A stretch of 64,000 nucleotides of DNA from Rubricoccus marinus (GTDB taxonomy: Bacteria > Bacteroidota > Rhodothermia > Rhodothermales > Rubricoccaceae): positions 1 to 64,000 of the forward strand of contig NZ_MQWB01000011.1 in assembly GCF_002257665.1 (NCBI RefSeq). The letters are read 5' to 3'. Shown in pieces: positions 1 through 64,000 of this stretch (the stretch's first letter is position 1; every line of letters starts with the position of its first letter). The translations under genes and the position numbers were made by a program. The notes under the pieces were generated by a model. It made no database searches and was not told the DNA's origin. It saw nothing but the letters and a program-made list of their open reading frames with translations.

Positions 1-3000
1 GTGGGGGCCGGGTCGGTGTCCGGGAGGGGAGGCGCGGTGTCATGTGTCGCGAGCGTCCGCGCGAGGTCCGCATCGCCCCCCCGCTCCAACGCATTGGGCA
101 CGGTGGCCCCCCCTCGTTTCAGTGTCCGGCGATCTGGGGCGCCCTTCCCCTTGCGGAAGGTGTAGCGGACGGTGGACCGGACGCGGAGGGTGAAGCACCA
201 GCAGATCTTGATCTTGACGCTGACGTATCCGCGCCCGACGAGGGCGCCGTCGCTCGAGTACTCCGCAGTGAGCCCGATCTCGAGGTGGGCCGTGGCTATA
301 CCGAGGATGGAGACGCGCCCGACGACGCGGAGGACGAGGGCGAGCCGGAGGCGGGACGCGCGGCCGGGCTCGACGGCGTACCGGGCCGTGATGCCGAAGT
401 AGATCTGGACGCCGCCTGAGATGGGACCGAGGCGAACCTCGACCGCCGCCGCCGCCATGATGCCGACGTCGACCGAGGCCGCGAGCTGCTTCGACTCCGG
501 GGTGTACTCGAAGGTGGAGACGAACCACCCCGCTCCCCCGAGCGCGCCGACGACGAGCGTGAAGGGGGCCTGCGGTGAGGCGAGGTTGACGCCGCCTCGC
601 ACGACGAAGGCGCCCGCGACGTCGAGCCCGAAGTGGGCGCCCAGGGAGAGGTTGGAGAGAGCGAACGACCCGGCGGAGACGTCGGGGAGCGGGAGGGCGA
701 GGGTGGCCTCGGCGCCGGTCGGGGTGACCCGGAGCGTGACGCCGTCCTCCGAGCGCGAGAACCCCCGGATGAGGTCGGAGAGGAACTGGAGGGGGCCCGG
801 GAGCCGGACGCGATCCGGCCGGATGTCGAAAGAGAGGCGCTCGTCGCGGAGGCGGAGCGTGGTGTCTAGGAACTCGACGAGGGTGGTGCCGCCCATCTGG
901 ACCTCCCAGGTGCCCTGAATGTCGGCCGTGACGACCGAGCGGCCTGGGCGGCCGGCTTCAACCTCGAAGCGCGACTCCGCCTGGAAACGGGCCGAGCGGA
1001 GGTGGAGGCCGAACCCGGCGAGCGAGAAGACCTCGGCCCCGCCGCCGATCCGCTCGTCGACGCCGACCTGGACCCACGCCTTCCGGGAGTCGGGGTCGAC
1101 CCCGTGGGCCACGCGGATCCGGTCCGAGGCCCCGAGGGGGAGGCGGAGGGCGGGGAAGAGGTCCTCGAGACGGAGCCCGGCGAAGGACGGGAAGATCTGG
1201 TTGAGGTCGAAGGCCTCGAGGTCGATCGGGACGAGGCGCTCGGTGAGCGAGGCGATGGGGAGGCGGCTCCCGACGGCCTGGAGGGCGTCCCGGGCCTGGG
1301 TGTCGAGCTGGGCGAGGATGGGGGTGAGGGTCGTCTCCGGCCGGACTGCGAGGGCCCGGCCCGCGTCGCCCAGGGCGTGGTAGTAGTAGGCGACCCGCGC
1401 CAGCTCCGGGGGGACGTCCGGGTCGGGGAGCTGAAACCGGAGCGAGGGGAGGCGGGGCAGCTCCCCAAACGCCCGGACTGTGCGGAGGGCGGCGTCGGCG
1501 GGGGCGAGGACGGGGGCGGCGATCTCCTTGAGGAGGCTGCCGGCCTTGTGCGCCGCCTGTGCCTCGAGGCGGTCGATGAGGGTGTCGACCTCCTTCCCGA
1601 GCGTCGCCAGCCGTCGCGAGAGCTGGTCGGGTGCGGGCACGACCGCGAGCGCGTCGTCGAGCCACCCCTCTAGGTAGGCGCCGGGTTTCTCGCCGAGCGC
1701 ATCCTGGATGGCCTTCTTTACGTCCTCCTCGGATGGCACGAGCTGCTCACATTGACCCCGCGCGGTTGCAACCGCGGCATCGATCGTCGCTTCGGTGTCC
1801 TCCCGCATCCGCTTCGCGAGGTCATCGCCCAGCTTCCGGAGCGTGCTGAGCGCCCTCTTGAGTGAATCCGACTCGTCGTCAATGCTATCCCGGATGGTTC
1901 CTACGTCCGTTTGGATCTCAGACAGGACGTCTCTCAGGGCCTTCTTGAGAGGCTGCTCCACAGTGCTTACGACGCCGCTCTTGAGCATTCGCGCGGTCTC
2001 GGCCACGGTGGTATCGACGGTACCGATCAAGGCCTCGACCTCCTCATCGGTCGCCTCGATTGCATCGACAGCGGCCTCGGTCATCACGGAGGTGACCTCC
2101 TTGCCCGCTCGGACGGCCTCCTCGACGTCGACGAAAGCCTTGGAGCGCTCGAAGCCTCTCAGCTTGGAGCGTACCGCCCGAGTCGCGCGCCTTACCGTCT
2201 CGGAAGGCGTGCTGTACAGGCCTCCCGTGAACACTCGAGCCGCCCCGTCGATGGCCCCCTCGATCTCGGCGAGAGCGCTTTCCGCACCGCCAACGAGCGT
2301 CCCTAGCTGGGCACGGGCGCGCGTCCACGCCGCGAGAGCGCCGTCGGCTGCGGTGGTAAGATCCTTGATGGCGTCCTTGAGCGGTCCGAAGCCCGGACGG
2401 AGTCGGCCGAGGGCGTCCCTGCTCTGCTCCGAGAAGAAGTCGACTGCCCGCCGGAGCGGGGACGACGCCTCGGACTCAAGCTGCTCTTGGAGCCAGCTGA
2501 TGCGGGCGAGGAGACCGTCGAGGCCTTCTAGGAAGGTCTCTTTCTGCGGGATAGTCCCTTCGGTGAGAGACGCGATGGCTCCGAGGATCTGGTTCTCGGC
2601 CGAGCGGGCCAGCACGGCCAAGGGGGCCAGGGACCGACGGGCCTGGGACTCGACCGCCCCACAAACCTCGCCCTGGGACGGGAGGGGAATCTCGAGGAGT
2701 TTGTCGCCAAGGGTTCTGAAGGGGATACGGCGTACCCGCTTTCGGAGACGCTCGACGTACTTCTCGACCTCCTTACTCCCCAGGGGGATAGACTCCGCCA
2801 GTCGGAGATCCTCGACGATCTCGGACCACTCCGTTCGCACCCGGTCCCGGTAGTCCAAGAACGTCTCCTCGATACTGGAGGCCCCTTCGCGAAGACGCTT
2901 CGGGGGGGAGGAGGTCCCCCGCATGAGTGTCACGTTGCGGAGGCGGGCGCCGACCGCCTCCGCCGCCCGCCCCGCGACGACGTCGATGGGCTCAGGGAGC

Positions 3001-6000
3001 GGATCAAGGCGGAACGTGAAAGGGCCGAGTCCCCCCTTCGCGGGGGGGTCGGGGTCGGGCGCTCCCTCGGGCTCGACGACTCCCCTCTTCCAGTGTGCAG
3101 GAATATCCGAGGGCTCCATGGCCCCGCGCGTCGGCCACGCGTAGTCGATGCCCTGGACGGCGGGCCAGAGGTGGGGGTCCGAGGGCTGATTCACCCGAGT
3201 GCTGGTGTAGAAGTACAGCTTCTCGGGCTCCGCGAGGGTCACGGGGGCCGGCTCGCCGTCCTTTGCTAGCGCGCAGAGGATTGAGATGTGCGGGCGGGGG
3301 TAAACCGAGGCGGGGGTGGCATCGGGCCTCCACAGGGGGACCTTGAACCCGATGGCCTCGGTGGCCGGGCCGCCCGGCGAGCCCACGTCCTCGCCCCACG
3401 CCGACGAGACGTTGATCTGGCGCTGGTCTCGATGGAACCGCATCCCGACGACCGGGCCTGCGTTGGCCTCCGGTCCGCCCTCGTCCCGGAACGAGCGCTC
3501 GGGCTCCAGGATCTCGACGTACTCGCGGACCTTCCGGAGCGCGGGGCGCCCGAGGAGCGTGTCCTGGACCTCGGCGAACTGGACGGTGGGCGCGACGGTT
3601 CGCTCGTAGACGATGACGAGCTTGGCGCGGTGCCACCCGACGCTGATGCGGCCGAACACCTCGAGGGTGACCTCGTGGGTCCGACCCATGGTAGTCGAGG
3701 ACGAGATGCGGAAGAGCCCGTCGGCGAAGGTGGCGACCTGATCGCCCCACCCGCCCAAGGCCGAGAACGCCGCGCTGTGGAGCTCGCCGGTGTCGGACGT
3801 GCCGGCCTGCCAGAGGCGGTCGTAGAGATTGAGAGACTCGAAGGGCCAGGCGAAGCCGCCGGGGAGTGGAGGACCGGGGTTGACCGTGGTCTCCGGGGCG
3901 GCCCGGTACGTGTCGGGCGGGACGTGGGGGACCCGGCGCTCCGGGTTCGACGTAGAGACGGGGAGCCGGAGGCGGGCGTTCGGCCGCAGCGAGTAGGACA
4001 CCCCTTCCCTGATATAGAGCGGGGCCGCGCCCTGGCCGAGGCGCCGGGGCTCGAGGAGCGCCAGGCGTCCCCGGTGGAGGGGGTGCCACCGCCTCCACCG
4101 CTCGGCTGCGCGGTCCCACCGGGCGGCCTGGCCGGGGGTCAGGGTGAGGGGTGCGGGGCCGATCTCCGCAGGTAGCGACCCCATCCACGCCCCGATTTCC
4201 GCGAGCCACAGGTCGTCACGCTCGATGCGCCCCGTCATGCCGTAGAACATCTCGAACACCGCCGAGAGGAGCTGCACGCCGGGCTCGCGTTGACCGGGAC
4301 TCTCGAGGAGCTGGCGGAGATTCCAACGGGCCTCGCCCTCGGGCTGGATGCGGAGCCGGGTGGGAGGGGCAAAGCGGTAGGCGGCGGGCGTCTTCTCCGC
4401 GAGGTCGGGGTCGAGCCCTTCGACCGATCGCTGCTTCTCCATGGCCTCGCCGACGGCCTGCGTCTGGAGGACGAGGTCCATGCCGGACGGGGCGAATCGG
4501 AAGGACCACCCGCTCGTGGGGTGGTAGGTCGCGAGGGTGTCTGACCGCGCGTCGCCGAGGGGGTCCTTGTACCGGACCTGGGCGACGAGAAAGGGGTCGC
4601 GGTCGAGGACCAGGAGGGACTTGGTGGCCGGACCTCCGGGCGGGGGGGACCCGGGTCGGCTGACCGTCAGGCGGACGGTCTGGGAGAGCGTGGAGAGGGC
4701 GCTCTCCTGGACCCGGACGCGTCCGGGAGACTCCGTCGCAGGCTTCGGCTCTGCCCCCTCCGCGGGAGGTGGCAGCTCAAGGATGAGGGGCGGCTCGCGC
4801 GTGAACGGGGCGTGGGGGTCGGAGCGGGCCTCCCCATAGCGCTCCTCGGCGCGCGCGTACTCGTCGCCAGCGGCGGGGTCCTGTCCACCGGGCGAGAGCC
4901 CGTCGAGACCGAGTTGGAGGTCGAGGCGCTGGACGACGGGCCCTCCCGAGCGGGCGTCGCCGGTCGTCGACCGCCGGACGTACAGGGCGCCGGGGGAGTC
5001 TGCGAGGTCCCCCCTCCTAATATCGGAAACCGTGTCTGTGGCCGGGCCGAAGCGGAGGGCGACGGCGCCCAGCCGGACCTCCTGGGGGTCCTGTGACGAA
5101 GGGGAGACCGACACCTCCGAGACCGCGAACCGGAGGTGGGGCTCGACGAACCGGAGGTCCAGCCCGTCCTCGGGCTCGTTCGCGTCGTTGATGTTGTGTA
5201 GGAAGAGGGTGCGTCGTAGCCCGCGGCCGTCTCCGTCCGACGTCTGGAACCCGGGGAAGCGGGCTGCCACGGCGTACCCCGCGAGGCCGCCGCCCTCCCC
5301 GTAGCCTGGGGAGAGGTAGAGGAGCTGGGCCGTGGGCGCCGGCCCGAGGTCGTCCATGGCGAACGTGGCGGCCCAGTGCCCCTTGCCGTACGCCCAAGCC
5401 TTGTCCACGACGGGGAGGAGGGTCAGGGGGTGCCCGTCCCGCGCGGTCCGCAATGAGTGGAGCATCGGCTCGCTCACGTAGCGGTTGATCCACTCTGCAA
5501 GTCGTTCGCCATCAATCAGAGTTGCAGGGTGGTTGCTCGTCCTCGGTCGCGCGAGTTGCCATGTGGGCACGTCCGTATCCACGAACCATCGGGGCAGGCC
5601 CTGCACGTCAGCCGTTGGGCGTGCCGCTCGCTGACGGAGGAGCACCTTAAACGGCTTCGAGTCGATGCCGATTTCGCCCCGAGCTTTCAGCCCCGACAGG
5701 CTCTGAGGAAATCTTGCCGTAAACGCGACTCGCGGGCGTGCGCCGATCTTTGCCTCCCGTACCGTGGCGGAGAGATTGAAGTTGAGCCGGCCGTCGCTCA
5801 CGCCTATAGACAAGTCCGGCCTCCCCGAGTCATACACGCCAGGTAACTCTAAACCGACCTCTTCTCGGACGAAGCGACTAGCATGGATTTGATCGGCCAC
5901 GCCAGAGGCATTAGACCTCCACGAAAACTCGGACTCGAAAACGGATTGGTCGAGCCGAACGGATGTTCTCTCTCCCAGTCCCGCCCATCGCGCTTGGTCT

Positions 6001-6347
6001 AGTGCTGGTGGGTCAGCGGGGGAGCTACCACCCACAAGTCGGGCAGAGAATCTCAGAGAACCCGCGTTGTGGAGCGCGCATCGAGTTCTGAACTGAACCT
6101 CGAGGTCCTGCATGGGTGAGCCGACTTCAGCGGGAAGCGACGTGCTCGCGTCGGGGACGATCGGGATCCAGACGAGCGGCCTAGAATCATCGATCTGACT
6201 GCCGGGACGCGCGAGGAGAGCAAGCCCGTCGAGCGACTCTACGGCTGCCTCCCGTGTTACTACAAACTGGGCTTTGTCAGAGTCGTAGGAAAGAGAATAA
6301 GCCTCGATGCCCCGCGTGAAACCAACCAGGAGGGGGTAAGACGGCAT
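1..6347 (-). CDS. Giant uncharacterised protein, 3' end beyond window
   Basis: Read from the ATG at 6347 down to base 1, the minus strand stays open for 2115 codons without a stop, so the C-terminus lies outside the window. I do not recognise the family. Residues 1 to about 1080 look beta-rich with short linkers. A Pro/Asp-rich hinge lies near residue 1090. Residues about 1140-1620 are predominantly helical and charged, with long coiled-coil-like stretches. Residues about 1620-2110 return to alternating hydrophobic beta-strand patterns with many Gly residues. No signal peptide is visible. The start follows a peptidase gene by 24 bp, so the two are probably co-transcribed. A structural role (surface, or phage-tail/injection-system-like) is only a guess from size and the neighbouring peptidase. 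The reading frame is secure; the function is unknown. Confidence 0.8.
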   Translation of the reverse strand, partial: MPSYPLLVGFTRGIEAYSLSYDSDKAQFVVTREAAVESLDGLALLARPGSQIDDSRPLVWIPIVPDASTSLPAEVGSPMQDLEVQFRTRCALHNAGSLRFSARLVGGSSPADPPALDQARWAGLGERTSVRLDQSVFESEFSWRSNASGVADQIHASRFVREEVGLELPGVYDSGRPDLSIGVSDGRLNFNLSATVREAKIGARPRVAFTARFPQSLSGLKARGEIGIDSKPFKVLLRQRAARPTADVQGLPRWFVDTDVPTWQLARPRTSNHPATLIDGERLAEWINRYVSEPMLHSLRTARDGHPLTLLPVVDKAWAYGKGHWAATFAMDDLGPAPTAQLLYLSPGYGEGGGLAGYAVAARFPGFQTSDGDGRGLRRTLFLHNINDANEPEDGLDLRFVEPHLRFAVSEVSVSPSSQDPQEVRLGAVALRFGPATDTVSDIRRGDLADSPGALYVRRSTTGDARSGGPVVQRLDLQLGLDGLSPGGQDPAAGDEYARAEERYGEARSDPHAPFTREPPLILELPPPAEGAEPKPATESPGRVRVQESALSTLSQTVRLTVSRPGSPPPGGPATKSLLVLDRDPFLVAQVRYKDPLGDARSDTLATYHPTSGWSFRFAPSGMDLVLQTQAVGEAMEKQRSVEGLDPDLAEKTPAAYRFAPPTRLRIQPEGEARWNLRQLLESPGQREPGVQLLSAVFEMFYGMTGRIERDDLWLAEIGAWMGSLPAEIGPAPLTLTPGQAARWDRAAERWRRWHPLHRGRLALLEPRRLGQGAAPLYIREGVSYSLRPNARLRLPVSTSNPERRVPHVPPDTYRAAPETTVNPGPPLPGGFAWPFESLNLYDRLWQAGTSDTGELHSAAFSALGGWGDQVATFADGLFRISSSTTMGRTHEVTLEVFGRISVGWHRAKLVIVYERTVAPTVQFAEVQDTLLGRPALRKVREYVEILEPERSFRDEGGPEANAGPVVGMRFHRDQRQINVSSAWGEDVGSPGGPATEAIGFKVPLWRPDATPASVYPRPHISILCALAKDGEPAPVTLAEPEKLYFYTSTRVNQPSDPHLWPAVQGIDYAWPTRGAMEPSDIPAHWKRGVVEPEGAPDPDPPAKGGLGPFTFRLDPLPEPIDVVAGRAAEAVGARLRNVTLMRGTSSPPKRLREGASSIEETFLDYRDRVRTEWSEIVEDLRLAESIPLGSKEVEKYVERLRKRVRRIPFRTLGDKLLEIPLPSQGEVCGAVESQARRSLAPLAVLARSAENQILGAIASLTEGTIPQKETFLEGLDGLLARISWLQEQLESEASSPLRRAVDFFSEQSRDALGRLRPGFGPLKDAIKDLTTAADGALAAWTRARAQLGTLVGGAESALAEIEGAIDGAARVFTGGLYSTPSETVRRATRAVRSKLRGFERSKAFVDVEEAVRAGKEVTSVMTEAAVDAIEATDEEVEALIGTVDTTVAETARMLKSGVVSTVEQPLKKALRDVLSEIQTDVGTIRDSIDDESDSLKRALSTLRKLGDDLAKRMREDTEATIDAAVATARGQCEQLVPSEEDVKKAIQDALGEKPGAYLEGWLDDALAVVPAPDQLSRRLATLGKEVDTLIDRLEAQAAHKAGSLLKEIAAPVLAPADAALRTVRAFGELPRLPSLRFQLPDPDVPPELARVAYYYHALGDAGRALAVRPETTLTPILAQLDTQARDALQAVGSRLPIASLTERLVPIDLEAFDLNQIFPSFAGLRLEDLFPALRLPLGASDRIRVAHGVDPDSRKAWVQVGVDERIGGGAEVFSLAGFGLHLRSARFQAESRFEVEAGRPGRSVVTADIQGTWEVQMGGTTLVEFLDTTLRLRDERLSFDIRPDRVRLPGPLQFLSDLIRGFSRSEDGVTLRVTPTGAEATLALPLPDVSAGSFALSNLSLGAHFGLDVAGAFVVRGGVNLASPQAPFTLVVGALGGAGWFVSTFEYTPESKQLAASVDVGIMAAAAVEVRLGPISGGVQIYFGITARYAVEPGRASRLRLALVLRVVGRVSILGIATAHLEIGLTAEYSSDGALVGRGYVSVKIKICWCFTLRVRSTVRYTFRKGKGAPDRRTLKRGGATVPNALERGGDADLARTLATHDTAPPLPDTDPAP

Positions 6348-6371
6348 GTCAGAGCGGGCTCGATGGAGGGA

Positions 6372-6845
6372 CTATTGGGGGCAGGAGTGGCCTGATTTTC
6401 GCGAGCCATAAGTGTATGCGGTCCCGACGCGGTACCAACAGAGCGGCTTGGACTTGGAGCCGCCGGGGGCGTAGGGACCGGCGTTGGCCGCGGCCGGGAG
6501 GCCCCGTAGATCGCCGTGGGCGAACCGTTCCTCGGCGCCGCCCTCCGTGTAGTACTCCCCGACCCCCGTGAAGCCCTCTTTGACCAACTCGTCGGCGAAC
6601 GCGACGGATGTCAGCCCATCGACCCTCGCGTCGGCCGCGATCCCAGAGTTGTGGGCACTATCGCTCGGGGATCCCGGCCGCTTGCCGGAGGTGACCACGA
6701 CGTCTTTGCCGAGACGCTTCGATATCCGCTTCAGGCGTGTGAGAACCTCGTCGTGCAGTCCTTGCGTATCTCCTGTGACAGGCATGCTGGGAGCGGTTGT
6801 GGCTGACCGCACGATACGGGAGACCGCTCGAATAGGAGCCGCCAT
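6372..6845 (-). CDS. Peptidase M15-like zinc D-Ala-D-Ala carboxypeptidase/endolysin
   Basis: A 157-aa protein with the M15 signature: SGKRPGS followed by SAHNSGIAADARV (zinc-binding His and Asp), and a late AHGDLRG motif supplying the second His. M15 enzymes cleave D-Ala-D-Ala or related peptidoglycan cross-bridge bonds. The length is typical of the compact endolysin-like branch (Peptidase_M15_3) rather than a full VanY. There is no obvious secretion signal, and the first 25 residues are basic and Ser/Thr-rich. It lies 24 bp upstream of the giant ORF in the same direction, which suggests joint expression, perhaps to open the cell wall for a large envelope protein. The fold assignment is firm; the biological target is inferred. 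Confidence 0.75.
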   Translation of the reverse strand: MAAPIRAVSRIVRSATTAPSMPVTGDTQGLHDEVLTRLKRISKRLGKDVVVTSGKRPGSPSDSAHNSGIAADARVDGLTSVAFADELVKEGFTGVGEYYTEGGAEERFAHGDLRGLPAAANAGPYAPGGSKSKPLCWYRVGTAYTYGSRKSGHSCPQ

Positions 6846-7227
6846 CGAGGCGGTGACTTCATTATCTAGATGTGATCAGCCTGATACGCAGACCATGGGG
6901 TCCGACAATTAAACGCGTAGAATTGTCCGGTAACCGACCACGAACGTCCTTATCTGGGCTCTGAGGCGGTCGTGAGGCCGTGACACCGATGAGTCGAGAG
7001 CTGTCAGCCGGTTCCGAGAGGTCTGTGAACAGCGCGCAGCGTGCTCATGGGCGTCCTAACCGGTTGGTGGTCCTCGCCAACCGTTCACAATGGTTCTGTT
7101 GCTTGTCGGACCCGGACTGGGGCCGAGCGGAGGTAAAACAGATCGCCCGCGACGCTTCGACACGGCAAGCCACCGTCCCTGGGGGCACTCCTCAGAGGCG
7201 GCGTAAGGCGGTGTGTCGGTGTCGTCT
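6846..7227. other. Intergenic region with two small inverted repeats
   Basis: No convincing gene. It separates the start of the peptidase gene from the 3' end of repA. GACAATT at 6904-6910 and AATTGTC at 6921-6927 are perfect 7-bp arms around a 10-bp spacer. CGGTTGG at 7061-7067 and CCAACCG at 7077-7083 form a second hairpin-capable pair. Either could be an operator or a replication-associated site. Neither has the T-run of an intrinsic terminator. Confidence 0.4.
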
Positions 7228-8322
7228 CTATTTCGCCCTTTTGGCCTGCCGGGTCTGGACGTCAGGACCCGTGGACCGGACGACGACACGGCCACGGGGA
7301 AACTCGACGTGGAGCTCGGGCCAGACGGCCGCGATCGCGCGGATGGCGTCGCGCACCTTGTAGCCGAAGTTCTTCTTGGCCGAAGCGGTGAGCTTGCCGT
7401 GCTCGTCGGTCTTGTAGTGGCTGCCAAGCTGGGCGTGGAGCTGGTCGTAGTTCACGACGACCTCGGGCCGACCCGTCCGTTCGAGTCCGCTCAGGCGGTA
7501 CGTGAGCCACAGGTAGAGGTCGTACGCCGTCGGCCGCGCGCGGAAGAGCTGTGCCTTGCGGAAGTCGATAGGGAAACAGGAGCCGACGACGATCTCGTGC
7601 CAGAAGCGGTCCGAGAGCGTGATCGTCCCGCCGTCGGCGGGCTCGCTCGTAGGGGTGGCCGCGCAGTGCCAGAAGTGGTAGCTGTCGACGAACAGGATGC
7701 TCTCGCCGCGCTGGTGGGCGTGCGGTCCCTCGAACGTGTCCCAGCGGTAGTCCACGACGGCCGTCGACAGGCGTTGGAGCTGGTCGATGACGTAGGCGAT
7801 GCGTCCGTGCTCGCCGCCCGACGGCGTGATGTCGACGCGCTCGCAGAAGTCCGTCAGCGTGGTCCCGAGGTCGATCGTGCGCCGCTTCTTGATCTGGGCC
7901 TCGGTGATGATGTAGCACAGCAGCAGCCGCGCCAGGCCGCCGAACGGGATGCCACGCGACACCTCGGGGTGGACGTGGTTCGGGCCGCGCTTCGTCCCCG
8001 CGCGGATGGTGAGCGTAAAGCTGCCATTCGTGGCGGCGTAGGTCGTCGCCAGGAGCGGTTGGGGCTTGCCACCCACGCCATGGATGGTGACGCGCTCGCC
8101 GTCGGCGCCGAGGAGGTAGCGCTCTTTGTGAGGCAGCATCGCCTGCACGAACGTCGTCGGGTTCATGGCGATGGCCCCGGCGTCCTCGGGCCGTTGCGAG
8201 AGGATGTGGGTCACCCGTCGGTTGCGGTTGTCGCGGCGCGTCTGGGCTGCCAGTTCGGCTCTGGATGGCCGCGATGGTGTCCGGTCACCGGGGGAGGGCT
8301 TGGCGTGGGGCGTCTCGCTCAT
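7228..8322 (-). CDS. repA: RepA-type plasmid replication initiator
   Basis: A 364-aa protein resembling plasmid-encoded RepA (RepA_C family). The family hallmark around residues 190-215 (ITPSGGEHGR followed by VIDQLQRL) is clear. It is flanked by the CYIITEAQ-like and FPIDFRKAQLF/AYDLYLWLTYRL segments typical of these winged-helix initiators. Such proteins bind iterons and start replication of theta-type plasmids. I chose the ATG at 8322 because the longer frame upstream has no protein-like features. The presence of repA indicates a plasmid, an integrated plasmid or a chromid-like replicon. The upstream region has a 22-bp-spaced direct repeat that could be a minimal iteron pair. No parA/parB is visible in the window. 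Confidence 0.85.
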   Translation of the reverse strand: MSETPHAKPSPGDRTPSRPSRAELAAQTRRDNRNRRVTHILSQRPEDAGAIAMNPTTFVQAMLPHKERYLLGADGERVTIHGVGGKPQPLLATTYAATNGSFTLTIRAGTKRGPNHVHPEVSRGIPFGGLARLLLCYIITEAQIKKRRTIDLGTTLTDFCERVDITPSGGEHGRIAYVIDQLQRLSTAVVDYRWDTFEGPHAHQRGESILFVDSYHFWHCAATPTSEPADGGTITLSDRFWHEIVVGSCFPIDFRKAQLFRARPTAYDLYLWLTYRLSGLERTGRPEVVVNYDQLHAQLGSHYKTDEHGKLTASAKKNFGYKVRDAIRAIAAVWPELHVEFPRGRVVVRSTGPDVQTRQAKRAK

Positions 8323-8750
8323 AGAGGCTCGGGCTGAGAGCCAGCCGAGCGTCGGTGAGCGAACGAGCGAACCTCTAAGTCTCCTATCTTTGAGGCTGTG
8401 CAGCCGATTCGTCACCGGACCCCGGTCGTGACTCGGATGAAGTAGGGCCGGCTCTCTCTGCAAAGAGGGCCGGCTCTGCGCTTTCGAAAGGGCGTCTATT
8501 CTCTCTGGTTGAGGATTGGGGTGTTCGGTGGGGCGGTGATGGATGGGGTGCGCGTGTGGTCGAGGAGCGCATCGAGGAGGCGAGCCCTGGTCGCGGGTGG
8601 GCTGGGCGTGCACCGTCTCCGCCCTCGTGCGGTGCCGTCTAGGTCTAGCTTGTCAGTCCGCCGACAGAGTGCTCGCGCTACGACACGGTCAAGGTTGTGT
8701 CGCCCTGCGAGCGGCCCGCGGACCCCCCTCTGAGCCATCCTTTCCTGGTC
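8323..8750. other. repA upstream region with 22-bp-spaced direct repeat
   Basis: Noncoding stretch between divergent repA and the IS200-like gene. The 12-mer AGGGCCGGCTCT occurs at 8444-8455 and again at 8466-8477, a 22-bp period (two helical turns), as expected of iterons. A partial inverted copy (AGAGCCAGCCG) lies near 8336. Only two good copies are visible, fewer than in most iteron origins, so origin function is tentative. Confidence 0.4.
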
Positions 8751-9236
8751 GTGTCCACGTCCGAACCCATCGCCGACTCTGACGGCTTCCAGCCGACGAG
8801 CGGGGCCTCGCCCGCGTACCGGCGCACCGGACCCTCGGTCCACGCGCTGACCTACTACGTCCTGCTCGTCACGCGGCGGCGGCGGCCCCTGTTCGAGGGC
8901 GCGGCTGCGGCGGCCAGGCTGAAGGAGCTGCTGAGACTGGAGGCCGAGCGGATGGGCTTGGGCGTCGAGTCCATCGACGTGAACCCGGCCACGGTCACGA
9001 TCCACATCCACGCCCCACCGACGCTGTCGCCCCACAAGATCGTGCGCGAGCTTCGCCGGGCCGCGTCGGGGCCGCTGCGCGAGGAGTTTCCGCACATCAA
9101 GAGCGCGGGCGGCTTGTTCGTCCGCGACTACATGGTGACCTCGGTACCCGTCCCGGAGACGGACTGCGACGCGTTCGAGCGTCACATCCCGAAGCGCTGG
9201 ACGCCGAAAGCGGCGTCGCCGAAGGCGGAGGAGTAA
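8751..9236 (+). CDS. IS200-like (REP-associated) HUH transposase family protein
   Basis: About 161 aa. The core VHALTYYVLLVTRRRRPLF resembles the Y1 transposase opening, followed by IHIHAPP (the HUH metal-binding pair), SPHKIVRELRR and a GGLFVRDYMVTSV segment matching the strand before the catalytic-Tyr helix in TnpA_IS200 proteins. These proteins nick single-stranded DNA at hairpins. The C-terminus after the VTSV strand is short, and I see no Tyr in the usual distal helix, so this may be a degenerate or domesticated copy. The start is uncertain: GTG at 8751 is used, and GTG at 8697 is in frame. No paired TnpB lies next to it. Confidence 0.65.
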   Translation: MSTSEPIADSDGFQPTSGASPAYRRTGPSVHALTYYVLLVTRRRRPLFEGAAAAARLKELLRLEAERMGLGVESIDVNPATVTIHIHAPPTLSPHKIVRELRRAASGPLREEFPHIKSAGGLFVRDYMVTSVPVPETDCDAFERHIPKRWTPKAASPKAEE

Positions 9237-9261
9237 AGGCACGGCCTTCCAGCTCACGGCG

Positions 9262-9519
9262 TCAGTTCGTCGTCGGCTGGTCGCGGAGTCCCTCGGTCGT
9301 GGGCCTGTCGGGCCGCGTGGACGAGGAGGGGGCCAGGATCACCTCGGCCCTGGGGTTGTCGCGCGCGACGCTCCTCAGAACGTCGAGCGGGTTCGCGCCG
9401 GCGGCGTAGGCGGTCGGGAGCGTGTCCTGCTCGAACGTCTTCAGGACGTCGGGGGAGGAGAAGCGGGCGACGTAGCGGTGCTCGTGGAGGAACACCCGGA
9501 TGGTGGGCCTGCGGCGCAT
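9262..9519 (-). CDS. Small hypothetical protein
   Basis: 85 aa from the ATG at 9519 (an in-frame ATG at 9555 and a longer start at 9591 also exist). The sequence contains HEHRYVARFSSPDVLKTFEQD and a possible LDVLRSVARDNPRA helix. I do not recognise a family. It is convergent with the IS200-like gene, 25 bp from its end. Coding potential is moderate because high-GC out-of-frame ORFs are common here, but the amino-acid composition is protein-like. Confidence 0.45.
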   Translation of the reverse strand: MRRRPTIRVFLHEHRYVARFSSPDVLKTFEQDTLPTAYAAGANPLDVLRSVARDNPRAEVILAPSSSTRPDRPTTEGLRDQPTTN

Positions 9520-9700
9520 GGCTGTCGAGATCTGTGAGCAGGTTTGGACGGCCATGATGCCCAAGTGAAAACGCTTAAGTCCTGTGGGCATCGCCGGTGC
9601 GGATAAATGTGCACACTGACCTACATACCGTTACAGAGCGGATCCGCTCTGTTCTGCGGCGGCCGTTCCCCGGAACCTGCTCGGCGACCTCCCATCGCCG

Positions 9701-9976
9701 ATGCCACCCCCCCGAGCCACGGATCCCGACGTCCACCGCCTGTTCCTCAAGGCGGTGGGGACGGTCGTCCGTCGGCGGCGGGAAGCGGTCGGGATGACGC
9801 AGGAGCGTCTGGAGGCGGCGTCGGCGGTTCACGTGACCCACGTGCGCGCGATCGAGGCCGGGCGGCGGAACGCGTCGGGGCTGGTGCTGTGGCAGCTGGC
9901 GCAGGGGCTCGGCGTCTCCTACGGGACGTTCAGCACGGAAGTCGAAGCGGAAGTCGGCGCGTCGCGCGAGGGATAG
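9701..9976 (+). CDS. XRE-family helix-turn-helix regulator
   Basis: A 91-aa protein with a Cro/CI-type HTH across residues 20-75: VVRRRREAVGMTQERLEAAS, then HVRAIEAGRRNASGLVLWQLAQGLGV. It binds DNA as a repressor/activator. It stands alone between a small hypothetical gene and the convergent vapBC operon, in a plasmid-like context, and could control repA or the toxin-antitoxin locus. The target is unknown. The ATG at 9701 is the only plausible start upstream of the HTH. Confidence 0.8.
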   Translation: MPPPRATDPDVHRLFLKAVGTVVRRRREAVGMTQERLEAASAVHVTHVRAIEAGRRNASGLVLWQLAQGLGVSYGTFSTEVEAEVGASREG

Positions 9977-10031
9977 CGGGTCGCCAGAAGCCTTCTGGAG
10001 ACAAACGGTCTCTGGTGGGCGTGAGCCGATG

Positions 10032-10460
10032 CTACACGACGACGAGCCTGCAGGGAGCCTCGGGCGGCATCCGCCGGAAGTCGCGGTCGTTGAACGTGCG
10101 CAGCTCGTCGGCGCCGGCCTTCTCCGCCGCGCGGACGTGGAGCCCGTCGTAGACGGCGCCGCTCAGCAGGTCGAGGGCCGCCATCCGGTCGAGCACGGCG
10201 CGGTAGTCGTCGGCGCCCAGCGGGACGACCTCGGCGAACTGGAGCGCCCCCTCCTCAATCAGGCGGAGGACGGCCGTCGGCGTGAGGCGGGGCCTCAGGG
10301 CCGTGAGCGTCGCGTAGGTCTCGGCGAGCGCGTGCGCGGCGACGACGAGATCGATCTCGCCAGAGGCGGCGCGGTCGAGAGTCGGGGCCGCGCGCCCGTG
10401 GTGGGGGTGCGCTTCGATGAGGCCAGGGACGAGGACGGACGTGTCAGCGAGGACCCTCAC
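10032..10460 (-). CDS. vapC: PIN-domain toxin, VapC-like
   Basis: A 142-aa PIN ribonuclease. The four acidic positions are visible: Asp6 in VLADTSVL, Glu in AAHALAETYATLT, Asp in SGAVYDGLHV and Asp in FNDRDF. VapC toxins cleave tRNA or rRNA in a Mg-dependent manner and are neutralised by the cognate antitoxin. The GTG start at 10460 overlaps the antitoxin stop by 4 nt, the normal vapB-vapC coupling. This is the intact copy; a decayed homologue lies at 31.6-32.3 kb. Confidence 0.88.
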   Translation of the reverse strand: MRVLADTSVLVPGLIEAHPHHGRAAPTLDRAASGEIDLVVAAHALAETYATLTALRPRLTPTAVLRLIEEGALQFAEVVPLGADDYRAVLDRMAALDLLSGAVYDGLHVRAAEKAGADELRTFNDRDFRRMPPEAPCRLVVV

Positions 10461-10780
10461 GCGTCCCGGCCCTCGGCTTCCGAGTCGTCGGCGTCAGGGA
10501 TGTCCACGCCGGCGAGGTGGCCCGTCCGCGCGAGGCGCTGCTCCCGGATAAACGCCACGATGTCTTGGCCGTGCGGGTCGATGGCGCCGGTGTAGACGAG
10601 GCGCCCGTTCTTGCGAACGAGCGGCGGCGCGTCGGGCACGGCGCGGAGCTCGAGCGAGGGCGCGCCGTCGCCGCCGGTGTGGACGTCGAGCGAGATCTCG
10701 GCGCCGGCGCTCAGGCCGAGGCGGTCGCGGAGCGGCTTGGGAATGAGGACGCGGCCGAACTTGTCGATGGTGACGGTCAT
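10457..10780 (-). CDS. vapB: AbrB/SpoVT-type antitoxin, VapB-like
   Basis: 107 aa. Residues 1-25 (VTIDKFGRVLIPKPLRDRLGL) form the swapped-hairpin AbrB DNA-binding domain. The rest is an acidic toxin-binding tail (PDADDSEAEGRDA). It binds VapC and, as usual for the family, should autorepress the operon. The TTGGCAAT repeat pair just upstream is the likely operator. A second, damaged copy at 32.3-32.6 kb has lost about 20 internal residues. Confidence 0.87.
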   Translation of the reverse strand: MTVTIDKFGRVLIPKPLRDRLGLSAGAEISLDVHTGGDGAPSLELRAVPDAPPLVRKNGRLVYTGAIDPHGQDIVAFIREQRLARTGHLAGVDIPDADDSEAEGRDA

Positions 10781-10799
10781 GGCGCGGGCGGGGGTTGGA

Positions 10800-10827
10800 T
10801 TGGCAATGTACGTGCCGCGTTGGCAAT
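10800..10827 (-). promoter_or_regulatory. Putative VapB operator: TTGGCAAT direct repeats
   Basis: TTGGCAAT occurs at 10800-10807 and 10820-10827, exactly 20 bp apart, 20-47 bp upstream of the vapB ATG. The same pair with the same spacing is conserved upstream of the decayed vapB copy (32616-32643), although bases between the repeats differ. This supports a protein-binding or promoter role. Confidence 0.5.
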
Positions 10828-10985
10828 TAGTCTCGATGTGCCTCCTTTCCTGGCGCCCGATGAGCGAGGTTTACCGGGCGCGAGCCGATTTTTCTAAGTC
10901 AGATATGACCCATGAGAATGAGCGCAGCCTTATGGAAACGGAGCGGTACTGATCATCTTGGAGCTCCGTCCGACGATCGCCCCGG

Positions 10986-12107
10986 CTAGTGGACGGTGCT
11001 CGCGAGGTCGAACATGGGCAGGTACATCGCGACGAGGATTCCACCGACTACGAGGCCGAGGAGGACGATGAGCACCGGCTCGACGATGGCGGCGAGCGCG
11101 TCGACCGCCCCATCGGTCTCCTCCTCGTATTTGGCGGCGAGGATGAGGAGCACGTCGTCCAAGCGAGCAGCTTCTTCCCCCGCGGAGAGGAGTTGGATCA
11201 CGAGAGGAGGGAAGAGGGACTCACGGAGGAGAGAGTCTCGGAGTCGGCCTCCCTTCCTCAGTCCGTCAGCTAGGGCTTGCGCCGCATCGGCGGATCGGGG
11301 CGGGGCTCCTGGCCCTGCCGCGAGGTCGAGGGCTTCGACGAGTGGGACCCCGCCGCGCACGAGCGTGCCGACGGTGCGGCAGAAGCGCGCGATGAGGGCT
11401 CCTCGTAGGAGGGGACCGAGGACAGGAAGGCGTAGGAGGAGCCCCTCGATGGTGCGATCTCCCGCAGGCGTTCGTGCCCAGCGCTGCCCCGCGACGGCGA
11501 GGCCCATACCCGCTGCGATGAGCCAAGGCCCTCCAGTAATGAGGGCCTGGCTCGCGGCCAGGACGAACCGCGTGGGACCGGGTAACTCTGCGCCGAAGTC
11601 GGCGAACATGGCTGCGAAGGTGGGGACGACGAACGCGAGCAGGAAGCCGACGGCTCCCCCCGCGACGACGAGCACGACGGCGGGGTAGACGAGGGCCAAG
11701 CGGACGCGGCGACGGAGGGCAGCGGCGCGTTCGAGATACCCTGCGAGGCGGTTCAGCACATCGGGGAGCACGCCCGCCGTTTCACCGACGCGCACGAGTT
11801 GAACGTAGAGCGGGTCGAACACGAGCGGGTACCGGGCGAAACTGGCCGCGAGCCCGGCTCCACTCTCGACCCCCTCTCGCACGCCTCGGGCAGCCCCCTG
11901 GAGGGTGCCGGTGAATTGGTCCTCAAGGGTTCGTAGGGCGTCCGTGATCGGGAGGCGGGCGGTCACCATGACCGCGAGCCCTCGGCTGAAATCGGCGACG
12001 GATTTCGGTGATGGCCGACGCCGCCATGAGGCGGTGGGAGGGGCGACCTTAGAGGCTGTGGCGACGACGGCCCGAGCGGACGGCAGCGCGATGACGGGTC
12101 TGCTCAT
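10986..12107 (-). CDS. gspF: Type II secretion/type IV pilus inner-membrane platform protein GspF/PilC
   Basis: 373 aa from the ATG at 12107, which overlaps the preceding stop as ATGA. It has two GspF domains: residues about 45-165, ending in a strong TM (VYPAVVLVVAGGAVGFLLAF), and about 235-360, with PVLGPLLRGALIARFCRTVGTLVRGGVPLVEAL and a final TM (VEPVLIVLLGLVVGGILVAMYLP). A third TM lies near residue 205. GspF couples the cytoplasmic ATPase to pseudopilus assembly. It is the last gene of the 10.5-kb operon that begins with gspE at 21543. Confidence 0.92.
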   Translation of the reverse strand: MSRPVIALPSARAVVATASKVAPPTASWRRRPSPKSVADFSRGLAVMVTARLPITDALRTLEDQFTGTLQGAARGVREGVESGAGLAASFARYPLVFDPLYVQLVRVGETAGVLPDVLNRLAGYLERAAALRRRVRLALVYPAVVLVVAGGAVGFLLAFVVPTFAAMFADFGAELPGPTRFVLAASQALITGGPWLIAAGMGLAVAGQRWARTPAGDRTIEGLLLRLPVLGPLLRGALIARFCRTVGTLVRGGVPLVEALDLAAGPGAPPRSADAAQALADGLRKGGRLRDSLLRESLFPPLVIQLLSAGEEAARLDDVLLILAAKYEEETDGAVDALAAIVEPVLIVLLGLVVGGILVAMYLPMFDLASTVH

Positions 12108-14275
12108 GGGTGTGATGGGCCCAGGCTGGCAGTCGATGCCCGGATGCAGGCCGTTGTACCGACGGTGAGTCGCCGCGATCGGGTGCGCACCGACGCGACC
12201 GTGAGCGCCACGTCGGTACAAAAGGAGCCCCTGGGGGCGAAGCGCAGCCCTTCGATGGAAACACCCGGTCCGTTGACCTTCCGGCCCTCGCGGAGGAGGA
12301 CGCCGTCCGACAGGTGGTACTCGACCGTGCGGGCCGAGTCGTCTGGCGTAGCGATATGGAGGCGAGTGCCTCCGAGGTGGGTGAGCGGGAGTTCCGTCGA
12401 TACCATGAGGTCCGCCGATACCATCTCGAGCGTGGTCGCGGCGGTGGAGGCGAGCTCGGTGTTGTCGCGCCACGTGGCGGCCTGCTGTGAGAGGGTGACG
12501 ACGATGGCTACGGCGATCGAGACGGTGAGGAGGGTGAGCGAGGCGCCGACGGAGAGCTCGACGAGAGAGAAGCCGGCGTCGGACTGAGCGGCCGGGCTGC
12601 CGAGAGGTCGGCGAGGGGTGGGGTACCGGGGGGGGCATTGGGGGAGAGCCCTGTACGCCCCGCGCCTCGTGGCGCCTTCCACACGCGGACGTGCGTAATG
12701 AGAAGAGGACCTTGTGTCGTGGTCACCGTCGAGATGATCCAGCCGTCTTTCAGTTCTGAGGGCGCGTGCGCAGCTGAGTAAGGCAGAGAGTCGGCCATGA
12801 ACCGAGCCTCTTCGGTGATGGATTGTGCGAGCGCGAGGGCGGCCGTCCGGTCCTGACCGTCGGCGCGGGCGACGGACCACGAGAACGCGGCGCCGAGCGG
12901 GAGGAGCGCGATGGCGAGAAGCGCGAGGGAGACCGCGGCCTCGGTCAGAGTAAAGCCTGCCTCGGGATCGCTCAGACTGTGGGTCGTCGGGGAGTGAGCG
13001 GCGGTCGGCGGTGAGGGCGACAGCCGTGCCGGGGGCGGCGACGCCGAACGGGACGGCGCGGGGCGGAAGGGAACGCGCGTCGAAGCGCCCCGAGCGGAGC
13101 CAGTTGACATAGGTAGCGGGGGAGTCGTAGAAGCGGAGTTGCCACACGACGGTGGGGCCGGTTATGGTGCCTTGGATGTCGGCACGGTCGGCGCTGTACA
13201 CGCCGCCTCGTACGTGGGCGCGCGGCGAGACCGCGACCGTTCCACGGCCGGGACCATCTGGAGCGTAGGCGGCGACGCCGTCGAGCGTGGATCCGTCGCC
13301 GATTTCCACCTCGGCGTCTACCACGCCCAGAGCGACGGCGGAGGAGGGGTAGCGAAGCGCCGCACCTGGACCGACCCGGACCGAGCGCCCTGCGAGGAGA
13401 TGGAGCGACGCGGTGACGGCGCCTCGGGTCGTCGCGGACTGTCGGCCGTAGGCGAGGGCAGGGCCTCCAGCGATGGGGCCTGTCAGTCTCACCTCTCCAC
13501 CTGCGGCGATACGCACGTACGGAGGCAGCGTGAGAGGCCCGACGATGTCGACGTCGCCGCCCGCGACGATCCATAGGTCGCGCGAGTCGGAGCGGGGTAG
13601 GTCTCGTGCACGAATCGTGAGGTCGCCGAAGGACGAGAGGACGAGAGCCGAGTCCCCATCGGACGATGGGGTAGCGCCGTGGAGAACGGCTTCGAGTCGC
13701 TGTTGCGTCGCTGACGCCACCGGGAGGGTAATGGGCCGCGCGGTCGTGGTCGTCTCTGCGGCTCCGTCATGACGAGGGGCATTGGGGCGGCGTGGGAGGT
13801 CGCCGTACTGGATGCCCGCGGGGCCGGTGAGGATGGTGCCCTCGACGACAGCATCACCGGCGAGGACGAGCGGGGTGGAGGGGTCACCGAGGACGAGGGC
13901 GTACCGGGTCGCCTCGCCAGGCGGGGCACCGATGAGCGAGCGGACCTGGGACCTCGCGCGGCCCGTCTGGCCTGAGGCGTTGACGAGGAGAAACACCCCG
14001 AAGGGTTCGAGGGTCGCGCGCGAGCGGATGCGCGGCCCGAGGGGCACCTCGAACGAGTCTGTCGGCTGGTCAGGCGTCGCCTCGGCGTACGCGAGGTCCA
14101 GGGCCGCCTCGGCGGCGTAGCGGGCCTGGAGCCGGTCGGACCGTTGGACGGAGGCCTGACGACCGGCAAGGTCGACGACGAGAACGCTTCCGACCAAGAG
14201 CGACAGGAGCGTGATGAGAAGGAGGACGCTGGGGAGACCGAAACCGGCTTCGGAGTCCGCGATAGGGGGGCTCAC
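12104..14275 (-). CDS. Continuous frame carrying a PilX-like and a GspJ-like prepilin, no stop between
   Basis: From GTG 14275 the frame is open for 723 residues. Residues 1-35 hold a class-III leader and TM (SEAGFGLPSVLLLITLLSLL), followed by about 400 residues of a surface-type minor pilin (PilX/GspK-position protein) rich in beta repeats. The last about 180 residues are a separate prepilin (SDAGFSLVELSVG then a TM) resembling GspJ/PilW, which on its own could start at GTG 12682. Between them (about 12700-12980) this frame encodes a non-protein-like Arg-rich stretch, while a different frame encodes a third prepilin. Either there are three genes and stop codons have been lost (an 8-G run at 12628-12635 is a candidate indel site), or a real fusion exists. 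It sits between the peptidase and gspF. Confidence 0.65.
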   Translation of the reverse strand: MSPPIADSEAGFGLPSVLLLITLLSLLVGSVLVVDLAGRQASVQRSDRLQARYAAEAALDLAYAEATPDQPTDSFEVPLGPRIRSRATLEPFGVFLLVNASGQTGRARSQVRSLIGAPPGEATRYALVLGDPSTPLVLAGDAVVEGTILTGPAGIQYGDLPRRPNAPRHDGAAETTTTARPITLPVASATQQRLEAVLHGATPSSDGDSALVLSSFGDLTIRARDLPRSDSRDLWIVAGGDVDIVGPLTLPPYVRIAAGGEVRLTGPIAGGPALAYGRQSATTRGAVTASLHLLAGRSVRVGPGAALRYPSSAVALGVVDAEVEIGDGSTLDGVAAYAPDGPGRGTVAVSPRAHVRGGVYSADRADIQGTITGPTVVWQLRFYDSPATYVNWLRSGRFDARSLPPRAVPFGVAAPGTAVALTADRRSLPDDPQSERSRGRLYSDRGRGLPRASRHRAPPARRRVLVVRRPRRRSGPDGRPRARTIHHRRGSVHGRLSALLSCARALRTERRLDHLDGDHDTRSSSHYARPRVEGATRRGAYRALPQCPPRYPTPRRPLGSPAAQSDAGFSLVELSVGASLTLLTVSIAVAIVVTLSQQAATWRDNTELASTAATTLEMVSADLMVSTELPLTHLGGTRLHIATPDDSARTVEYHLSDGVLLREGRKVNGPGVSIEGLRFAPRGSFCTDVALTVASVRTRSRRLTVGTTACIRASTASLGPSHP
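12508..13110 (-). CDS. Minor pseudopilin (GspI-like), overlapping frame
   Basis: Up to 200 aa in a frame shifted relative to the enclosing ORF. The clear prepilin motif LSDPEAGFTLTEAAVSLALLAIALLPLG, with Glu5 after the cleavage site, marks the true gene region (12983 to about 12640). The downstream segment DGQDRTAALALAQSITEEARFMADSLP resembles GspI/PilV. The ATG at 13110 leaves a 50-residue leader, which is unusually long, and the end overlaps the next prepilin out of frame. Both oddities suggest indels at the gene junctions. It is a minor tip pseudopilin by position and motif. Confidence 0.6.
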   Translation of the reverse strand: MSTGSARGASTRVPFRPAPSRSASPPPARLSPSPPTAAHSPTTHSLSDPEAGFTLTEAAVSLALLAIALLPLGAAFSWSVARADGQDRTAALALAQSITEEARFMADSLPYSAAHAPSELKDGWIISTVTTTQGPLLITHVRVWKAPRGAGRTGLSPNAPPGTPPLADLSAARPLSPTPASLSSSSPSAPRSPSSPSRSP

Positions 14276-15069
14276 GGGAAGGGTCCGTGCGGCCACACGG
14301 CGATCCACAGGGTGGCGCCGACCAGGAGGGAGGGCACGAACGGAACGGGCTGATGGCGCGACAGCCGACCGGTGGCGAGCCCGACGGCTCCGGCGAGGCC
14401 TGCGACGAGGATGCCCAGGTAGAGGGCCCACAACGCGTACCAACCGAGGGCGAGCCCGAGAACGGCGAGGAGCTTGGCGTCACCGAGCCCGAACCCCGGT
14501 CGGCCGAACGCGATGCTCCCGAGCCCACGAAGGGCGAGGGCGACGGCCGCGGCGGCGACGGCCGCGACGAGGCGGCTTGGTAGCCACGCCGGTGCCAAAG
14601 CGACCAGAACGATGAGAACGAGAGCCCCTGCCGAGAGCGAGAGTCGGTCTGGAACGGTGCCGTGGCGGAGATCGGTAACGGTGGCAACGAGCGTGGCCGC
14701 GAAGCCGATAAACGCGACGACCGCCCAGACGAAGGCGCCCCCCCCGACGGGACCGGTGCTGGAGACCGTGGGGAGGAGGGGGGCTAGCGACGCCGCGCGC
14801 GATGCGACTGCCACGAACGCCAGAGCTGCAGCGACCTCGACGAATGGGTACTGGAGCGGGACTCGCGCATCGCAGTGCCTACACCTGCCGCGGAGAAGGC
14901 CGTAGCTGACGAGAGGGATGAGGTCTCGCCACGCGAGGGCATGGCTGCAGGCGGGGCACGCGGAGCGTGGCGACAGGGAGCGCCGCTGTGGAAGCCGGTA
15001 GGCGGCGACGTTGAGGAAGCTGCCGAAGACGAGGCCGAGCACGGCCACGCTGGCGAGAGCCGGCGCCAT
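14272..15069 (-). CDS. pilD: Prepilin peptidase / N-methyltransferase (A24 family)
   Basis: 265 aa from the ATG at 15069. The N-terminal domain has the FGSFLNVAAYRLP motif and two Cys pairs (CPAC and CRHC) that bind zinc in GspO/PilD. The aspartic protease motifs TDLRHGTVPD and GLGDAK supply the two catalytic Asp residues. Seven or eight TM helices are apparent. It cleaves and N-methylates the pseudopilins encoded on either side. The start overlaps the pseudopilin stop by 1 nt (TGATG), so translation is coupled. A bifunctional PilD is expected. Confidence 0.92.
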   Translation of the reverse strand: MAPALASVAVLGLVFGSFLNVAAYRLPQRRSLSPRSACPACSHALAWRDLIPLVSYGLLRGRCRHCDARVPLQYPFVEVAAALAFVAVASRAASLAPLLPTVSSTGPVGGGAFVWAVVAFIGFAATLVATVTDLRHGTVPDRLSLSAGALVLIVLVALAPAWLPSRLVAAVAAAAVALALRGLGSIAFGRPGFGLGDAKLLAVLGLALGWYALWALYLGILVAGLAGAVGLATGRLSRHQPVPFVPSLLVGATLWIAVWPHGPFP

Positions 15070-15488
15070 CAGTCGGGGACGCGCTCGCGGACGACGCCCG
15101 ATTCGCTGACCTCCCACACGTTGAACGTGCCGTCCTTGTCGAAGTCGACGACGGAGGTGGCGGTGGCGGTGAAGCCGCGGTCGTCGGCGCGCTCGACCGC
15201 GATGACGTAGCGTGCGGAGCCTCCCTGAGAGACGAGGGGGGTCTGCTCGAAGCCGATGAGGCCAGGAGACGAGGCGTACACGTCGTTCTGGTAGAGGTAG
15301 CCCTGTTCGAGGGAGTAGACCTGCTTGAGCATCAGTTTGGCCTCGGTCTTCTTGGCGTCTGCCGTGACGTTCATGAACCGGGGGATGGCCAGAAGGGCGA
15401 GGATGCCGACGATCACGAGGACGACCATCAGCTCGGTGAGAGAGAACCCGGCTTCGGGGGTGTCGTGAGAGCGGGGGGGAGTGGTCAC
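15069..15488 (-). CDS. Major pseudopilin/type IV pilin-like protein
   Basis: 139 aa from GTG 15488. The leader is 14 residues, ending EAG, followed by FSLTELMVVLVIVGILALLAIPRF, the canonical class-III motif with Glu5. The body (KKTEAKLMLKQVYSLEQGYLYQNDVYA) is GspG/PilA-like. The segment DFDKDGTFNVWEV near the C-terminus resembles the Asp-rich calcium site of GspG-type major pseudopilins. It is matured by the adjacent PilD. It is the most pilin-like product of the operon and probably the main subunit. Confidence 0.88.
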   Translation of the reverse strand: MTTPPRSHDTPEAGFSLTELMVVLVIVGILALLAIPRFMNVTADAKKTEAKLMLKQVYSLEQGYLYQNDVYASSPGLIGFEQTPLVSQGGSARYVIAVERADDRGFTATATSVVDFDKDGTFNVWEVSESGVVRERVPD

Positions 15489-15492
15489 GGGG

Positions 15493-16050
15493 TTAGAGGG
15501 AGAGCGTGAAAGGGGAGCCGCTGAAGGTGAGATGGGCTTCGCCGTCGCCGACGCGCTGGAGCGTGGCCCCAGCGAGGGTGTCGCCCGGTGCGAGGAGGTG
15601 AACCGTCCCTTCCATGTCCGCGATGAGTGCACGGCGGCCGACGACGCCGCGAAGCGCTAGCGGCGGCGGGGGCTCGGCGTACGGCTCGGGCTGCCAGCCG
15701 AAGGGCGGCTCGTACGACGGGGTCGCCGGAGAGGCTTGAGGGGGCGTGTCTGCACCAGGGGCCGTGCCGCCAGGCGAGACGTTCGCCCCGCTGGTGGTGG
15801 GATCCCAGGTGACCGTGTGGTCTGGCGAGGAGAAGGCCAGCGGCTCGAACGGGTCGGGGTACCCCACGCCGAAGAGGGGGCGCGAACTGCGCTGATGGAC
15901 CGGGACAGGAGGCGCGGCGACCTCATCGTCGGCAGAGGCAGAGAGGCCCCGAGCGACGAGGCTGGCGTTGTATCCCCAGAGCGCGAGGGCGGTGACGGTC
16001 AGGAACACGAGGGGCCCTTTGCGCTCAGTGCGTGGAGGAGAAGCGGTCAT
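15493..16050 (-). CDS. GspC/PilP-like secretin-coupling protein
   Basis: 185 aa. A single N-terminal TM (GPLVFLTVTALALWGYNASL) is followed by a Pro-rich periplasmic linker (residues about 90-125) and a small C-terminal HR-like beta domain (LRGVVGRRALIADMEGTVHLLAPGDTLAGATL), which matches GspC/PilP proteins that link the inner-membrane platform to the secretin. It ends 4 bp before the pseudopilin GTG and starts overlapping the GspM-like gene (ATGA). Assignment rests on architecture and gene order rather than strong motifs. Confidence 0.7.
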   Translation of the reverse strand: MTASPPRTERKGPLVFLTVTALALWGYNASLVARGLSASADDEVAAPPVPVHQRSSRPLFGVGYPDPFEPLAFSSPDHTVTWDPTTSGANVSPGGTAPGADTPPQASPATPSYEPPFGWQPEPYAEPPPPLALRGVVGRRALIADMEGTVHLLAPGDTLAGATLQRVGDGEAHLTFSGSPFTLSL

Positions 16051-16487
16051 GGACGTGATGGAGCGCCAGAGAGTATGATGACGGCCTCGGCAGCGGCTGA
16101 GGCATCGTCAGTGGCGCGGATATCGACCGACCGCACGGATGCTTGGGCTTCGATGGTGTCGACGAAGCGCCCGATGGATGGGAAGCTGCCCTGCACGACG
16201 GCTTCGAAGGATGCGTCGGACCCATCGCTGGGACCCGAGGGGCGCCACCTGGAGAGGCCAACTCCAGTTGTCGCCGATGCGGCTCGGACGCCGTCGAGCA
16301 GGGCACCGGGCTCGGCAGGGCGTGATGGTGGCGCTGCAGTGATGGTCGGAGTCTCGGGGGGAATTGCGCGGTCGGCGTCGGCAGCGGCCGTGAGGCGAGG
16401 AATCGCGACGGACCACAGGACGAGGACTGCACCCACCGCCGTGGCGATGGGTGCCCATTCCCAAAGATGGAGGCGTGTCTGGGTCAT
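16047..16487 (-). CDS. GspM/PilO-like platform protein
   Basis: 146 aa. One N-terminal TM (WAPIATAVGAVLVLWSVAIP) is followed by a ferredoxin-like periplasmic domain (SFEAVVQGSFPSIGRFVDTIEAQASVRSVDIRA is the typical PilO strand-helix-strand). It partners with the GspL-like protein upstream, with which it overlaps by 4 nt. It is shorter than canonical PilO (about 200 aa) and lacks a clear coiled coil. Confidence 0.72.
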   Translation of the reverse strand: MTQTRLHLWEWAPIATAVGAVLVLWSVAIPRLTAAADADRAIPPETPTITAAPPSRPAEPGALLDGVRAASATTGVGLSRWRPSGPSDGSDASFEAVVQGSFPSIGRFVDTIEAQASVRSVDIRATDDASAAAEAVIILSGAPSRP

Positions 16488-17683
16488 GGTGCGAACCGTG
16501 CGGAGACCTCGAACCGGAAGGGGGAGCCGGGCTGGCCCTGTGCGGAAGCGTCGGTGAGCCGCGCGTCTAGGAGGCGTGCGTCGCGCTGCAGGCCGCTGAG
16601 AACGTCCGAGAGACCGTCGGGGCTGAGTGATACGCCTGTGAGGATGACCGAGTCATCCGACGTGGGATCAAGGCGGAGCGAGCGGAGCCAGACGCCGGGA
16701 GGGATGGCGCGTCCGATGCGGTCGAGCGAGGGCGCGAGGCGTGCGCTGGACGCGGCGCGTGCGGCGACGGGCGCCGGGGCTGTCACGACGTCCTCGGCTG
16801 GTGTGGGAGCGAGGGCCAGAGAGACTGCGAGAACAACGAACGTGAGAGCCGCGATGGCGAGGACGCGCCGGAGGGCGGCGTCGCGAACGGGTGCGGAGGC
16901 GCCCTCGTGCGCGATTTCAGGAGCGAGAAGGTTGAGCGAGTCCGCTCCGCCGGACGCGGCGAGGATGGCGAGTGCGACCGAAGCCGCGAAGGCAGGAGAG
17001 GAGTCTGCCAGGCCTCGCGACGTATCTGGAGCGTTGGGGCCGGTGACAAGGGCGGGCTCGCCCAGCCGAGAAGCCTCGCGGAGCGCGTCTCCGGGTGCAG
17101 ACGGTCCAGCGTAGTACTCGACGGCGAGGGTGCCGCTGTCGTCGCGGACGAGGGCCACGCCCTCGGCTGAGCCCGCATACGCGACGGCGCCGTTCGAGGG
17201 AGCGACCACGTCCAGGTCGGGACCGAACGGGAGGACGCCCGCAAGGGGGATGCCCGCGGTGCGGAAGAGGTCACACAGGCTGTCGACGGCGGCGTTGCGG
17301 ATGGCGGCGACGTACCAGCGCGAGGCGGTGTCCGAGACGCGTACCGGCGCGGCGCGAACGGCGAACGCGCCGAGGTCGATGCCCTCGGGGAGTTGGCTGC
17401 CGAGGACGCCCTCGGCCCATCCGGGCGTCAGCGGCGGCTCGGGGCCGTCTACGACGGTGAGGCGAAGCGCTGACGCGGGGGCGTGGACGTACACGAGCCG
17501 CGGAATGCTGCGCCCAGCGGCGACGCGCAGGGCGGCCGGCACGTCGCCGCTCTCGATGGGGACGGAGACGGTCCGGCGGATGGAGACGCCTCCGCGTTCG
17601 TGAGCGAGTTCGGCCCAGCGGACGGCGGTAGGCTCAATGTGCACCCCGACGACGCGGGGCCGCGCGGCGAGGGGGGGCGTCAT
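16484..17683 (-). CDS. gspL: GspL-like protein (PilM and PilN modules in one chain)
   Basis: 399 aa from the ATG at 17683. Residues 1-250 have an actin-like PilM/GspL cytoplasmic fold (VVGVHIEPTAVRWAELA, then IRNAAVDSLCDLFRTAGIPLAGV). A TM (VLAIAALTFVVLAVSLAL) lies near residue 285. The periplasmic tail (PPGVWLRSLRLDPTSDDSVILTGVSLSPDGLSDVLSGLQ) is PilN-like. This organisation is that of GspL in type II secretion systems, which recruits the GspE ATPase. Overlapping starts and stops with its neighbours show translational coupling. Confidence 0.82.
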   Translation of the reverse strand: MTPPLAARPRVVGVHIEPTAVRWAELAHERGGVSIRRTVSVPIESGDVPAALRVAAGRSIPRLVYVHAPASALRLTVVDGPEPPLTPGWAEGVLGSQLPEGIDLGAFAVRAAPVRVSDTASRWYVAAIRNAAVDSLCDLFRTAGIPLAGVLPFGPDLDVVAPSNGAVAYAGSAEGVALVRDDSGTLAVEYYAGPSAPGDALREASRLGEPALVTGPNAPDTSRGLADSSPAFAASVALAILAASGGADSLNLLAPEIAHEGASAPVRDAALRRVLAIAALTFVVLAVSLALAPTPAEDVVTAPAPVAARAASSARLAPSLDRIGRAIPPGVWLRSLRLDPTSDDSVILTGVSLSPDGLSDVLSGLQRDARLLDARLTDASAQGQPGSPFRFEVSARFAP

Positions 17684-20118
17684 GGACGGTCCTCCTGTGG
17701 TGGAGGGGCGAGCGCGGGCGCAAGGTAGCGGGGAGCGGCTGGAAGGGGGGGCAGGCCGAGGCGCTGGTTCAGGCGGTCGGTGCGCTCGCCGTCGGTCTCG
17801 TCGCCGTAGAAAACGTGGGGCGTGATGAAGATGACGAGCTCGGAGCGTTGGGCGGTCTCGCGGCGGTTGCGGAAGAGGCGGCCGAGGAGGGGGATGCTGC
17901 CGAGGAGCGGGACCTTGTTGTAGGTGGCCGCCTGAGACTCCTGGATGAGGCCGCCGATGATGATGGTCTCGCCGTCTCGCAGCCGGACGGTGGTGTCGAC
18001 GGTGCGGCTGTTGATGGTGGGGGGGACGCCGGCCTCGAAGGCGCCGACGGGGCTGGAGAACTCGGGCTTGATCTCGGCGGTGACGTCGCCGGAGGCCCCG
18101 ACCCACGGGGTGATGACGAGGCTGACGTTGGCGTCGACCTTCTCGAAGCGCTCGGTCTCGACGCCGAGGCCGGTTCCGGTGGTGGGGACGATGGACTTGA
18201 GGAGGTAGTACTGGCTGGTGCCGACCGTGATGGAGGCCGTGTGGCCGCTGAGCGTGGCGATCTGCGGGCGGGAGCGGACGGTGGCCTTGCCCTCTTGAAC
18301 GAGGGCCTGGAGCTGGATGTAGAAGTCGGCGGGGAGGCGACCGATAGAGCCGAGCCCCAGAAGGTCGACGACGTCACGGGCGGCGTCGGCGCCGAGCGTG
18401 ACGTCGAAGCCTCCGCCCAGAGGTGGGCTGCCGAAGGCCCCGGTGCGCTCGCCGCTGCGGGTCGGGTCGCCGTCGACGCCAAACGAGAGGCCGAGTTGGG
18501 AGAGGTCCGAGGTGGAGAAATCCACGACGAGGGCTTCGATAAGAACCTGGGGGACGGGGATGTCGATGGCCGAGAGGACCTGGCGGACCTCATCGACCGC
18601 GTCGGCGGAGCCGGTAACGAGGATGCCGTTTTGCTCGCGCTGATCCTGCATGACCGCCCGCTGCCGGAGGGACTCGGGTAGGCGACCGATGGCGTCTGTG
18701 GAGCGGACGTGGCGGAGGCGGATGAGCTCGACGCCGTTGATGCCGCCACGCGTGCGGTCACCGACGACGAGGACGGGGCCATCGAGGCGGTAGCCGAGCG
18801 AGGTGCCACGGAGGGCGTAGCCGACGGCCTGTGCGAGGGGGATGCGACTCCACCTGGCCGTCAGGGTCCCGTCGAGCGTGCCATAGGCGACGACGCTCAG
18901 GCCTGCTTGCGCCGCGATCTCATCCAAGACGCGGGCGACAGGGGCCGACTGAGCGTCGACGCTGACGAGACCGTTTTGGACCTGGACCCAAAGGGCGACG
19001 CCGGGAGCGGGTGGACCGTACGGATCTGCGGGATCGGGGCCGCCGGGGGTGGCACGGGCGACGAGGTAGATGTCATCGCGGATGCGAAGCTCGTAGCCGT
19101 TGGTGGCGAGGAGGGCGCGGAGGCCAGACTCGGCGGGGGCGTCTTGGAGGCGGCCGGAGACCGTTCCGGAGAGTTCGGGCGGGACGAGGACGTTGAGGCC
19201 TGTGGCGCGGGCGACGGCGCGCATGGCAGCGCCGAGGTCGGCATCGTCGAGGTCGAGAGAAAGGAGGCCATCGGCGCTCCGGACGTCGAGGGCGCGGCCT
19301 TCGCCGGGGCCGAGGGCGGGACGGATGCGGAGGAGCGGGCCGGACTGGTCGAGGACGAGGCCGTACTGGTCGGCGAGGGACGCGAGGGCGTCGATGACGG
19401 GGAGGCCGACGAGCTGGACGGTGACGCGCCGCTCGATGCGGTCGTCGACGACGAGGTTGATGCCTTGCTGAGCGCCGATGGCGCGGAGGACGTCGCGGAG
19501 GTCGGCGTCACGGACATTGACCTCGTCCAGGGGTGCGAGGAGGGCGGGTGGGAGCGCGCTCCGGTCGATCTGCGCGGAGGCGGGGAGCGCGAGGAGAAGG
19601 AAGAGGAGGCCGACGAGGAGGGTGCGCACGAGCTGACCGGTACCTTGGAGAACAGGAGTGCGGACGTAGAGGTCGTAGTGTCCGTCGGGCTCGGCGCGGA
19701 GCGTGGCGGCGCTCACGAGCGGCTGGTGCGTCGGGACGGACGGGCCGATGGGTATGGCGCGGAGTCGCCCATGGACGGACGCAAGGCTGACGGCGTCGGC
19801 GTCCGGGAGGAAGCGGAAGGTGCGGACATCGAGGTCGAGAGAGGGAAGGGGTGGAGCGTCGGGTGCTGCTGCGCGGATCTCGTGGGCTGCGCGGCCGACG
19901 GCGCGGACGGCGAGGTTGGCGCCGAGCCCGAAACGGTCGCGGGCGACGCGGTAACCCAGGGTGTGGAGGCCAGCGAGGGACGAGACGCCAGAGGCACGTC
20001 CCTGCTCGGCGATCCAGGCCCAGGCCTCGGCGTAGGCGAGAAACGTGGCGGTGAGGGCGCGCTGTTCGTCTGGAGACGGCTGCAGCCGGTGTCGGGCTGC
20101 GAGCGATATGGGTGTCAC
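17680..20118 (-). CDS. gspD: Secretin (GspD/PilQ) with in-frame TnpB-like N-terminal extension
   Basis: The ORF runs from GTG 20118 for 812 aa. The secretin proper probably starts at GTG 19629 (649 aa), where a Sec signal peptide begins (VRTLLVGLLFLLLALPASAQ). STN and N-domains follow, and then the secretin core (VRSRPQIATLSGHTASITVGTSQYYL; LRDGETIIIGGLIQES; PLLGSIPLLGRLFRNR). It forms the outer-membrane channel of the machine. Residues 1 to about 155 of the long form instead resemble the N-terminal domain of TnpB/OrfB_IS605 (HRLQPSPDEQRALTATFLAY; LHTLGYRVARDRFGLGANLAVRAVGR). No stop separates them. An N-terminal DNA-binding domain before a signal peptide would be topologically odd, so two overlapping initiations are likely. 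Confidence 0.88.
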   Translation of the reverse strand: MTPISLAARHRLQPSPDEQRALTATFLAYAEAWAWIAEQGRASGVSSLAGLHTLGYRVARDRFGLGANLAVRAVGRAAHEIRAAAPDAPPLPSLDLDVRTFRFLPDADAVSLASVHGRLRAIPIGPSVPTHQPLVSAATLRAEPDGHYDLYVRTPVLQGTGQLVRTLLVGLLFLLLALPASAQIDRSALPPALLAPLDEVNVRDADLRDVLRAIGAQQGINLVVDDRIERRVTVQLVGLPVIDALASLADQYGLVLDQSGPLLRIRPALGPGEGRALDVRSADGLLSLDLDDADLGAAMRAVARATGLNVLVPPELSGTVSGRLQDAPAESGLRALLATNGYELRIRDDIYLVARATPGGPDPADPYGPPAPGVALWVQVQNGLVSVDAQSAPVARVLDEIAAQAGLSVVAYGTLDGTLTARWSRIPLAQAVGYALRGTSLGYRLDGPVLVVGDRTRGGINGVELIRLRHVRSTDAIGRLPESLRQRAVMQDQREQNGILVTGSADAVDEVRQVLSAIDIPVPQVLIEALVVDFSTSDLSQLGLSFGVDGDPTRSGERTGAFGSPPLGGGFDVTLGADAARDVVDLLGLGSIGRLPADFYIQLQALVQEGKATVRSRPQIATLSGHTASITVGTSQYYLLKSIVPTTGTGLGVETERFEKVDANVSLVITPWVGASGDVTAEIKPEFSSPVGAFEAGVPPTINSRTVDTTVRLRDGETIIIGGLIQESQAATYNKVPLLGSIPLLGRLFRNRRETAQRSELVIFITPHVFYGDETDGERTDRLNQRLGLPPLPAAPRYLAPALAPPPQEDRP

Positions 20119-20127
20119 GTGAGGGGG

Positions 20128-21543
20128 TTACGCGAGGGTGTGGCGAAGCACCTCGGATGCGGTCGTGTGACCGGAATAGAGGGCGCGCTCGGCGTTTTCG
20201 CGCAGGGAGCGCCAGCCGTCTGCGGCAGCGGCCTGACGGATCGCTCCAGGACCGGCGCCGTCGGTGATGAGCGCGGCGATGGCGTCGCTGATGGGAAGGG
20301 CCTCGGCGACGGCGATGCGGCCTGCGTAGCCGGTGTGGGCGCACGCGGTGCAGCCGTAGCCTCGCCAGACGGGACGTTCTGGCGTGGCGAAGGGGCGTTC
20401 TTCGGGGAGAAGGTCTTCCGGCGCGAGCGGGGCCCGGCACTCGGGGCAGGTGCGGCGGACGAGGCGTTGCGCGAGAACGAAACGGAGCGAGGCCGCGACG
20501 AGGTAGGGCTCGACGCCCATATCGACGAGGCGCGTGACGGCGGAGGCGGCGTCGTTGGTGTGGAGGGTGGAGAGGACGAGGTGCCCGGTGAGGGCGGCGC
20601 GGACGGCGACCTCGGCCGTCTCGCGGTCTCGGATCTCGCCGACCATGACGACATCGGGGTCTTGGCGGAGGAAGGCGCGGAGGGCCTCGGCGAAGGAGAA
20701 GCCGATCTCGGGCCGGACGGGGACCTGCGCGACGCCCTCGATCTCGAACTCGACGGGGTCTTCTACGGTGGTGACGTTGAGGGCCTGCCGGTCGATCTCG
20801 TGGAGGGCGGCGTAGAGCGTGGTGGTCTTGCCGCTGCCGGTGGGGCCGGTGACGAGGACCATGCCGTGGGGGCGTACGATGGCCTCGCGGAGGGCGCCGA
20901 GGACGTAAGGCTCGTGGCCGAGGGTGGCGAGGTCGAGGCGGACACGGTCGCGGTCGAGGAGGCGGAGGACGACCTTCTCGCCCGAGGTGGTCGGGATGGT
21001 GGAGACGCGAACGTCGACGGGTCGTCGCCCGGACGGGGTGAAACGAAGGCGTCCGTCCTGGGGACGGCGCTTCTCGGCGATATCGAGGCCAGCGAGGACC
21101 TTGACGCGGGCGATAACCTCGTCGCGGCGGTGCGGAGGGAGGTCGGCGGCGGCGTGGAGGACGCCATCCAGGCGGAAGCGGACGGCGAGGCCTGCCTCAG
21201 AGGGCTCCAAGTGGATGTCGCTAGCAGCGCGCTCTGCTGCGCCACGGAGGAACGCGTCTACAACCTGAACGGCAGATCCCGATGGGACTGTGAGGAGTCC
21301 TGCTGGTCGTAGGGTCTGGGATGTGGTCTCGCCAGAAGCCTCCGTAGACAGTAGGTCTCGAAGCTCGTGCTCAGGAGTGCCAACGGCTTCTACCGAGAGT
21401 CCCGTGAGGAAGGCGAGATCCCGAATGACCGCCTCCTCGGTGCCCTCGGGGCACGCCACCCGGAGCGATCCACTCTCGCCCGGGAGAGACACCGCACGGA
21501 GACGCCGGAGCGCATCGGGAGGAGGTGCGAGGGTGGAGATCAT
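20128..21543 (-). CDS. gspE: Secretion/pilus assembly ATPase GspE/PilB
   Basis: 471 aa from the ATG at 21543. Walker A is GPTGSGKTTTLY, the Asp box is TVEDPVEFEIEGVAQV, Walker B is DPDVVMVGEIRDRETA, and the His box is TGHLVLSTLHTNDA. Four Cys (CPEC and CTAC) bind zinc as in GspE. The N-terminal MshEN-like domain is short. It is the cytoplasmic motor and first gene of the operon, so the promoter should lie in 21544-21790, upstream of which an IS3 element now sits. There are 10 bp between its stop and the next start. Confidence 0.93.
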   Translation of the reverse strand: MISTLAPPPDALRRLRAVSLPGESGSLRVACPEGTEEAVIRDLAFLTGLSVEAVGTPEHELRDLLSTEASGETTSQTLRPAGLLTVPSGSAVQVVDAFLRGAAERAASDIHLEPSEAGLAVRFRLDGVLHAAADLPPHRRDEVIARVKVLAGLDIAEKRRPQDGRLRFTPSGRRPVDVRVSTIPTTSGEKVVLRLLDRDRVRLDLATLGHEPYVLGALREAIVRPHGMVLVTGPTGSGKTTTLYAALHEIDRQALNVTTVEDPVEFEIEGVAQVPVRPEIGFSFAEALRAFLRQDPDVVMVGEIRDRETAEVAVRAALTGHLVLSTLHTNDAASAVTRLVDMGVEPYLVAASLRFVLAQRLVRRTCPECRAPLAPEDLLPEERPFATPERPVWRGYGCTACAHTGYAGRIAVAEALPISDAIAALITDGAGPGAIRQAAAADGWRSLRENAERALYSGHTTASEVLRHTLA

Positions 21544-21854
21544 ATATGAGGTTTCTGAGACCGCGCCAGAGGCTGTGGGTGTAGAAACCAATGTGCGCCT
21601 CGCTCGAAAGCGACCGCATTACAAGCAGGTTAGAGATGCTCCACGCAGGGGTTAGAACGTCCTAGCTGCTGAGTACATCAGATCGCACCCTCTACGCCCA
21701 GCTTTCCCAACCATCCGCCATCCGAGTTCGGGCCGTCCTGCGGAGAGAGGACGCCCTATAGCTGACCGCTAGAGGCGCGCAGTTTGGGAGTGATCTGACC
21801 CTGGCCTGACGGACACGGAGTTAAGGGTTTACTCTGACCCAAGACCCCGGACCT

Positions 21855-22142
21855 ATGTCCGCTTCCAGACGCCAGTTCACGCCCGAGTACAAACGCGAGG
21901 CCGTCTGCCTCGCTGACGACCTCGGCAACTCATCTCAAGCCGCACGCGACCTCGGCATCAGCGCTAATCTGATCCACCGGAGGCGACGGCAGCTCCGCGA
22001 GGACGGATCGCGAGCGTTCCCCGGCAACGGCAACCCACGCGACGAGGAGATCGCCCGCTTGAAGCGAGAGCTTCGTCGGTCGCAGGAGCAGGTGGCGATC
22101 CTAAAAAAAGCTGTCGGTATCGTCAGCTCGCCCTCCCTGTGA
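21855..22142 (+). CDS. IS3 transposase OrfA (HTH)
   Basis: 95 aa. An HTH_Tnp_1 domain (FTPEYKREAVCLADDLGNSS, then QAARDLGISANLIHRRRRQL) is followed by a leucine-zipper-like helix (EEIARLKRELRRSQEQVAILKKA). An A7G run at 22103-22110, in codon context CTA AAA AAA GCT, is the expected site for -1 programmed frameshifting into OrfB, whose frame is open from there. OrfA alone is the regulator; the OrfAB fusion is the transposase. Confidence 0.92.
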   Translation: MSASRRQFTPEYKREAVCLADDLGNSSQAARDLGISANLIHRRRRQLREDGSRAFPGNGNPRDEEIARLKRELRRSQEQVAILKKAVGIVSSPSL

Positions 22143-23023
22143 GATCCCGCATGATCGAGGAGGAGCACGGCCGAAGTTCGGTGCGAGCGATGTGCGAGGC
22201 GATCGGCGCGACGCCGAGCGCGTACTACGCCTGGCGCTCGCGTCCGGAGAGCGAGCGGGCGCGGGCCGACCGGCGCTTGCTCGTCGAGATCCGGGCCGTC
22301 CACCGCGAGAGCCGACAGACGTACGGCGCGCTCCGGGTCCACGCCGAGCTGCGCGCTCGGGGCGTCACCTGCGGCAAGAACCGAGTCGCCCGGCTCATGC
22401 GCGAGCACGACGTCCGCGCTCGCCGACCGAAGCGGCGTCCGCCCACGGCGACCCCGACCACGCCGCTGACGCCCGTCGCGGCCAATGTGCTCGACCGCGC
22501 CTTCGAGCCCGACGCGCCCGACCGCGTGTGGGCCTCAGACATGACCTACATCGCCACCGACGAGGGCTGGCTCTACCTCTCGGTCGTGCTCGATCTGTAC
22601 TCCCGCCGCGTGGTCGGCTGGTCGGCGCAGCCATCACTCTCGCGCAACGGCCCGCTCGCGGCGCTCACGTCAGCGATCCGCGACCGCCGTCCGGCCGCAG
22701 GCCTGGTCGCGCACTCGGATCAGGGCTCGCAGTACACGTCCGACGATTACCGCGCGGCACTCCGGCGTCATGGTCTGATCGCGTCGATGAGCCGGCGGGG
22801 CAATTGCCACGACAACGCGCCGGCGGAGAGCTTCTTCGCCTCGCTCAAGTCAGACCTCCGGGGCCAGCGCTTCGCCACCCACGCCGAGGCGCGCGCGGCG
22901 CTTTTTGACTACATCGAGATCTTCTACAACCGCCGCCGCCGGCACTCGTCGCTGGGCTACCAGACGCCCGACGAGTATGAGCGGCAGTACCGCGCCCGGC
23001 AGCCCGAACTTCTAGCCGCTTGA
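22139..23023 (+). CDS. IS3 transposase OrfB (DDE integrase domain)
   Basis: 294 aa in the -1 frame relative to OrfA. An HTH_21 domain (SVRAMCEAIGATPSAYYAWRSR) precedes the rve integrase core. The catalytic DDE residues lie in WASDMTYIATDEGW (first D), HSDQGSQYTS (second D) and NCHDNAPAESFFASLKSDL (E). The full-length core and the C-terminal YNRRRRHSSLGYQTPDEYE motif are intact, so the element could be active. OrfB is made mainly as an OrfAB frameshift fusion. Confidence 0.93.
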   Translation: MRSRMIEEEHGRSSVRAMCEAIGATPSAYYAWRSRPESERARADRRLLVEIRAVHRESRQTYGALRVHAELRARGVTCGKNRVARLMREHDVRARRPKRRPPTATPTTPLTPVAANVLDRAFEPDAPDRVWASDMTYIATDEGWLYLSVVLDLYSRRVVGWSAQPSLSRNGPLAALTSAIRDRRPAAGLVAHSDQGSQYTSDDYRAALRRHGLIASMSRRGNCHDNAPAESFFASLKSDLRGQRFATHAEARAALFDYIEIFYNRRRRHSSLGYQTPDEYERQYRARQPELLAA

Positions 23024-23062
23024 CCTTAACCGAGTGTCCGCTCCAGAGGGGTCAGATCAGCC

Positions 23063-23383
23063 GTGAAGCTCCAGTTGGGGGACCTCCTGGGCTCCAAGCA
23101 GGACCTGAACCGAGTGGTAGAACTGGCACCGCACGACTTCAGAGCGTACAAACTGCTCACGGCGGCATACTGGCAGTCTGGAAACCACGGGGCAGCCCTT
23201 GTGGCTTCAGAGACTGCCGCCTATGCAGCAGGCGACCGATGCCCCGAGTGCTACACGCTGGCCGGTGTGCTGAGGATCGACGTGAGAGGCGATACCGAGG
23301 TAGGGTGCCAGCACCTGAGCAAAGCAGGAGAACTGGGAGACGAGAGCGCTTATGAGCACATACGCAGCTACTGCTCCCCGTGA
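23063..23383 (+). pseudogene. TPR-repeat fragment truncated by the IS
   Basis: The frame of 106 codons from GTG 23063 encodes at least two tetratricopeptide-like helix pairs (LLGSKQDLNRVVELAPHDFRAYKLLTAAYWQSGNHGAAL, and a third CPECYTLAGVLRIDVRG). The IS right end is 4 bp upstream, and the protein starts in the middle of a TPR. It is therefore most likely the 3' remnant of a larger gene cut by the IS. I find no matching 5' part to the left of the element. Confidence 0.6.
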
Positions 23384-23714
23384 GTCACTGGAGCCACAGC
23401 CCTCCACGGGGATGCAGGAGCCACATACAACCCACCCCGGTCAACCCCTCAATGACTTTGACCGCCAGATCACCGAGTTCAAGGCCGAAGACGATGGAGC
23501 CGGACTTCCCTTTCGAGTTCTGGCCTGAGTAGCAGGAGTGGCGGCGTTGGCTGGGTGAAACCGCCGATGTTGCCACTCTTGCCAGCTTTGCCAACTGCCA
23601 CGGAGGTTCAGCGGCGCGGCTTATGCTTCTACGGCGTCTGCCGCTATGCTGGAAGAATGAGCGCCAGAGGCCTTTTTATCGTCAGTTCCCTCCATGCAGG
23701 GCGAGCCCTGCCTC
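23384..23714. other. Intergenic region, no clear gene
   Basis: Neither strand has a convincing gene. Fragments such as QITEFKAEDDG and VATLASFANCHGG on the plus strand, interrupted by stops, could be the wreck of an AlbA/Schlafen-type or transposon gene, but the similarity is too weak to claim. One GCCAGAGGC copy lies at about 23662. Base composition shifts towards A+T at its right end, where the candidate immunity gene begins. Confidence 0.35.
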
Positions 23715-24101
23715 TCACCATTCAGCCAGTTCACGATCCGACAAAACATATCGGTATTCAAAATCATGACACACTATTCTCATCATGTTATTTTCTGCAT
23801 CATCGTATTCTCCCAGCAGCCTGATTGTTAACAAATTTTCATCCTCATCAATAATCACATCATTATACAGTACGGTGTAATCTTTTTTACTATCGTAAAT
23901 TAAACTATGATTTATCAAATTTATCGTTTCAATTATTATGTATTCATTATTTGCCACCCCGGGCCTCCACAGTTTTATGATAAGTCTTGCTTCATAGCTA
24001 GACTTTCCGTCTACGTATTGGTATATAGTTTCATATTTTTCGATTAGCGAGTTATATATATCTATTTTGCCAAAGTATGATTCACTGCCTCGATACCTCA
24101 T
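23715..24101 (-). CDS. Candidate immunity protein for the RHS toxin
   Basis: 128 aa, markedly AT-rich (for example codons ATA, TTA and AAA) in contrast to its GC-rich surroundings. It is acidic and beta-rich (YEARLIIKLWRPGVANNEYIIIETINLINHSLIY, then DEDENLLTIRLLGEYDDAENN). It starts 1 bp after the stop of the RHS gene. Position, small size, acidity and foreign composition all fit the immunity partner of a polymorphic toxin. I do not recognise a named immunity family. It would act in the cytoplasm by binding the C-terminal toxin domain. Confidence 0.7.
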   Translation of the reverse strand: MRYRGSESYFGKIDIYNSLIEKYETIYQYVDGKSSYEARLIIKLWRPGVANNEYIIIETINLINHSLIYDSKKDYTVLYNDVIIDEDENLLTIRLLGEYDDAENNMMRIVCHDFEYRYVLSDRELAEW

Positions 24102-24102
24102 G

Positions 24103-27100
24103 TTAAAATCTGCTTGGGCGACGAGCCAAACCTGGCGGCAAATCGAAGATCCTCAAATCTTTGAGGGCCGACTCAGGAATTGAATTATGCATCCCACGGA
24201 AGGGCTCACCAGCGGGAAATCTGTGAAACGCAGCCGGGTCGGCTCTCTGACCAAAGTCAACTCGGCCAATCTGGTTCCCGTTCTGATTATAAAAGTATTT
24301 GTTTCTTACCCAATTTGCCTCATCACCCACAGTTCTGATATAAGTAGAGTTGGGAACATATCCCGTAGGTGATGGAGTCGCCCTACCAACGAATGTCGTT
24401 TGGATCAGCGTTGAGTTCGAAGTATTACTTGCCGTCATCCGGGCATAAATACCCCGGGTGGCAGCGGTCCCTAGAGTATATGCTGACCGCATTGCCCCCG
24501 CCAGCAAAATCAGATCCAGCGTTACCTCTTCAACCGCTCCACTCTGGCCCGCATACCGCTCCGAGAGGGGAGCCACAGCCAGCATCTTGGTCCCACTTCC
24601 CGTGTAGTGCCAATCACCAGCCACATGATCCCCATTCACTCCATATACTGTAATCAGGCTAACACTAATCCCCCCAAACGTGGTGTATGTTCCGCTAGTA
24701 CCTATATACGAATAACCTGTCTCCTCCCAGCTTCCGCCCAAATCCTCCTGTGAGCCTACGCCGTCTCGCCACTCGTATGAGGTACATTCTCCTTCGTCGT
24801 CGGTGGCACACACCCAATCTGTCCCAGCCGGGTCAATGACAGAGACTGGATTGTTGGCTGCGTAGTGATATGGGCTCCACCCCGGATAGCTGGCGGCGTG
24901 CGGGTCCGTGGACGTGAAGCGACCGAGCGCCGCGCTGTAGTACCTTGCCCCGGCGTAGTGGAGGTTCGTCTCCTGGTCCAACTCGTGCCCGGTGAAGTCC
25001 TCCCTCGTGGGCGTCCCCTGGACGTAGACGCGGCCGGGCATCTGGAGGCCGAAGGGGTAGTAGTCCGTCACCGCTCGCGTCTGCCCCACGGTATCGACGG
25101 CGAGCCGGACGCTTCCGAGGTGGTCCGTGACGTACGCCACGCGCGCGCCAGAGGCCTCCCGCCGCCCGCCGCCGAGCGAGTGGGAGACGAGCGCGCCTGC
25201 GCCGGTGTACTCCGCGAGGTCCTCGCCGTGGGCACCTCGGACGGTGTACCGCCCGCCAGAGGCCGAGGCGTAGACGCGCTGGCCGACGCCGTCGTAGAGG
25301 TAACGCGTGGTGCCTACGTCGTTGGTGACTTGAAAGGGTAGTCCGTTGCGGCCCATGCTGTAGGAGGCGATGTCTTGCCCGACTTCTGCTCCGGTCATCG
25401 CGCCGTTGCGGTCGTAGAAGAAGATGCCTCCGGCGGGTCCGCTGCCTGTGACGGTGTTGAGGCGTCCAGAACCCGCAGTGTAGTTGTAGGTGTAGTTCTC
25501 GAGACCGGAGCGCTGACGTTGGAGCGTTTTGATGTTGCCGTCGCGGTCGTAGCTCACGCCCTGGAGGTCGTGGGTGGTGGTGTTCTGCAGGGAGCCAGGA
25601 GAGGTGCCGGAGAAGTAGTCCGCCCCTGTGAGGCGCCCGGTGGCGTCGTAGGTATAGGCGTACTTGTGCGCCAGAGGCTGCCCGGTGGGGAGGAGGGGTT
25701 GGAAGAAGGTGGCGTCGGTGATGCGGGAGTTTAGGGCATAGCCGACGGATTCGCTAAAGACCGTGGCGCCACCGCGGGTGGCCGTGATGCCGGTGAGGCG
25801 GCTGCGGACATCGTAGGTGAGCGTATTGGTGACGGTGCCGAGGGTGACGGTCTGCGTGGCGCGTCCTGCGGCGTCGAAGGTGGCGGAGGCGATGGGGTAC
25901 GGAACACCAGAGGTGGGGCTGCTCGTCGTCTCGTTGCCCCAAGAGGAGACGGCGCGTCCGAGGGCGTCGTAGGTGGCGCCGAAGTACTGCCGGTCCGCGG
26001 TCACGCCGTGCTGGTAGGCGGTCGTGAGGAGGGTGCCGAGCCGGTCGTAGGCGTAGGTGGCGCGCTTGATGCCGAGCCCTTCAAGGTAGGCGTTGTAGCC
26101 GGTGACGTTGCCGAAGTTGTCGTAGCTGTACTGGTAATAGCCGTCGTTGGGCGCCGACGCCGAGGCGCTGTTGAAGGCGACCTGGACGAGCCGCCCGAGG
26201 GGGTTGGTGACGGCGAGCCCGCCGGTGGACTTCGACGGCGTGGCGGTGTCGTATTCGTACTCCGTCCGCTCCGTCCCTGCGGTCCCGGGCCATGTGGAGC
26301 TGTTGATCTTGGTGGGATCGGTGAGCACCGAGCCGGTGGAGGAAGCGACGCCCTCGGCTTTGACGCGTCCGAAGGCGTCGTAGGTGGTGTAGAGGAGCTT
26401 GGACGTGCCTCGGCGGACGGGGTCGACGGTGAAACGGGGGCGTCCAGCGTCGTCATAGACGACCTCCACGTCGGGTGTGCCGGCGAGCGTCTCGTTGGTG
26501 GGGCCGCCCGTGCCGTCGCCGTCGAGGTCGGGCGTAACCGACCGCGTGAGTTGTCCGAGGCGGTTGTACTGGTAGGCCGACACGCGCCCTTCGGGGGTTG
26601 TCGTCGTGAGGACGCGGCCCGCGCCGTCGTAGGTGGTGCGGGTTTCCATCAGCGGCGCCGGGTCGTTGAGCGCCCTGGGGCTGCGCTGCAGGAACGGCTG
26701 GTCGGCCCCGTCGACGTACACCTGTGAGTAGAGGCCCGTCTCGTCGATGGTCGTGACGCGTCGGTAGCGGGGGATGGCTCCGGGGCCGTCCTCGAGGTTC
26801 GAGGTGTCGGTCCCGCCGTCGGGGTCTAGCGGTTCGTCTCCTTGAGCCATCATGGCGTCATCGAGGCCACCGGGGGCCGGGCTGCTGGCGAACCCTGGGG
26901 GGGGGGCGGTGCCTACCGCAGGCGTGTCGGGGCTGGTGTCGGCGAGCCCTGCGAGCGCGTAGCGGAGGGTGATGGAGGTGGCCGCGGTGCCGGTACCGGA
27001 GGGGTTGTCGATGCGGATGGGGCGCCCGCTGGGGGCGTCCTCGAAGGTCGTGCGCGTCCAGGGGGTAGACCCCGCGCCAGAGGCGTACGCGGTCCGGACG

Positions 27101-30100
27101 GCGGCCTGGAGGTTGGGAGTGGTCTGGTAGGCGCCGTTCGAGGCCACTCGAGCGGCGGGGTACGCGACGACGGGTCGGCTGTGGAGGTCGTACTCGGTTC
27201 CGGTGACGAGGTAGGTGGTACCGGATTCCTGCGACTGCGCCTGGACCTGGCGCCCCCATCCGTCGAAGTAGGCGTACGACTTCCGCGTCGGCGTCCCATA
27301 TGAGGTGGTGATGACGCGGTTCGGGGTACTGCCCGTCAGGAGAGAGTAGGCGTACGCCGCGACGGTCTGGTTGGCGTCGTTGGTGGCGGTCGTGAGGCGG
27401 CCGATGCCGTCGTAGGCGAACGATGTCTTTCGGTTGTTGGCGTCCCAGAGGCGGGAGACCAGCCCGTTCCGCGAGTCGTAGTCGATGGCGCGCTGGAGGG
27501 TGACGCCATCGGCGGTGGTGCGGACGCCGGTGAGCCGAGAGCGTTTGTGGGCGCTCGTAGCGTTGGAGAACTGAAGGGAGTTCGTGGGTGCAGATCCGGT
27601 GCCCGACGAGCCGTAGAAGAGGTCGACGACGAGGCCCGTGGCGTCCGTCGTCCGGGTCGGGCTTCCGTCTACGTTGTAGGCGTCCGTGGTCGAGGTGCGG
27701 ATCCAGTCTGCCGTAGGGGTCTGATCCCGTAGCCAGGCCCCGAAGTCGTCGTCGGTCGTGCCGGCGCCTCCGGTGATATCAGAGTCAGCGCCGCGGTAGG
27801 CAAACGCGCGGTGGGGGAGGTACACGCACTCGATGGCCGTCTGTGCAGAGCACGGACTCGAGGCGTCGGCGAGGGTCATCTCGGTGTCCTCGGAGGACGG
27901 CCGGAACTGCGAGAACGTCGTCACCGCCGCAGACGCGTCCATCCCGGAGCCCTTCATGGTTTGGAGGGCGGGAGTCGTGAGGAGGTTGCGATCGAGCATG
28001 CGCGCGTAGGCCCCGCCCTTGCGGTACAACTCCCAAGCCCAAACCGTCTCCTGTTTGTGCGACAGGGTTTGTCCGCCTCCCCCGTTGATTTGGGAGTAGG
28101 CGGACCGCACGAGCCCCGTGACGTCGTCGTAGGTGTTGACCGAGAGCGTCGTGGTCGTAGAGTATCCTCCGCGGTCGTCGTACTCCTTGCTCGACGTGCT
28201 TGCGCTACGGACCTCGACCCAGTTGGCGCGAATGCGTGGCTTGATCTCGCTGCCATCGGACGCCAGGAGGGCAGGGAAGACGTCGACAGGAGCGAAGGAG
28301 TGGCTGGTGCTGGTATCCAGGCCACGGTTTATGACGTATTGGAGGTACGTATGGGAGGAGCGGAGCGGCTTCCCGTCCCCCTTCGCCTCATCGGTGTGGT
28401 ACGGAAGGCCCCACGACCACGCCTCAGGGCTGGATAGGATGGCCCGGTAGAGGTTGTCGTACGTCTGGACCGCGTATTGAGGCCTCACGAGGCCGTCGTG
28501 ACCGCTCGTCGGGGAGGTATACGAGGTGGTGGATTTGCTACCGTCGGCGTGGGTGACCGTGACCGTCTCGTAGTAGACGGCCGCCTCCCCGAAGTCGCCA
28601 GGGTAGAGCTGCGCGCTGACCTGGGTGGCCGTTCGCCAATAGAGGGAGGGGATCCCAGAGAGGTTTCCGGCGCCGTACGTGTACGTCCTGATGTGGCTCG
28701 TACCGAGGCCGTCCGACGCGGTCCTCGAGAGGAGCCGGCTGCCTCCTTGGTTGTAGGCAGCAGCCCCGCTGAGGCTGTACACGCGCGACGCGCCGCTGAA
28801 GGTGTACGTGCCGTTGACGGAGTTCCGGACCTGTTCCCCGTACCCAAAGCTGACCGCGTTCGTTATGCGATCGGACTCGTACTCGAACGTCTCTGAAGCG
28901 CCCGTAGGGTATTGCACCTGAGAAAGGGCCCACGTCCAGGGGGGGAGACCGGTGGACGAGTACGAGTTCGGGATCCCTTCTCGGTAGTACCCGAACTGGT
29001 CGATGGGTCCGCTCCCGATCGGGGGGTTGTAGATGGCTCCCGATCCGTCGGTCATGACCGACCCGTTGTGGTAGGAAAACACGTAGGTGCCGGCGTTGGT
29101 CGTCGCCGACGCCGTGTGGCCCTCCGTCCGGACGCGATCGAGACGGCGCATGCCTCCCGAACGCGGTCCCATTTTACCGTCGCTCTCGAGGTGCACCGTC
29201 TGGACGGTTTGGGCGGCTCCGCCGAGCCGGCTCGTAAGCGTGATAGACGTGAGCGTGGGGGTACCGAAGGGGTCCTGGGTGTAGTCGACGCCCGCGGTGA
29301 AGGTGGCCGTGTGGGTAGGCGTCACGATCTTCGACAGGACGCGTCGCTGCCGGAGCTCGTCCCAGGTCACTTGTGCCCCCCCCTCGGCGTTGACGTAACG
29401 GATGACGTGCTTGGACGCGACGTCGGAGTACTCGTACCGGACCCAGGCGCCGGGGTCGTCGTCGGCAGGCCAGACGGCGCCAGAGGCGTACTGCCCAGAG
29501 CCGGAGTAGGGCACCACGCCGCGCTCAGGAATGGGTTGGGTGTAGGTGGGACCGAGGCTGGCGATCAGCCGCCACGAGTCCACGTGGTACTGGCTCATGG
29601 GAACGGCTCCGGTGGGGGTCGACTCCAGGCCGTTGAACGACGATAGTGTGGGGGCCTCGTACACATGCCGGGTCCCGTCCTCCGTGGTGACGACGAAGCG
29701 GTAGAAGTCGGGCTTGGTCGTCCCGGTAGAGCCGTATGGGATCCGACTGGTGGAATACGAGCCTCCGAGCGTCGTGCCGCCGGATTCCGATGGCGAGCCG
29801 GACCCGGCCGTCACGGAGGCGGCACCGTAAGCGTGGATCCTCCATGGGTGGCGCTCAAGCGTGAAGAAGTTGAGCGGGTCGACTGCGGGGAGGCACTTCC
29901 CCTTGTCGATGGGGCAGGGCGTTAGGAAGTTGCCCTGAGTGTTGCGCCCGTTCGCCTGCACGACCGTGCCGCCGCCGCCGCCGGGGAGCGACAGGTGATA
30001 CGTGTCGGGGGCCCATAGGGGGTACCCGATCGTGAGTCCAGGTCCGTCGGGGCGAGGCTGCAGCGGTGGTGGCGGGCCAGACGGTGGGGGGTCCCCACCG

Positions 30101-30630
30101 CCAGAGGGTGGGCACTCTACGAACTCACACGGGGCGGTCTGCGCCGTTGTACCGCCGCCGGTCGTGTCTGGTGTGAACCCGCTCCCACTTAACCCGCCTC
30201 CATTAAATCCGCTCGAGCGGGTGTCGGCGGGATTGGTGTGGTAGTAGGTCGAAGCGTCTTGAACGTCTACACCCCTATAGGACCCGCTGAGGTACGCTCC
30301 ACCTTTCACCTCTCGCGTGAGGGAGCCGGGGTCGTAGCTCCATCCGAGCCCGACCCACGTCGCGCGGGATTGGGTGGACACGGAGGAGTTGTATTGGAGG
30401 ACAATCGGCACGTCGATTCCTCGACCTGGGACCGTCAGCACCGGGATAGAGAGGTTGAGGTCCCCCTTGGCAGAGACGCCGGCCGCGTCCGGACCGACGG
30501 GGTGCGTCACTTCGGGCTGGCTGCCATACTGGTTGAGCACCGCCTGCGCACTGGGGCTTCCACACGCGAGTAGGGACAAGAGGGTGAGCGCGGCGGTGCG
30601 GCCGAAGGTGCGAGGCAGCGGGAGCGTCAT
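24103..30630 (-). CDS. RHS/YD-repeat polymorphic toxin with variable C-terminal domain
   Basis: 2175 aa. The N-terminus is a signal peptide with a possible lipobox (LSLLACGSPSAQA). It is followed by a SpvB/RHS-type opening (GDLNLSIPVLTVPGRGIDVPIVLQYNSSVS), many YD repeats (for example YDALGRAVS, YDRLGTLLT, YDATGRLTG) and the conserved RHS core end (NLHYAGARYYSAALGRFTSTDP, NNPVSVIDPAG) near residue 1935. The last about 240 residues are the variable effector and are much more AT-rich, with a basic C-terminal part (WVRNKYFYNQNGNQIGRVDFGQRADP, then FRGMHNSIPESALKDL). I cannot name the toxin activity. The preceding hydrophobic helix (EEVTLDLILLAGAMRSAYTLG) is a typical pre-toxin segment. The immunity gene follows directly. 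Confidence 0.9.
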   Translation of the reverse strand: MTLPLPRTFGRTAALTLLSLLACGSPSAQAVLNQYGSQPEVTHPVGPDAAGVSAKGDLNLSIPVLTVPGRGIDVPIVLQYNSSVSTQSRATWVGLGWSYDPGSLTREVKGGAYLSGSYRGVDVQDASTYYHTNPADTRSSGFNGGGLSGSGFTPDTTGGGTTAQTAPCEFVECPPSGGGDPPPSGPPPPLQPRPDGPGLTIGYPLWAPDTYHLSLPGGGGGTVVQANGRNTQGNFLTPCPIDKGKCLPAVDPLNFFTLERHPWRIHAYGAASVTAGSGSPSESGGTTLGGSYSTSRIPYGSTGTTKPDFYRFVVTTEDGTRHVYEAPTLSSFNGLESTPTGAVPMSQYHVDSWRLIASLGPTYTQPIPERGVVPYSGSGQYASGAVWPADDDPGAWVRYEYSDVASKHVIRYVNAEGGAQVTWDELRQRRVLSKIVTPTHTATFTAGVDYTQDPFGTPTLTSITLTSRLGGAAQTVQTVHLESDGKMGPRSGGMRRLDRVRTEGHTASATTNAGTYVFSYHNGSVMTDGSGAIYNPPIGSGPIDQFGYYREGIPNSYSSTGLPPWTWALSQVQYPTGASETFEYESDRITNAVSFGYGEQVRNSVNGTYTFSGASRVYSLSGAAAYNQGGSRLLSRTASDGLGTSHIRTYTYGAGNLSGIPSLYWRTATQVSAQLYPGDFGEAAVYYETVTVTHADGSKSTTSYTSPTSGHDGLVRPQYAVQTYDNLYRAILSSPEAWSWGLPYHTDEAKGDGKPLRSSHTYLQYVINRGLDTSTSHSFAPVDVFPALLASDGSEIKPRIRANWVEVRSASTSSKEYDDRGGYSTTTTLSVNTYDDVTGLVRSAYSQINGGGGQTLSHKQETVWAWELYRKGGAYARMLDRNLLTTPALQTMKGSGMDASAAVTTFSQFRPSSEDTEMTLADASSPCSAQTAIECVYLPHRAFAYRGADSDITGGAGTTDDDFGAWLRDQTPTADWIRTSTTDAYNVDGSPTRTTDATGLVVDLFYGSSGTGSAPTNSLQFSNATSAHKRSRLTGVRTTADGVTLQRAIDYDSRNGLVSRLWDANNRKTSFAYDGIGRLTTATNDANQTVAAYAYSLLTGSTPNRVITTSYGTPTRKSYAYFDGWGRQVQAQSQESGTTYLVTGTEYDLHSRPVVAYPAARVASNGAYQTTPNLQAAVRTAYASGAGSTPWTRTTFEDAPSGRPIRIDNPSGTGTAATSITLRYALAGLADTSPDTPAVGTAPPPGFASSPAPGGLDDAMMAQGDEPLDPDGGTDTSNLEDGPGAIPRYRRVTTIDETGLYSQVYVDGADQPFLQRSPRALNDPAPLMETRTTYDGAGRVLTTTTPEGRVSAYQYNRLGQLTRSVTPDLDGDGTGGPTNETLAGTPDVEVVYDDAGRPRFTVDPVRRGTSKLLYTTYDAFGRVKAEGVASSTGSVLTDPTKINSSTWPGTAGTERTEYEYDTATPSKSTGGLAVTNPLGRLVQVAFNSASASAPNDGYYQYSYDNFGNVTGYNAYLEGLGIKRATYAYDRLGTLLTTAYQHGVTADRQYFGATYDALGRAVSSWGNETTSSPTSGVPYPIASATFDAAGRATQTVTLGTVTNTLTYDVRSRLTGITATRGGATVFSESVGYALNSRITDATFFQPLLPTGQPLAHKYAYTYDATGRLTGADYFSGTSPGSLQNTTTHDLQGVSYDRDGNIKTLQRQRSGLENYTYNYTAGSGRLNTVTGSGPAGGIFFYDRNGAMTGAEVGQDIASYSMGRNGLPFQVTNDVGTTRYLYDGVGQRVYASASGGRYTVRGAHGEDLAEYTGAGALVSHSLGGGRREASGARVAYVTDHLGSVRLAVDTVGQTRAVTDYYPFGLQMPGRVYVQGTPTREDFTGHELDQETNLHYAGARYYSAALGRFTSTDPHAASYPGWSPYHYAANNPVSVIDPAGTDWVCATDDEGECTSYEWRDGVGSQEDLGGSWEETGYSYIGTSGTYTTFGGISVSLITVYGVNGDHVAGDWHYTGSGTKMLAVAPLSERYAGQSGAVEEVTLDLILLAGAMRSAYTLGTAATRGIYARMTASNTSNSTLIQTTFVGRATPSPTGYVPNSTYIRTVGDEANWVRNKYFYNQNGNQIGRVDFGQRADPAAFHRFPAGEPFRGMHNSIPESALKDLRIFDLPPGLARRPSRF

Positions 30631-30846
30631 GCGACATGGAGTGGTGCAGGGCGCTAAGGTCCCGATAGCATTTGTAGGATGCTTTAGCAGCCCCCTAGAG
30701 ATGGCTTAGGAGAGGGTTGGGGTATGGTTAAAAACCCGTTACGGCCCTAGCTTCGACGGACCGATGCTGCCCCCTGGATATGTGGGCCGAAAGGCGCACC
30801 AGACCTATGGCATTCGTGCCTCATTTCTTGTACAGCCCCACTGCTC

Positions 30847-31533
30847 ATGCCGCGTCCCCTCCGCCTGGACATCGTCACCGATGACACGACGCAGGACTGG
30901 TCGTCGCGTTGGCATCCAGATGCAGTGGCGCGGGTGTCGTCGTTCCCGGAAACGCTGGCTGCGTCTGGAGCGTGGGCGGTGCGCTTGCCGACGGACCTCG
31001 CCCTCATCGAGTGGGACGTACTCCGCGCGCCGCTTTTCGGTGCGGTGTGTCATGCCTACCGTGAGTCGGGGGTGCCCGCCGTTGCTATGTGCGCGGACCG
31101 GGACGACGCTCTGGCTGCGATCGTCGCGGGAGCCGACCGCGCGCTCCTGGCGCCGTATCCGTGGCGAGAGGTCCAGGCAGGACTGATCGCCTACCGTCGG
31201 CTCACGGAGGCCCGCGAGGGTCCGAAAGACCACGGGATCCTGACGGTTGGCCGGCTGGCTATCGACACCCGGCGGGCGCGGGCGACCGTGGATGGTACCG
31301 TGGTGACGCTAACACCGCGGCTCTTTGACCTCCTCACGTTTCTCGCCCGTCGGGAGGGCGAGGTGGTGGGGCGAGAAGCGCTGCTTTCTGGCGTTTGGGG
31401 GCTGGATTTTGACCCTCAGACGAACGCTGTAGACGTGTACGTGCATTACTTACGGCGTGCGCTTCGGACGGTGGGGTTGAGCGAGGCGGTCGTAACAGTC
31501 CGAGGGCGTGGGTACCTGTTCGAGACGCTCTAG
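30847..31533 (+). CDS. OmpR/PhoB-type winged-helix regulator with degenerate receiver
   Basis: 228 aa. Residues about 130-228 are a clear Trans_reg_C winged helix (GRLAIDTRRARATVDGTVVTLTPRLFDLLTFLARREGEVVGREALLSGVWG; VDVYVHYLRRAL; TVRGRGYLFETL). Residues 1-120 have receiver-like alternation but lack a convincing phospho-acceptor Asp in the central strand and the conserved Lys. It is therefore probably phosphorylation-independent. It is divergent from the RHS toxin across 216 bp, which suggests control of the toxin, though no sensor kinase is nearby. Confidence 0.82.
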   Translation: MPRPLRLDIVTDDTTQDWSSRWHPDAVARVSSFPETLAASGAWAVRLPTDLALIEWDVLRAPLFGAVCHAYRESGVPAVAMCADRDDALAAIVAGADRALLAPYPWREVQAGLIAYRRLTEAREGPKDHGILTVGRLAIDTRRARATVDGTVVTLTPRLFDLLTFLARREGEVVGREALLSGVWGLDFDPQTNAVDVYVHYLRRALRTVGLSEAVVTVRGRGYLFETL

Positions 31534-31677
31534 CGAGGGGTGTCGCACACCTTGGCAACTCCTCGGGAGAGTCACCGTCGAACTTGGGTAGGGTGTGCGG
31601 CCGTTGACGGTGTGGAGCTCGTCGACTCCGGCCTTCTCCGCCGCGCGGACGTGGAGGCCATCGTAGACGGCGCCGCT

Positions 31678-31797
31678 CAGCAGGTCGAGGGCCGTCAGCA
31701 GGTCAAGGGCCGTCAGCAGGTCGAGGGCCGTCAGCAGGTCGAGGGCCGTCAGCAGGTCGAGGGCCGTCAGCAGGTCGAGGGCCGTCAGCAGGTCGAG
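31678..31797. repeat. 18-bp tandem repeat, six full copies
   Basis: The unit CAGCAGGTCGAGGGCCGT is repeated six times plus 12 bp (one copy has A for G). On the minus strand it encodes LLTALD-type hexapeptides in frame within the decayed vapC. The intact copy at about 10168 has a single unit, so this is a local slippage expansion. Confidence 0.95.
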
Positions 31798-31983
31798 CAC
31801 GGCGCGGTAGTCGTCGGCGCCCAGCGGGACGACCTCGGCGAACTGGAGCGCCCCCTCCTCAATCAGGCGGAGGACGGCCGTCGGCGTGAGGCGGGGCCTC
31901 AGGGCCGTGAGCGTCGCGTAGGTCTCGGCGAGCGCGTGCGCGGCGACGACGAGATCGATCTCGCCAGAGGCGGCGCGGTCAAG

Positions 31984-32232
31984 GGGCACCTTCGGGATAC
32001 GTGTCGGATGTCACGTTAGCGGGCCTGTCCCGAAAGGGTGCTGCCGAGAGCCAACGCAAAACGGCCTCTGCGTGCTCTCAGGGTTGGTCGGTTGCCGTCC
32101 CGGAAGGTGAACCTTTCCGGACAGTCGGGGCCAGGGTGATTAGCTCGTCGCTCCGAGATCAGCCTCCCCGCCTAGCGTTGGTCGATTCCAAAGCGCTATG
32201 ATGACATTTTGCACGTATCCCGAGGTACCCCC
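31984..32232. mobile_element. MITE-like 249-bp element with terminal inverted repeats
   Basis: It begins GGGCACCTTCGGGATACGT and ends with the near-complement ACGTATCCCGAGGTACCCCC. Weaker complementarity extends inward to about 40 bp (ATGTCA and TAGCG blocks). It is flanked by GTCAAG at 31978-31983 and 32233-32238, a probable 6-bp target duplication. The uninterrupted vapC sequence at 10.4 kb shows the empty site. It has no coding capacity; an internal hairpin (CCCGGAAGG/CCTTTCCGG) lies near 32100-32120. The mobilising transposase is not in the window. Confidence 0.78.
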
Positions 32233-32315
32233 GTCAAGGGTCGGGGCTGTGCGCGCAAGGTGGGGGTGCGCTTCGATGAGGGCCGGGATAAGGACGGACG
32301 TGTCGGCGAGGACCC

Positions 32316-32596
32316 TCACGCGCCTGGGGACTCGGCGACCGCGTCGTCACCCTCAGAGGCGGTGTCCTTGGCGTCGGGGATCTCCATGCCCGCAAGCTGG
32401 CGGGTCCGCGTGAGCCGCCAGCTTGGATGAACGCCACGACGTCCTGGCCGCCGTTGATGGCGCCGGTGTAGACGAGGCGCCCGTTCTTGCGAACGAGCGG
32501 AGGCGCGTCGGGCACGGCGCCGGCGGCGAGGCCGACGCGGTCGCGGAGCGGCTTGGGAATGAGGACGCGGCCGAACTTGTCGATGGTGACGGTCAT
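32316..32596 (-). pseudogene. Decayed vapB antitoxin copy
   Basis: The first 25 residues (VTIDKFGRVLIPKPLRDRVGL) match the intact VapB. Relative to that copy, about 20 residues after LAAGA are deleted in frame. After VAFIQA the frame shifts, so the acidic tail is read out of frame. The AbrB DNA-binding domain could still be made and might bind the operators of both loci, but toxin binding should be lost. Confidence 0.8.
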
Positions 32597-32615
32597 GGCG
32601 CGGGCGGAGGTTGGA

Positions 32616-32643
32616 TTGGCAATGTACGCGGCGCGTTGGCAAT
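32616..32643 (-). promoter_or_regulatory. TTGGCAAT repeat pair upstream of decayed vapB
   Basis: TTGGCAAT at 32616-32623 and 32636-32643, with the same 20-bp spacing as at the intact vapBC locus (10800-10827). This looks like a retained VapB operator. Confidence 0.45.
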
Positions 32644-32826
32644 TAGTATCGATGTGCCTCCTTTCCTGGCGCCCGATGAGCGGAGTTTCCCGGGCGTGAG
32701 CGGAATCTCGGCGTTGGGATATGACTTATGAGAATGACGGTTCTCGATAGGCGTAGCTTCCGCGACGCGACCCTCCGACCGCTCGGCGGCATCGGCCAGT
32801 GAATGAAGTGAAATTGCAATAACGGA

Positions 32827-33885
32827 ATGAACGAGCCGACCCTTCCCGTCCCAGCCCTCTCGCCCGTCGAGGTCGCGAGCCCCCGGCCCGGTCCCAACCC
32901 GGCGACGGTCTACCTCGCGCGCTTGGCGCCCGGGTCCCGTCGGACCATGCGCGGCGCGCTCGCGACGGTCGCCGCGATCTGCGTGCCCGACGCTGCCCCG
33001 CCTCCGGCGCCAGAGGCGTTCCCGTGGGGGTCGTTCCGCGCCGAGCACGCCAAGGCCGTCCGCGCCGCGCTGGCGGAGCGGTTCAAGTACACGACGGTGA
33101 ACAAGACGCTCTCCGCGCTACGAGGCGTGCTCCGCGAGGCGTGGGAGCTCGGGCTCATGGAGACCGAGCACTACCACCGGGCAGCGGCGGTCCGCGCGGT
33201 CAAAGGATCGTCGGCTTCGGCGGCCACAGGCCGGTCGCTCGCCCGAGGCGAGCTGCGCGCGCTCATCGAGGCGTGTCTTACACCGGTATCGCCTCGGAAG
33301 GGTGATGCTCCGATCGTGACCGAGAAAGGACAACGCGACGCGGCGCTCGTGGCGCTCGGCTACGGGTGCGGTCTGCGACGGGACGAGCTGGCGACGCTCA
33401 TGGTGGGCAACCTCGACTTGGTGCAGCGGCGCGTCGTCGTGCGCGGAAAGGGCAACAAGGAGCGAGTCGTGCCAATCCCGCCGGGGGCGTTCCACGCGCT
33501 CCGGGACTACCTCACCGTCCGCGTTGAGGGGCTCGTCGGCGCCAGAGGCGAGCCCTCTCTTCTCTCACCTATATATAGCGACACCCCGCTCTTCGTCCGG
33601 GCGCGCCGTGGCGGCCGGCTCGACCGCACGGCCGCGTCGCTCACGGGGCAGGCGGTCTACCACGTGCTCAAGACGCGGGCGGAGGAGGCGGGTGTGGATT
33701 CATTCAGCCCGCATGACTTGCGGCGGAGCTACGTCGGCGACCTCTTAGACGAGGGCGCGGACCTGTCCGTCGCACAGCAGTTGGCCGGCCACGCGAGCCC
33801 GACGACGACGGCGGGGTACGACCGGCGGGGGGAGCGGGCAAAGGAGCAAGCGGCCTCACGGCTGGATGTGCCGTACGACGGATGA
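32827..33885 (+). CDS. int: Tyrosine recombinase (phage-type integrase)
   Basis: 352 aa. A SAM-like N-terminal core-binding domain (residues about 20-125, including YTTVNKTLSALRGVLREAWELG) is followed by the catalytic domain. Catalytic residues: Arg in CGLRRDELATL, Lys in the KGNKERVVPIP hairpin, HDLRRSYVGDLLDEG (His-x-x-Arg), AGHASPTTT (His) and the nucleophile Tyr in GYDRRGE. XerC-like length and order. It should catalyse integration/excision of the accessory island to its right. It lies directly next to the decayed vapBC, so that locus may mark the island boundary. No tRNA target is visible. Confidence 0.93.
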   Translation: MNEPTLPVPALSPVEVASPRPGPNPATVYLARLAPGSRRTMRGALATVAAICVPDAAPPPAPEAFPWGSFRAEHAKAVRAALAERFKYTTVNKTLSALRGVLREAWELGLMETEHYHRAAAVRAVKGSSASAATGRSLARGELRALIEACLTPVSPRKGDAPIVTEKGQRDAALVALGYGCGLRRDELATLMVGNLDLVQRRVVVRGKGNKERVVPIPPGAFHALRDYLTVRVEGLVGARGEPSLLSPIYSDTPLFVRARRGGRLDRTAASLTGQAVYHVLKTRAEEAGVDSFSPHDLRRSYVGDLLDEGADLSVAQQLAGHASPTTTAGYDRRGERAKEQAASRLDVPYDG

Positions 33886-34170
33886 AGGACTGAGCCGCTC
33901 AGGATGGCGCTTTAGGACGCTCATGTCGTGGTCCTGCGTATTCCTCTGTCTCAGCTTGACGCAGTGGCTCTTAGGGTAGTCGGTCTAATGAGGTAGATCC
34001 GGCCTTCAATGCCTCTACCCTTCTCGGCTCGAGGGGGAAGACGTTCCGACATCCGATGCGCTGGGCCTATCGATCGAGCGGCTCGGCGATCCCCGGCATA
34101 TCTCCGGCGCGTTGATGATGCATTCGCTGGATGGGAGCGAGCGCATAGGCACACTGGTACTCGTGCAGAG
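33886..34170. other. Noncoding stretch after the integrase
   Basis: 285 bp with no gene I can support. It holds neither a tRNA nor a clear repeat. The usual location for an attachment site would be here or upstream of the integrase, but I cannot identify one without the opposite junction. Confidence 0.3.
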
Positions 34171-34425
34171 TCAGGGGGTGCGGGAGGAGAAAAGATCGAG
34201 TTGGTCAACATGAGCGGCGGCGTCCTCGGGCTCGAGGCTGTGGGCGTGCGCGTAGATGGCCTCGACCTCGTCGCGGGTGTAGAAGAGCTCCCGACCGCGG
34301 TAGCGCCGACCGGCGGGGACGAGCCCAGCCTTCTTCCAGCGCCATAGCGACTGGCGGGAGATGCCCACGAGGTCGGCGACCATGGAGGCCGTGAGAAAGG
34401 TGGTGTCGTGGACGACCGTGGGCAC
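34171..34425 (-). CDS. Excisionase-like HTH_17/MerR-type DNA-binding protein
   Basis: 84 aa from GTG 34425 (a longer in-frame start at 34494 exists). The HTH is FLTASMVADLVGISRQSLWRWKKAGLVPAGRRYRGRELFYTRDEVEAI, the pattern of AlpA/excisionase-type winged helices. A short acidic tail follows. Being convergent with the integrase, it may direct excision or regulate the divergent MBL gene 100 bp away. Confidence 0.75.
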   Translation of the reverse strand: MPTVVHDTTFLTASMVADLVGISRQSLWRWKKAGLVPAGRRYRGRELFYTRDEVEAIYAHAHSLEPEDAAAHVDQLDLFSSRTP

Positions 34426-34524
34426 GGCAATTGGAGCGCGACATGTAACATTCCGTTGCAGTGCAATCACGATCCTGCCTCGTTGGACTCTCACCGGGCG
34501 CCAACCTCTCTAGACCGTTACCTC

Positions 34525-35598
34525 ATGCGCCTCATGACGCGACGCCTGCTGGCCGTCGGTGACGGCCTCTCGATGTACGCCTCTTGCGGGTGGGCGGGGC
34601 TCCACGTTGATTGCGGGTCCCAGTCGGGCGGCGCGTTCGCCGCCAGCCGGTGGGTGAACGGGTGCTCTGCGGAGGAACGATGGCGTACGGACGCGTTTCT
34701 CATTACGCACTACCACACCGACCACTACAACGGGTGGGTGTACGCGTCCGACGCGGGGAGCGTCCCTCCCCTCCCGTACCTCTCCACGCTGTACCACCCG
34801 CGGCTCCCGACGCCGGGAGCTGTCGACTTGCTCCGAGCGACGTTCGCCCTCTTCGCGCTGGGCTCCGGCACGGGAAGCATGGAGATCGACCTCTGGCACC
34901 GGGTGGCACGTCTGAGCCGGCGGCCTGTCGTGCGAGTACCCCTTGAGCAGGGACGGAGGGTACAGACGTCTGCCGGGGAACTCCATGTGATCTGGCCTCC
35001 CCACCATATCCAGGGGGCGCTCAGCGAGACCATCGAGGGCGCCGTTCGGAAGTTCCATGATGCCCTCGATCGGCACACCCGCCTCCGAGAGCTCTACGAG
35101 GCGACGGAGTCCGTGGAGGCCTACGCCGATGGTGACAAAGCTCCCGTACGAAACCGGGACCGAATCGACCCGTGGGAGCGAGAGGGACGGCCGAGGCGGC
35201 AGCATGAGCCGTTGGACCCAGACCACTACGAGAGCCTTGACGACATGCTCCCCGATGAGGAGCTGCGCGAGGTCAACCGCGCTCTCCGGGACGCCGCGAA
35301 CTCCCTGGGGCTCGCGTTCGTGCTGGACCGCCGCGTACTTTGCCTGGGCGACCTCGAGGGGCGAGCGCTGACGGGGGCCCTCTCGTACCTCGTCGGTGAG
35401 GGCCTGATCGACTTCGACGTCATCGTCGCGCCCCACCACGGGACAAAGTGGAACCGGGAGATGTTCAAGTTGAGGGGCAACCGGGTTGAGGTTTCAGTAG
35501 GCGACCGCCTGTGGCCCAAGGTGAAGCCCGAGCTCGGCCGGATCGCACGATCCGTCCACTTCACCCACATGCAGGGCGACCTCGTCTGGCATGGCTGA
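34525..35598 (+). CDS. Metallo-beta-lactamase-fold hydrolase 1
   Basis: 357 aa from the ATG at 34525 (an ATG at 34534 is also possible). The MBL core: FLITHYHTDHYNGW (HxHxDH), CLGDLEG (metal-bridging Asp) and VAPHHGTKWNREMF (distal His). The closest general relatives are ComEC-like/RNase-type MBL proteins acting on nucleic acids or nucleotides. An insertion between the motifs (RKFHDALDRHTRLRELYEATESVEAY) is family-specific. The protein ends LVWHG. It converges on the E2-E1-JAB gene with a 7-bp gap. The C-terminal Gly is of interest because the neighbour is a ubiquitin-like conjugation enzyme. Confidence 0.82.
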   Translation: MRLMTRRLLAVGDGLSMYASCGWAGLHVDCGSQSGGAFAASRWVNGCSAEERWRTDAFLITHYHTDHYNGWVYASDAGSVPPLPYLSTLYHPRLPTPGAVDLLRATFALFALGSGTGSMEIDLWHRVARLSRRPVVRVPLEQGRRVQTSAGELHVIWPPHHIQGALSETIEGAVRKFHDALDRHTRLRELYEATESVEAYADGDKAPVRNRDRIDPWEREGRPRRQHEPLDPDHYESLDDMLPDEELREVNRALRDAANSLGLAFVLDRRVLCLGDLEGRALTGALSYLVGEGLIDFDVIVAPHHGTKWNREMFKLRGNRVEVSVGDRLWPKVKPELGRIARSVHFTHMQGDLVWHG

Positions 35599-35605
35599 TG
35601 CGTAT

Positions 35606-37888
35606 TCAAGGGGCGGGTATCCCACGGAATTCGCCCTTGGAAAACACGTGGGGATGTAGCTCGGGGGCCGTGTGGGGGGACCCCACGATGAGCATCGTAA
35701 ACACACGGGGCAGCCGTTCGGGGCGCGAGAACACGTCGGCGAGGCTAGCGAGATCGCGCCCGCTGGGTTCCGGGGGATGTCTGGGGTGCGTGTGCCACGT
35801 TCCTATAAACCCTACCGCCCCATGCGAGGCGGTGGCGAGCCGTTCGGTCTCGGCGGCCAGCCCTTCTACTCCGCACGTAAATCGATCCACGGCCTCGATG
35901 CTGTCGAGGGGAGGGGGGCCAGCGCGGTCGATCCAGACGACCCTGCGGACGGAATCCCAGTCGCCAAAAAGTGCCCCCCCCGTTTCTACATCGGGTCCGA
36001 GGCGCTCCCGAGCGTCCGCGATCGCGCGCGAAAGCTGACTGGTCACGCCTTCTCCAAGGTGAACTGTAAATCCGAGCCTGGGGTCTTTGAGATGACAGTA
36101 GGGCCGAGCGCCGAACTGGACGGAGGCGAGCCGATCAGTGTCTTCGAGTGCGAGGTACGGCTGGCAGGCGAGGAGGGCCGCACTCGTTCCCTGTGACTGG
36201 ACGAGACGCCGAGCACTCCAATTGAGTGCCATCGCGGACAGGGCATTCATGTCGGCTGCAGAACCGACGAAGGTACTCTCTGAACAGCCGGGCTCGGGGT
36301 AGAAGGGGTCCGTAGAGTCCCGTGGGCGGGACGGAAAGAAGCCGTCCAGGTATTCGCGGCCTCCCTCACGCTCGGCGAGTTGGAGCCGGACGTCACGCTC
36401 GAGGTCGCCGAGGCTCCCCGGGTCACTTCCTGTGAGTAGACGGGCGAACACGCGTTCGGCTCTAGCGTCGACCCCAACGGTCAGGATCGGGACCGCCGGC
36501 GTACTACGGCGGAGGTCGAGGAACGCTCGGACGGGGATTGCAGCGGTCGCATCGATGACGATCTCGGCGCCGTCGCTCCAGTCAGTGCCCGGTGGAATCC
36601 GAGTGACATCGTTGATGTCCGCCTCGACCCTGAGGTCAGGGCGGATCCCTCGGATCCGATGGCGGAGTGCGTCCACCTTGGCGAGACCGACGTCGTCAGC
36701 TTCGTAGGGTTGGCGGGCGAGGAGTCCTGGTGAGACGACGCCTTTGTCTCGGAGGACGAGCCGTGCGGCCCCGGCTCTCGCAATGGCGATAGCAATGGGA
36801 CCACCGACTGCGCCACACCCCCAGATCGCGACCTCCCGACCCTCGAACCATGACATAGGGGCGCCCTGATCGCGGCGCACGGCGACAGTAGGTCGGGCCT
36901 CGTGCGATCGACAGACGAGCAGCGGCAGCCCATCGCCCTCGGTAAGGACCCGGTCGATGGCCTCCTCTTTTCGACGCGTCCCACCAGCTTCCCATAGAGC
37001 CTCTGAAAGGGGCCGAGGAAGGAACAGCGTTGTCAAGAAGTGACGTGAGTCGTCTATCCCCATCGAGGTCCCGATGGTGAAGTAAAGGGGGTGGCCCCGG
37101 ACTCCGGCGCGCGCGACGCGGCCGAGGTGCTTTACGACTGTTCGGGGCTCGAGTCCAGTGGACTCGAGGGAGCGGAGAAGGGACCCGAGGGTGTCCGGGA
37201 ATTCGAATCCGAGCCGACCACCGACGAGGACCGCAGCCCCAAAGCGCTGACCGCGGATGTGTCTCGCCGTAGACGTGTCCCACCCCTTGATGACCACGCG
37301 GTCGGGCGTGCTCGCCCGTGCATGGTCGATCGCTTTGGGAGGTGCAACCGTCAGGCGCGTGTATCCCATCCACGGCCGTGTGGCGTCGGGCTCAGACGCC
37401 TCGGCGACGACCGCGGCGGGGACGGGCAGCACCCGAGAAAGGGTAGGCGCGTGGAACGCCCCCCCCTGTTGTTCGACGTCGTTCCGGGCTACCCGGTCGA
37501 ACCACGTCCAGAGCCGTTCGAGGACGTAGCCCGACAGGCCCATTTTCGGGTCCCAGTCAGTCGACGGGGATCTGAAGAGGCAGAGACCGTCGCCTCGGAG
37601 GACGTTCTCGTAACCGGCGAACCGTGTGTGAGCGACGGACGCACGGGGATACCCCACGGGGAACGTCGGCGGAAGCGTAATGCTGACGTGCTCGGTCGGT
37701 TCGAAGAGGAGACCACCAGGAGTGTGCGCGGCAATAAACGTCCGGGCGTCGAGGTCGACGTCAATCGTCAGGCTTCCGGCGTCATAGCGGATGCCCACGA
37801 TAGAGAAGCCCCCCCCGGAGGCGGCCTCGATCTCGCGGGCCTCTGCTAGTGCCGTGGCAAGCGCGAGGGGTAGGTCGGCGGGTGACAT
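35606..37888 (-). CDS. E2-E1-JAB fusion protein (ubiquitin-like conjugation/deconjugation)
   Basis: 760 aa from the ATG at 37888, 7 bp after the MBL2 stop. Residues about 1-170 form a bacterial E2/UBC fold (VSITLPPTFPVGYPRA; GDGLCLFRSPSTDW with candidate catalytic Cys103). Residues about 380-610 form an E1/ThiF adenylation domain (EVAIWGCGAVGGPIAIAIAR; RDKGVVSPGLLARQPYEADDVGLAKVDAL). Residues about 640-760 form a JAB/MPN peptidase: Glu in VETGGALFGD and an intact HxHx7SxxD (HTHPRHPPEPSGRD). One chain can thus activate, transfer and remove a C-terminal-glycine substrate, combining the jobs of Cap2 and Cap3 in type II CBASS or the Bil enzymes. No ubiquitin-like or CD-NTase gene is adjacent. Confidence 0.9.
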   Translation of the reverse strand: MSPADLPLALATALAEAREIEAASGGGFSIVGIRYDAGSLTIDVDLDARTFIAAHTPGGLLFEPTEHVSITLPPTFPVGYPRASVAHTRFAGYENVLRGDGLCLFRSPSTDWDPKMGLSGYVLERLWTWFDRVARNDVEQQGGAFHAPTLSRVLPVPAAVVAEASEPDATRPWMGYTRLTVAPPKAIDHARASTPDRVVIKGWDTSTARHIRGQRFGAAVLVGGRLGFEFPDTLGSLLRSLESTGLEPRTVVKHLGRVARAGVRGHPLYFTIGTSMGIDDSRHFLTTLFLPRPLSEALWEAGGTRRKEEAIDRVLTEGDGLPLLVCRSHEARPTVAVRRDQGAPMSWFEGREVAIWGCGAVGGPIAIAIARAGAARLVLRDKGVVSPGLLARQPYEADDVGLAKVDALRHRIRGIRPDLRVEADINDVTRIPPGTDWSDGAEIVIDATAAIPVRAFLDLRRSTPAVPILTVGVDARAERVFARLLTGSDPGSLGDLERDVRLQLAEREGGREYLDGFFPSRPRDSTDPFYPEPGCSESTFVGSAADMNALSAMALNWSARRLVQSQGTSAALLACQPYLALEDTDRLASVQFGARPYCHLKDPRLGFTVHLGEGVTSQLSRAIADARERLGPDVETGGALFGDWDSVRRVVWIDRAGPPPLDSIEAVDRFTCGVEGLAAETERLATASHGAVGFIGTWHTHPRHPPEPSGRDLASLADVFSRPERLPRVFTMLIVGSPHTAPELHPHVFSKGEFRGIPAP

Positions 37889-37895
37889 GAAAGGC

Positions 37896-39062
37896 TCAGC
37901 CGTGATCGATGGCGCTGGAGGAAGGTGTGGCGCCCCCGACAACGGGGCCGGCGCCCCAGCCGGGAGGCGTGGCGTTGGCCACGGTCGCGCCGTTGACAGT
38001 AATGGCGATGACGAGCGGCTTGGGCTGGCCCGGCGTGGGGTGCTCCATGGTCACGACGTAGTTCCTCCGGTTGCCGTGACCCTCGGCAACATCCTTGTAG
38101 TACGCCGCGGCCTCGGGATGCGGTGGATCGTTGTCCTTATAGCGGCGAACAGGGCGGCTCGGAGAGATCAGGATTGACTGGGGCTCACCATAGTCCTCGA
38201 ACAGGCGGGCTACGTTGGGCAGCGGGGTTGTTTTGCGCGAGCCACGCTCGGAGGGATGGAGCGAGAGGTAGGACGAGTGGTGTGGGAGGTGGAAGACATC
38301 CCAGCGCAGTCGATCGAAGCGCGACGGGTCGGGATGATCGGGGTTCTTCGCGTGCCACTCGGTGATGGCGACGATCTGGTCGATTTCGTTGGCCCGGAGG
38401 TCGGCGAGGAAGAGAGCGCGCGTGAGGCGGCCGTTCACGTCGAAGACGGCCTGGAAGCCGAGGCAGTCACCGTTGCGGTTGGGCTTGAGGCCCTGCTCGG
38501 AGCGCGTGGCGAACGGTGAGTGCGCGAACATCTCGAAGCGGTCCCGCTCTAGTGTGAACTCCGGGACGAGTTCTCCGGCGTCGGTGAAGAGATGGGCGCG
38601 CGTGGCTGGGTCGATGCCGCGGTCGCGGAGCCAGTCGGTGAGGAGTCCGGGCGTTGAAAAGACCCGGATCCCGTACCCCTTCACGAGGCGGTGCCGTGCC
38701 TCGTCCCGGATCAACCGGGAGTCCCCGGTGTTGCCGGTCTCAAGGATGGCGACGGCCGGGACCATAAGGGTCCCGATTTTGGCTCGCCCCTCGCCTTGGT
38801 ACTTTTCGTAGCGGTCGAACCAGAAGAAGTCGCTAGCCCCGCAGATGTGATCATTGTCGAAGTGAGTGAAGGCGACGGCCTCGTAGCCGTCCTTCTTGTT
38901 GCGGCTGAGGTGGGCGCGGAGTTCAGCCGGGAGGTCTACGCGCTTGTCAGAGGGGTCGTCGGTGGCGACGGCCGCGAAGTCGACGAGGATGGAGCGACCA
39001 TCGTCGAGGTCGATCCGCGAGCAATCGGCGTTGTCGAGCGGGAAGCAGGTGATCGTGGGCAT
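37896..39062 (-). CDS. Metallo-beta-lactamase-fold hydrolase 2
   Basis: 388 aa. The motif AVAFTHFDNDHICGASDFF is an HFDNDH variant of the HxHxDH signature, as seen in ComEC-like conflict-associated MBL proteins. DLRANEIDQIV and VFHLPHHSSYLS give the later metal ligands. The C-terminus, after a Gly/Pro-rich linker (PPGWGAGPVVGG), is SSSAIDHG. It is the first gene of a two-gene operon with the E2-E1-JAB fusion. MBL partners of fused E1/E2/JAB proteins are known from comparative genomics of mobile elements. The substrate is unknown; a nuclease or phosphodiesterase is likely. Confidence 0.82.
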   Translation of the reverse strand: MPTITCFPLDNADCSRIDLDDGRSILVDFAAVATDDPSDKRVDLPAELRAHLSRNKKDGYEAVAFTHFDNDHICGASDFFWFDRYEKYQGEGRAKIGTLMVPAVAILETGNTGDSRLIRDEARHRLVKGYGIRVFSTPGLLTDWLRDRGIDPATRAHLFTDAGELVPEFTLERDRFEMFAHSPFATRSEQGLKPNRNGDCLGFQAVFDVNGRLTRALFLADLRANEIDQIVAITEWHAKNPDHPDPSRFDRLRWDVFHLPHHSSYLSLHPSERGSRKTTPLPNVARLFEDYGEPQSILISPSRPVRRYKDNDPPHPEAAAYYKDVAEGHGNRRNYVVTMEHPTPGQPKPLVIAITVNGATVANATPPGWGAGPVVGGATPSSSAIDHG

Positions 39063-39166
39063 GGGGGGCGTATGTAAACTTGGAGGTCAGAAGTAGAGGG
39101 AGCAGAGGCTCCCTAGAACATCCTGCTGGGGTCGCCCCCCGATTCGTCACACCCCTTCGACTTTTT

Positions 39167-39769
39167 TTGCCGCCCCCCTCCCCTACTCCCCTCGACGACG
39201 CGGACTGGCCCTCGATCTATAGTCGACTGGAAGCGTACGCGACCTGGAAGGCGGCCCGGCTCCGCATTTCGGGGACCGGTCTGCTCCCGCTTGGACGCCG
39301 ACCGGAGGACGTCGTGCAACAAGCGATTGCCCAAACGATCGAGGGGTCGCGGGCGTGGGACCCGGAGACATACCCCGACCTCGTGGATCACCTGCGGGCC
39401 GCCGTCGACAGCATCACGTCGAATCTCATCCAGCGGGCGGAGCACAGACACCGGGTACCAGAGACTGTTGAGGACCGGATCGGCGGCGTGGTCGTCGCCG
39501 AGGCCGACCCCGAGACGGCCTTGGCCGACGGGGAGTGCGCGGACGCACTGGAGGCGATCTGTGCGGAGGTGGTCGGGGACGACGATCGGTACGAGGCGGT
39601 CCGGATGGGGATCGAGGACGGCGAGAGCCGGTCGGTCGTGGCCGAGATGATCGGGACGACGGTGAAGGAGGTGTATGCGATGACCAAGACGTTCGTCCGG
39701 CGGATGCGGAAGGCGCTTGCGGCGCACCCGTGCTGGTCCGACGTTGGGACACCCAACCGCTCCCGCTGA
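39167..39769 (+). CDS. Sigma-70-like RNA polymerase sigma factor
   Basis: About 200 aa. Residues 30-100 resemble region 2 (RRPEDVVQQAIAQTIEGSRAWDPETYPDLVDHLRAAVDSITSN). Residues about 145-190 resemble region 4 HTH (YEAVRMGIEDGESRSVVAEMIGTTVKEVYAMTKTFVRRM). The start is uncertain: TTG 39167 gives a native-looking N-terminus and leaves room for a divergent promoter, while TTG 39080 is further upstream in frame. It is the first gene of a three-gene operon with overlapping stops and starts, ending in an ImmA/IrrE protease. It may direct transcription of island genes. Confidence 0.75.
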   Translation: MPPPSPTPLDDADWPSIYSRLEAYATWKAARLRISGTGLLPLGRRPEDVVQQAIAQTIEGSRAWDPETYPDLVDHLRAAVDSITSNLIQRAEHRHRVPETVEDRIGGVVVAEADPETALADGECADALEAICAEVVGDDDRYEAVRMGIEDGESRSVVAEMIGTTVKEVYAMTKTFVRRMRKALAAHPCWSDVGTPNRSR

Positions 39770-40197
39770 TGGCTCCGTCCGACGACCCGCATCTCCGCCT
39801 CCTAGACGGCCTCGCCGAGGCTGCGCTCCGCGACGACGCACTCGCGGACGAAACCCACCGCGGGGATGGGCGTGACCCCGAGGCCGTCCGTGCTGCGGGC
39901 GCGGCATTCATAGCTCCCCTGCTTGGTCGCGCCCGGCTCCGGTCGGCGGCCATGGCGAGAGAGGCGACGGCCTCGCGCCTGACCGGAATGAAAGAAGTCG
40001 CGGCGGCGAAGCTCCGCGAAGCCCGCGCACGGGGGGTCGACCTGGTGTCGGCGCTGGCGGACCTTCTGGGCACGCCGGAGGGCGAGCTACAGGTCCACTT
40101 TCGGAACGTGGATCACCTCGACGAGGCCGACGTGGCCGACATGCTCACCGAGGCCGAGCTTCTCCGTCTGCTAGACGAGGGCGAGGCGGACGAGTGA
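39769..40197 (+). CDS. Small helical protein between sigma factor and ImmA
   Basis: 142 aa. The ATG overlaps the sigma stop (TGATG), and its end overlaps the ImmA GTG by 4 nt. It is mostly helical (KEVAAAKLREARARGVDLVSALADLLGTPEGELQVHF) with an acidic C-terminus (ADMLTEAELLRLLDEGEADE). By position it resembles a regulatory partner, such as an anti-sigma or antitoxin/repressor subunit that ImmA would degrade. I do not recognise a named domain; a degenerate HTH around GVDLVSALADLLGTPEGEL is possible. Confidence 0.65.
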   Translation: MAPSDDPHLRLLDGLAEAALRDDALADETHRGDGRDPEAVRAAGAAFIAPLLGRARLRSAAMAREATASRLTGMKEVAAAKLREARARGVDLVSALADLLGTPEGELQVHFRNVDHLDEADVADMLTEAELLRLLDEGEADE

Positions 40198-40979
40198 CGG
40201 CGCGCCCTCGACTCGATCTCGCCTCCGCTCGGGCTGAGTCCCACGCCCGTCAGATGTTAAAGGCGTACGGAATCACGCGGGCGGCCGACATCGACCTCCG
40301 TGACCTCGCGTTCGACAGGAAGCTCGTGCTCCGGGCGGCCCCCATCCGGGGGTCCGAGGGCCGGCTCATCCGGCGGAACGAGTGGTCGATCGCGACAGTG
40401 GACTCGGCGATCCGCCACGACGGAAAGCGCCGGTTCGTCGCGGCGCACGAGCTCGGGCACCACGAGCTCCACCGAGACGCGCCCGTGTTTGTCTGCGACG
40501 GGAGGGACTTCCTCGACTGGCACCGTCGCCGCCCTCAGGAGACGGAGGCGAATCGGTTCGCCGCTGAGCTCCTGATGCCGAAGGCCGCCTTCTGCGCCGA
40601 CGCGCACGGAGCGCGGTCGCTGGCGTCGGTCGGGGAGGTGGCCGATGCGTACCGGGCGTCTCTGACAGCGGCGGCGTTCCGGTTCGTCCACCTCGACGTC
40701 GCCCCGAGCGCGCTCGTGTTCTGCGTCGGCGGCCGAGTGGAATGGTCGTTGATCAGCCCGTCGTTCTCGTGCCGGTACGTCGAGCGGGGTCGGGCGGTCC
40801 ACCCCTATTCGGGGGCGGGGGAGGCGTTTTCGAGCGGAGCCACGAGTCGCGGGCCGGAGCCGACGCCTGTGACCGCGTGGTTCTCAGACGATGACCTCGA
40901 CCCGTCGGCGGACGTGTACGAGGACTGCCTCGCGATGCCGTCTCTCGACGCCACCCTGAGCCTGATTCTCGACCCGTAG
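40194..40979 (+). CDS. ImmA/IrrE-family zinc metallo-endopeptidase
   Basis: 261 aa. The gluzincin-like motif FVAAHELGHHELHRD (HExxH) is followed about 35 residues later by ETEANRFAAELLMP (third ligand Glu), the standard ImmA/IrrE layout. These proteases cleave phage/ICE repressors or anti-sigma-like proteins after DNA damage or other cues. In an operon with a sigma factor and a small protein, the likely role is proteolytic release of the sigma factor or a repressor. The C-terminal 90 residues are specific to this subfamily. Confidence 0.87.
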   Translation: MTARPRLDLASARAESHARQMLKAYGITRAADIDLRDLAFDRKLVLRAAPIRGSEGRLIRRNEWSIATVDSAIRHDGKRRFVAAHELGHHELHRDAPVFVCDGRDFLDWHRRRPQETEANRFAAELLMPKAAFCADAHGARSLASVGEVADAYRASLTAAAFRFVHLDVAPSALVFCVGGRVEWSLISPSFSCRYVERGRAVHPYSGAGEAFSSGATSRGPEPTPVTAWFSDDDLDPSADVYEDCLAMPSLDATLSLILDP

Positions 40980-41003
40980 GGGCTCGCTAGGACCGAAACG
41001 AGA

Positions 41004-42461
41004 CTACTCGATCTCGACTTGGACCCAGAGGCCGTCGGGGTCCGTCGAGACCCGGCCGAGGAACGACTGCCAGGTGCGTTGAGAGACGCCAGCGGGTCGG
41101 TCGGGGACCTTGGTGTCGGCGCGGAGGACGCGGCCGCTGCACCGCTCCTGGAGCCGGGCGTCGAGCGGCGCGAAGGGCATGGCCCACTTTTTCTTGCGTG
41201 CCTGGGCCTCGTTGACGGGGACGAGCGCGGTGAGGTCGGGATGGCTCATGAGCTCGAGGCCGAGGTCGCGGAGGGTCGCGTTGTGGCTGGCGTGGTGGCC
41301 GACTTTGTAGAGGACGGTCTGGCCGAGGAGGGTCTCGGCTGTGACCAGCTGGCCGTCGTCGTCCCACGAGAGCTCGTGCCACGAGAGCCAGTTGCCGACC
41401 TGGGCGTCGCCAGGGAAGAGGAGGACGCGGCCGTCGGCGAGCTCGAAGGCGAGGGCGAGGCTCGTGTTGTTGACGTCGCCGTCGAGTTGGAGCGCGAGGG
41501 CCTCCGCGGTCCCCAGCCAGTCCTCGTCGATCCGCCGCCAGGCGAGTTCGGGGGGGGGCTCGTCGCCGCCGTAGTGGTCGAGGACGAAGTCGGCGAGGTC
41601 GCCCGTAGACGCGTCGCCGAGCGGAACCCCGGTGTCCGGGCCGAACGGAGCCGAAGGGTCGTCGTCGGCGAGGGCGTCGGCAAGCCCGTCGCGGGTCCGG
41701 GCGGTCTCGGCTGCCGCGTGCTCGTAGACCTCGCCGCTGTGCCGGCGCGGGTCGGAGCGCCGGAGAAGGGCCTCATTCCGAGGAGGCCCGAGAACGAACG
41801 CGCGGACGCCCGGAGCGACGGGGACCGGAGCCTCACCCGGAGAGAGGTACCGGGCGTGATCGCCAAGCGAGAGCGCGAGGTCCATTTGCTTGGCCGTCCC
41901 GCGGCTCCGCTTGGCTGCGAACCGGTCCGGCACGGCGGCGAGCGTCCGGAGCGCCGCTTTCGAGGCACCAACACCGAGGAAGCCGAGGACCCCGCCGATC
42001 TCGTCCGCGCGAGCGCGGAGGTGGGGGTCGCGAGCCTCCCGGAGGCGGCTGGCCGCGAGCTGGAGCGTGCCGAAGTCGGCGTCGAGCTCTCGCTGGAGGC
42101 GGACGGCGTCGGGATCGGCGGGGTCCTCGGTCCAGGCGGCCCAGACCTCGTCGATCTGGAGGTCGTTCTCGAACGTCTCCCGCGCCCATTGGAAGCCCGA
42201 GAGGTGGTCCCAGTGCTCGTGCGAGAGGACGAGGACGTCGATTCGCCCTCCGGTCACCGCGACAACGTCGGCGGCGACGTTCCGCATCTGCTTCGAGCCC
42301 CCGCGGGTCCCGTTGAACACGCCGCAATCGACGAGGACGTAACGAGCGGGCCGGTCGTCGCCACCGGGACCAGGGAACGCGAGGAGGAAGCAGTCGCCTA
42401 GTCCGCCGGGGTCGTACATCCGGACGACGGCGCCACCGGGGGGTGCGCTGAGGGTGCTCAT
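41004..42461 (-). CDS. Metallo-beta-lactamase-fold hydrolase 3 (ComEC-like)
   Basis: 485 aa. The N-terminal RMYDPGGLGDCFLLAF and VLVDCGVFNGT are the usual first strands. LVLSHEHWDHLSGF is the HxHxDH site, LLFPGDAQVGNW provides the bridging Asp and YKVGHHASHNATL the distal His. A large insertion (about residues 100-310) separates the motifs. It is larger than the two other MBL proteins of the island and not closely similar to them. Its ATG overlaps the stop of the preceding metalloprotease gene (ATGA), so the two are one operon. Confidence 0.83.
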   Translation of the reverse strand: MSTLSAPPGGAVVRMYDPGGLGDCFLLAFPGPGGDDRPARYVLVDCGVFNGTRGGSKQMRNVAADVVAVTGGRIDVLVLSHEHWDHLSGFQWARETFENDLQIDEVWAAWTEDPADPDAVRLQRELDADFGTLQLAASRLREARDPHLRARADEIGGVLGFLGVGASKAALRTLAAVPDRFAAKRSRGTAKQMDLALSLGDHARYLSPGEAPVPVAPGVRAFVLGPPRNEALLRRSDPRRHSGEVYEHAAAETARTRDGLADALADDDPSAPFGPDTGVPLGDASTGDLADFVLDHYGGDEPPPELAWRRIDEDWLGTAEALALQLDGDVNNTSLALAFELADGRVLLFPGDAQVGNWLSWHELSWDDDGQLVTAETLLGQTVLYKVGHHASHNATLRDLGLELMSHPDLTALVPVNEAQARKKKWAMPFAPLDARLQERCSGRVLRADTKVPDRPAGVSQRTWQSFLGRVSTDPDGLWVQVEIE

Positions 42462-44407
42462 GGGGACGGGGCGGCGCGGTGGAGGAGGGCGAAGGGTTCG
42501 GGGGCAGGATCGGCAGCGGATCGCGCCCCGAAATAGACCCCCTGGAGAGCTGGATTGAACCGGTCACGGAGGTAGCGGCGCTGCCGGTCGAGGCGGGCGT
42601 CGTCATCGATCCGCTTCCCGATGAGGTACCGGGGACGTCCGGTCGCGAGGTCGATGAGGAGGGTGGCGCCGGCACGGAAAACAAAGTCGGCTTGCTCCTC
42701 CACGTCCTTCATGGTTCCCGCGTCGGCCGCCGCCTGGCGGTCCGAGTCGAAGAACCCGAACCGGCGCTGGGTGGCCACGGCGACGAGGTCGGTGTGGATT
42801 TCGCCGGAAGGGGCGACACGCCGGGCGGGTCGGACGGCGTGGATCTCCAGGGCTGGGCTATTGGGGTGCGTCCTTGACCAGTAGGAGGACCTCGAGATCG
42901 ACCCCGGCGCGTCGGGACGGAGGGTCAGACCGAGCGCCTCCGCGGCGTCGTAGTGCGGGCCGCTCATGAGCGCTTTGTTGACCTCCTCGCAGGCTTCGTT
43001 TGCGGCGTCGCTGACGGCCTCGCGGTCCGTTCGGAGGCCCCAGTCGGGGACGAACCGCTCCCGGATGGCCTCCGCGTCGCCGAGCGCGCGCCGGATGGCG
43101 TCGGCCTCCTCGCCGCGCGGAGCTCGCCAGAGGAGTGCCTCCTCGGAGAGGCTCCGGACACCGTCGGGATAGATCCCCCAAGCCCGGAACGACTCGACGA
43201 GGGCGACGCGGTAGCCGTGCGCGTCGTCCGGGACGAGGTCCCGATCGGCAGTGATGAGCGCGCGGAGGTACTCGCCGAAGGTGACGTCGACGGGCGGGCA
43301 GTAGTCGAGCGCCCGAATACACATCCGCAGGAGGTGCGAGGCGGCCTTGGCAGCCTGGTCCGCGAGCGCGTCGACGAGGTCGTGCGGGAGCGCCCCCTCC
43401 GGGAGGATGCCAGATCCCCCGGTGGCTATGCGGACGAGGCGCGCCGTCCGCTCGCGGTAGATCGCGACGAAGGCGCCGAAGACCGCAGCGACGAGGACGG
43501 ACCCGCGGTCGTGGGGCTCCAGGGCGCGTTCGAGGGCGTGGGGGTCTGGCCGGCGGGGCCGCCAGCGGCCGTCGTCGCTGGGGCCGCCGAGCGCGTCGCG
43601 GAGCGCGCCGTGCCCCCCGGCCGCTCGGCCGAACTCCTGGGCGAGCTGAGCGAGGAGCGACTCAGCGCCGAGATCGCCACGGGTCCGCGCGATCTGGTGG
43701 CGGAGCGCTTCCGGGAACGAGAAGTGCTGGAATAGAGCGACGAGGTCGGCGAAGGCCTCGTGGAAGGCGAGGACGTCGGGGTTGGACGGCTCGGCGAACC
43801 GCCGGTGCATCCCGTCGAGGAGGGCGTGGGTCGTCTCGTGCGCGACGACGTCGTGGGAGAGGCAGGTGAAGACGAGGCCTCCCGGGAGCGCGCCGTCGCG
43901 GCGGGCCGGGGCGGCCGGGAAGTACCCGAAGAGGAGGGCCTTCTTCGCCGGGCTGTAGTAGGCGTTGGCCTCGCGTAGAGCGTGGGGGTAGACGCGGAGG
44001 CGCTGGACGAACTCGACGTACTTGGTCCGTCCGTCGGCGCCGACGTAGCGACCGGCGGCCCAGAGGGCGCGCCGCCCGAGGGCCTCCTCGAACCGCTCGA
44101 TCGTCGTCATCGCGACGGCGTAGATCATCTGCTGGTGGAACTGGGGGGTTCCGAGCGATGGGGCGAGGCCGTCCTGGGCGAGGAGGTGGGGGTCGTTGAG
44201 GTCGACAGGTCGGTAGAGCCGGTTCGACGCCGGGTCGACGTCGACGACTTCGAGGTACTCGCCGACAGGGCCTGGAGAGAGGTCGGTCTCCCAGCGGACG
44301 GGGATCGTGACCTCGTTGATGGCGGCCGTGTCGAGGCGAGTGGACCGACCAGGGTCGAACGCGAAGGCCCGAAGACGGCGGCGAGGGGGGGCGGGGTAGT
44401 TGGACAT
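42458..44407 (-). CDS. Large protein with thermolysin-like zinc-metalloprotease motif
   Basis: 649 aa from the ATG at 44407. The motif VVAHETTHALLDGMHRRFAEPSNPDVLAFHEAFADLVALF is a gluzincin site: HETTH, with the third-ligand Glu in HEAFAD, as in M4/M36-like peptidases. There is no signal peptide, so it would act in the cytoplasm. The C-terminal third (VRPARRVAPSGEIHTDLVAVATQRRFGFF) is unfamiliar. It is co-transcribed with MBL3. A cytoplasmic protease paired with a possible nucleotide/nucleic-acid hydrolase suggests a defence or stress function, which is inference. Confidence 0.75.
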   Translation of the reverse strand: MSNYPAPPRRRLRAFAFDPGRSTRLDTAAINEVTIPVRWETDLSPGPVGEYLEVVDVDPASNRLYRPVDLNDPHLLAQDGLAPSLGTPQFHQQMIYAVAMTTIERFEEALGRRALWAAGRYVGADGRTKYVEFVQRLRVYPHALREANAYYSPAKKALLFGYFPAAPARRDGALPGGLVFTCLSHDVVAHETTHALLDGMHRRFAEPSNPDVLAFHEAFADLVALFQHFSFPEALRHQIARTRGDLGAESLLAQLAQEFGRAAGGHGALRDALGGPSDDGRWRPRRPDPHALERALEPHDRGSVLVAAVFGAFVAIYRERTARLVRIATGGSGILPEGALPHDLVDALADQAAKAASHLLRMCIRALDYCPPVDVTFGEYLRALITADRDLVPDDAHGYRVALVESFRAWGIYPDGVRSLSEEALLWRAPRGEEADAIRRALGDAEAIRERFVPDWGLRTDREAVSDAANEACEEVNKALMSGPHYDAAEALGLTLRPDAPGSISRSSYWSRTHPNSPALEIHAVRPARRVAPSGEIHTDLVAVATQRRFGFFDSDRQAAADAGTMKDVEEQADFVFRAGATLLIDLATGRPRYLIGKRIDDDARLDRQRRYLRDRFNPALQGVYFGARSAADPAPEPFALLHRAAPSP

Positions 44408-44560
44408 GATCGTCGGTGGCGACAGCGAGGATTCTACGATCCAGACGCGTACCGATCTACCTGTCCCCATGCACCGATCACACGTTTAATCATGTATCGT
44501 CTTCGCAGTTGCAGGTTTGAACGCGCACCCGTTCCTTGGATCTCCGTTTCACAGAAGCCG

Positions 44561-45733
44561 ATGGAGACGCTCCCAGACCCCGCCGACCCGATCCACGACT
44601 ACGATCCCGAGCCCGACGCTGAAGCGCTCGCTGGAGCCGCGAGCGACGTAGCCCTCTGCTTGTCCGGCGGTGGCTACCGCGCGATGCTGTTCCACGTCGG
44701 CTCGCTGTGGCGGCTCAACGAGGCTGGGATGCTCCGAACGCTCGCGCGCGTGTCGAGCGTGTCGGGCGGCTCGATCACGGCCGGCGTGCTGGCGCTCGCA
44801 TGGGACGACCTGGGGTGGGCCGGTGGAGTCGCGACACAGTTCGAGACTCGCGTAGCGGACCCCGTTCGGGTGCTGGCAAGCCGGACGCTCGACGCGGGCG
44901 CGGTGCTCACGGGTGTGCTCCTGCCGGGGTCCGTTGGCGACAAGGTTGCGGCGGCGTACGCGCGGTACCTGTTCGGGGACGCGACGCTCCAGGACCTTCC
45001 GGACGACTCGGCCGGGGACGCGCCCCGTTTCGTCATCAACGCCACGAACCTCCAAAGCGGGAAGCTGTGGAGGTTCTCGCGGCCGTACATGGGCGACTGG
45101 CGGGTGGGTATCGTCCGCGAACCGTCGGTGCCGCTCGCCCGGGCGGTCGCCGCGTCGTCGGCGTTCCCGCCAGTGCTCTCCCCAGTTGTGCTCGACCTCG
45201 ACTCGTCCGACTTCGACGCGAGCACGGGGGACGGCTTGACCGGGCGCGCATACAGGGAAGAGGTCGTCCTAAGCGACGGGGGCGTGTATGACAACCTCGG
45301 ACTGGAGACCGCCTGGAAGCGTCACGGGACGGTCCTGGTCTCCGACGGTGGCGGGGCGTTCGAGCCCGACCCGGACCCGCCGAGCGATTGGGCGCGCCAT
45401 TCGGTCCGCGTGCTGGGCGTGATCGACAGTCAGGTCCGGAACCTCCGGAAGCGCCAGACGATCGGCGCGTTCGCCTCGGGCCGGAAGAGGGGGGCGTACT
45501 GGGGAATCCGGACGGACATCGCGAGGTACGGGCTCGGGGACGCCCTCCCCTGCCCTGCCCCGGAGACAGTGCGGCTGGCCGAGACGCCGACTCGCTTGAA
45601 GCGACTGTCGGACGTGCGTCAGGAGCGGCTGATCAACTGGGGGTACGCCGTGTGCGACGCGGCCCTCCGCGCGCACGTGGACCCATCGCTTCCAGCGGGC
45701 GCCTTCCCCTATCCTGACGCTAAGGTCGGATAG
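44561..45733 (+). CDS. Patatin-like phospholipase
   Basis: 390 aa from the ATG at 44561 (an ATG at 44492 adds 23 residues). The oxyanion loop is LCLSGGGYRAMLFHVG, the nucleophile elbow is SSVSGGSITAGV (GxSxG-like), and the dyad Asp is in LSDGGVYDNLG. Patatins release fatty acids from membrane lipids and are common cell-killing effectors in CBASS and related systems. It is divergent from the metalloprotease across about 150 bp. The next ORF is in the same reading frame, separated by the single TAG at 45731. It ends in Gly (AKVG). Confidence 0.88.
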   Translation: METLPDPADPIHDYDPEPDAEALAGAASDVALCLSGGGYRAMLFHVGSLWRLNEAGMLRTLARVSSVSGGSITAGVLALAWDDLGWAGGVATQFETRVADPVRVLASRTLDAGAVLTGVLLPGSVGDKVAAAYARYLFGDATLQDLPDDSAGDAPRFVINATNLQSGKLWRFSRPYMGDWRVGIVREPSVPLARAVAASSAFPPVLSPVVLDLDSSDFDASTGDGLTGRAYREEVVLSDGGVYDNLGLETAWKRHGTVLVSDGGGAFEPDPDPPSDWARHSVRVLGVIDSQVRNLRKRQTIGAFASGRKRGAYWGIRTDIARYGLGDALPCPAPETVRLAETPTRLKRLSDVRQERLINWGYAVCDAALRAHVDPSLPAGAFPYPDAKVG

Positions 45734-45793
45734 CTCCACCGTTATGCCCACTCACGACCTCAAGGTGAAGACGAAGCCCACGTCCGGCTTCAG

Positions 45794-48040
45794 GTGTACG
45801 TCAACTTCCGTCCGGTCCGGCTTCAAGGCGGGTCGGGTCGGTGCGAGGTCGAGGAAGCGACGCGGACCAACCTCGAGTGGTCCTCAGCCGTAGCCCCGGT
45901 GGAGCGGCACCTCGTCCCGCTCGGGAGCGACGCCGTCAACCGGTATAGGATCCGGGTGACGGCCGGTGCCCATGCGGGGTCGATGTGGACCGCATGGGAG
46001 GAGGGACTGCCGCGTTTGGTATCGCACGACCACGAGCGCCTGGAGGGGTGGGGCCGCCCGTATGCGCTGTGCTTCGACCCCGGGCTGACCTCGGCGTACG
46101 GTGTGGCCGAGTTGGCCGAGACAGAGGAGGAACGGGATGCCCTCCGGGAACGGCTCGCGGCGCTGTTCGCGGAGAGGGTCGAGCGAGAGTGCCGTCCACA
46201 CGAGGCGGAGCTGCGCCGCGCGCTCCCAGTGGCTGGCGAGACCGCAGAGCTGTTCTACGCCGGGGCCGCGTGCCTGCTCCGACCTGGCCTCGTCCGCGAG
46301 GCGCTCCCCGGGCTTTACGGGACCGAAGACGGAGACGGCCTAATCGAGCTCGCGGGCCTAGTCCCACTGGGTGGGGGAGCGTTTCAGAGCGGCGACCTCG
46401 TCGTGTTCGGCCACCCCATGTTTCGCCGGTCGTTCTCCCGCTACAACACGCTGAACGGCGCCTTCTTCGACACGCTTCGCGAAGCCGTGGAAGCGGGGGT
46501 CGTTGTGCGAGTGGCACTCGACCCCGACCTCGTGGGGCTGGCCGCGACATACCGTCAGCCCTACGAGTTCCAGTATTGGTTCGGCCCGCCGTTCACGGAC
46601 GACCTGTCGTCCATCGAGGCGGGGCCTGTCCGTCATGGGAGCGACGAGCGGCACCACCTATTTAGCCAGGTGATCCACACCGACTTCCACTGGTACGAGC
46701 GGAACGGGGCCTTCACGCTCGAGGTGGAGGAGGTGAGGGATTGGCCTTCTGCTGCACTCGGGGACCGCTACGGGTGCCGCTACGTGCACTCGATCGTCGA
46801 CGGGGAGACGGGGACCGTTGAGCATCTGGACGGCGCCGTGCGGGTGTACGACGAAACGCAGATGGTCGAACGGCTCGACCTGCACTTGAACCGGGCCACA
46901 CGCCAGACCGACTACACGAAGCTGTGGAGGACGGACGACCCGCTGCCTCTCGCCATGTGGAAGCGGCTAGTCCACGACTACTACCGAGACAACTACCTGG
47001 TCGGTGAGTACCTGGCAGGGAGCGACGGGAGCGAGCGGGCTGCGCTCGTGGGTGTACCCACGGCCCCACCTGGCCCCACTAGTCAAGCCAATGACGGCGC
47101 TGGCGTCCTACCGGCCCTGAGGGAGGCGAGTACCGTGGAGCATTTGCGGGACCGACTCGCCTCGCCCACCCTGCGCTCTGGCAGCGGAGTCCGCGCGTGC
47201 CTGTCGTTCCACCCCCGATCGCAGGACCCGACCCCGGAGCGGTGGTTCCGCCCGTTCACGTTCCTCCCGAGTCCCGAGCCTTACGCCCCAGCCCCCCTGC
47301 TCGAGCTCGGAACGCTGGACCTCAAGAAGATTCTGGACCATAGCGGCGGGGAGGTCGTGCTCCCGCCGAGCACGCAATACGTGCACTACCGCGACGGCAT
47401 CGTCAACCTGTGCCCGCTTGTACACGGGACCGAGGACGCCGGCCTCGTGGAGGAGACTCTCGCCGGCCTCCAAGCCTACGCGGCGTCGTGTTTGGGGTCC
47501 GGGCCGACGACTGCCCTCACGCTCACGGTCGCGTATCCGGTCGAGAACCGGGTGGTGCGGGTGTCGGCGGCCGGCTCTGCAGCCGACCTCGTTGCGTGGC
47601 TCGATGCGGTGCCGGCTCTGCCTCGCTCTCGGGCCGAAGCGGCCGAGTGGTCGGGTGAGGTGGCATCCCACTACGCTGGGCAGGGGCACGCCCCGCCGAC
47701 CGTTCTCGACCTGCTGACGCCAAGCGGGTTGTTCCTCGAGCGCACACCAATCCCGGCAGCTCTTTCGCCGCGGCCGAGGTACGACGAGGAGGCCGAGAGA
47801 TGGGCGGCTTCCTTCACCCGCCCCTCCGGCGTCTACGCAGACGCGGGGTGGAGCGTCCTCGCCGAGGCGCTGGAGACGGGGGCCCTCGGCGTCACCCTGG
47901 CATGGCTGATCGACGGGATCGAGTGCCATGGGTGCGGCGGCGACTATGGGACCTGCCCGTGTACAGTCCTGGACTCCGGGTTCGGCCGGGCCCTGACCCC
48001 TCGAGAGCTGTTCTCCCTTTCGTGGTCCGGGGACGTCTAG
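45794..48040 (+). CDS. Unrecognised 748-aa protein downstream of patatin
   Basis: No domain recognised. The frame opens directly after the patatin TAG, has no ATG and first offers GTG at 45794. A more native-looking start, ATG 45745 (MPTHDLKVKTKPTSGFR), is in another frame and would need a frameshift near 45790 to join. So the annotated N-terminus is doubtful. The protein has mixed alpha/beta content, with segments LVVFGHPMFRRSFSRYNTLNGAFFDTLREAVEAG and TDFHWYERNGAFTLEVEEV and a Cys-rich end (CHGCGGDYGTCPC) suggesting a bound metal. Probably co-transcribed with the patatin, possibly as its regulator or sensor. Confidence 0.65.
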   Translation: MYVNFRPVRLQGGSGRCEVEEATRTNLEWSSAVAPVERHLVPLGSDAVNRYRIRVTAGAHAGSMWTAWEEGLPRLVSHDHERLEGWGRPYALCFDPGLTSAYGVAELAETEEERDALRERLAALFAERVERECRPHEAELRRALPVAGETAELFYAGAACLLRPGLVREALPGLYGTEDGDGLIELAGLVPLGGGAFQSGDLVVFGHPMFRRSFSRYNTLNGAFFDTLREAVEAGVVVRVALDPDLVGLAATYRQPYEFQYWFGPPFTDDLSSIEAGPVRHGSDERHHLFSQVIHTDFHWYERNGAFTLEVEEVRDWPSAALGDRYGCRYVHSIVDGETGTVEHLDGAVRVYDETQMVERLDLHLNRATRQTDYTKLWRTDDPLPLAMWKRLVHDYYRDNYLVGEYLAGSDGSERAALVGVPTAPPGPTSQANDGAGVLPALREASTVEHLRDRLASPTLRSGSGVRACLSFHPRSQDPTPERWFRPFTFLPSPEPYAPAPLLELGTLDLKKILDHSGGEVVLPPSTQYVHYRDGIVNLCPLVHGTEDAGLVEETLAGLQAYAASCLGSGPTTALTLTVAYPVENRVVRVSAAGSAADLVAWLDAVPALPRSRAEAAEWSGEVASHYAGQGHAPPTVLDLLTPSGLFLERTPIPAALSPRPRYDEEAERWAASFTRPSGVYADAGWSVLAEALETGALGVTLAWLIDGIECHGCGGDYGTCPCTVLDSGFGRALTPRELFSLSWSGDV

Positions 48041-48133
48041 CCAGGTTCAGACCGGGCGCCCACCACATCCTCCGAGAATCGGATGTGGACGGGTTCGCAC
48101 GGACAGACGATGGGAGCTTTCTCGCACCATGAG

Positions 48134-48280
48134 ACCTACGCTTGCAACAGGCCGCGCTCCGCAAGGCTCGGGAGTTCGTGGTCCCTCAGGATGAGGTGGC
48201 GTGGACGGGGATGCCCATGACCTTGCCCGCCTCGACGTGCTGGCAGGTGATGACGATGCCTTGTCCCGGAGCAGGCCTAC
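48134..48280 (-). pseudogene. RadC 3' remnant
   Basis: The plus-strand run ATGCCCATGACCTTGCCCGC near 48210 and its flanks match the 3' part of the radC gene at 55271-55430, which encodes the AGKVMGIPVHDH region. The remnant retains the stop-proximal part (compare ACGCTCGG and GCGCTCCG), with an internal deletion of about 55 bp, and has lost the catalytic HxHPSGNPxPS region. It shows that plasmid-backbone DNA was duplicated or rearranged into the island. Confidence 0.72.
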
Positions 48281-48298
48281 CCGAGTGTTGAGGAAGCG

Positions 48299-48856
48299 AT
48301 GTCAGCACTGCGGGCGTTCCGACCCGAGTCGGCTGGCGAGAAGGGTCCGCTAATCGATGAGCCAGCGCTCGCCCGCCTCGAGTCGCTCGTCGCTGACCGG
48401 GTGATCTCGGAGTCCGCCGATCAGGCGCCGCACCTCGCCACGGGAGTGAATGCGGGGAGTCGGTACCGGACCTGGGCGCGGCACCGGTCGAAGGAGGAGG
48501 TCGCGGCCTACATCCGCCAGAGGCTGACCGCAGCACCCGGAGAGTCAGTTCCCCTGCTGCGCGCCCAGGTGCCGATGACGCAGGAGATGAACGAGACGGA
48601 GCCGTACCCCGCGAAGTACGACCGCGACGCATACGAGTCGGCCTCGGCGTACCTGGACCCGGCGGATCTGGCTGCGGCGCTTGGTGAGGTGTACGGCGAC
48701 GAGGTGCTGAACGCGGGGTGGGTCAACATGGACTACGTGCGGCTGGGGCTCGATGGTCAGGAGATCGTCTCCGAAGACGAGGGGCTGGCGCGGCAGTTCA
48801 TGGTCATGCACCGTGCGGTGACAGGTTCGGGAGTGACACGAGGGAGCTCAGGGTGA
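48299..48856 (+). CDS. Hypothetical protein, 185 aa
   Basis: It starts at the ATG at 48299. Soluble and acidic, with YDRDAYESASAYLDPADLAAALGEVYGDEVLNAGW as the most structured segment. No recognised family. The predicted N-terminus lies next to the RadC remnant, so the gene may have lost or acquired its 5' end during that rearrangement. It is followed by 72 bp and then a lipoprotein gene. Composition matches its neighbours and looks coding. Confidence 0.55.
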   Translation: MSALRAFRPESAGEKGPLIDEPALARLESLVADRVISESADQAPHLATGVNAGSRYRTWARHRSKEEVAAYIRQRLTAAPGESVPLLRAQVPMTQEMNETEPYPAKYDRDAYESASAYLDPADLAAALGEVYGDEVLNAGWVNMDYVRLGLDGQEIVSEDEGLARQFMVMHRAVTGSGVTRGSSG

Positions 48857-48928
48857 CGAGAGCCCCCAGGGTTTAAGAACTGCGGCAACCTGTCGAACCC
48901 TAACCCACACCTATCTCACCTCTCCCCG

Positions 48929-49414
48929 ATGCGTCTTCTCGCCCTGCTGTCCCTATTTGCTCTCCCCCTTTCCGGCTGCGCCGGACTTGCAGAAGCGCTC
49001 GACGAAGCCTTCCCGACGTACTCAGGCGGAGACGTGACCGCAGTGACGCTCCTCACGCTTCCTCCGTCGAAGCCGGACGGCTCGGCATGGGACCTGAGCG
49101 GTGGAGCGGACCCATTCGTCGTGATCCGAGCCGAGAACGGGGCCGTCCTCTACAACGGCTCGGTAGTGGCGAACGCGGTCCCGAGCCAGTACCCGCTGCC
49201 GTGGGCGGTCTCTGGCGTTCGGGTCGGAATGGAGGACGTGATGTGGATCGAGGTCTACGACGACGACGTGGCTGAGGACGATGTGGTGGCGCGCTACCGG
49301 GTCCGACTGGCGGACGTGAGCGGGCTGGTGAAGCCTGCGACGTTCCCGTTGATGGGGCCGGGCGGGCAGCCGATGGCCGAAGTCGACGTGAGGTGGATCG
49401 AGGCGGCAGGATAA
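48929..49414 (+). CDS. Small lipoprotein with C2-like beta domain
   Basis: 161 aa. The signal sequence MRLLALLSLFALPLSGC ends with a lipobox (LSGC), so the mature protein is lipid-anchored at Cys17. The remainder (DPFVVIRAENGAVLYNGSVV; MWIEVYDDDVAEDDVVARYRVRLADV) has the strand pattern and Asp cluster of C2-type calcium/membrane-binding domains. It is probably periplasmic and envelope-attached. Its relation to neighbouring cytoplasmic enzymes is unclear. Confidence 0.7.
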   Translation: MRLLALLSLFALPLSGCAGLAEALDEAFPTYSGGDVTAVTLLTLPPSKPDGSAWDLSGGADPFVVIRAENGAVLYNGSVVANAVPSQYPLPWAVSGVRVGMEDVMWIEVYDDDVAEDDVVARYRVRLADVSGLVKPATFPLMGPGGQPMAEVDVRWIEAAG

Positions 49415-49565
49415 CGAGTGGTGATCGTAGGTAAACGCGGGGTCGCCCGAGGCCCTCTCCCCTGCCCGACTCTGCGCCCCCCTTGGGGCCGCTGCTGCAG
49501 TCGGTGTGGAGCGACCCCGGGTATGGTGGGTCAGTGGCCGGTAGCTTGCACCACTCCAAAAGCGC

Positions 49566-50975
49566 ATGCCCACGGTCCTCTCCCAGCTCGACCCTCTCCT
49601 CAACGCCTGGCGGGCGCTGGCGGAGGACGATCCGACGATGCTGTCGATGGAGCCGGACCCCGACCGAGATGAGTTGTCTGTCGAGGTGCGGGAGCGAATC
49701 CAGGGGAAGGGAGCGGTGACCGAAGCGCTGGCCTGGTGGGCGGAACGCGAAGGGGACCTGGACGAGCGAGGGCGCGTGGTCCACCTCCAGGCGGTTCTTC
49801 ACGCCCTCGACATCCACTTTGGAGGCCAGCCGCTCCAACCCGTAGACGGCGAGGGCGAGCGGATTCGGCTCGTCGGCCAGCGGTGGTGGGGGGCGGTCGC
49901 CTCGCGGCCCCGCCGCCCGTTCACGATTCAAGAGCCGTTCCCTCATCTCGCTCGCGGGGTGCTCCACCGCGAGGAGTGGGTCGAGGAGAGGGCGGTGACA
50001 GAGGCCTTCGGGTCCGCCCTGCTCGACGGGGCGTTGCGAGTGGGCCTCTGTGCACTTCCGGGCAGCGGGCCGACGGCGTTCGAGGCCACAGAGGTAGTCG
50101 ACCTCGACACGCTTGGCTTCCGGGGGATGTCCGTGGACGATCCGTCCGGGGAGTGTGCTCCGCTGCGCGAGGCGGTCGCCTGGGCCGTCGAGCGGGGTGT
50201 CCACGTGCTGGCATTCCCCGAATTGGCCGTGGACGAGGCCGGCAGGACAGCGCTCCGGGACGCGATCGAGTCCACGCCCGGTTCGCTCTGCCTCGTGGTG
50301 GCCGGGAGCTTCCACGTGGCCTCAGAGCGCGACGCCGACGCCGTAGCGAACGGGTCCCCCGTGTGGGCCGTCGTCGAGGGGGTGGCGGTCCCGGTGTGCA
50401 CCGTCGAGAAGACGGAGCCGATCACGACCGGACCGGCGGGGTTGGGCGGCGACATCCAGCAGCGGGCAGAAGCGGAGAGCTGCACAGCCGTCCGAGAGCA
50501 CATCCAGCCAGGTGGGCGGGTCCGGGTGGTACCCACGCCTGTGGGGGCGTTCTCGGTCTTGATCTGCAAGGACGCGCTCGTACTGGGAGCAGATGGGCCT
50601 TTCGGCGACATCCGAACGAAGGCGTACCGGTCGGCCGACCACGTGGTGATCCCCTCGATGAATGGGAGCGCAGCGGCGTGGTTTTGGGGGCAGGCCGAGG
50701 AGTCCGGCCGCCACCACGAGACGGCGACTTACTACGTGAACGCGGCGTGGGTGGCGGATGATGGCGTCGATGTCGCGTTTTGGTCCCTCCCGTACCGGGT
50801 CGGCGGACTGACCACTGAGCCGGAGGACGCAGGCGGGCACGCCCGTTTCCCGTCTGGCCATGAGGGACGAGACGAAGCGGAGACCTCGCGAGTGAGCGCC
50901 CCTCCCGACAGCGGCCGGGTGCTGGTGGAGGTCCCCCTCCCTACGCTCGACTGGTTCAGCGGGGGCGCTCGGTAG
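49566..50975 (+). CDS. Carbon-nitrogen hydrolase (nitrilase superfamily)
   Basis: 469 aa. The C-terminal about 300 residues show the nitrilase triad: Glu in VLAFPELAVDE, Lys in VEKTEPI and Cys in FSVLICKDAL. Downstream HHETATYYVNAAW matches the strand following the Cys. The N-terminal about 150 residues are a separate helical domain of unknown role (DERGRVVHLQAVLHALDIHFG). Such enzymes cleave amides or nitriles, including NAD-synthetase-type glutamine and small-molecule substrates. Within this island an immune effector or signal-processing role is possible, but nothing in the sequence fixes the substrate. Confidence 0.78.
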   Translation: MPTVLSQLDPLLNAWRALAEDDPTMLSMEPDPDRDELSVEVRERIQGKGAVTEALAWWAEREGDLDERGRVVHLQAVLHALDIHFGGQPLQPVDGEGERIRLVGQRWWGAVASRPRRPFTIQEPFPHLARGVLHREEWVEERAVTEAFGSALLDGALRVGLCALPGSGPTAFEATEVVDLDTLGFRGMSVDDPSGECAPLREAVAWAVERGVHVLAFPELAVDEAGRTALRDAIESTPGSLCLVVAGSFHVASERDADAVANGSPVWAVVEGVAVPVCTVEKTEPITTGPAGLGGDIQQRAEAESCTAVREHIQPGGRVRVVPTPVGAFSVLICKDALVLGADGPFGDIRTKAYRSADHVVIPSMNGSAAAWFWGQAEESGRHHETATYYVNAAWVADDGVDVAFWSLPYRVGGLTTEPEDAGGHARFPSGHEGRDEAETSRVSAPPDSGRVLVEVPLPTLDWFSGGAR

Positions 50976-51010
50976 GTCGAGAAGGGGGCTCTAGCGAGGC
51001 AATTTAAGTT

Positions 51011-51065
51011 TTACGCTGACTGTACGATGAAACATCCGTACCTTACGCTGCGTGTACGATAAAAA
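51011..51065. promoter_or_regulatory. Tandem 23-bp direct repeat upstream of HTH gene
   Basis: TTACGCTGACTGTACGATGA at 51011-51030 and TTACGCTGCGTGTACGATAA at 51043-51062 share the pattern TTACGCTG-N2-TGTACGAT-N-A, 32 bp apart, in a locally AT-rich patch. The second copy ends 65 bp before the ATG of the downstream winged-helix gene. This is a likely operator pair or promoter with a bound regulator, perhaps that gene's own product. Confidence 0.55.
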
Positions 51066-51126
51066 CGGGTGGAGCCCATACGATACCTGTCCGCTGTTCG
51101 TATTGGCACCCTTGCCCCCTCAACTC

Positions 51127-51987
51127 ATGGAAGCTCTCACCACCCCGCAGGCCCCCGCCCCTTCGCTCTCTGAGCGCGTTCTGGAGCTCCCCTCTGACCC
51201 TGCGGTCGTGGGAGCGACCGTCGGCGATATCCTTTCCGCGTTGCGGGAGGGGGACGTAGCAGACTCGACGGCCGACGCGCTGGTCCACGAGAGCACACGC
51301 CTGGCACTCAACTGGATGGGGGCCGGGGACCGGGAGTCCCTCAACGGGCTCCTGGATGCTCTGCGCACGGCGTTGTCGGGGGCTGGGCTCGGACCCGTGC
51401 TTCTGTCGGGGCTGTCGACGGACGCTCGGTTCGCCGTGAAAGTGCTCGAGCTAGGTCGTGTGATTGGGGTGTACCTCCGGTCGAACAACGCGGCTCGGGA
51501 CGTGGGTGCGCTCTCGGGCGCACGCCGGAAGCGGTGGCGTGCCGTGATGGCATGGGCCTGCCGTCGGCGTGGCCCGTTCACCGCGTCGGACGTGCGGGAG
51601 GCGGGGTTCTACCCCGGCCGCCTAGCGTCGGCGAACGAGGCGCTGGAGGCGCTGGCCCGGCATGAAATGCTCGCTCGGGCGGAGAACGACGACGGCGTGA
51701 CGTACGCACCAACCTTAGAGGGGCGGGCGGCGACTCGAGCGGTCGTAGGGTCGGACGACACCGCAGGGTGGGCCGACCTGACCCAAGCGCGGTCGGCGCT
51801 GGAAGCGGAGCGCCGTGCGCTAGAGGCGCGGCAAGAAGCGCTAAAGCACGAAAACGAGGCTCTCGAGCATCAAAAAAGGGCGGTTCGCGAGTGGGAGGCC
51901 GCGGTCGTCGAAGGGCGCGAGCGGCTCGAAGCGGATCGACGGGAGCTCGAATCCGAGCGGATGGGCAGGTTCGCTGGTGCGATGTGA
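51127..51987 (+). CDS. Winged-helix protein with C-terminal coiled coil
   Basis: 286 aa from the ATG at 51127; upstream GTG 51052 falls inside the repeat operator and is unlikely. Residues about 125-195 resemble a winged helix (RKRWRAVMAWACRRRGPFTASDVREAGFYPGRLASANEALEALARHEML). Residues about 215-280 form a charged coiled coil (LEAERRALEARQEALKHENEALEHQKRAVREWEAAV). It is possibly a regulator of the island. No enzymatic motif is visible. Confidence 0.68.
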   Translation: MEALTTPQAPAPSLSERVLELPSDPAVVGATVGDILSALREGDVADSTADALVHESTRLALNWMGAGDRESLNGLLDALRTALSGAGLGPVLLSGLSTDARFAVKVLELGRVIGVYLRSNNAARDVGALSGARRKRWRAVMAWACRRRGPFTASDVREAGFYPGRLASANEALEALARHEMLARAENDDGVTYAPTLEGRAATRAVVGSDDTAGWADLTQARSALEAERRALEARQEALKHENEALEHQKRAVREWEAAVVEGRERLEADRRELESERMGRFAGAM

Positions 51988-52076
51988 GCCGGAGCCCCTG
52001 GTGGGGATCGTCAGAGCATCCGTCGCTGGAAAAGGCTGCGCCGCACGATGGCGGCGCACGCTGTACGAGTACCGAT

Positions 52077-52955
52077 CTAGCGGACTGCGAACAGGCCGAC
52101 CCGGCGGTCCTCCGGGGTAGCGACGGCGCGCTTCGCCGCGTCGGTGGCCGCCCGCTTCGTTGGGAAGGGACCGAGCACGTTGTCACGGTCGGCGAAGCGC
52201 TTCGAGACGGAGCCGTGCTTGATGCCGAACCGCTTTCCGCGTGGTGTGCCGGGGCCTCCGGTGACGGCCCACCAAGAGCGGTAGTCGCCAACGCGCTCGG
52301 GCGGCGGCGTCGGGAGCACGAGCGGGCCACCACTCAGAAGCCTGCGCGCGGCCTCGACGGCGCTCGCGAACGCGGCCTGGTCGCGGGCCAGACGGCGCGC
52401 GGTGCCCTCGGGGTCGCGACCAGCGTCCCGATCGGCGAGGTCCTTCGCCAGCCGGGCGGCGCCGGTCGTGAGCCGACCGACGGCGCGGCCGTAGTCGCTG
52501 GGTGGCTGCTCGCCCTCGGGTCCGCGCGTCGAGGCGCGCACGTCGCGGCCGTGGAGCCCCCACGACGCCAGGCGGCCGACGAGCCGGGCGACCAGTTCCA
52601 GCACGGCGGGGACGACGTGGGGCTCGGCCTCGCGCAAGGCGTCCCACAGTCCTTCCGAGCGGCGGAAGGTCCCTTCGACGTGGCGGCGGAGGTCGGCCTC
52701 GGTGTAGGGCTCGGGCTCGACCGGCGAGCGCCGGGACGGGTCGGCGGGCGTCTGGCGCTCGGCGCGCTCGACGAGAGTCCGGAGAAACGCGAGGTCGTAC
52801 GGCTTGCCTGTCCTCTCGCCTCGGGCGACCGCGAGCCGGGCGACGCGGGCGCAGTCGGGCCGGACGGCGTCGAAGCGCGTGAGGAGCGGTCGGTACCGTT
52901 CAGGGAGATCGGCGAGGGGGACGTCTGGGGTAGAGCTCATGGAGCCGTGGGCCAT
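52077..52955 (-). CDS. Hypothetical protein of plasmid-like backbone
   Basis: 292 aa from the ATG at 52955 (MSSTPDV five residues later is an alternative). Mostly helical (RLTTGAARLAKDLADRDAGRDPEGTARRLARDQAAFASAVEAARRLL). The small C-terminal module (KRFGIKHGSVSKRFADRDNVLGPFPTKRAATDAAKRAV) reads like a short alpha/beta domain. No named family recognised. It starts the run of minus-strand backbone genes. Confidence 0.55.
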   Translation of the reverse strand: MAHGSMSSTPDVPLADLPERYRPLLTRFDAVRPDCARVARLAVARGERTGKPYDLAFLRTLVERAERQTPADPSRRSPVEPEPYTEADLRRHVEGTFRRSEGLWDALREAEPHVVPAVLELVARLVGRLASWGLHGRDVRASTRGPEGEQPPSDYGRAVGRLTTGAARLAKDLADRDAGRDPEGTARRLARDQAAFASAVEAARRLLSGGPLVLPTPPPERVGDYRSWWAVTGGPGTPRGKRFGIKHGSVSKRFADRDNVLGPFPTKRAATDAAKRAVATPEDRRVGLFAVR

Positions 52956-53326
52956 GCTGGGTGGGTCGGTGGAGCCTGCGGGCAGGCGCCTCTCGGTGCT
53001 GCCCGCAGGCTCCGTCGGCCTCGGCTGAGCGGATCGAGGGGCGAGGGCCTGTGCAGTTCCCCTTTCCCCGACAGGGGCAGCCGCTGGCCGCCGTCGGCCT
53101 GCGGCTGGGGATCATGATGCCGGGGAGGCGGAGCCGGGCGGGTCCGAAGCGGACCCCGACGGGAGGCGTCGGGAGCGAGTGGACCGTTCTCGGTCCTGGC
53201 GAGCGGACAGAGCCGAGCGGAGGGGGACGCGGAGTGGCGCGCCGGGCGGAGCCGGTGTCTGTGCGACCGAGATGGACCCGGTCGATCTCGCGCCAGAGGC
53301 TCTCGCCTGCGGCGTCAGTGACGCGG

Positions 53327-54319
53327 CTACACGAACAAATCGGTCTGGCCGTGGGCCTCGCGGCGCTGGCGGTCAGCACGGCGACGCGCGAGCGCTCGGT
53401 GCCGGGCGATCCCGCCCGGCTCCTCGATGCCTCCCGGTCCCGTGGTCGGCACGCGCAGCGTGGCCGCGAGCTCGTCGGGGTAGAGGTCGCCCGTCGCGAT
53501 CCGCCAGAAGTCGCTCGGGCCGACGTAGTGCTCGATGAGGGCGAGCGTCGCCGGGTCGAGGGAGGCGAGGAACAGGTCCCGCTTGGTGGTGGCGTGGAAG
53601 CCCGTAGGCAGCGGCTCGACGTGCCCCTCAGGCTGGACGCTGTGCGTCGGCCGCCCGGGTTGGCCGTCGAGTCGGACGAGACGGGACGGGAGCCCGGCGA
53701 GCACGGCCTTGCGCTGGCGGCGCGCTCGCCGCGCCTGCCCTACGGCGCGGCGTGCCTCAGGTGGGAGGAGCGCCTTGATCCACGTCCGGGCGAAGAACCC
53801 CCGGCTGGCGCGGGTCCGAGGGCTGTTGTTGACGTACCCGATGCGGCGCGGGTCGAGCTCCAGGTCGGGCTCGACGGCGCGGAAGCCCACCAGTTCTCCC
53901 ATGCGGCTCCGTCCCCATCCATAGCCGCTCACGGCCGCGGTGAAGGTGGCGATGTACAGGCTCTCCGTCTCCCCTTCTCGGCCCGGACGGTGGCGGTAGA
54001 CCGCGGCCACGAGCGGGTTGTCGGGGTCGCCCTCGGCCACGTTGGGGTGTGCGGACTCGGCCCGATGCCAGACGTCGAACCGCTCGGCCAGGACGAAGGC
54101 GACGGCCTCGATGACGAAGAGATGGTCGGCCGGGTCCGCGTAGCCGCACGCATCGGCGGCGGCGAGCGCGCGAGCGCGCAGCGCCGGGAGCGCGAGCGTG
54201 GCCACGAAGGCGCGGGCCTGCGCCGGGGTGTGCTCGTAGCGACGCGAGAACCTCCGGCAGGCGCGGGTGAGCGCGTAGACGAACCGGCTCCACGTGACTT
54301 TCTGGGTGTGCCTCCTCAT
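53327..54319 (-). CDS. Hypothetical protein of plasmid-like backbone
   Basis: 330 aa from the ATG at 54319, 5 bp after the stop of the upstream secreted-protein gene; the frame also extends to 54382. It contains RRFSRRYEHTPAQARAFVATLALPALRARALAAADACGYADPADHLFVIEAVAFVLAERFD and a DFWRIATGDLYPDELAATL segment. No recognised domain. Likely co-transcribed with the next gene upstream. Confidence 0.55.
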   Translation of the reverse strand: MRRHTQKVTWSRFVYALTRACRRFSRRYEHTPAQARAFVATLALPALRARALAAADACGYADPADHLFVIEAVAFVLAERFDVWHRAESAHPNVAEGDPDNPLVAAVYRHRPGREGETESLYIATFTAAVSGYGWGRSRMGELVGFRAVEPDLELDPRRIGYVNNSPRTRASRGFFARTWIKALLPPEARRAVGQARRARRQRKAVLAGLPSRLVRLDGQPGRPTHSVQPEGHVEPLPTGFHATTKRDLFLASLDPATLALIEHYVGPSDFWRIATGDLYPDELAATLRVPTTGPGGIEEPGGIARHRALARRRADRQRREAHGQTDLFV

Positions 54320-54324
54320 AGCGG

Positions 54325-54810
54325 CTACCGGAGCTGGCGGTCGGTGTAGTCCTCGACCTCCTCGGTCGAGAGGACCCGCCACGACGGCGAGACGAGGTTG
54401 CCCGACGACGAGAGCCGGAACGTGGCCCGGATCGTGAGCGGTCGGTCGGTGCCCTCGACGGCGAAGCGGAAGAGGAAGGCCAGCCGGGTGGGCGACACAC
54501 CGAGGTCGCGGCCGATGATCTCGGCGAGGTACTTCGCGTCTTCGGTGATGGGCGCGCGGTTGCCCTCGCCCTGGACCAGAACGACGCTGTACGACCGCTC
54601 GTCACTGTCGTGGCGGCTTGCGTTGCCGTAGATCGTGGCGGTGGCCGAGAGCGTGCCGCCGCCGTAGCTGCGCCACGTGAGAGGCTTGTCCTGCCACTCT
54701 TGGATGGTGGCACCCGTGAGGTTGTAGGGCTGGTCGCGCTGCGCGGCGGCGGTGGGCGCGGCCAGGAGCGAGACGAGCGTGAGAGCGAGGAGGATGGCGA
54801 TACGGGTCAT
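54325..54810 (-). CDS. Secreted hypothetical protein
   Basis: 161 aa from the ATG at 54810. A clear Sec signal peptide (ILLALTLVSLLAAPTAAAQ) with an AxA-type cleavage site is followed by a beta-rich domain (LTWRSYGGGTLSATATIYGNAS; AFLFRFAVEGTDRPLTIRATFRLS). Periplasmic or exported. No family recognised. It could be a conjugation-associated envelope protein given its plasmid backbone neighbours. Confidence 0.62.
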   Translation of the reverse strand: MTRIAILLALTLVSLLAAPTAAAQRDQPYNLTGATIQEWQDKPLTWRSYGGGTLSATATIYGNASRHDSDERSYSVVLVQGEGNRAPITEDAKYLAEIIGRDLGVSPTRLAFLFRFAVEGTDRPLTIRATFRLSSSGNLVSPSWRVLSTEEVEDYTDRQLR

Positions 54811-54865
54811 GGCAGTCGTGCGGTTCGATGTGCTGGAGGAGTGCCTGGAGGGGCGGGCGCATGGG

Positions 54866-55171
54866 TCAGTAGTCCGAGGGGAGAAGCACCGTCGTGGCGG
54901 AGCGGTCGGCCTCGGTGAGGACCCAGAGCTTGCCGCCCTTGGTCTCGTAGGCCGAGAGGACTCGGGTCCCGCCTTCGACCGAGCGGTCGTTGGCCTGGGC
55001 GTCGTGCTCGGAGACGTCGCCCCAGTCGCCACCCGCGTGGCGACCGACGAGGGCGATCACGTCGAGCCCGTGCGTGCGGACGAGGTCGAGCGCGCCGGGC
55101 GTAGCGACGACGTGACCGAGCGGGAAGCGGGCGGCGCGCGAGCGCGTGCTCGCGGGAGCGGGTGCAGCCAT
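54866..55171 (-). CDS. Conserved small plasmid/ICE protein
   Basis: 101 aa. The pattern FPLGHVVATPGALDLVR, then LVGRHAGGDWGDV, then GTRVLSAYETKGGKLWVLTEADRSATTVLLPSDY is shared by a small protein common on plasmids and integrative elements. The function is unknown (some databases mislabel it as a restriction subunit). Residues Gly-Asp-Trp-Gly and the C-terminal TEADRSATTVLLP are the conserved core. It supports a mobile-element backbone. Confidence 0.8.
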   Translation of the reverse strand: MAAPAPASTRSRAARFPLGHVVATPGALDLVRTHGLDVIALVGRHAGGDWGDVSEHDAQANDRSVEGGTRVLSAYETKGGKLWVLTEADRSATTVLLPSDY

Positions 55172-55270
55172 TGCAGTGGAGAGGCTGGTTCGGAGGGGTC
55201 CCCCGGCGTGGGGGCGTTCGTCCCTCGACGCCCCCGCGCCGGGAGAGCCCGGCGGCCTCGTCTCAGCCCC

Positions 55271-56116
55271 CTACACCAGCCCACGCTCGGCCAGGCTCGT
55301 GTAGGACGGCGCCCCGTCGTCGCTCAGGTCCGTCGTCCCCGTAGACGGGACGATGATGAGGTGATCGTGGACGGGTATGCCCATGACCTTGCCCGCCTCG
55401 ACGAGCTGGCGCGTGACGGCCACGTCCTCCCGGCTGGGCTCCGGGTTGCCCGAGGGGTGGTTGTGCGCGAGGAGGATGGCCGCTGCGTTCGCCAGCACGG
55501 CGGCCTTGAACACCTGCCTCGGCTCGACGATGCTCGCTGCGAGCCCGCCGACGGACGCCACGTGGAGCCCAGTCAGCGTGTTGGCCGTGTCGAGGAAGGC
55601 GACGACGAACTCCTCGCGGTCGCGGTCGGAGAAGTACTCGGCGAGGACCGCCGCGGCGTCGGCGGGTGAGCGGACCTGGTCGCGCGTCGGGAACGTGAAC
55701 GTCCGCTCGCGCACGAGCCGGGTGGTGTAGAGCGGGACGCCGGAGAACAGCGCGTCGCGGTAGGCGCCGTGGACGGTGCCCTCGACGTGCGCCTCAGACT
55801 GGCGGAGCGCGTGGGCAGGCTCTCGAACGACGGAATGAGGGCGATCTGCCAGAGGCTCAGGCACCGAGCCGTACAGCACGGTTCGACGGGCGAACCACGG
55901 CGCGTCGGTCTCGACGCGGCGGAGACGACCGCGCGCGGCGAGGCGGCTCGCGTGGTACCGCTCGCGGCGGTCGAGCGCGGGCTGGGGCACGACGGGCGCG
56001 CCATCGTAGCGGTCGCCGCCTTCGGACATCCTGGCCTCGATGTCGCGAAGCACGCGGAGATTGAGGGCCGTGACGCCGCCTGGGTGCGTCAGTCCATCCG
56101 GGTTCGGGGTCGCCAT
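55271..56116 (-). CDS. radC: RadC-family JAB-domain protein
   Basis: 281 aa. The C-terminal JAMM domain carries AAILLAHNHPSGNPEPSREDVAVTRQLVEAGKVMGIPVHDHLII, the intact RadC metal site. The N-terminal about 90 residues are divergent and lack the HhH of chromosomal RadC, as in the plasmid/phage-type proteins. The role is uncertain. RadC-like proteins on mobile elements may counter host defences or aid DNA processing. A partial copy of its 3' end lies at 48.1 kb. Confidence 0.87.
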   Translation of the reverse strand: MATPNPDGLTHPGGVTALNLRVLRDIEARMSEGGDRYDGAPVVPQPALDRRERYHASRLAARGRLRRVETDAPWFARRTVLYGSVPEPLADRPHSVVREPAHALRQSEAHVEGTVHGAYRDALFSGVPLYTTRLVRERTFTFPTRDQVRSPADAAAVLAEYFSDRDREEFVVAFLDTANTLTGLHVASVGGLAASIVEPRQVFKAAVLANAAAILLAHNHPSGNPEPSREDVAVTRQLVEAGKVMGIPVHDHLIIVPSTGTTDLSDDGAPSYTSLAERGLV

Positions 56117-56257
56117 GATGACTCAGCAGACGCTCGGCCTGCGGGTCGCTCCGCACGGTCTCACGTCGCCCGCGGTGGGAGCGCCCCCGTCGGCCGACGC
56201 GCACTCGCGGTCGGCGGGGGTGCCTTGTGCTCCCTGTTGCCCCCCTCCTGTTGCGGC

Positions 56258-56295
56258 AAAAAAAAGAAGCCCGGCGACCACGCGGTCGCCGGGCT
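56258..56295 (-). terminator. Intrinsic terminator
   Basis: A perfect 12-bp GC-rich stem (AGCCCGGCGACC at 56268-56279 with GGTCGCCGGGCT at 56284-56295, 4-nt loop) followed on the minus strand by a run of eight T (56265-56258). It lies 12 bp after the stop of the gene at 56307, so it ends that transcript before radC. Confidence 0.9.
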
Positions 56296-56306
56296 GAGGA
56301 TGGGGG

Positions 56307-57023
56307 CTACGCATCGCCCCAGTCCGTTTCGGAGTACGCATCGGTCGTGTAGAGGAGGCTTCCGTAGTCCGAGGCTCCGAAGGAGCCGGGCGCGACGGTG
56401 TCTCGGTACGTGGCCCGGTAGGCGTACGGGCTCTCGTCGGCGACGGCGTGGGCCTCCGCCCAGGCCTTCCGGTCGTCGGCCCAATCGAGCCAGGCCGCCG
56501 CCGCTTGGTGCGCCCGGCTGATCGCAATGTGGACCTCCTCGGCCCGGCCATCGTCGGCCGGGATGCCTCCGGTCACGTGGTACCGAAGGACGGTGCCGGT
56601 CCCGTAGGCGTCCGACTCCAGCCGGATCAGAGGGGCCACCCACAGGGCGTCCTCCGGCGGCAGCTTGCCGAGCAGGTGCTTCCGGGTGTGCGTGCCCGTC
56701 CGGTCGGCGACTTCGAGGAAGAGGTGGACCTCGTCGGCCGTCGGATCATCGGGATCGACCTGGGCGATTCTGGCAACCAGTTCCGGGTACGTGTCTCCGC
56801 CAGAAGCTCGGGCCGCGAGCCGGGCCAGCCCAGCGGCCTCGCAGTCTTGGAGGCGCGATGGGAGAATGATTGACCGGCTACCGAGCCGGAAGCTCTCACG
56901 CAGGGCGTCTTCCTTCATGAGGTGCGGATGGAACTGGGGGCAGGACGCGCGCCGGAGCCAGCAGGCGAACCGGTACCAGGTACGGGCCTGAGCGTAGTGC
57001 GGACGGGAGTACGTGCGGGGCAT
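56307..57023 (-). CDS. Hypothetical protein, 238 aa
   Basis: It starts at the ATG at 57023 and ends just before an intrinsic terminator, so it is its own transcription unit. Tyr-rich termini (RTYSRPHYAQARTWYRFACWLRRASCPQFHP; ASDYGSLLYTTDAYSETDWGDA) and a helical middle (AISRAHQAAAAWLDWADDRKAWAEAHAVAD). No family recognised. Confidence 0.6.
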   Translation of the reverse strand: MPRTYSRPHYAQARTWYRFACWLRRASCPQFHPHLMKEDALRESFRLGSRSIILPSRLQDCEAAGLARLAARASGGDTYPELVARIAQVDPDDPTADEVHLFLEVADRTGTHTRKHLLGKLPPEDALWVAPLIRLESDAYGTGTVLRYHVTGGIPADDGRAEEVHIAISRAHQAAAAWLDWADDRKAWAEAHAVADESPYAYRATYRDTVAPGSFGASDYGSLLYTTDAYSETDWGDA

Positions 57024-57102
57024 AACGGGACCTCTTGGGATCGTGAGGGCCGCTGTGCCCGAGGACCCGAGTGGCCCCCGCTAGCCAGCGGCTTGATCCT
57101 TG

Positions 57103-57326
57103 CCAGCAGGCGTAAGGCCGGACAGCGCGGCTCGCCCGCGCGGTTGAGTCAAGGTGGAGCGCCCTCGCGCGGAGGGACCGTCGGGCAAATCGGTCTTCCG
57201 ATTTGGTCGTCGCAGCGCGAGCACGGGGGCGACGACCTTGACGCTGTCCGGCCGTCGCCTAGCTTGCTGAAAACCGCTGCCACCACCCCGCCCCTCCTGC
57301 CGGTGTGCGGCCAGCGGACCGGCAGG
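57103..57326. repeat. Nested inverted-repeat cluster
   Basis: Within the 521-bp gap 57024-57544. GGCCGGACAGCG (57116-57127) pairs perfectly with CGCTGTCCGGCC (57242-57253), with further AGGCG and CAGCA pairing outside. GTCAAGGT (57148-57155) pairs with ACCTTGAC (57235-57242). A tight hairpin CAAATCGG-TCTT-CCGATTTG lies at the centre (57186-57205). A separate pair CCTGCCGGT/ACCGGCAGG follows at 57296-57326. No coding gene. It could be an oriT, a single-strand origin, a recombination site or a MITE-like element. The remainder of the gap shows nothing else. Confidence 0.65.
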
Positions 57327-57544
57327 GAGACCCGCCAGGTCCGGCAGGGCCTGACCGCCCCCCCCCTTACCACGTCTGGCGGCCGCTGCCGCCCACGCAG
57401 GCATCAGAGCAAGCGGCGCATCGCTTCTCGTCGTGTGGCCAGGCTCTCCTCTTCCGATACGATCCCTGACAGGCAATGGTAGGTTCGCTCTGCGGAGAGG
57501 GACAGCCACGCGCTGGCCTTCGATGAGCTGACCGCTGAACTCTC

Positions 57545-58213
57545 ATGCCTTCTGTGGACCGACGTGACACGAACTGGTGCCTGATTACGGGGACGACGTC
57601 CTCGGGGAAGACCACGCTCTGTGAGTCGCTGTCGGGACGGGGGGCAATGGTGACGCCCGAGGTGACGCGGCTCTTGTTCTCATCGCTGATGGAAAGGGGA
57701 GTCACCCGCGAGCGCCTGGAGGCGAACGATCATGAGGTTCGCAATCTCGTCCTCGACCACGTGCTTCTCTTACACGAGAGACTCGCAGCTGCGTCCAGCG
57801 CGACGATCTTTTTCGATCGGGGGCTGATTGATCAGTTTGCCTTTTTTGGCATTTCCGGCATTGCCGATTCCTCCAGGATTGTGCGGGAGGCGACGACCGT
57901 TAGGTATCAACACGTCTTCGTGTTAGAGCCGCTCCAGTTCGTGCCCGATGGGATCCGAACGGAGGACCCTGAGAGACGGCGTCGCCTCCACGACCTCATC
58001 CTCAAATACAGCGAGGCCCTCGGGTACGATCCAATCCTGGTCCCAGCTCTGGCTCCAGATGATCGGGTTGAGTTCGTGCTCCGGGCGATGGGTCAACTCC
58101 GCCCGACCGGATCTCATCAGCGGGTGGCTGACGCAGTCGATGCGATGCGCCGCTCGGTCGAATCTCTCGACCCAAGGAGCATCTTGAGGCTCGGATGTCC
58201 CACCTCGTCATAG
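57545..58213 (+). CDS. P-loop NTPase (AAA_28-like)
   Basis: 222 aa. Walker A (CLITGTTSSGKTTLCESL) lies at residues 12-29. A Walker-B-like segment FFDRGLIDQFAFFG is followed by the arginine-rich part EDPERRRRLHDLILKYSEAL. The layout is that of small nucleotide/kinase-like AAA_28 ATPases, some of which phosphorylate small molecules. It stands at the left of a three-gene block with a RuBisCO-like protein and a two-TM protein, converging on the RuBisCO-like gene. Confidence 0.82.
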   Translation: MPSVDRRDTNWCLITGTTSSGKTTLCESLSGRGAMVTPEVTRLLFSSLMERGVTRERLEANDHEVRNLVLDHVLLLHERLAAASSATIFFDRGLIDQFAFFGISGIADSSRIVREATTVRYQHVFVLEPLQFVPDGIRTEDPERRRRLHDLILKYSEALGYDPILVPALAPDDRVEFVLRAMGQLRPTGSHQRVADAVDAMRRSVESLDPRSILRLGCPTSS

Positions 58214-58298
58214 GATTCGGCCCGCGTTCAACATTGGCCGGGATGTATCCGCCGCGGTGCGCATCGTGATCCAACGCCGCCAAGGACCCGTCTTTCTG

Positions 58299-59555
58299 TC
58301 ACCGAGGCGCAGGCAATCGGACGGCTTCAACGGCGTCCCGAAACTCACGCGCGCCTACGGCCATGCCTTCGGGGTGGGTGTCGACCGCCGTCGCGACGAT
58401 GAGCATGAAGTCCGGGGACCCGACCGCCTCTAGATACTGCGCAACCCCCTCTGGGATTTTTCCTCCCGCTAAGATTGGCATTGCCGATCTCACGCCCTCC
58501 ACAGGACCTCGAACGGCGTCAAGGAAGGGTGCTTCAGAGGGGGCGGTCTGAGTTGCAAAGGGGCCAGGTGCCATCACAAGGTCGGCACCGCTGAGCCGAT
58601 GAAGACTCGCGAGGGCGGCGTCTGAGACCCCGAATCGAGGATGTCGCGAGAGGACATCCGACCACGTGTTGTGGCAAAGGATGGGGACCCCAAACTCGTC
58701 GGCTAGCTCACCACACACCTCAAGACCCTGGAGGGCGGAACTGACAAGAAGAGCGTCCGCCCCATTGGCGACGGCTGCATTGGCGATGGCGAGCGTCTGG
58801 GAGCGCGATCCGATCGCGTTGGCGACGTAGAGCTTCCGCTCCCCGGTCTGGTCCTCGGCATTTCGCACAGCCTTAGCGACGGTTCTCGCCCGCCTTGCGG
58901 CGGCGTCGGCGCCGCGAGCGAGCGTGAGCTCGTCGTCCTTCACGGCATCGAACCCTGCTAACAGGACGAGCTCTGCCATTTCGGCCATCTCATCGTCGGT
59001 CGCGCCCACTGCGGGTCGGGCGGACCGGCAGAGCAGCGGCCGACCGAAGACGCCGGCTACGTCCCGTAGGCCGCGGACCCCAAATCGCGGCCCCCGGATC
59101 GCAGCACTGGACGGGATGCGGAAGTCCTCAATCTGCAGCGCCCTCACGAACCCGAATCGATGCACCTCTGCGCCGATGATGGTCCAAACGTGCGTGAGGC
59201 TGGCAGGACTGCCGGGAAACGGGTACGCGATTTCGACCCGCGCCCACCTCGTCTCTTGGCTGGGTGCTGACTCGTGGGGAGTCAGCGCGTAGTGCTCAAT
59301 GCCGGAGGGGGGTGCGTCTGGGAGGGACTCGACAGACACGACCCGGGCGGCGAACGCGTCCGCGTCAACGGGCCGCCCGGTATGGGGGATGTTGGGGCTC
59401 ACAGCGCTCTGCTCTTGGGCGAGCATGGTCGCGACCCGTTCGGGATCGTGCGAGGTCTCAACGACGTATGTAGCCCAGACGTACCGCTCGGGGTCAAGCC
59501 CTGCACGCCACCAGAACATAGCGGGGTCGGCGTCGAGTTGACCGTTTGAACTCAT
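58299..59555 (-). CDS. RuBisCO-like protein (form IV-type)
   Basis: 418 aa from the ATG at 59555 (TTG 59573 is in frame). The C-terminal TIM-barrel matches the RuBisCO large-subunit superfamily: GPRFGVRGLRDVAGVFGRPLLCRSARPAVG, and GFDAVKDDELT corresponding to the carbamylated-lysine motif KxDE, which is intact here. The N-terminal ferredoxin-like domain includes YVWATYVVETSHDPERVATMLAQEQS. Loop-6 Lys and other carboxylase residues are not evident, so CO2 fixation is unlikely. RuBisCO-like proteins act as enolases or isomerases in sulfur/sugar metabolism. Its setting here, in a mobile element with an NTPase, is unusual. Confidence 0.85.
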   Translation of the reverse strand: MSSNGQLDADPAMFWWRAGLDPERYVWATYVVETSHDPERVATMLAQEQSAVSPNIPHTGRPVDADAFAARVVSVESLPDAPPSGIEHYALTPHESAPSQETRWARVEIAYPFPGSPASLTHVWTIIGAEVHRFGFVRALQIEDFRIPSSAAIRGPRFGVRGLRDVAGVFGRPLLCRSARPAVGATDDEMAEMAELVLLAGFDAVKDDELTLARGADAAARRARTVAKAVRNAEDQTGERKLYVANAIGSRSQTLAIANAAVANGADALLVSSALQGLEVCGELADEFGVPILCHNTWSDVLSRHPRFGVSDAALASLHRLSGADLVMAPGPFATQTAPSEAPFLDAVRGPVEGVRSAMPILAGGKIPEGVAQYLEAVGSPDFMLIVATAVDTHPEGMAVGAREFRDAVEAVRLPAPR

Positions 59556-59593
59556 TGCTCTGTATTTGTACAAGTCTCGCTTTTCCGCGAGTG

Positions 59594-60232
59594 ATGGAAA
59601 CTACCCCTCCCCTTCCGCCGCCGCCTGAGGAAGGAGCACCGCCCCCGCTGCCCGCTCCAAGGCCTTCATCGCCCACGCCGACCGACGAATGGCTACGACT
59701 GGAGTACCAAGCATTTAACGACCGGTGGCAGAACGGGGTCGTTCAACGGCGTGCGGGGCTAGCGTTCTTCACAGGAGTCCAGGGGGCCATCCTCACCGTA
59801 ATCGGGGACCAATTGGTGGCCTTGGATCTCAGGGGGTACGCCCTGGCGATCTTTGGGCTCATTGTGTGCCTCGTGGCTTGGAACAACGAGCGGAGGATCG
59901 GTGCCTACATGGAGGGGTACCGAAAGCGAGCGATCGAGATCGAACGCGGAAGTGGGGTATCGCTCATCACGAAGGGCAAAGAGCGGGCGGACACCGCCGG
60001 CACATTCTCCAACCGCAAGGTTTTCCAGCTTTACTACTTCGTCATGCTAGTCGGTTGGATCGCTGTCCTTGTCGCGAACCTCGGTAGCGGTCCTTCGGAG
60101 GCGATGGGAGACCGACCCGAGCAGGACGCGGTCGCGGCTCCGACGAGCGCACTTGATCCGGAGAAAGCAGTTCTGTGGGCTCACGCCGTCGAGCGCCCGA
60201 GCGCGGTCCCGTCGAGTGGGAGGTCTACTTAA
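59594..60232 (+). CDS. Two-TM protein with Pro-rich N-terminus
   Basis: 212 aa from the ATG at 59594 (an ATG at 59546 overlaps the divergent gene). Residues 1-35 are Pro-rich. A helical segment (EYQAFNDRWQNGVVQRRAGLAFFTG) leads to TM1 (GYALAIFGLIVCLVAW). A charged loop follows (NNERRIGAYMEGYRKRAIEIERG), then TM2 (LYYFVMLVGWIAVLVANL). Such small 2-TM proteins are frequent effector/sensor components in conflict systems, similar in layout to SLATT proteins. It is divergent from the RuBisCO-like gene with only 38 bp between the starts. Confidence 0.72.
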   Translation: METTPPLPPPPEEGAPPPLPAPRPSSPTPTDEWLRLEYQAFNDRWQNGVVQRRAGLAFFTGVQGAILTVIGDQLVALDLRGYALAIFGLIVCLVAWNNERRIGAYMEGYRKRAIEIERGSGVSLITKGKERADTAGTFSNRKVFQLYYFVMLVGWIAVLVANLGSGPSEAMGDRPEQDAVAAPTSALDPEKAVLWAHAVERPSAVPSSGRST

Positions 60233-60258
60233 CTGTAGGTAGCGGATCGGCGGCATCA

Positions 60259-61263
60259 CTACTGCTCCGCCGCGCGTTGCATTGGCCTCCGTACTTGCTC
60301 AACCCAGGCTCGGACTTCGGCTGCTCGCAGGACACCGCCTGACTTGGGGACGGCCGCCACGACCTCATGCTTGAACCGCTGGTAGAGCATGTCTGCCGCC
60401 CGCTCGTCCACGAGCGCGAGCAGCACGCTCCGCGCGAGGTCGGCTGGGCCGGACCCGCCGTATCCCCACTCGATGCCGGTCGGTGAGTGCCGAGCGACGT
60501 GGGGGACCGAGGCGCGGGCCTCTCCTTCCGGCGTGCGCCACAAGACGATGTCGTCGGGCTCCCCCGAGGACCGGCTACCGTCCAGCGACTCGTGCTCGGG
60601 GAGAACGGGGACTCGGGCCGGGGCCGTTCGGACGCGAGACTCGCCCGGCACGACGAGCCGGAGCGGGCTGCGGCTGGGCACGGATGGCGCGCCGTCGCCA
60701 CCGTGGGACGCGTTCGCGAGCCCCGCCAGGGCATCACCGACGTGGCCGAAGGCGACGTTGCACCCGAGTCGGTAGCCGCGCTCGCCCCGTCCCGTCACGC
60801 GGGAGAGGTAGACCCGGAATCCGAACGGCACGAGCGGCCGGACCCAGCCGAGGTGCTTGGGCTGGACGCGGCCGAGCACGCGACCGCCATGCGAGGCGAC
60901 GAGGTGATCGCCTCTGGCGTCGAGGTCGAGGGCGAGCCAGGCCGCTTTCGGATCCTGGGAGAGCGACCGGAGAAACGGCTGATGGCGCGAGGTGCCGACG
61001 AGCTTCGAGGGGACGGCGAAGGACGAGGCGCGGTGGTGGACGCTGAAGGCGCAGGCGTCGAAGGCCTTGGTGTCCAGCGTATCCGGCTGCATTCGGGAAT
61101 GGTCGCTCGCGAACGCGCGCCAGGAGCGGGCCTGACGCGCGATCTGACGGGTGCGGATGTCGGACTCGGGGATGTGCGTCCCAGCGGACGTCCAGACGTC
61201 CGTAGCGGTGCGAATGCCGCCAGAGGCTCTGGGGCTTGAACGGGTGTGGGCGGGGTGTGCCAT
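60259..61263 (-). CDS. DUF6166-like plasmid protein
   Basis: 334 aa from the ATG at 61263 (an ATG at 61092 and a longer start at 61344 are alternatives). The C-terminal module SPTGIEWGYGGSGPADLARSVLLALVDERAADMLYQRFKHEVVAAV matches the short DUF6166 domain found on plasmids and ICEs (GSGPADLA hallmark). The front (TDVWTSAGTHIPESDIRTRQIARQARSWRAFASDHS) is unfamiliar. Part of the backbone, function unknown. Confidence 0.68.
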   Translation of the reverse strand: MAHPAHTRSSPRASGGIRTATDVWTSAGTHIPESDIRTRQIARQARSWRAFASDHSRMQPDTLDTKAFDACAFSVHHRASSFAVPSKLVGTSRHQPFLRSLSQDPKAAWLALDLDARGDHLVASHGGRVLGRVQPKHLGWVRPLVPFGFRVYLSRVTGRGERGYRLGCNVAFGHVGDALAGLANASHGGDGAPSVPSRSPLRLVVPGESRVRTAPARVPVLPEHESLDGSRSSGEPDDIVLWRTPEGEARASVPHVARHSPTGIEWGYGGSGPADLARSVLLALVDERAADMLYQRFKHEVVAAVPKSGGVLRAAEVRAWVEQVRRPMQRAAEQ

Positions 61264-61415
61264 CGGGATCGGGGCCTCCCCCGGTCTGGTTTGGGTGGTG
61301 GCGCCAGCGGCGGGGCCTCTGGCGCGGGGAGTGAGGCCCGGCATCGAAACTGGGCCTCGTGTCGGATGCGGCGCGAGCGGACTCGCGGACCGCAGCGCCG
61401 GGTTAGCGAGAGCGA

Positions 61416-61925
61416 CTAGAAGGGCATCCAGTCGTCGACCTCGACCGCCTCGGTCGACGGCTGGACCGGCTCCGGGTCAGGCTCAGGAACAGGGCCGTAG
61501 GCGTCGAGCGCGGCCTCGGCTCGCGCGTGGGCTCTCTCGTCGCAGACGGCCGACGGCAGACCCGCGCCCGCGTCGTCGAAGCCCGCGAGGTAGGCCTCCA
61601 GGCCAAATCCGTAGAGCCGCTCGAACCACCGGCTGTAGGCCCACGCGCTCGCGTGGCGGTGCCGCCAGGTGAGTTCGGCGAACCGGAGCGGCGTCATGTG
61701 GTGACGGAGGCACTTCGCCTCGGTATCCCACACGGCCCGCGAGCCCGTTTGGTAGATCCACTCGGTCAGCGGGCGCTCGGCGTAGCCGTCGGCGAGGCAG
61801 GCCTCGTAGCCCGCCTGATAGGACGCTTCATCGTGGGCGTCGCGGTCCGGTTCAGGGAGACACCGGCAGAGCAGGCGGTTGCAGCCGTGGCAGAAGTCGC
61901 CGGGGCCGGGCATGGATCTCGACAT
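61416..61925 (-). CDS. Cys-rich hypothetical protein
   Basis: 169 aa. The N-terminus MSRSMPGPGDFCHGCNRLLCRCLPEPD has a CxxCx4CxC cluster that may bind zinc. The rest is aromatic and helical (YQAGYEACLADGYAERPLTEWIYQ; RHRHASAWAYSRWFERLYGFGLEAYLAGF). An acidic tail ends in DDWMPF, a single-stranded-DNA-binding-protein-like tip (compare the DDDIPF end of SSB), which could recruit replication proteins. No family is assigned. Confidence 0.6.
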   Translation of the reverse strand: MSRSMPGPGDFCHGCNRLLCRCLPEPDRDAHDEASYQAGYEACLADGYAERPLTEWIYQTGSRAVWDTEAKCLRHHMTPLRFAELTWRHRHASAWAYSRWFERLYGFGLEAYLAGFDDAGAGLPSAVCDERAHARAEAALDAYGPVPEPDPEPVQPSTEAVEVDDWMPF

Positions 61926-62011
61926 GGGTCTCGAAGAGGAGAGTCGCAGAACGAACTCCAGCCGAGTGCCGGGGCCGCTCCTCGCCCGAGGGGAGCGGCC
62001 CTCCGGCGCCG

Positions 62012-64000
62012 CTAGGCTGCCCGGCGCAGCGCGCCCCGCCCCTCACCGCCTCGGATCTCGACCACAGGCCGGTGCTCCGTCACCGCCCGGAGGACGCCCG
62101 TCGTCCTCCCCCCTGTCGGGACGAAGAACCGGGTGCGGAAGGCATGGACCTCGGCGAAGACCCCGTCGGCCTCCAGCTCGCGCATCGCGGCCAGGTCCGG
62201 CCCCACGAGTTCGATCCGGGGCTCGTTCGCCACACGTCGGCGGCGGAGTTGCCAGCCGTTGGCGAGATCGGCCTCAGCTCCGGCTACCAGGCGCTCAGCC
62301 AGCGCGTCGGGCGTGATCTTGACGCGGTCGCCAGAGGCCCCGAGAGCCTTGAGCGTCGCGCTCAGGTGCTCCGGCATGACGGCCCGGCCGATCATGCGCT
62401 CGCCCGCGTCCGTCTGGGCGCGGTAGATCCTCGGGTGCCCCGCGATCCGGTCCCAGATGGGCAGGATGGTCCCGGTCACGAGATGGATGGGCTCGGTCGT
62501 GAACTCAGGCGCGGCGTCGACGCCAGCGGCCCAGAGCGCCTTGGCGTCGTCCGTGGGTACGGGCCGGTGGCCTCCCTCCTCCCCTGCCCTGTTGATCTCG
62601 GTCTCGTCCATCAGCCGGTTCGAGCGCACGCCGACCCGGCGCACGCGTTGGACGATGCGTCCGGTCTCGGTCGTCCGGCTCCCGGCGCGGAAGAGCGCGT
62701 AGGGCTGTCCGCTCCGGCGGTTCTGGACGAACCCGAGCCACGAGCCCATCGCCTGAGAGTCTTTGGCCCAGCGCCAGATTTCGTCCCAGTCCACGATCTC
62801 CGTCCGCCGCGTGAGCTCCAGCGTCACGACCTGCGTCGTCGCGCCGGACCGCTCGTGCGTGTAGACGAGCCGCTCGTCGGTCTTGACCACGCGCTCGGCC
62901 CGAATCGTCTCGACGCCGAGGTCGAGCGTCCCTGCCTCCCGAGCCGCCTCGGTGGCCTCAAGGAGGTAGCCGTACCATGAATCGAAGACGGCGTCCATGG
63001 CGCCGGTTTGGAGCGAGAGCAAGCGGTTCAAGAACTTCGGCACCTCGGGGACGGCGCTCACGTTGAGCTGCCCGTCCTGGTCCAGAACCTTGATGCCCAT
63101 CTGCTCCTCGACGAGCGCCGGCGTGACGCCCGAGGCGACCGCCCGACCCTCGCCCCGGTAGAGGTCGACGAACCAGTTGTGCAGGCTGGCGCGGGAGAGC
63201 GGGGTCTCCAGGTTGAACTCGCTCGACAAGAGGCCCTGGCTCGCCGTCTGCCGCTGGCCCTTCGTGAGCGCGCCGAGTTGGTCGAGCCGCCGCGCGATGG
63301 TGGAGAGGAAGCGGCGCTGGGCTTTGAGGTTGGTGGTCACGAGCACGAGCTCAGGCGGGCACGCCTGGTTGGCCCGGTGGACCCGGCCCATGCCCTGCAC
63401 GCACCGCGCGCTGCTCCAGCCGGGCTCGACGCAGTAGAGGACCCGGCGCTGCTGGTTCTCGGCCGCGAGATCGGCGTGGTAGCTCCGGCCGGTGCCGCCG
63501 GCCTGGCTGAAGACGAGCACCCGGCGCTTGCCCGCCATGAACTCGTCGGCCTCGGCGTTGCACGTCCGCCTCGTCCGGCGCTCCTCGACGACCTGCTCGA
63601 TGCCATCGACGGTCTTGGTGACGAACCGCCGCGATCTGCCCGTCACCTCGGCCACGGCGTCGGGTCCGAAGTGGGCGACGACCTGGTCGAGCACGCCGTG
63701 GGGCACGGACACCGCCCCCACCTCCAGCATCAGCCGGTCCCTCGCGGCCACGGCCGCAGGCGACTGGACGAAGTCTCCCGCTGCGTTCTTGACGGGCCGC
63801 GAACGGACTCGGCCCTCGTCGTCGAGGTACTCCTCGTAGAGCGTGGTCGGGAAGCTGGCCTCGACGAACTGCAAGAGTTGGTCGCGTGGCGTCACATCGA
63901 GGTCCCGGAGGTCCTCCCCGTTCGCAACGGCCTTCGCGTAGGCTCGCTCGGTGGCCGCCTCCATCGTGGACACCAACTGCACGACGCAGCTCTCGCCCGC
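62012..64000 (-). CDS. Strawberry-notch-like helicase/methylase, C-terminal part
   Basis: The frame is open to the right edge, so the N-terminal helicase motor (and perhaps a methylase domain) lies outside. 662 residues are visible. They begin in the SBNO linker (VVQLVSTMEAATERAYAKA), and then RRVLVFSQAGGTGRSYHADL and RRVLYCVEPGWSSARCVQGMGRVHRANQACPPELVLVTTNL form motifs V and VI of the C-terminal RecA lobe (QxxGRxHR). The following SBNO-C region includes AQRRFLSTIARRLDQLGALTKGQRQ. Such proteins are widespread on large plasmids, phages and ICEs, often as anti-restriction or conjugation-associated helicases. Confidence 0.87.
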   Translation of the reverse strand, partial: AGESCVVQLVSTMEAATERAYAKAVANGEDLRDLDVTPRDQLLQFVEASFPTTLYEEYLDDEGRVRSRPVKNAAGDFVQSPAAVAARDRLMLEVGAVSVPHGVLDQVVAHFGPDAVAEVTGRSRRFVTKTVDGIEQVVEERRTRRTCNAEADEFMAGKRRVLVFSQAGGTGRSYHADLAAENQQRRVLYCVEPGWSSARCVQGMGRVHRANQACPPELVLVTTNLKAQRRFLSTIARRLDQLGALTKGQRQTASQGLLSSEFNLETPLSRASLHNWFVDLYRGEGRAVASGVTPALVEEQMGIKVLDQDGQLNVSAVPEVPKFLNRLLSLQTGAMDAVFDSWYGYLLEATEAAREAGTLDLGVETIRAERVVKTDERLVYTHERSGATTQVVTLELTRRTEIVDWDEIWRWAKDSQAMGSWLGFVQNRRSGQPYALFRAGSRTTETGRIVQRVRRVGVRSNRLMDETEINRAGEEGGHRPVPTDDAKALWAAGVDAAPEFTTEPIHLVTGTILPIWDRIAGHPRIYRAQTDAGERMIGRAVMPEHLSATLKALGASGDRVKITPDALAERLVAGAEADLANGWQLRRRRVANEPRIELVGPDLAAMRELEADGVFAEVHAFRTRFFVPTGGRTTGVLRAVTEHRPVVEIRGGEGRGALRRAA

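What the first reader, a model, noticed from the sequence alone, without database searches (positions are those of the whole stretch)
34525..39062. E2-E1-JAB fusion sandwiched by two MBL-fold proteins that both end in His-Gly
Seen: a single 760-aa protein carries E2 (candidate Cys103), ThiF/E1 (GCGAVGG) and a complete JAMM site (HxHx7SxxD). It is in an operon with MBL2 and converges 7 bp from MBL1. Both MBL proteins end in -HG although their sequences are unrelated near the C-terminus. Known: in type II CBASS and Bil systems, E1/E2 enzymes activate the C-terminal Gly of a partner and a JAB protease trims or removes it; MBL neighbours of fused E1/E2/JAB proteins have been noted in comparative genomics. 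Inferred: here the MBL enzymes themselves could be the conjugated substrates, giving a compact defence system without a dedicated ubiquitin-like protein or CD-NTase. A terminal Gly in two proteins could still be chance.
Basis: partly seen in the sequence, partly recalled or inferred. Interest (0 to 1): 0.82.

Follow-up and report, generated by a model that had tools for sequence, protein, structure and literature searches.

The report
Hybrid 6A-MBL ubiquitin-like conjugation operon
This is a divergent, recombined copy of a known bacterial anti-virus operon in which a ubiquitin-style enzyme most likely attaches its partner enzyme to other molecules through a glycine at the partner's very end; comparing about 100 related operons suggests that the enzyme, not the partner's body, dictates what that end looks like.

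Summary
The genes are as described. MBL2 plus E2-E1-JAB form a 6a operon (Iyer 2006; NCBIfam 'anti-phage 6A-MBL'). MBL2 passes the family cut-off (313 vs 220 bits); the E2-E1-JAB falls below its own (268 vs 320), so it is a divergent member.

The inference that MBL2 is the conjugated substrate gains strong comparative support. In 63 dereplicated MBLs from related operons, 62 carry a Gly within the last five residues, against 32% of other ORFs. MBL2's last ~23 residues are predicted disordered and end in Gly388. Three enzyme classes go with three endings: A '-RAG', B '-[FYH]G' plus 0-6 residues, C mostly '-QG'. Of 100 MBL/enzyme pairs, 98 match in class. The window and one Acidobacteria locus pair an A-class MBL body with a B-class enzyme, and both have B-like endings (-DHG, -GFG). 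The ending therefore seems to follow the enzyme.

The inference about MBL1 is not supported: no relatives found, absent from all 99 other loci, no flexible tail visible. Its '-HG' is probably chance.

Additions: a patatin phospholipase is the usual third component, fused to E2-E1-JAB in 19 loci but not adjacent here. A sigma-like/142-aa/CapP controller trio is divergent from the operon. Conjugation and phage defence remain untested.

The parts
37896..39062 (-). MBL2: 6A-MBL enzyme (388 aa), ComEC-like MBL fold (HxDxDH motif at 67-72), class A body; probable conjugation substrate
   Evidence: NF058524 313.5 bits, cut-off 220; 45-49% identity to class A MBLs; class A in tree 100/100; Foldseek best hit ComEC beta-lactamase-like domain 9ic4, E 6.7e-13
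37896..37967 (-). C-terminal tail of MBL2, about residues 366-388 (disordered), ending Asp-His-Gly388; predicted E1/E2 attachment site
   Evidence: pLDDT < 50 for 366-388; Gly within last 5 residues in 62/63 dereplicated homologs
35606..37888 (-). E2-E1-JAB fusion (760 aa), class B: E2 Cys103, ThiF/E1 GCGAVGG, Cys535, JAMM E635/HxHx7SxxD
   Evidence: Pfam ThiF and Prok-JAB; NF058523 268 bits, below cut-off 320; Foldseek Cap2 3.8e-20; class B in tree, branch support 100; catalytic residues conserved in 97 relatives
40194..40979 (+). CapP-like ImmA/IrrE metallopeptidase, divergent from the operon; probable DNA-damage-responsive controller
   Evidence: PADLOC capP 3e-53; Peptidase_M78 6e-16; same position in L046, L154, L196, L197
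39080..39769 (+). sigma-70-like protein of the controller trio (true start uncertain; conserved part begins near residue 38)
   Evidence: TIGR02937 0.0011; homologs beside CapP in L046, L196, L197 and an annotated sigma factor in L154
39769..40197 (+). 142-aa protein of unknown function between the sigma-like gene and CapP
   Evidence: homologs in the same position in L046 and L197

Best explanation
The core is MBL2 plus E2-E1-JAB, a divergent 6A-MBL operon that works like type II CBASS with an MBL hydrolase in place of the CD-NTase. Proposed steps: (1) Damage or infection activates CapP, which relieves repression of the operon (inferred from CapH/CapP). (2) The E1 domain adenylates the C-terminal Gly388 of MBL2 and passes MBL2 to Cys535 and/or E2 Cys103 as a thioester (inferred from conserved residues and Cap2). 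(3) MBL2 is joined through its flexible tail to an amine on a target, perhaps a protein lysine; this localises or activates the hydrolase, which is ComEC-like and may cut DNA or another phosphodiester. (4) The JAB domain reverses the bond and, in relatives whose tails run past the Gly, trims the precursor; MBL2 already ends in Gly and needs no trimming. (5) In most relatives a patatin phospholipase is the likely membrane-damaging effector; here none is adjacent, so either MBL2 acts alone or the patatin at about 44.5 kb is borrowed. The locus is a natural hybrid: an A-class MBL body works with a B-class enzyme, and the tail ending is of the kind the enzyme class uses. Shown by comparison: operon membership, the conserved Gly, the tail-enzyme correspondence, the hybrid. 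Inferred: conjugation, target, trigger, defence.
For: Family membership. Tight MBL-enzyme linkage: 100 pairs, MBL directly upstream; all 7 family-level MBLs in 394 genomes are next to an E2-E1-JAB. Conserved Gly: 62/63 with Gly in the last five residues vs 72/225 other ORFs, Fisher p 6e-24; [FYHWA]G near the end in 58/63 vs 0/52 patatins. Tail class follows enzyme class: [FYH]G in the B-class pairs, mostly RAG in A-class; both hybrids carry HG or FG; L079 identity switches from A-like body to B-like tail within one ORF. Opposite placement of the window in the MBL and enzyme trees, each with strong support. The enzyme's nearest tree neighbours include L061, whose MBL ends VGHG. Disordered tail. 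Cap2-CdnD02 is the top structural match, and Cap2 is known to load the C-terminal Gly of its CD-NTase (PMC10097602).
Against: No experiment. The E2-E1-JAB is below the NCBIfam cut-off and on a long branch, so its exact place is unsure. Only two hybrids support the tail-follows-enzyme rule, and the window's tail resembles B only in its last two residues: it lacks the upstream ARGxxxPP of B tails and also looks somewhat like C tails (-SIISQG). A terminal Gly occurs by chance in about 10% of ORFs. Tail conservation shows constraint, not conjugation; the tail could be a non-covalent docking peptide. No patatin adjoins the operon here.
Confidence: 0.72

Rival explanations
1. The MBL tail is a non-covalent docking peptide or is cut by the JAB domain as a switch, without conjugation; E1/E2 use some other, unlinked ubiquitin-like protein.
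For: Most B-class tails run 1-6 residues past the Gly, so a processing-only role of the JAB is possible; peptides docking in E1 would give similar constraint.
Against: E2 Cys103, the E1 site and Cys535 are invariant in 97 relatives, which a docking-only role would not need; the MBL gene abuts the enzyme gene in nearly all pairs and no Ubl-sized gene fits between them; A-class tails usually end exactly in Gly.
Confidence: 0.17
2. Both MBL1 and MBL2 are substrates.
For: Both end in -HG, and MBL1 is convergent 7 bp from the enzyme gene.
Against: No MBL1 relative in plasmids, phages, viral contigs or 394 genomes nor in the 99 other loci; opposite strand; its end (...FTHMQGDLVWHG) follows directly on what looks like the last core strand, without a 20-residue tail.
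Confidence: 0.06
3. The locus is a decaying or non-functional recombinant: mismatched MBL and enzyme, no effector gene.
For: Hybrid pairing in only 2 of 100 loci; long enzyme branch; no adjacent patatin; a true decayed case exists (L149, IS in the MBL tail).
Against: All catalytic residues are intact in both proteins, frames are open, intergenic gaps are operon-like, and the tail has the enzyme-class ending; a second hybrid (L079) has a fused patatin in frame as far as its contig goes.
Confidence: 0.12

Closest known systems
6A-MBL / operon type 6a (Iyer 2006, PMC1779556; NCBIfam NF058523, NF058524)
   Same: E2-E1-JAB in one polypeptide beside a dedicated MBL gene; MBL2 over the family cut-off
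   Different: E2-E1-JAB under the family cut-off; class A MBL with class B enzyme; no adjacent patatin; sigma/142-aa/CapP controller
Type II CBASS (CD-NTase, Cap2, Cap3, effector; PMC10097602)
   Same: Cap2-like E1/E2 and Cap3-like JAB; partner enzyme with a conserved C-terminal Gly on a flexible tail; patatin effectors common in relatives
   Different: Partner is an MBL hydrolase, no CD-NTase; Cap2 and Cap3 functions fused
Bil and Bub operons
   Same: E1, E2 and JAB modules in an immune-type operon; CapP-type regulators in some
   Different: No ubiquitin-fold protein gene; three activities in one chain
ComEC beta-lactamase-like domain (PDB 9ic4)
   Same: Closest solved fold and sequence to MBL2; HxDxDH motif
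   Different: Not membrane-fused; has a disordered Gly-ending tail and a conjugation-enzyme partner

Membership tests
6A-MBL / operon type 6a | E2, E1 and JAB in one polypeptide in that order | tested here: met
   the E2 is weak in Pfam (0.003) but Cys103 is aligned and invariant
6A-MBL / operon type 6a | adjacent metallo-beta-lactamase gene of the family (NF058524) | tested here: met
   313.5 bits against cut-off 220, gap 7 bp
6A-MBL / operon type 6a | E2-E1-JAB over the NF058523 equivalog cut-off | tested here: not met
   268 bits against 320; relative L046 also just fails (318), L036 passes (388). Hence filed as a divergent 6a-type operon, not as the NCBIfam equivalog
6A-MBL / operon type 6a | protection against phage | not testable with these tools
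   no experiment
Type II CBASS | CD-NTase gene in the operon | tested here: not met
   no cyclase hit among nine neighbours
Type II CBASS | Cap2-like E1/E2 conjugating a Gly-ended partner | tested here: inconclusive
   Cap2 fold and Gly-ended partner tail found; conjugation itself not tested
Bil / Bub | linked ubiquitin-fold protein gene | tested here: not met
   none among the neighbours scanned

The most novel reading that the evidence does not exclude
6A enzymes recognise a short C-terminal code in the MBL tail (RAG, [FYH]G or QG by enzyme class) largely apart from the MBL body, so MBL bodies can be exchanged between systems if the tail is matched. The window and L079 are two natural body-and-tail swaps, and MBL hydrolases serve as non-ubiquitin-fold protein modifiers.
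Probability: 0.5. Interest if true: 0.72.

Novelty: new variant of a known kind. Interest (0 to 1): 0.56.

Why it matters
Type II CBASS showed that a bacterial signalling enzyme can take the place of ubiquitin. If MBL hydrolases do the same, protein conjugation by a C-terminal Gly is a more general trick that is independent of the ubiquitin fold. The natural hybrids give ready-made tests of what E1/E2 enzymes read. The recurrent patatin, often fused to E2-E1-JAB, points to the likely effector of a system whose published mechanism I could not find in the open papers searched.

Tried and rejected
MBL1 as part of the system: four searches without a homolog and absence from 99 loci. The patatin at about 44.3-45.7 kb as this operon's own effector: its neighbours MBL3 and the 670-aa protein recur with a patatin in Rhizobium pRLa11 (L140), so it more likely belongs to that module; its best plasmid hits are not at 6A loci in the three I opened, although one 44%-identical patatin does sit in a class A 6A operon (L034). 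Frameshift hiding an RAG or GFG end: I read the other frames by eye and saw none. Orphan MBLs as a negative control: none exist above the family cut-off in 394 genomes. In the all-pairs counts, L062's MBL is frame-broken and the wrong fragment was scored (its true end is RVGFGRRHD); L149 was left out because an IS cuts its tail.

Full report
What is there. The three genes lie as described. The E2-E1-JAB protein has ThiF and Prok-JAB domains and a weak E2 match. The alignment with 97 relatives shows E2 Cys103, the E1 glycines, Cys535 and the JAMM residues conserved throughout. An AlphaFold model (pLDDT 83) matches Cap2 bound to its CD-NTase best among solved structures.

What family it is. MBL2 passes NCBIfam NF058524 '6A-MBL_enzyme' (313.5 bits, cut-off 220); the E2-E1-JAB reaches 268 bits against a cut-off of 320 for NF058523 '6A-MBL_cap2_3'. 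The two-gene arrangement is operon type 6a of Iyer et al. 2006 (PMC1779556). So the kind of system is known and NCBIfam calls it anti-phage, although I found no open paper describing its mechanism. [quoted passage not shown]

The C-terminal glycine is a family trait. I collected related loci from plasmids, genomes and viral contigs, giving 100 MBL/enzyme pairs. After dereplication at 70% identity, 62 of 63 MBLs have a Gly within the last five residues, against 72 of 225 other long ORFs and 25% of patatins in the same loci. Class A MBLs end in -RAG, class B in -[FYH]G followed by 0-6 residues, class C mostly in -QG. In MBL2 the last ~23 residues are predicted to be disordered and end in Gly388. 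This parallels cGAS/CD-NTases of type II CBASS, whose terminal Gly or Ala is conserved only where Cap2 and Cap3 are present and is loaded on Cap2 (PMC10097602).

The window is a hybrid. In the MBL-body tree (tails removed) MBL2 is inside class A with 100/100 support. In the enzyme tree its E2-E1-JAB is inside class B across a branch with support 100 (long end branch, so its place within B is unsure). Of 100 pairs, 98 agree in class; the exceptions are the window and L079, an Acidobacteria MAG contig. L079's MBL is A-like for most of its length and B-like only at its tail...ARGTPAPPAQRVGFGRHD. The window's tail ends DHG; among class B tails, L061, one of the two rows grouped with the window's enzyme, ends VGHG. 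I read this as the tail following the enzyme. The reading rests on two cases, and the window's tail is B-like only at its end.

MBL1 does not belong. It has no detectable relative in any collection searched and no counterpart in the other 99 loci. Its -HG follows directly on what looks like the final strand of the fold.

Usual third component. A patatin phospholipase is adjacent to the enzyme gene or fused to it in most related loci. Pfam confirms E2-ThiF-JAB-Patatin in one chain for L055 and L134. The window has no patatin next to the operon. One lies at about 44.5 kb beside MBL3 and a 670-aa protein, a trio also present in Rhizobium pRLa11, so I do not count it as part of this system.

Controller. 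Divergent from MBL2 are a sigma-70-like gene, a 142-aa gene and CapP (PADLOC 3e-53). The same trio stands beside 6A operons in L046 and L154, beside a CD-NTase plus E2 operon in a genome of the same genus (L196) and beside a Multi_ubiq/E2/JAB-ThiF operon (L197). CapP in CapH+CapP is a DNA-damage-responsive protease (stated in PMC13373217); a similar role here is inferred.

Mechanism. The MBL fold is closest to the ComEC beta-lactamase-like domain by sequence and structure, so a phosphodiesterase or nuclease activity is a reasonable guess. The best model is a CBASS-like conjugation cycle with the MBL as modifier and the JAB as trimming and reversal enzyme; no step has been tested.

Noticed in passing
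window 39080-40979; L046 3450-5229; L154 2503-4267; L196 6576-8465; L197 3555-5349: A sigma-like / 142-aa / CapP gene trio is divergent from five different E1/E2-type immune operons (three 6A-MBL, one CD-NTase plus E2, one Multi_ubiq). It may be a variant of CapH+CapP in which a sigma-like protein replaces CapH.
   Followed up: partly
L055 4808-8308, L134 6980-10522 and 17 further loci: E2-E1-JAB fused to a C-terminal patatin phospholipase, a four-domain protein of about 1150 aa.
   Followed up: partly
window 41004-45733; L140 2127-7131: MBL3, a 670-aa protein with an HETTH zincin-like motif, and a divergent patatin recur together in Rhizobium pRLa11: possibly a separate, undescribed module. 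MBL3 weakly resembles LmuA and Avs1a.
   Followed up: partly
L161 259-1374 (G087:C7): A distant MBL ending ...SEYGR near a contig end, with the downstream gene probably cut off; the tail rule predicts an E2-E1-JAB beyond the break.
   Followed up: no
L149 4495-6311: An IS5 element interrupts the tail of a 6A MBL in a Roseomonas plasmid, a natural loss of the terminal Gly.
   Followed up: no
window 31450-31989 (-): Small ORF with about six tandem copies of the peptide LLTALD, perhaps a slippage-prone repeat.
   Followed up: no
window 24103-30630 (-): A 2175-aa ORF with RHS/YD-repeat-like sequence, near a phage integrase gene at 32827-33885.
   Followed up: no
window 58299-59573 (-) and 62012-63982 (-): A RuBisCO large-chain-like protein and a Strawberry notch-type helicase domain.
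   Followed up: no
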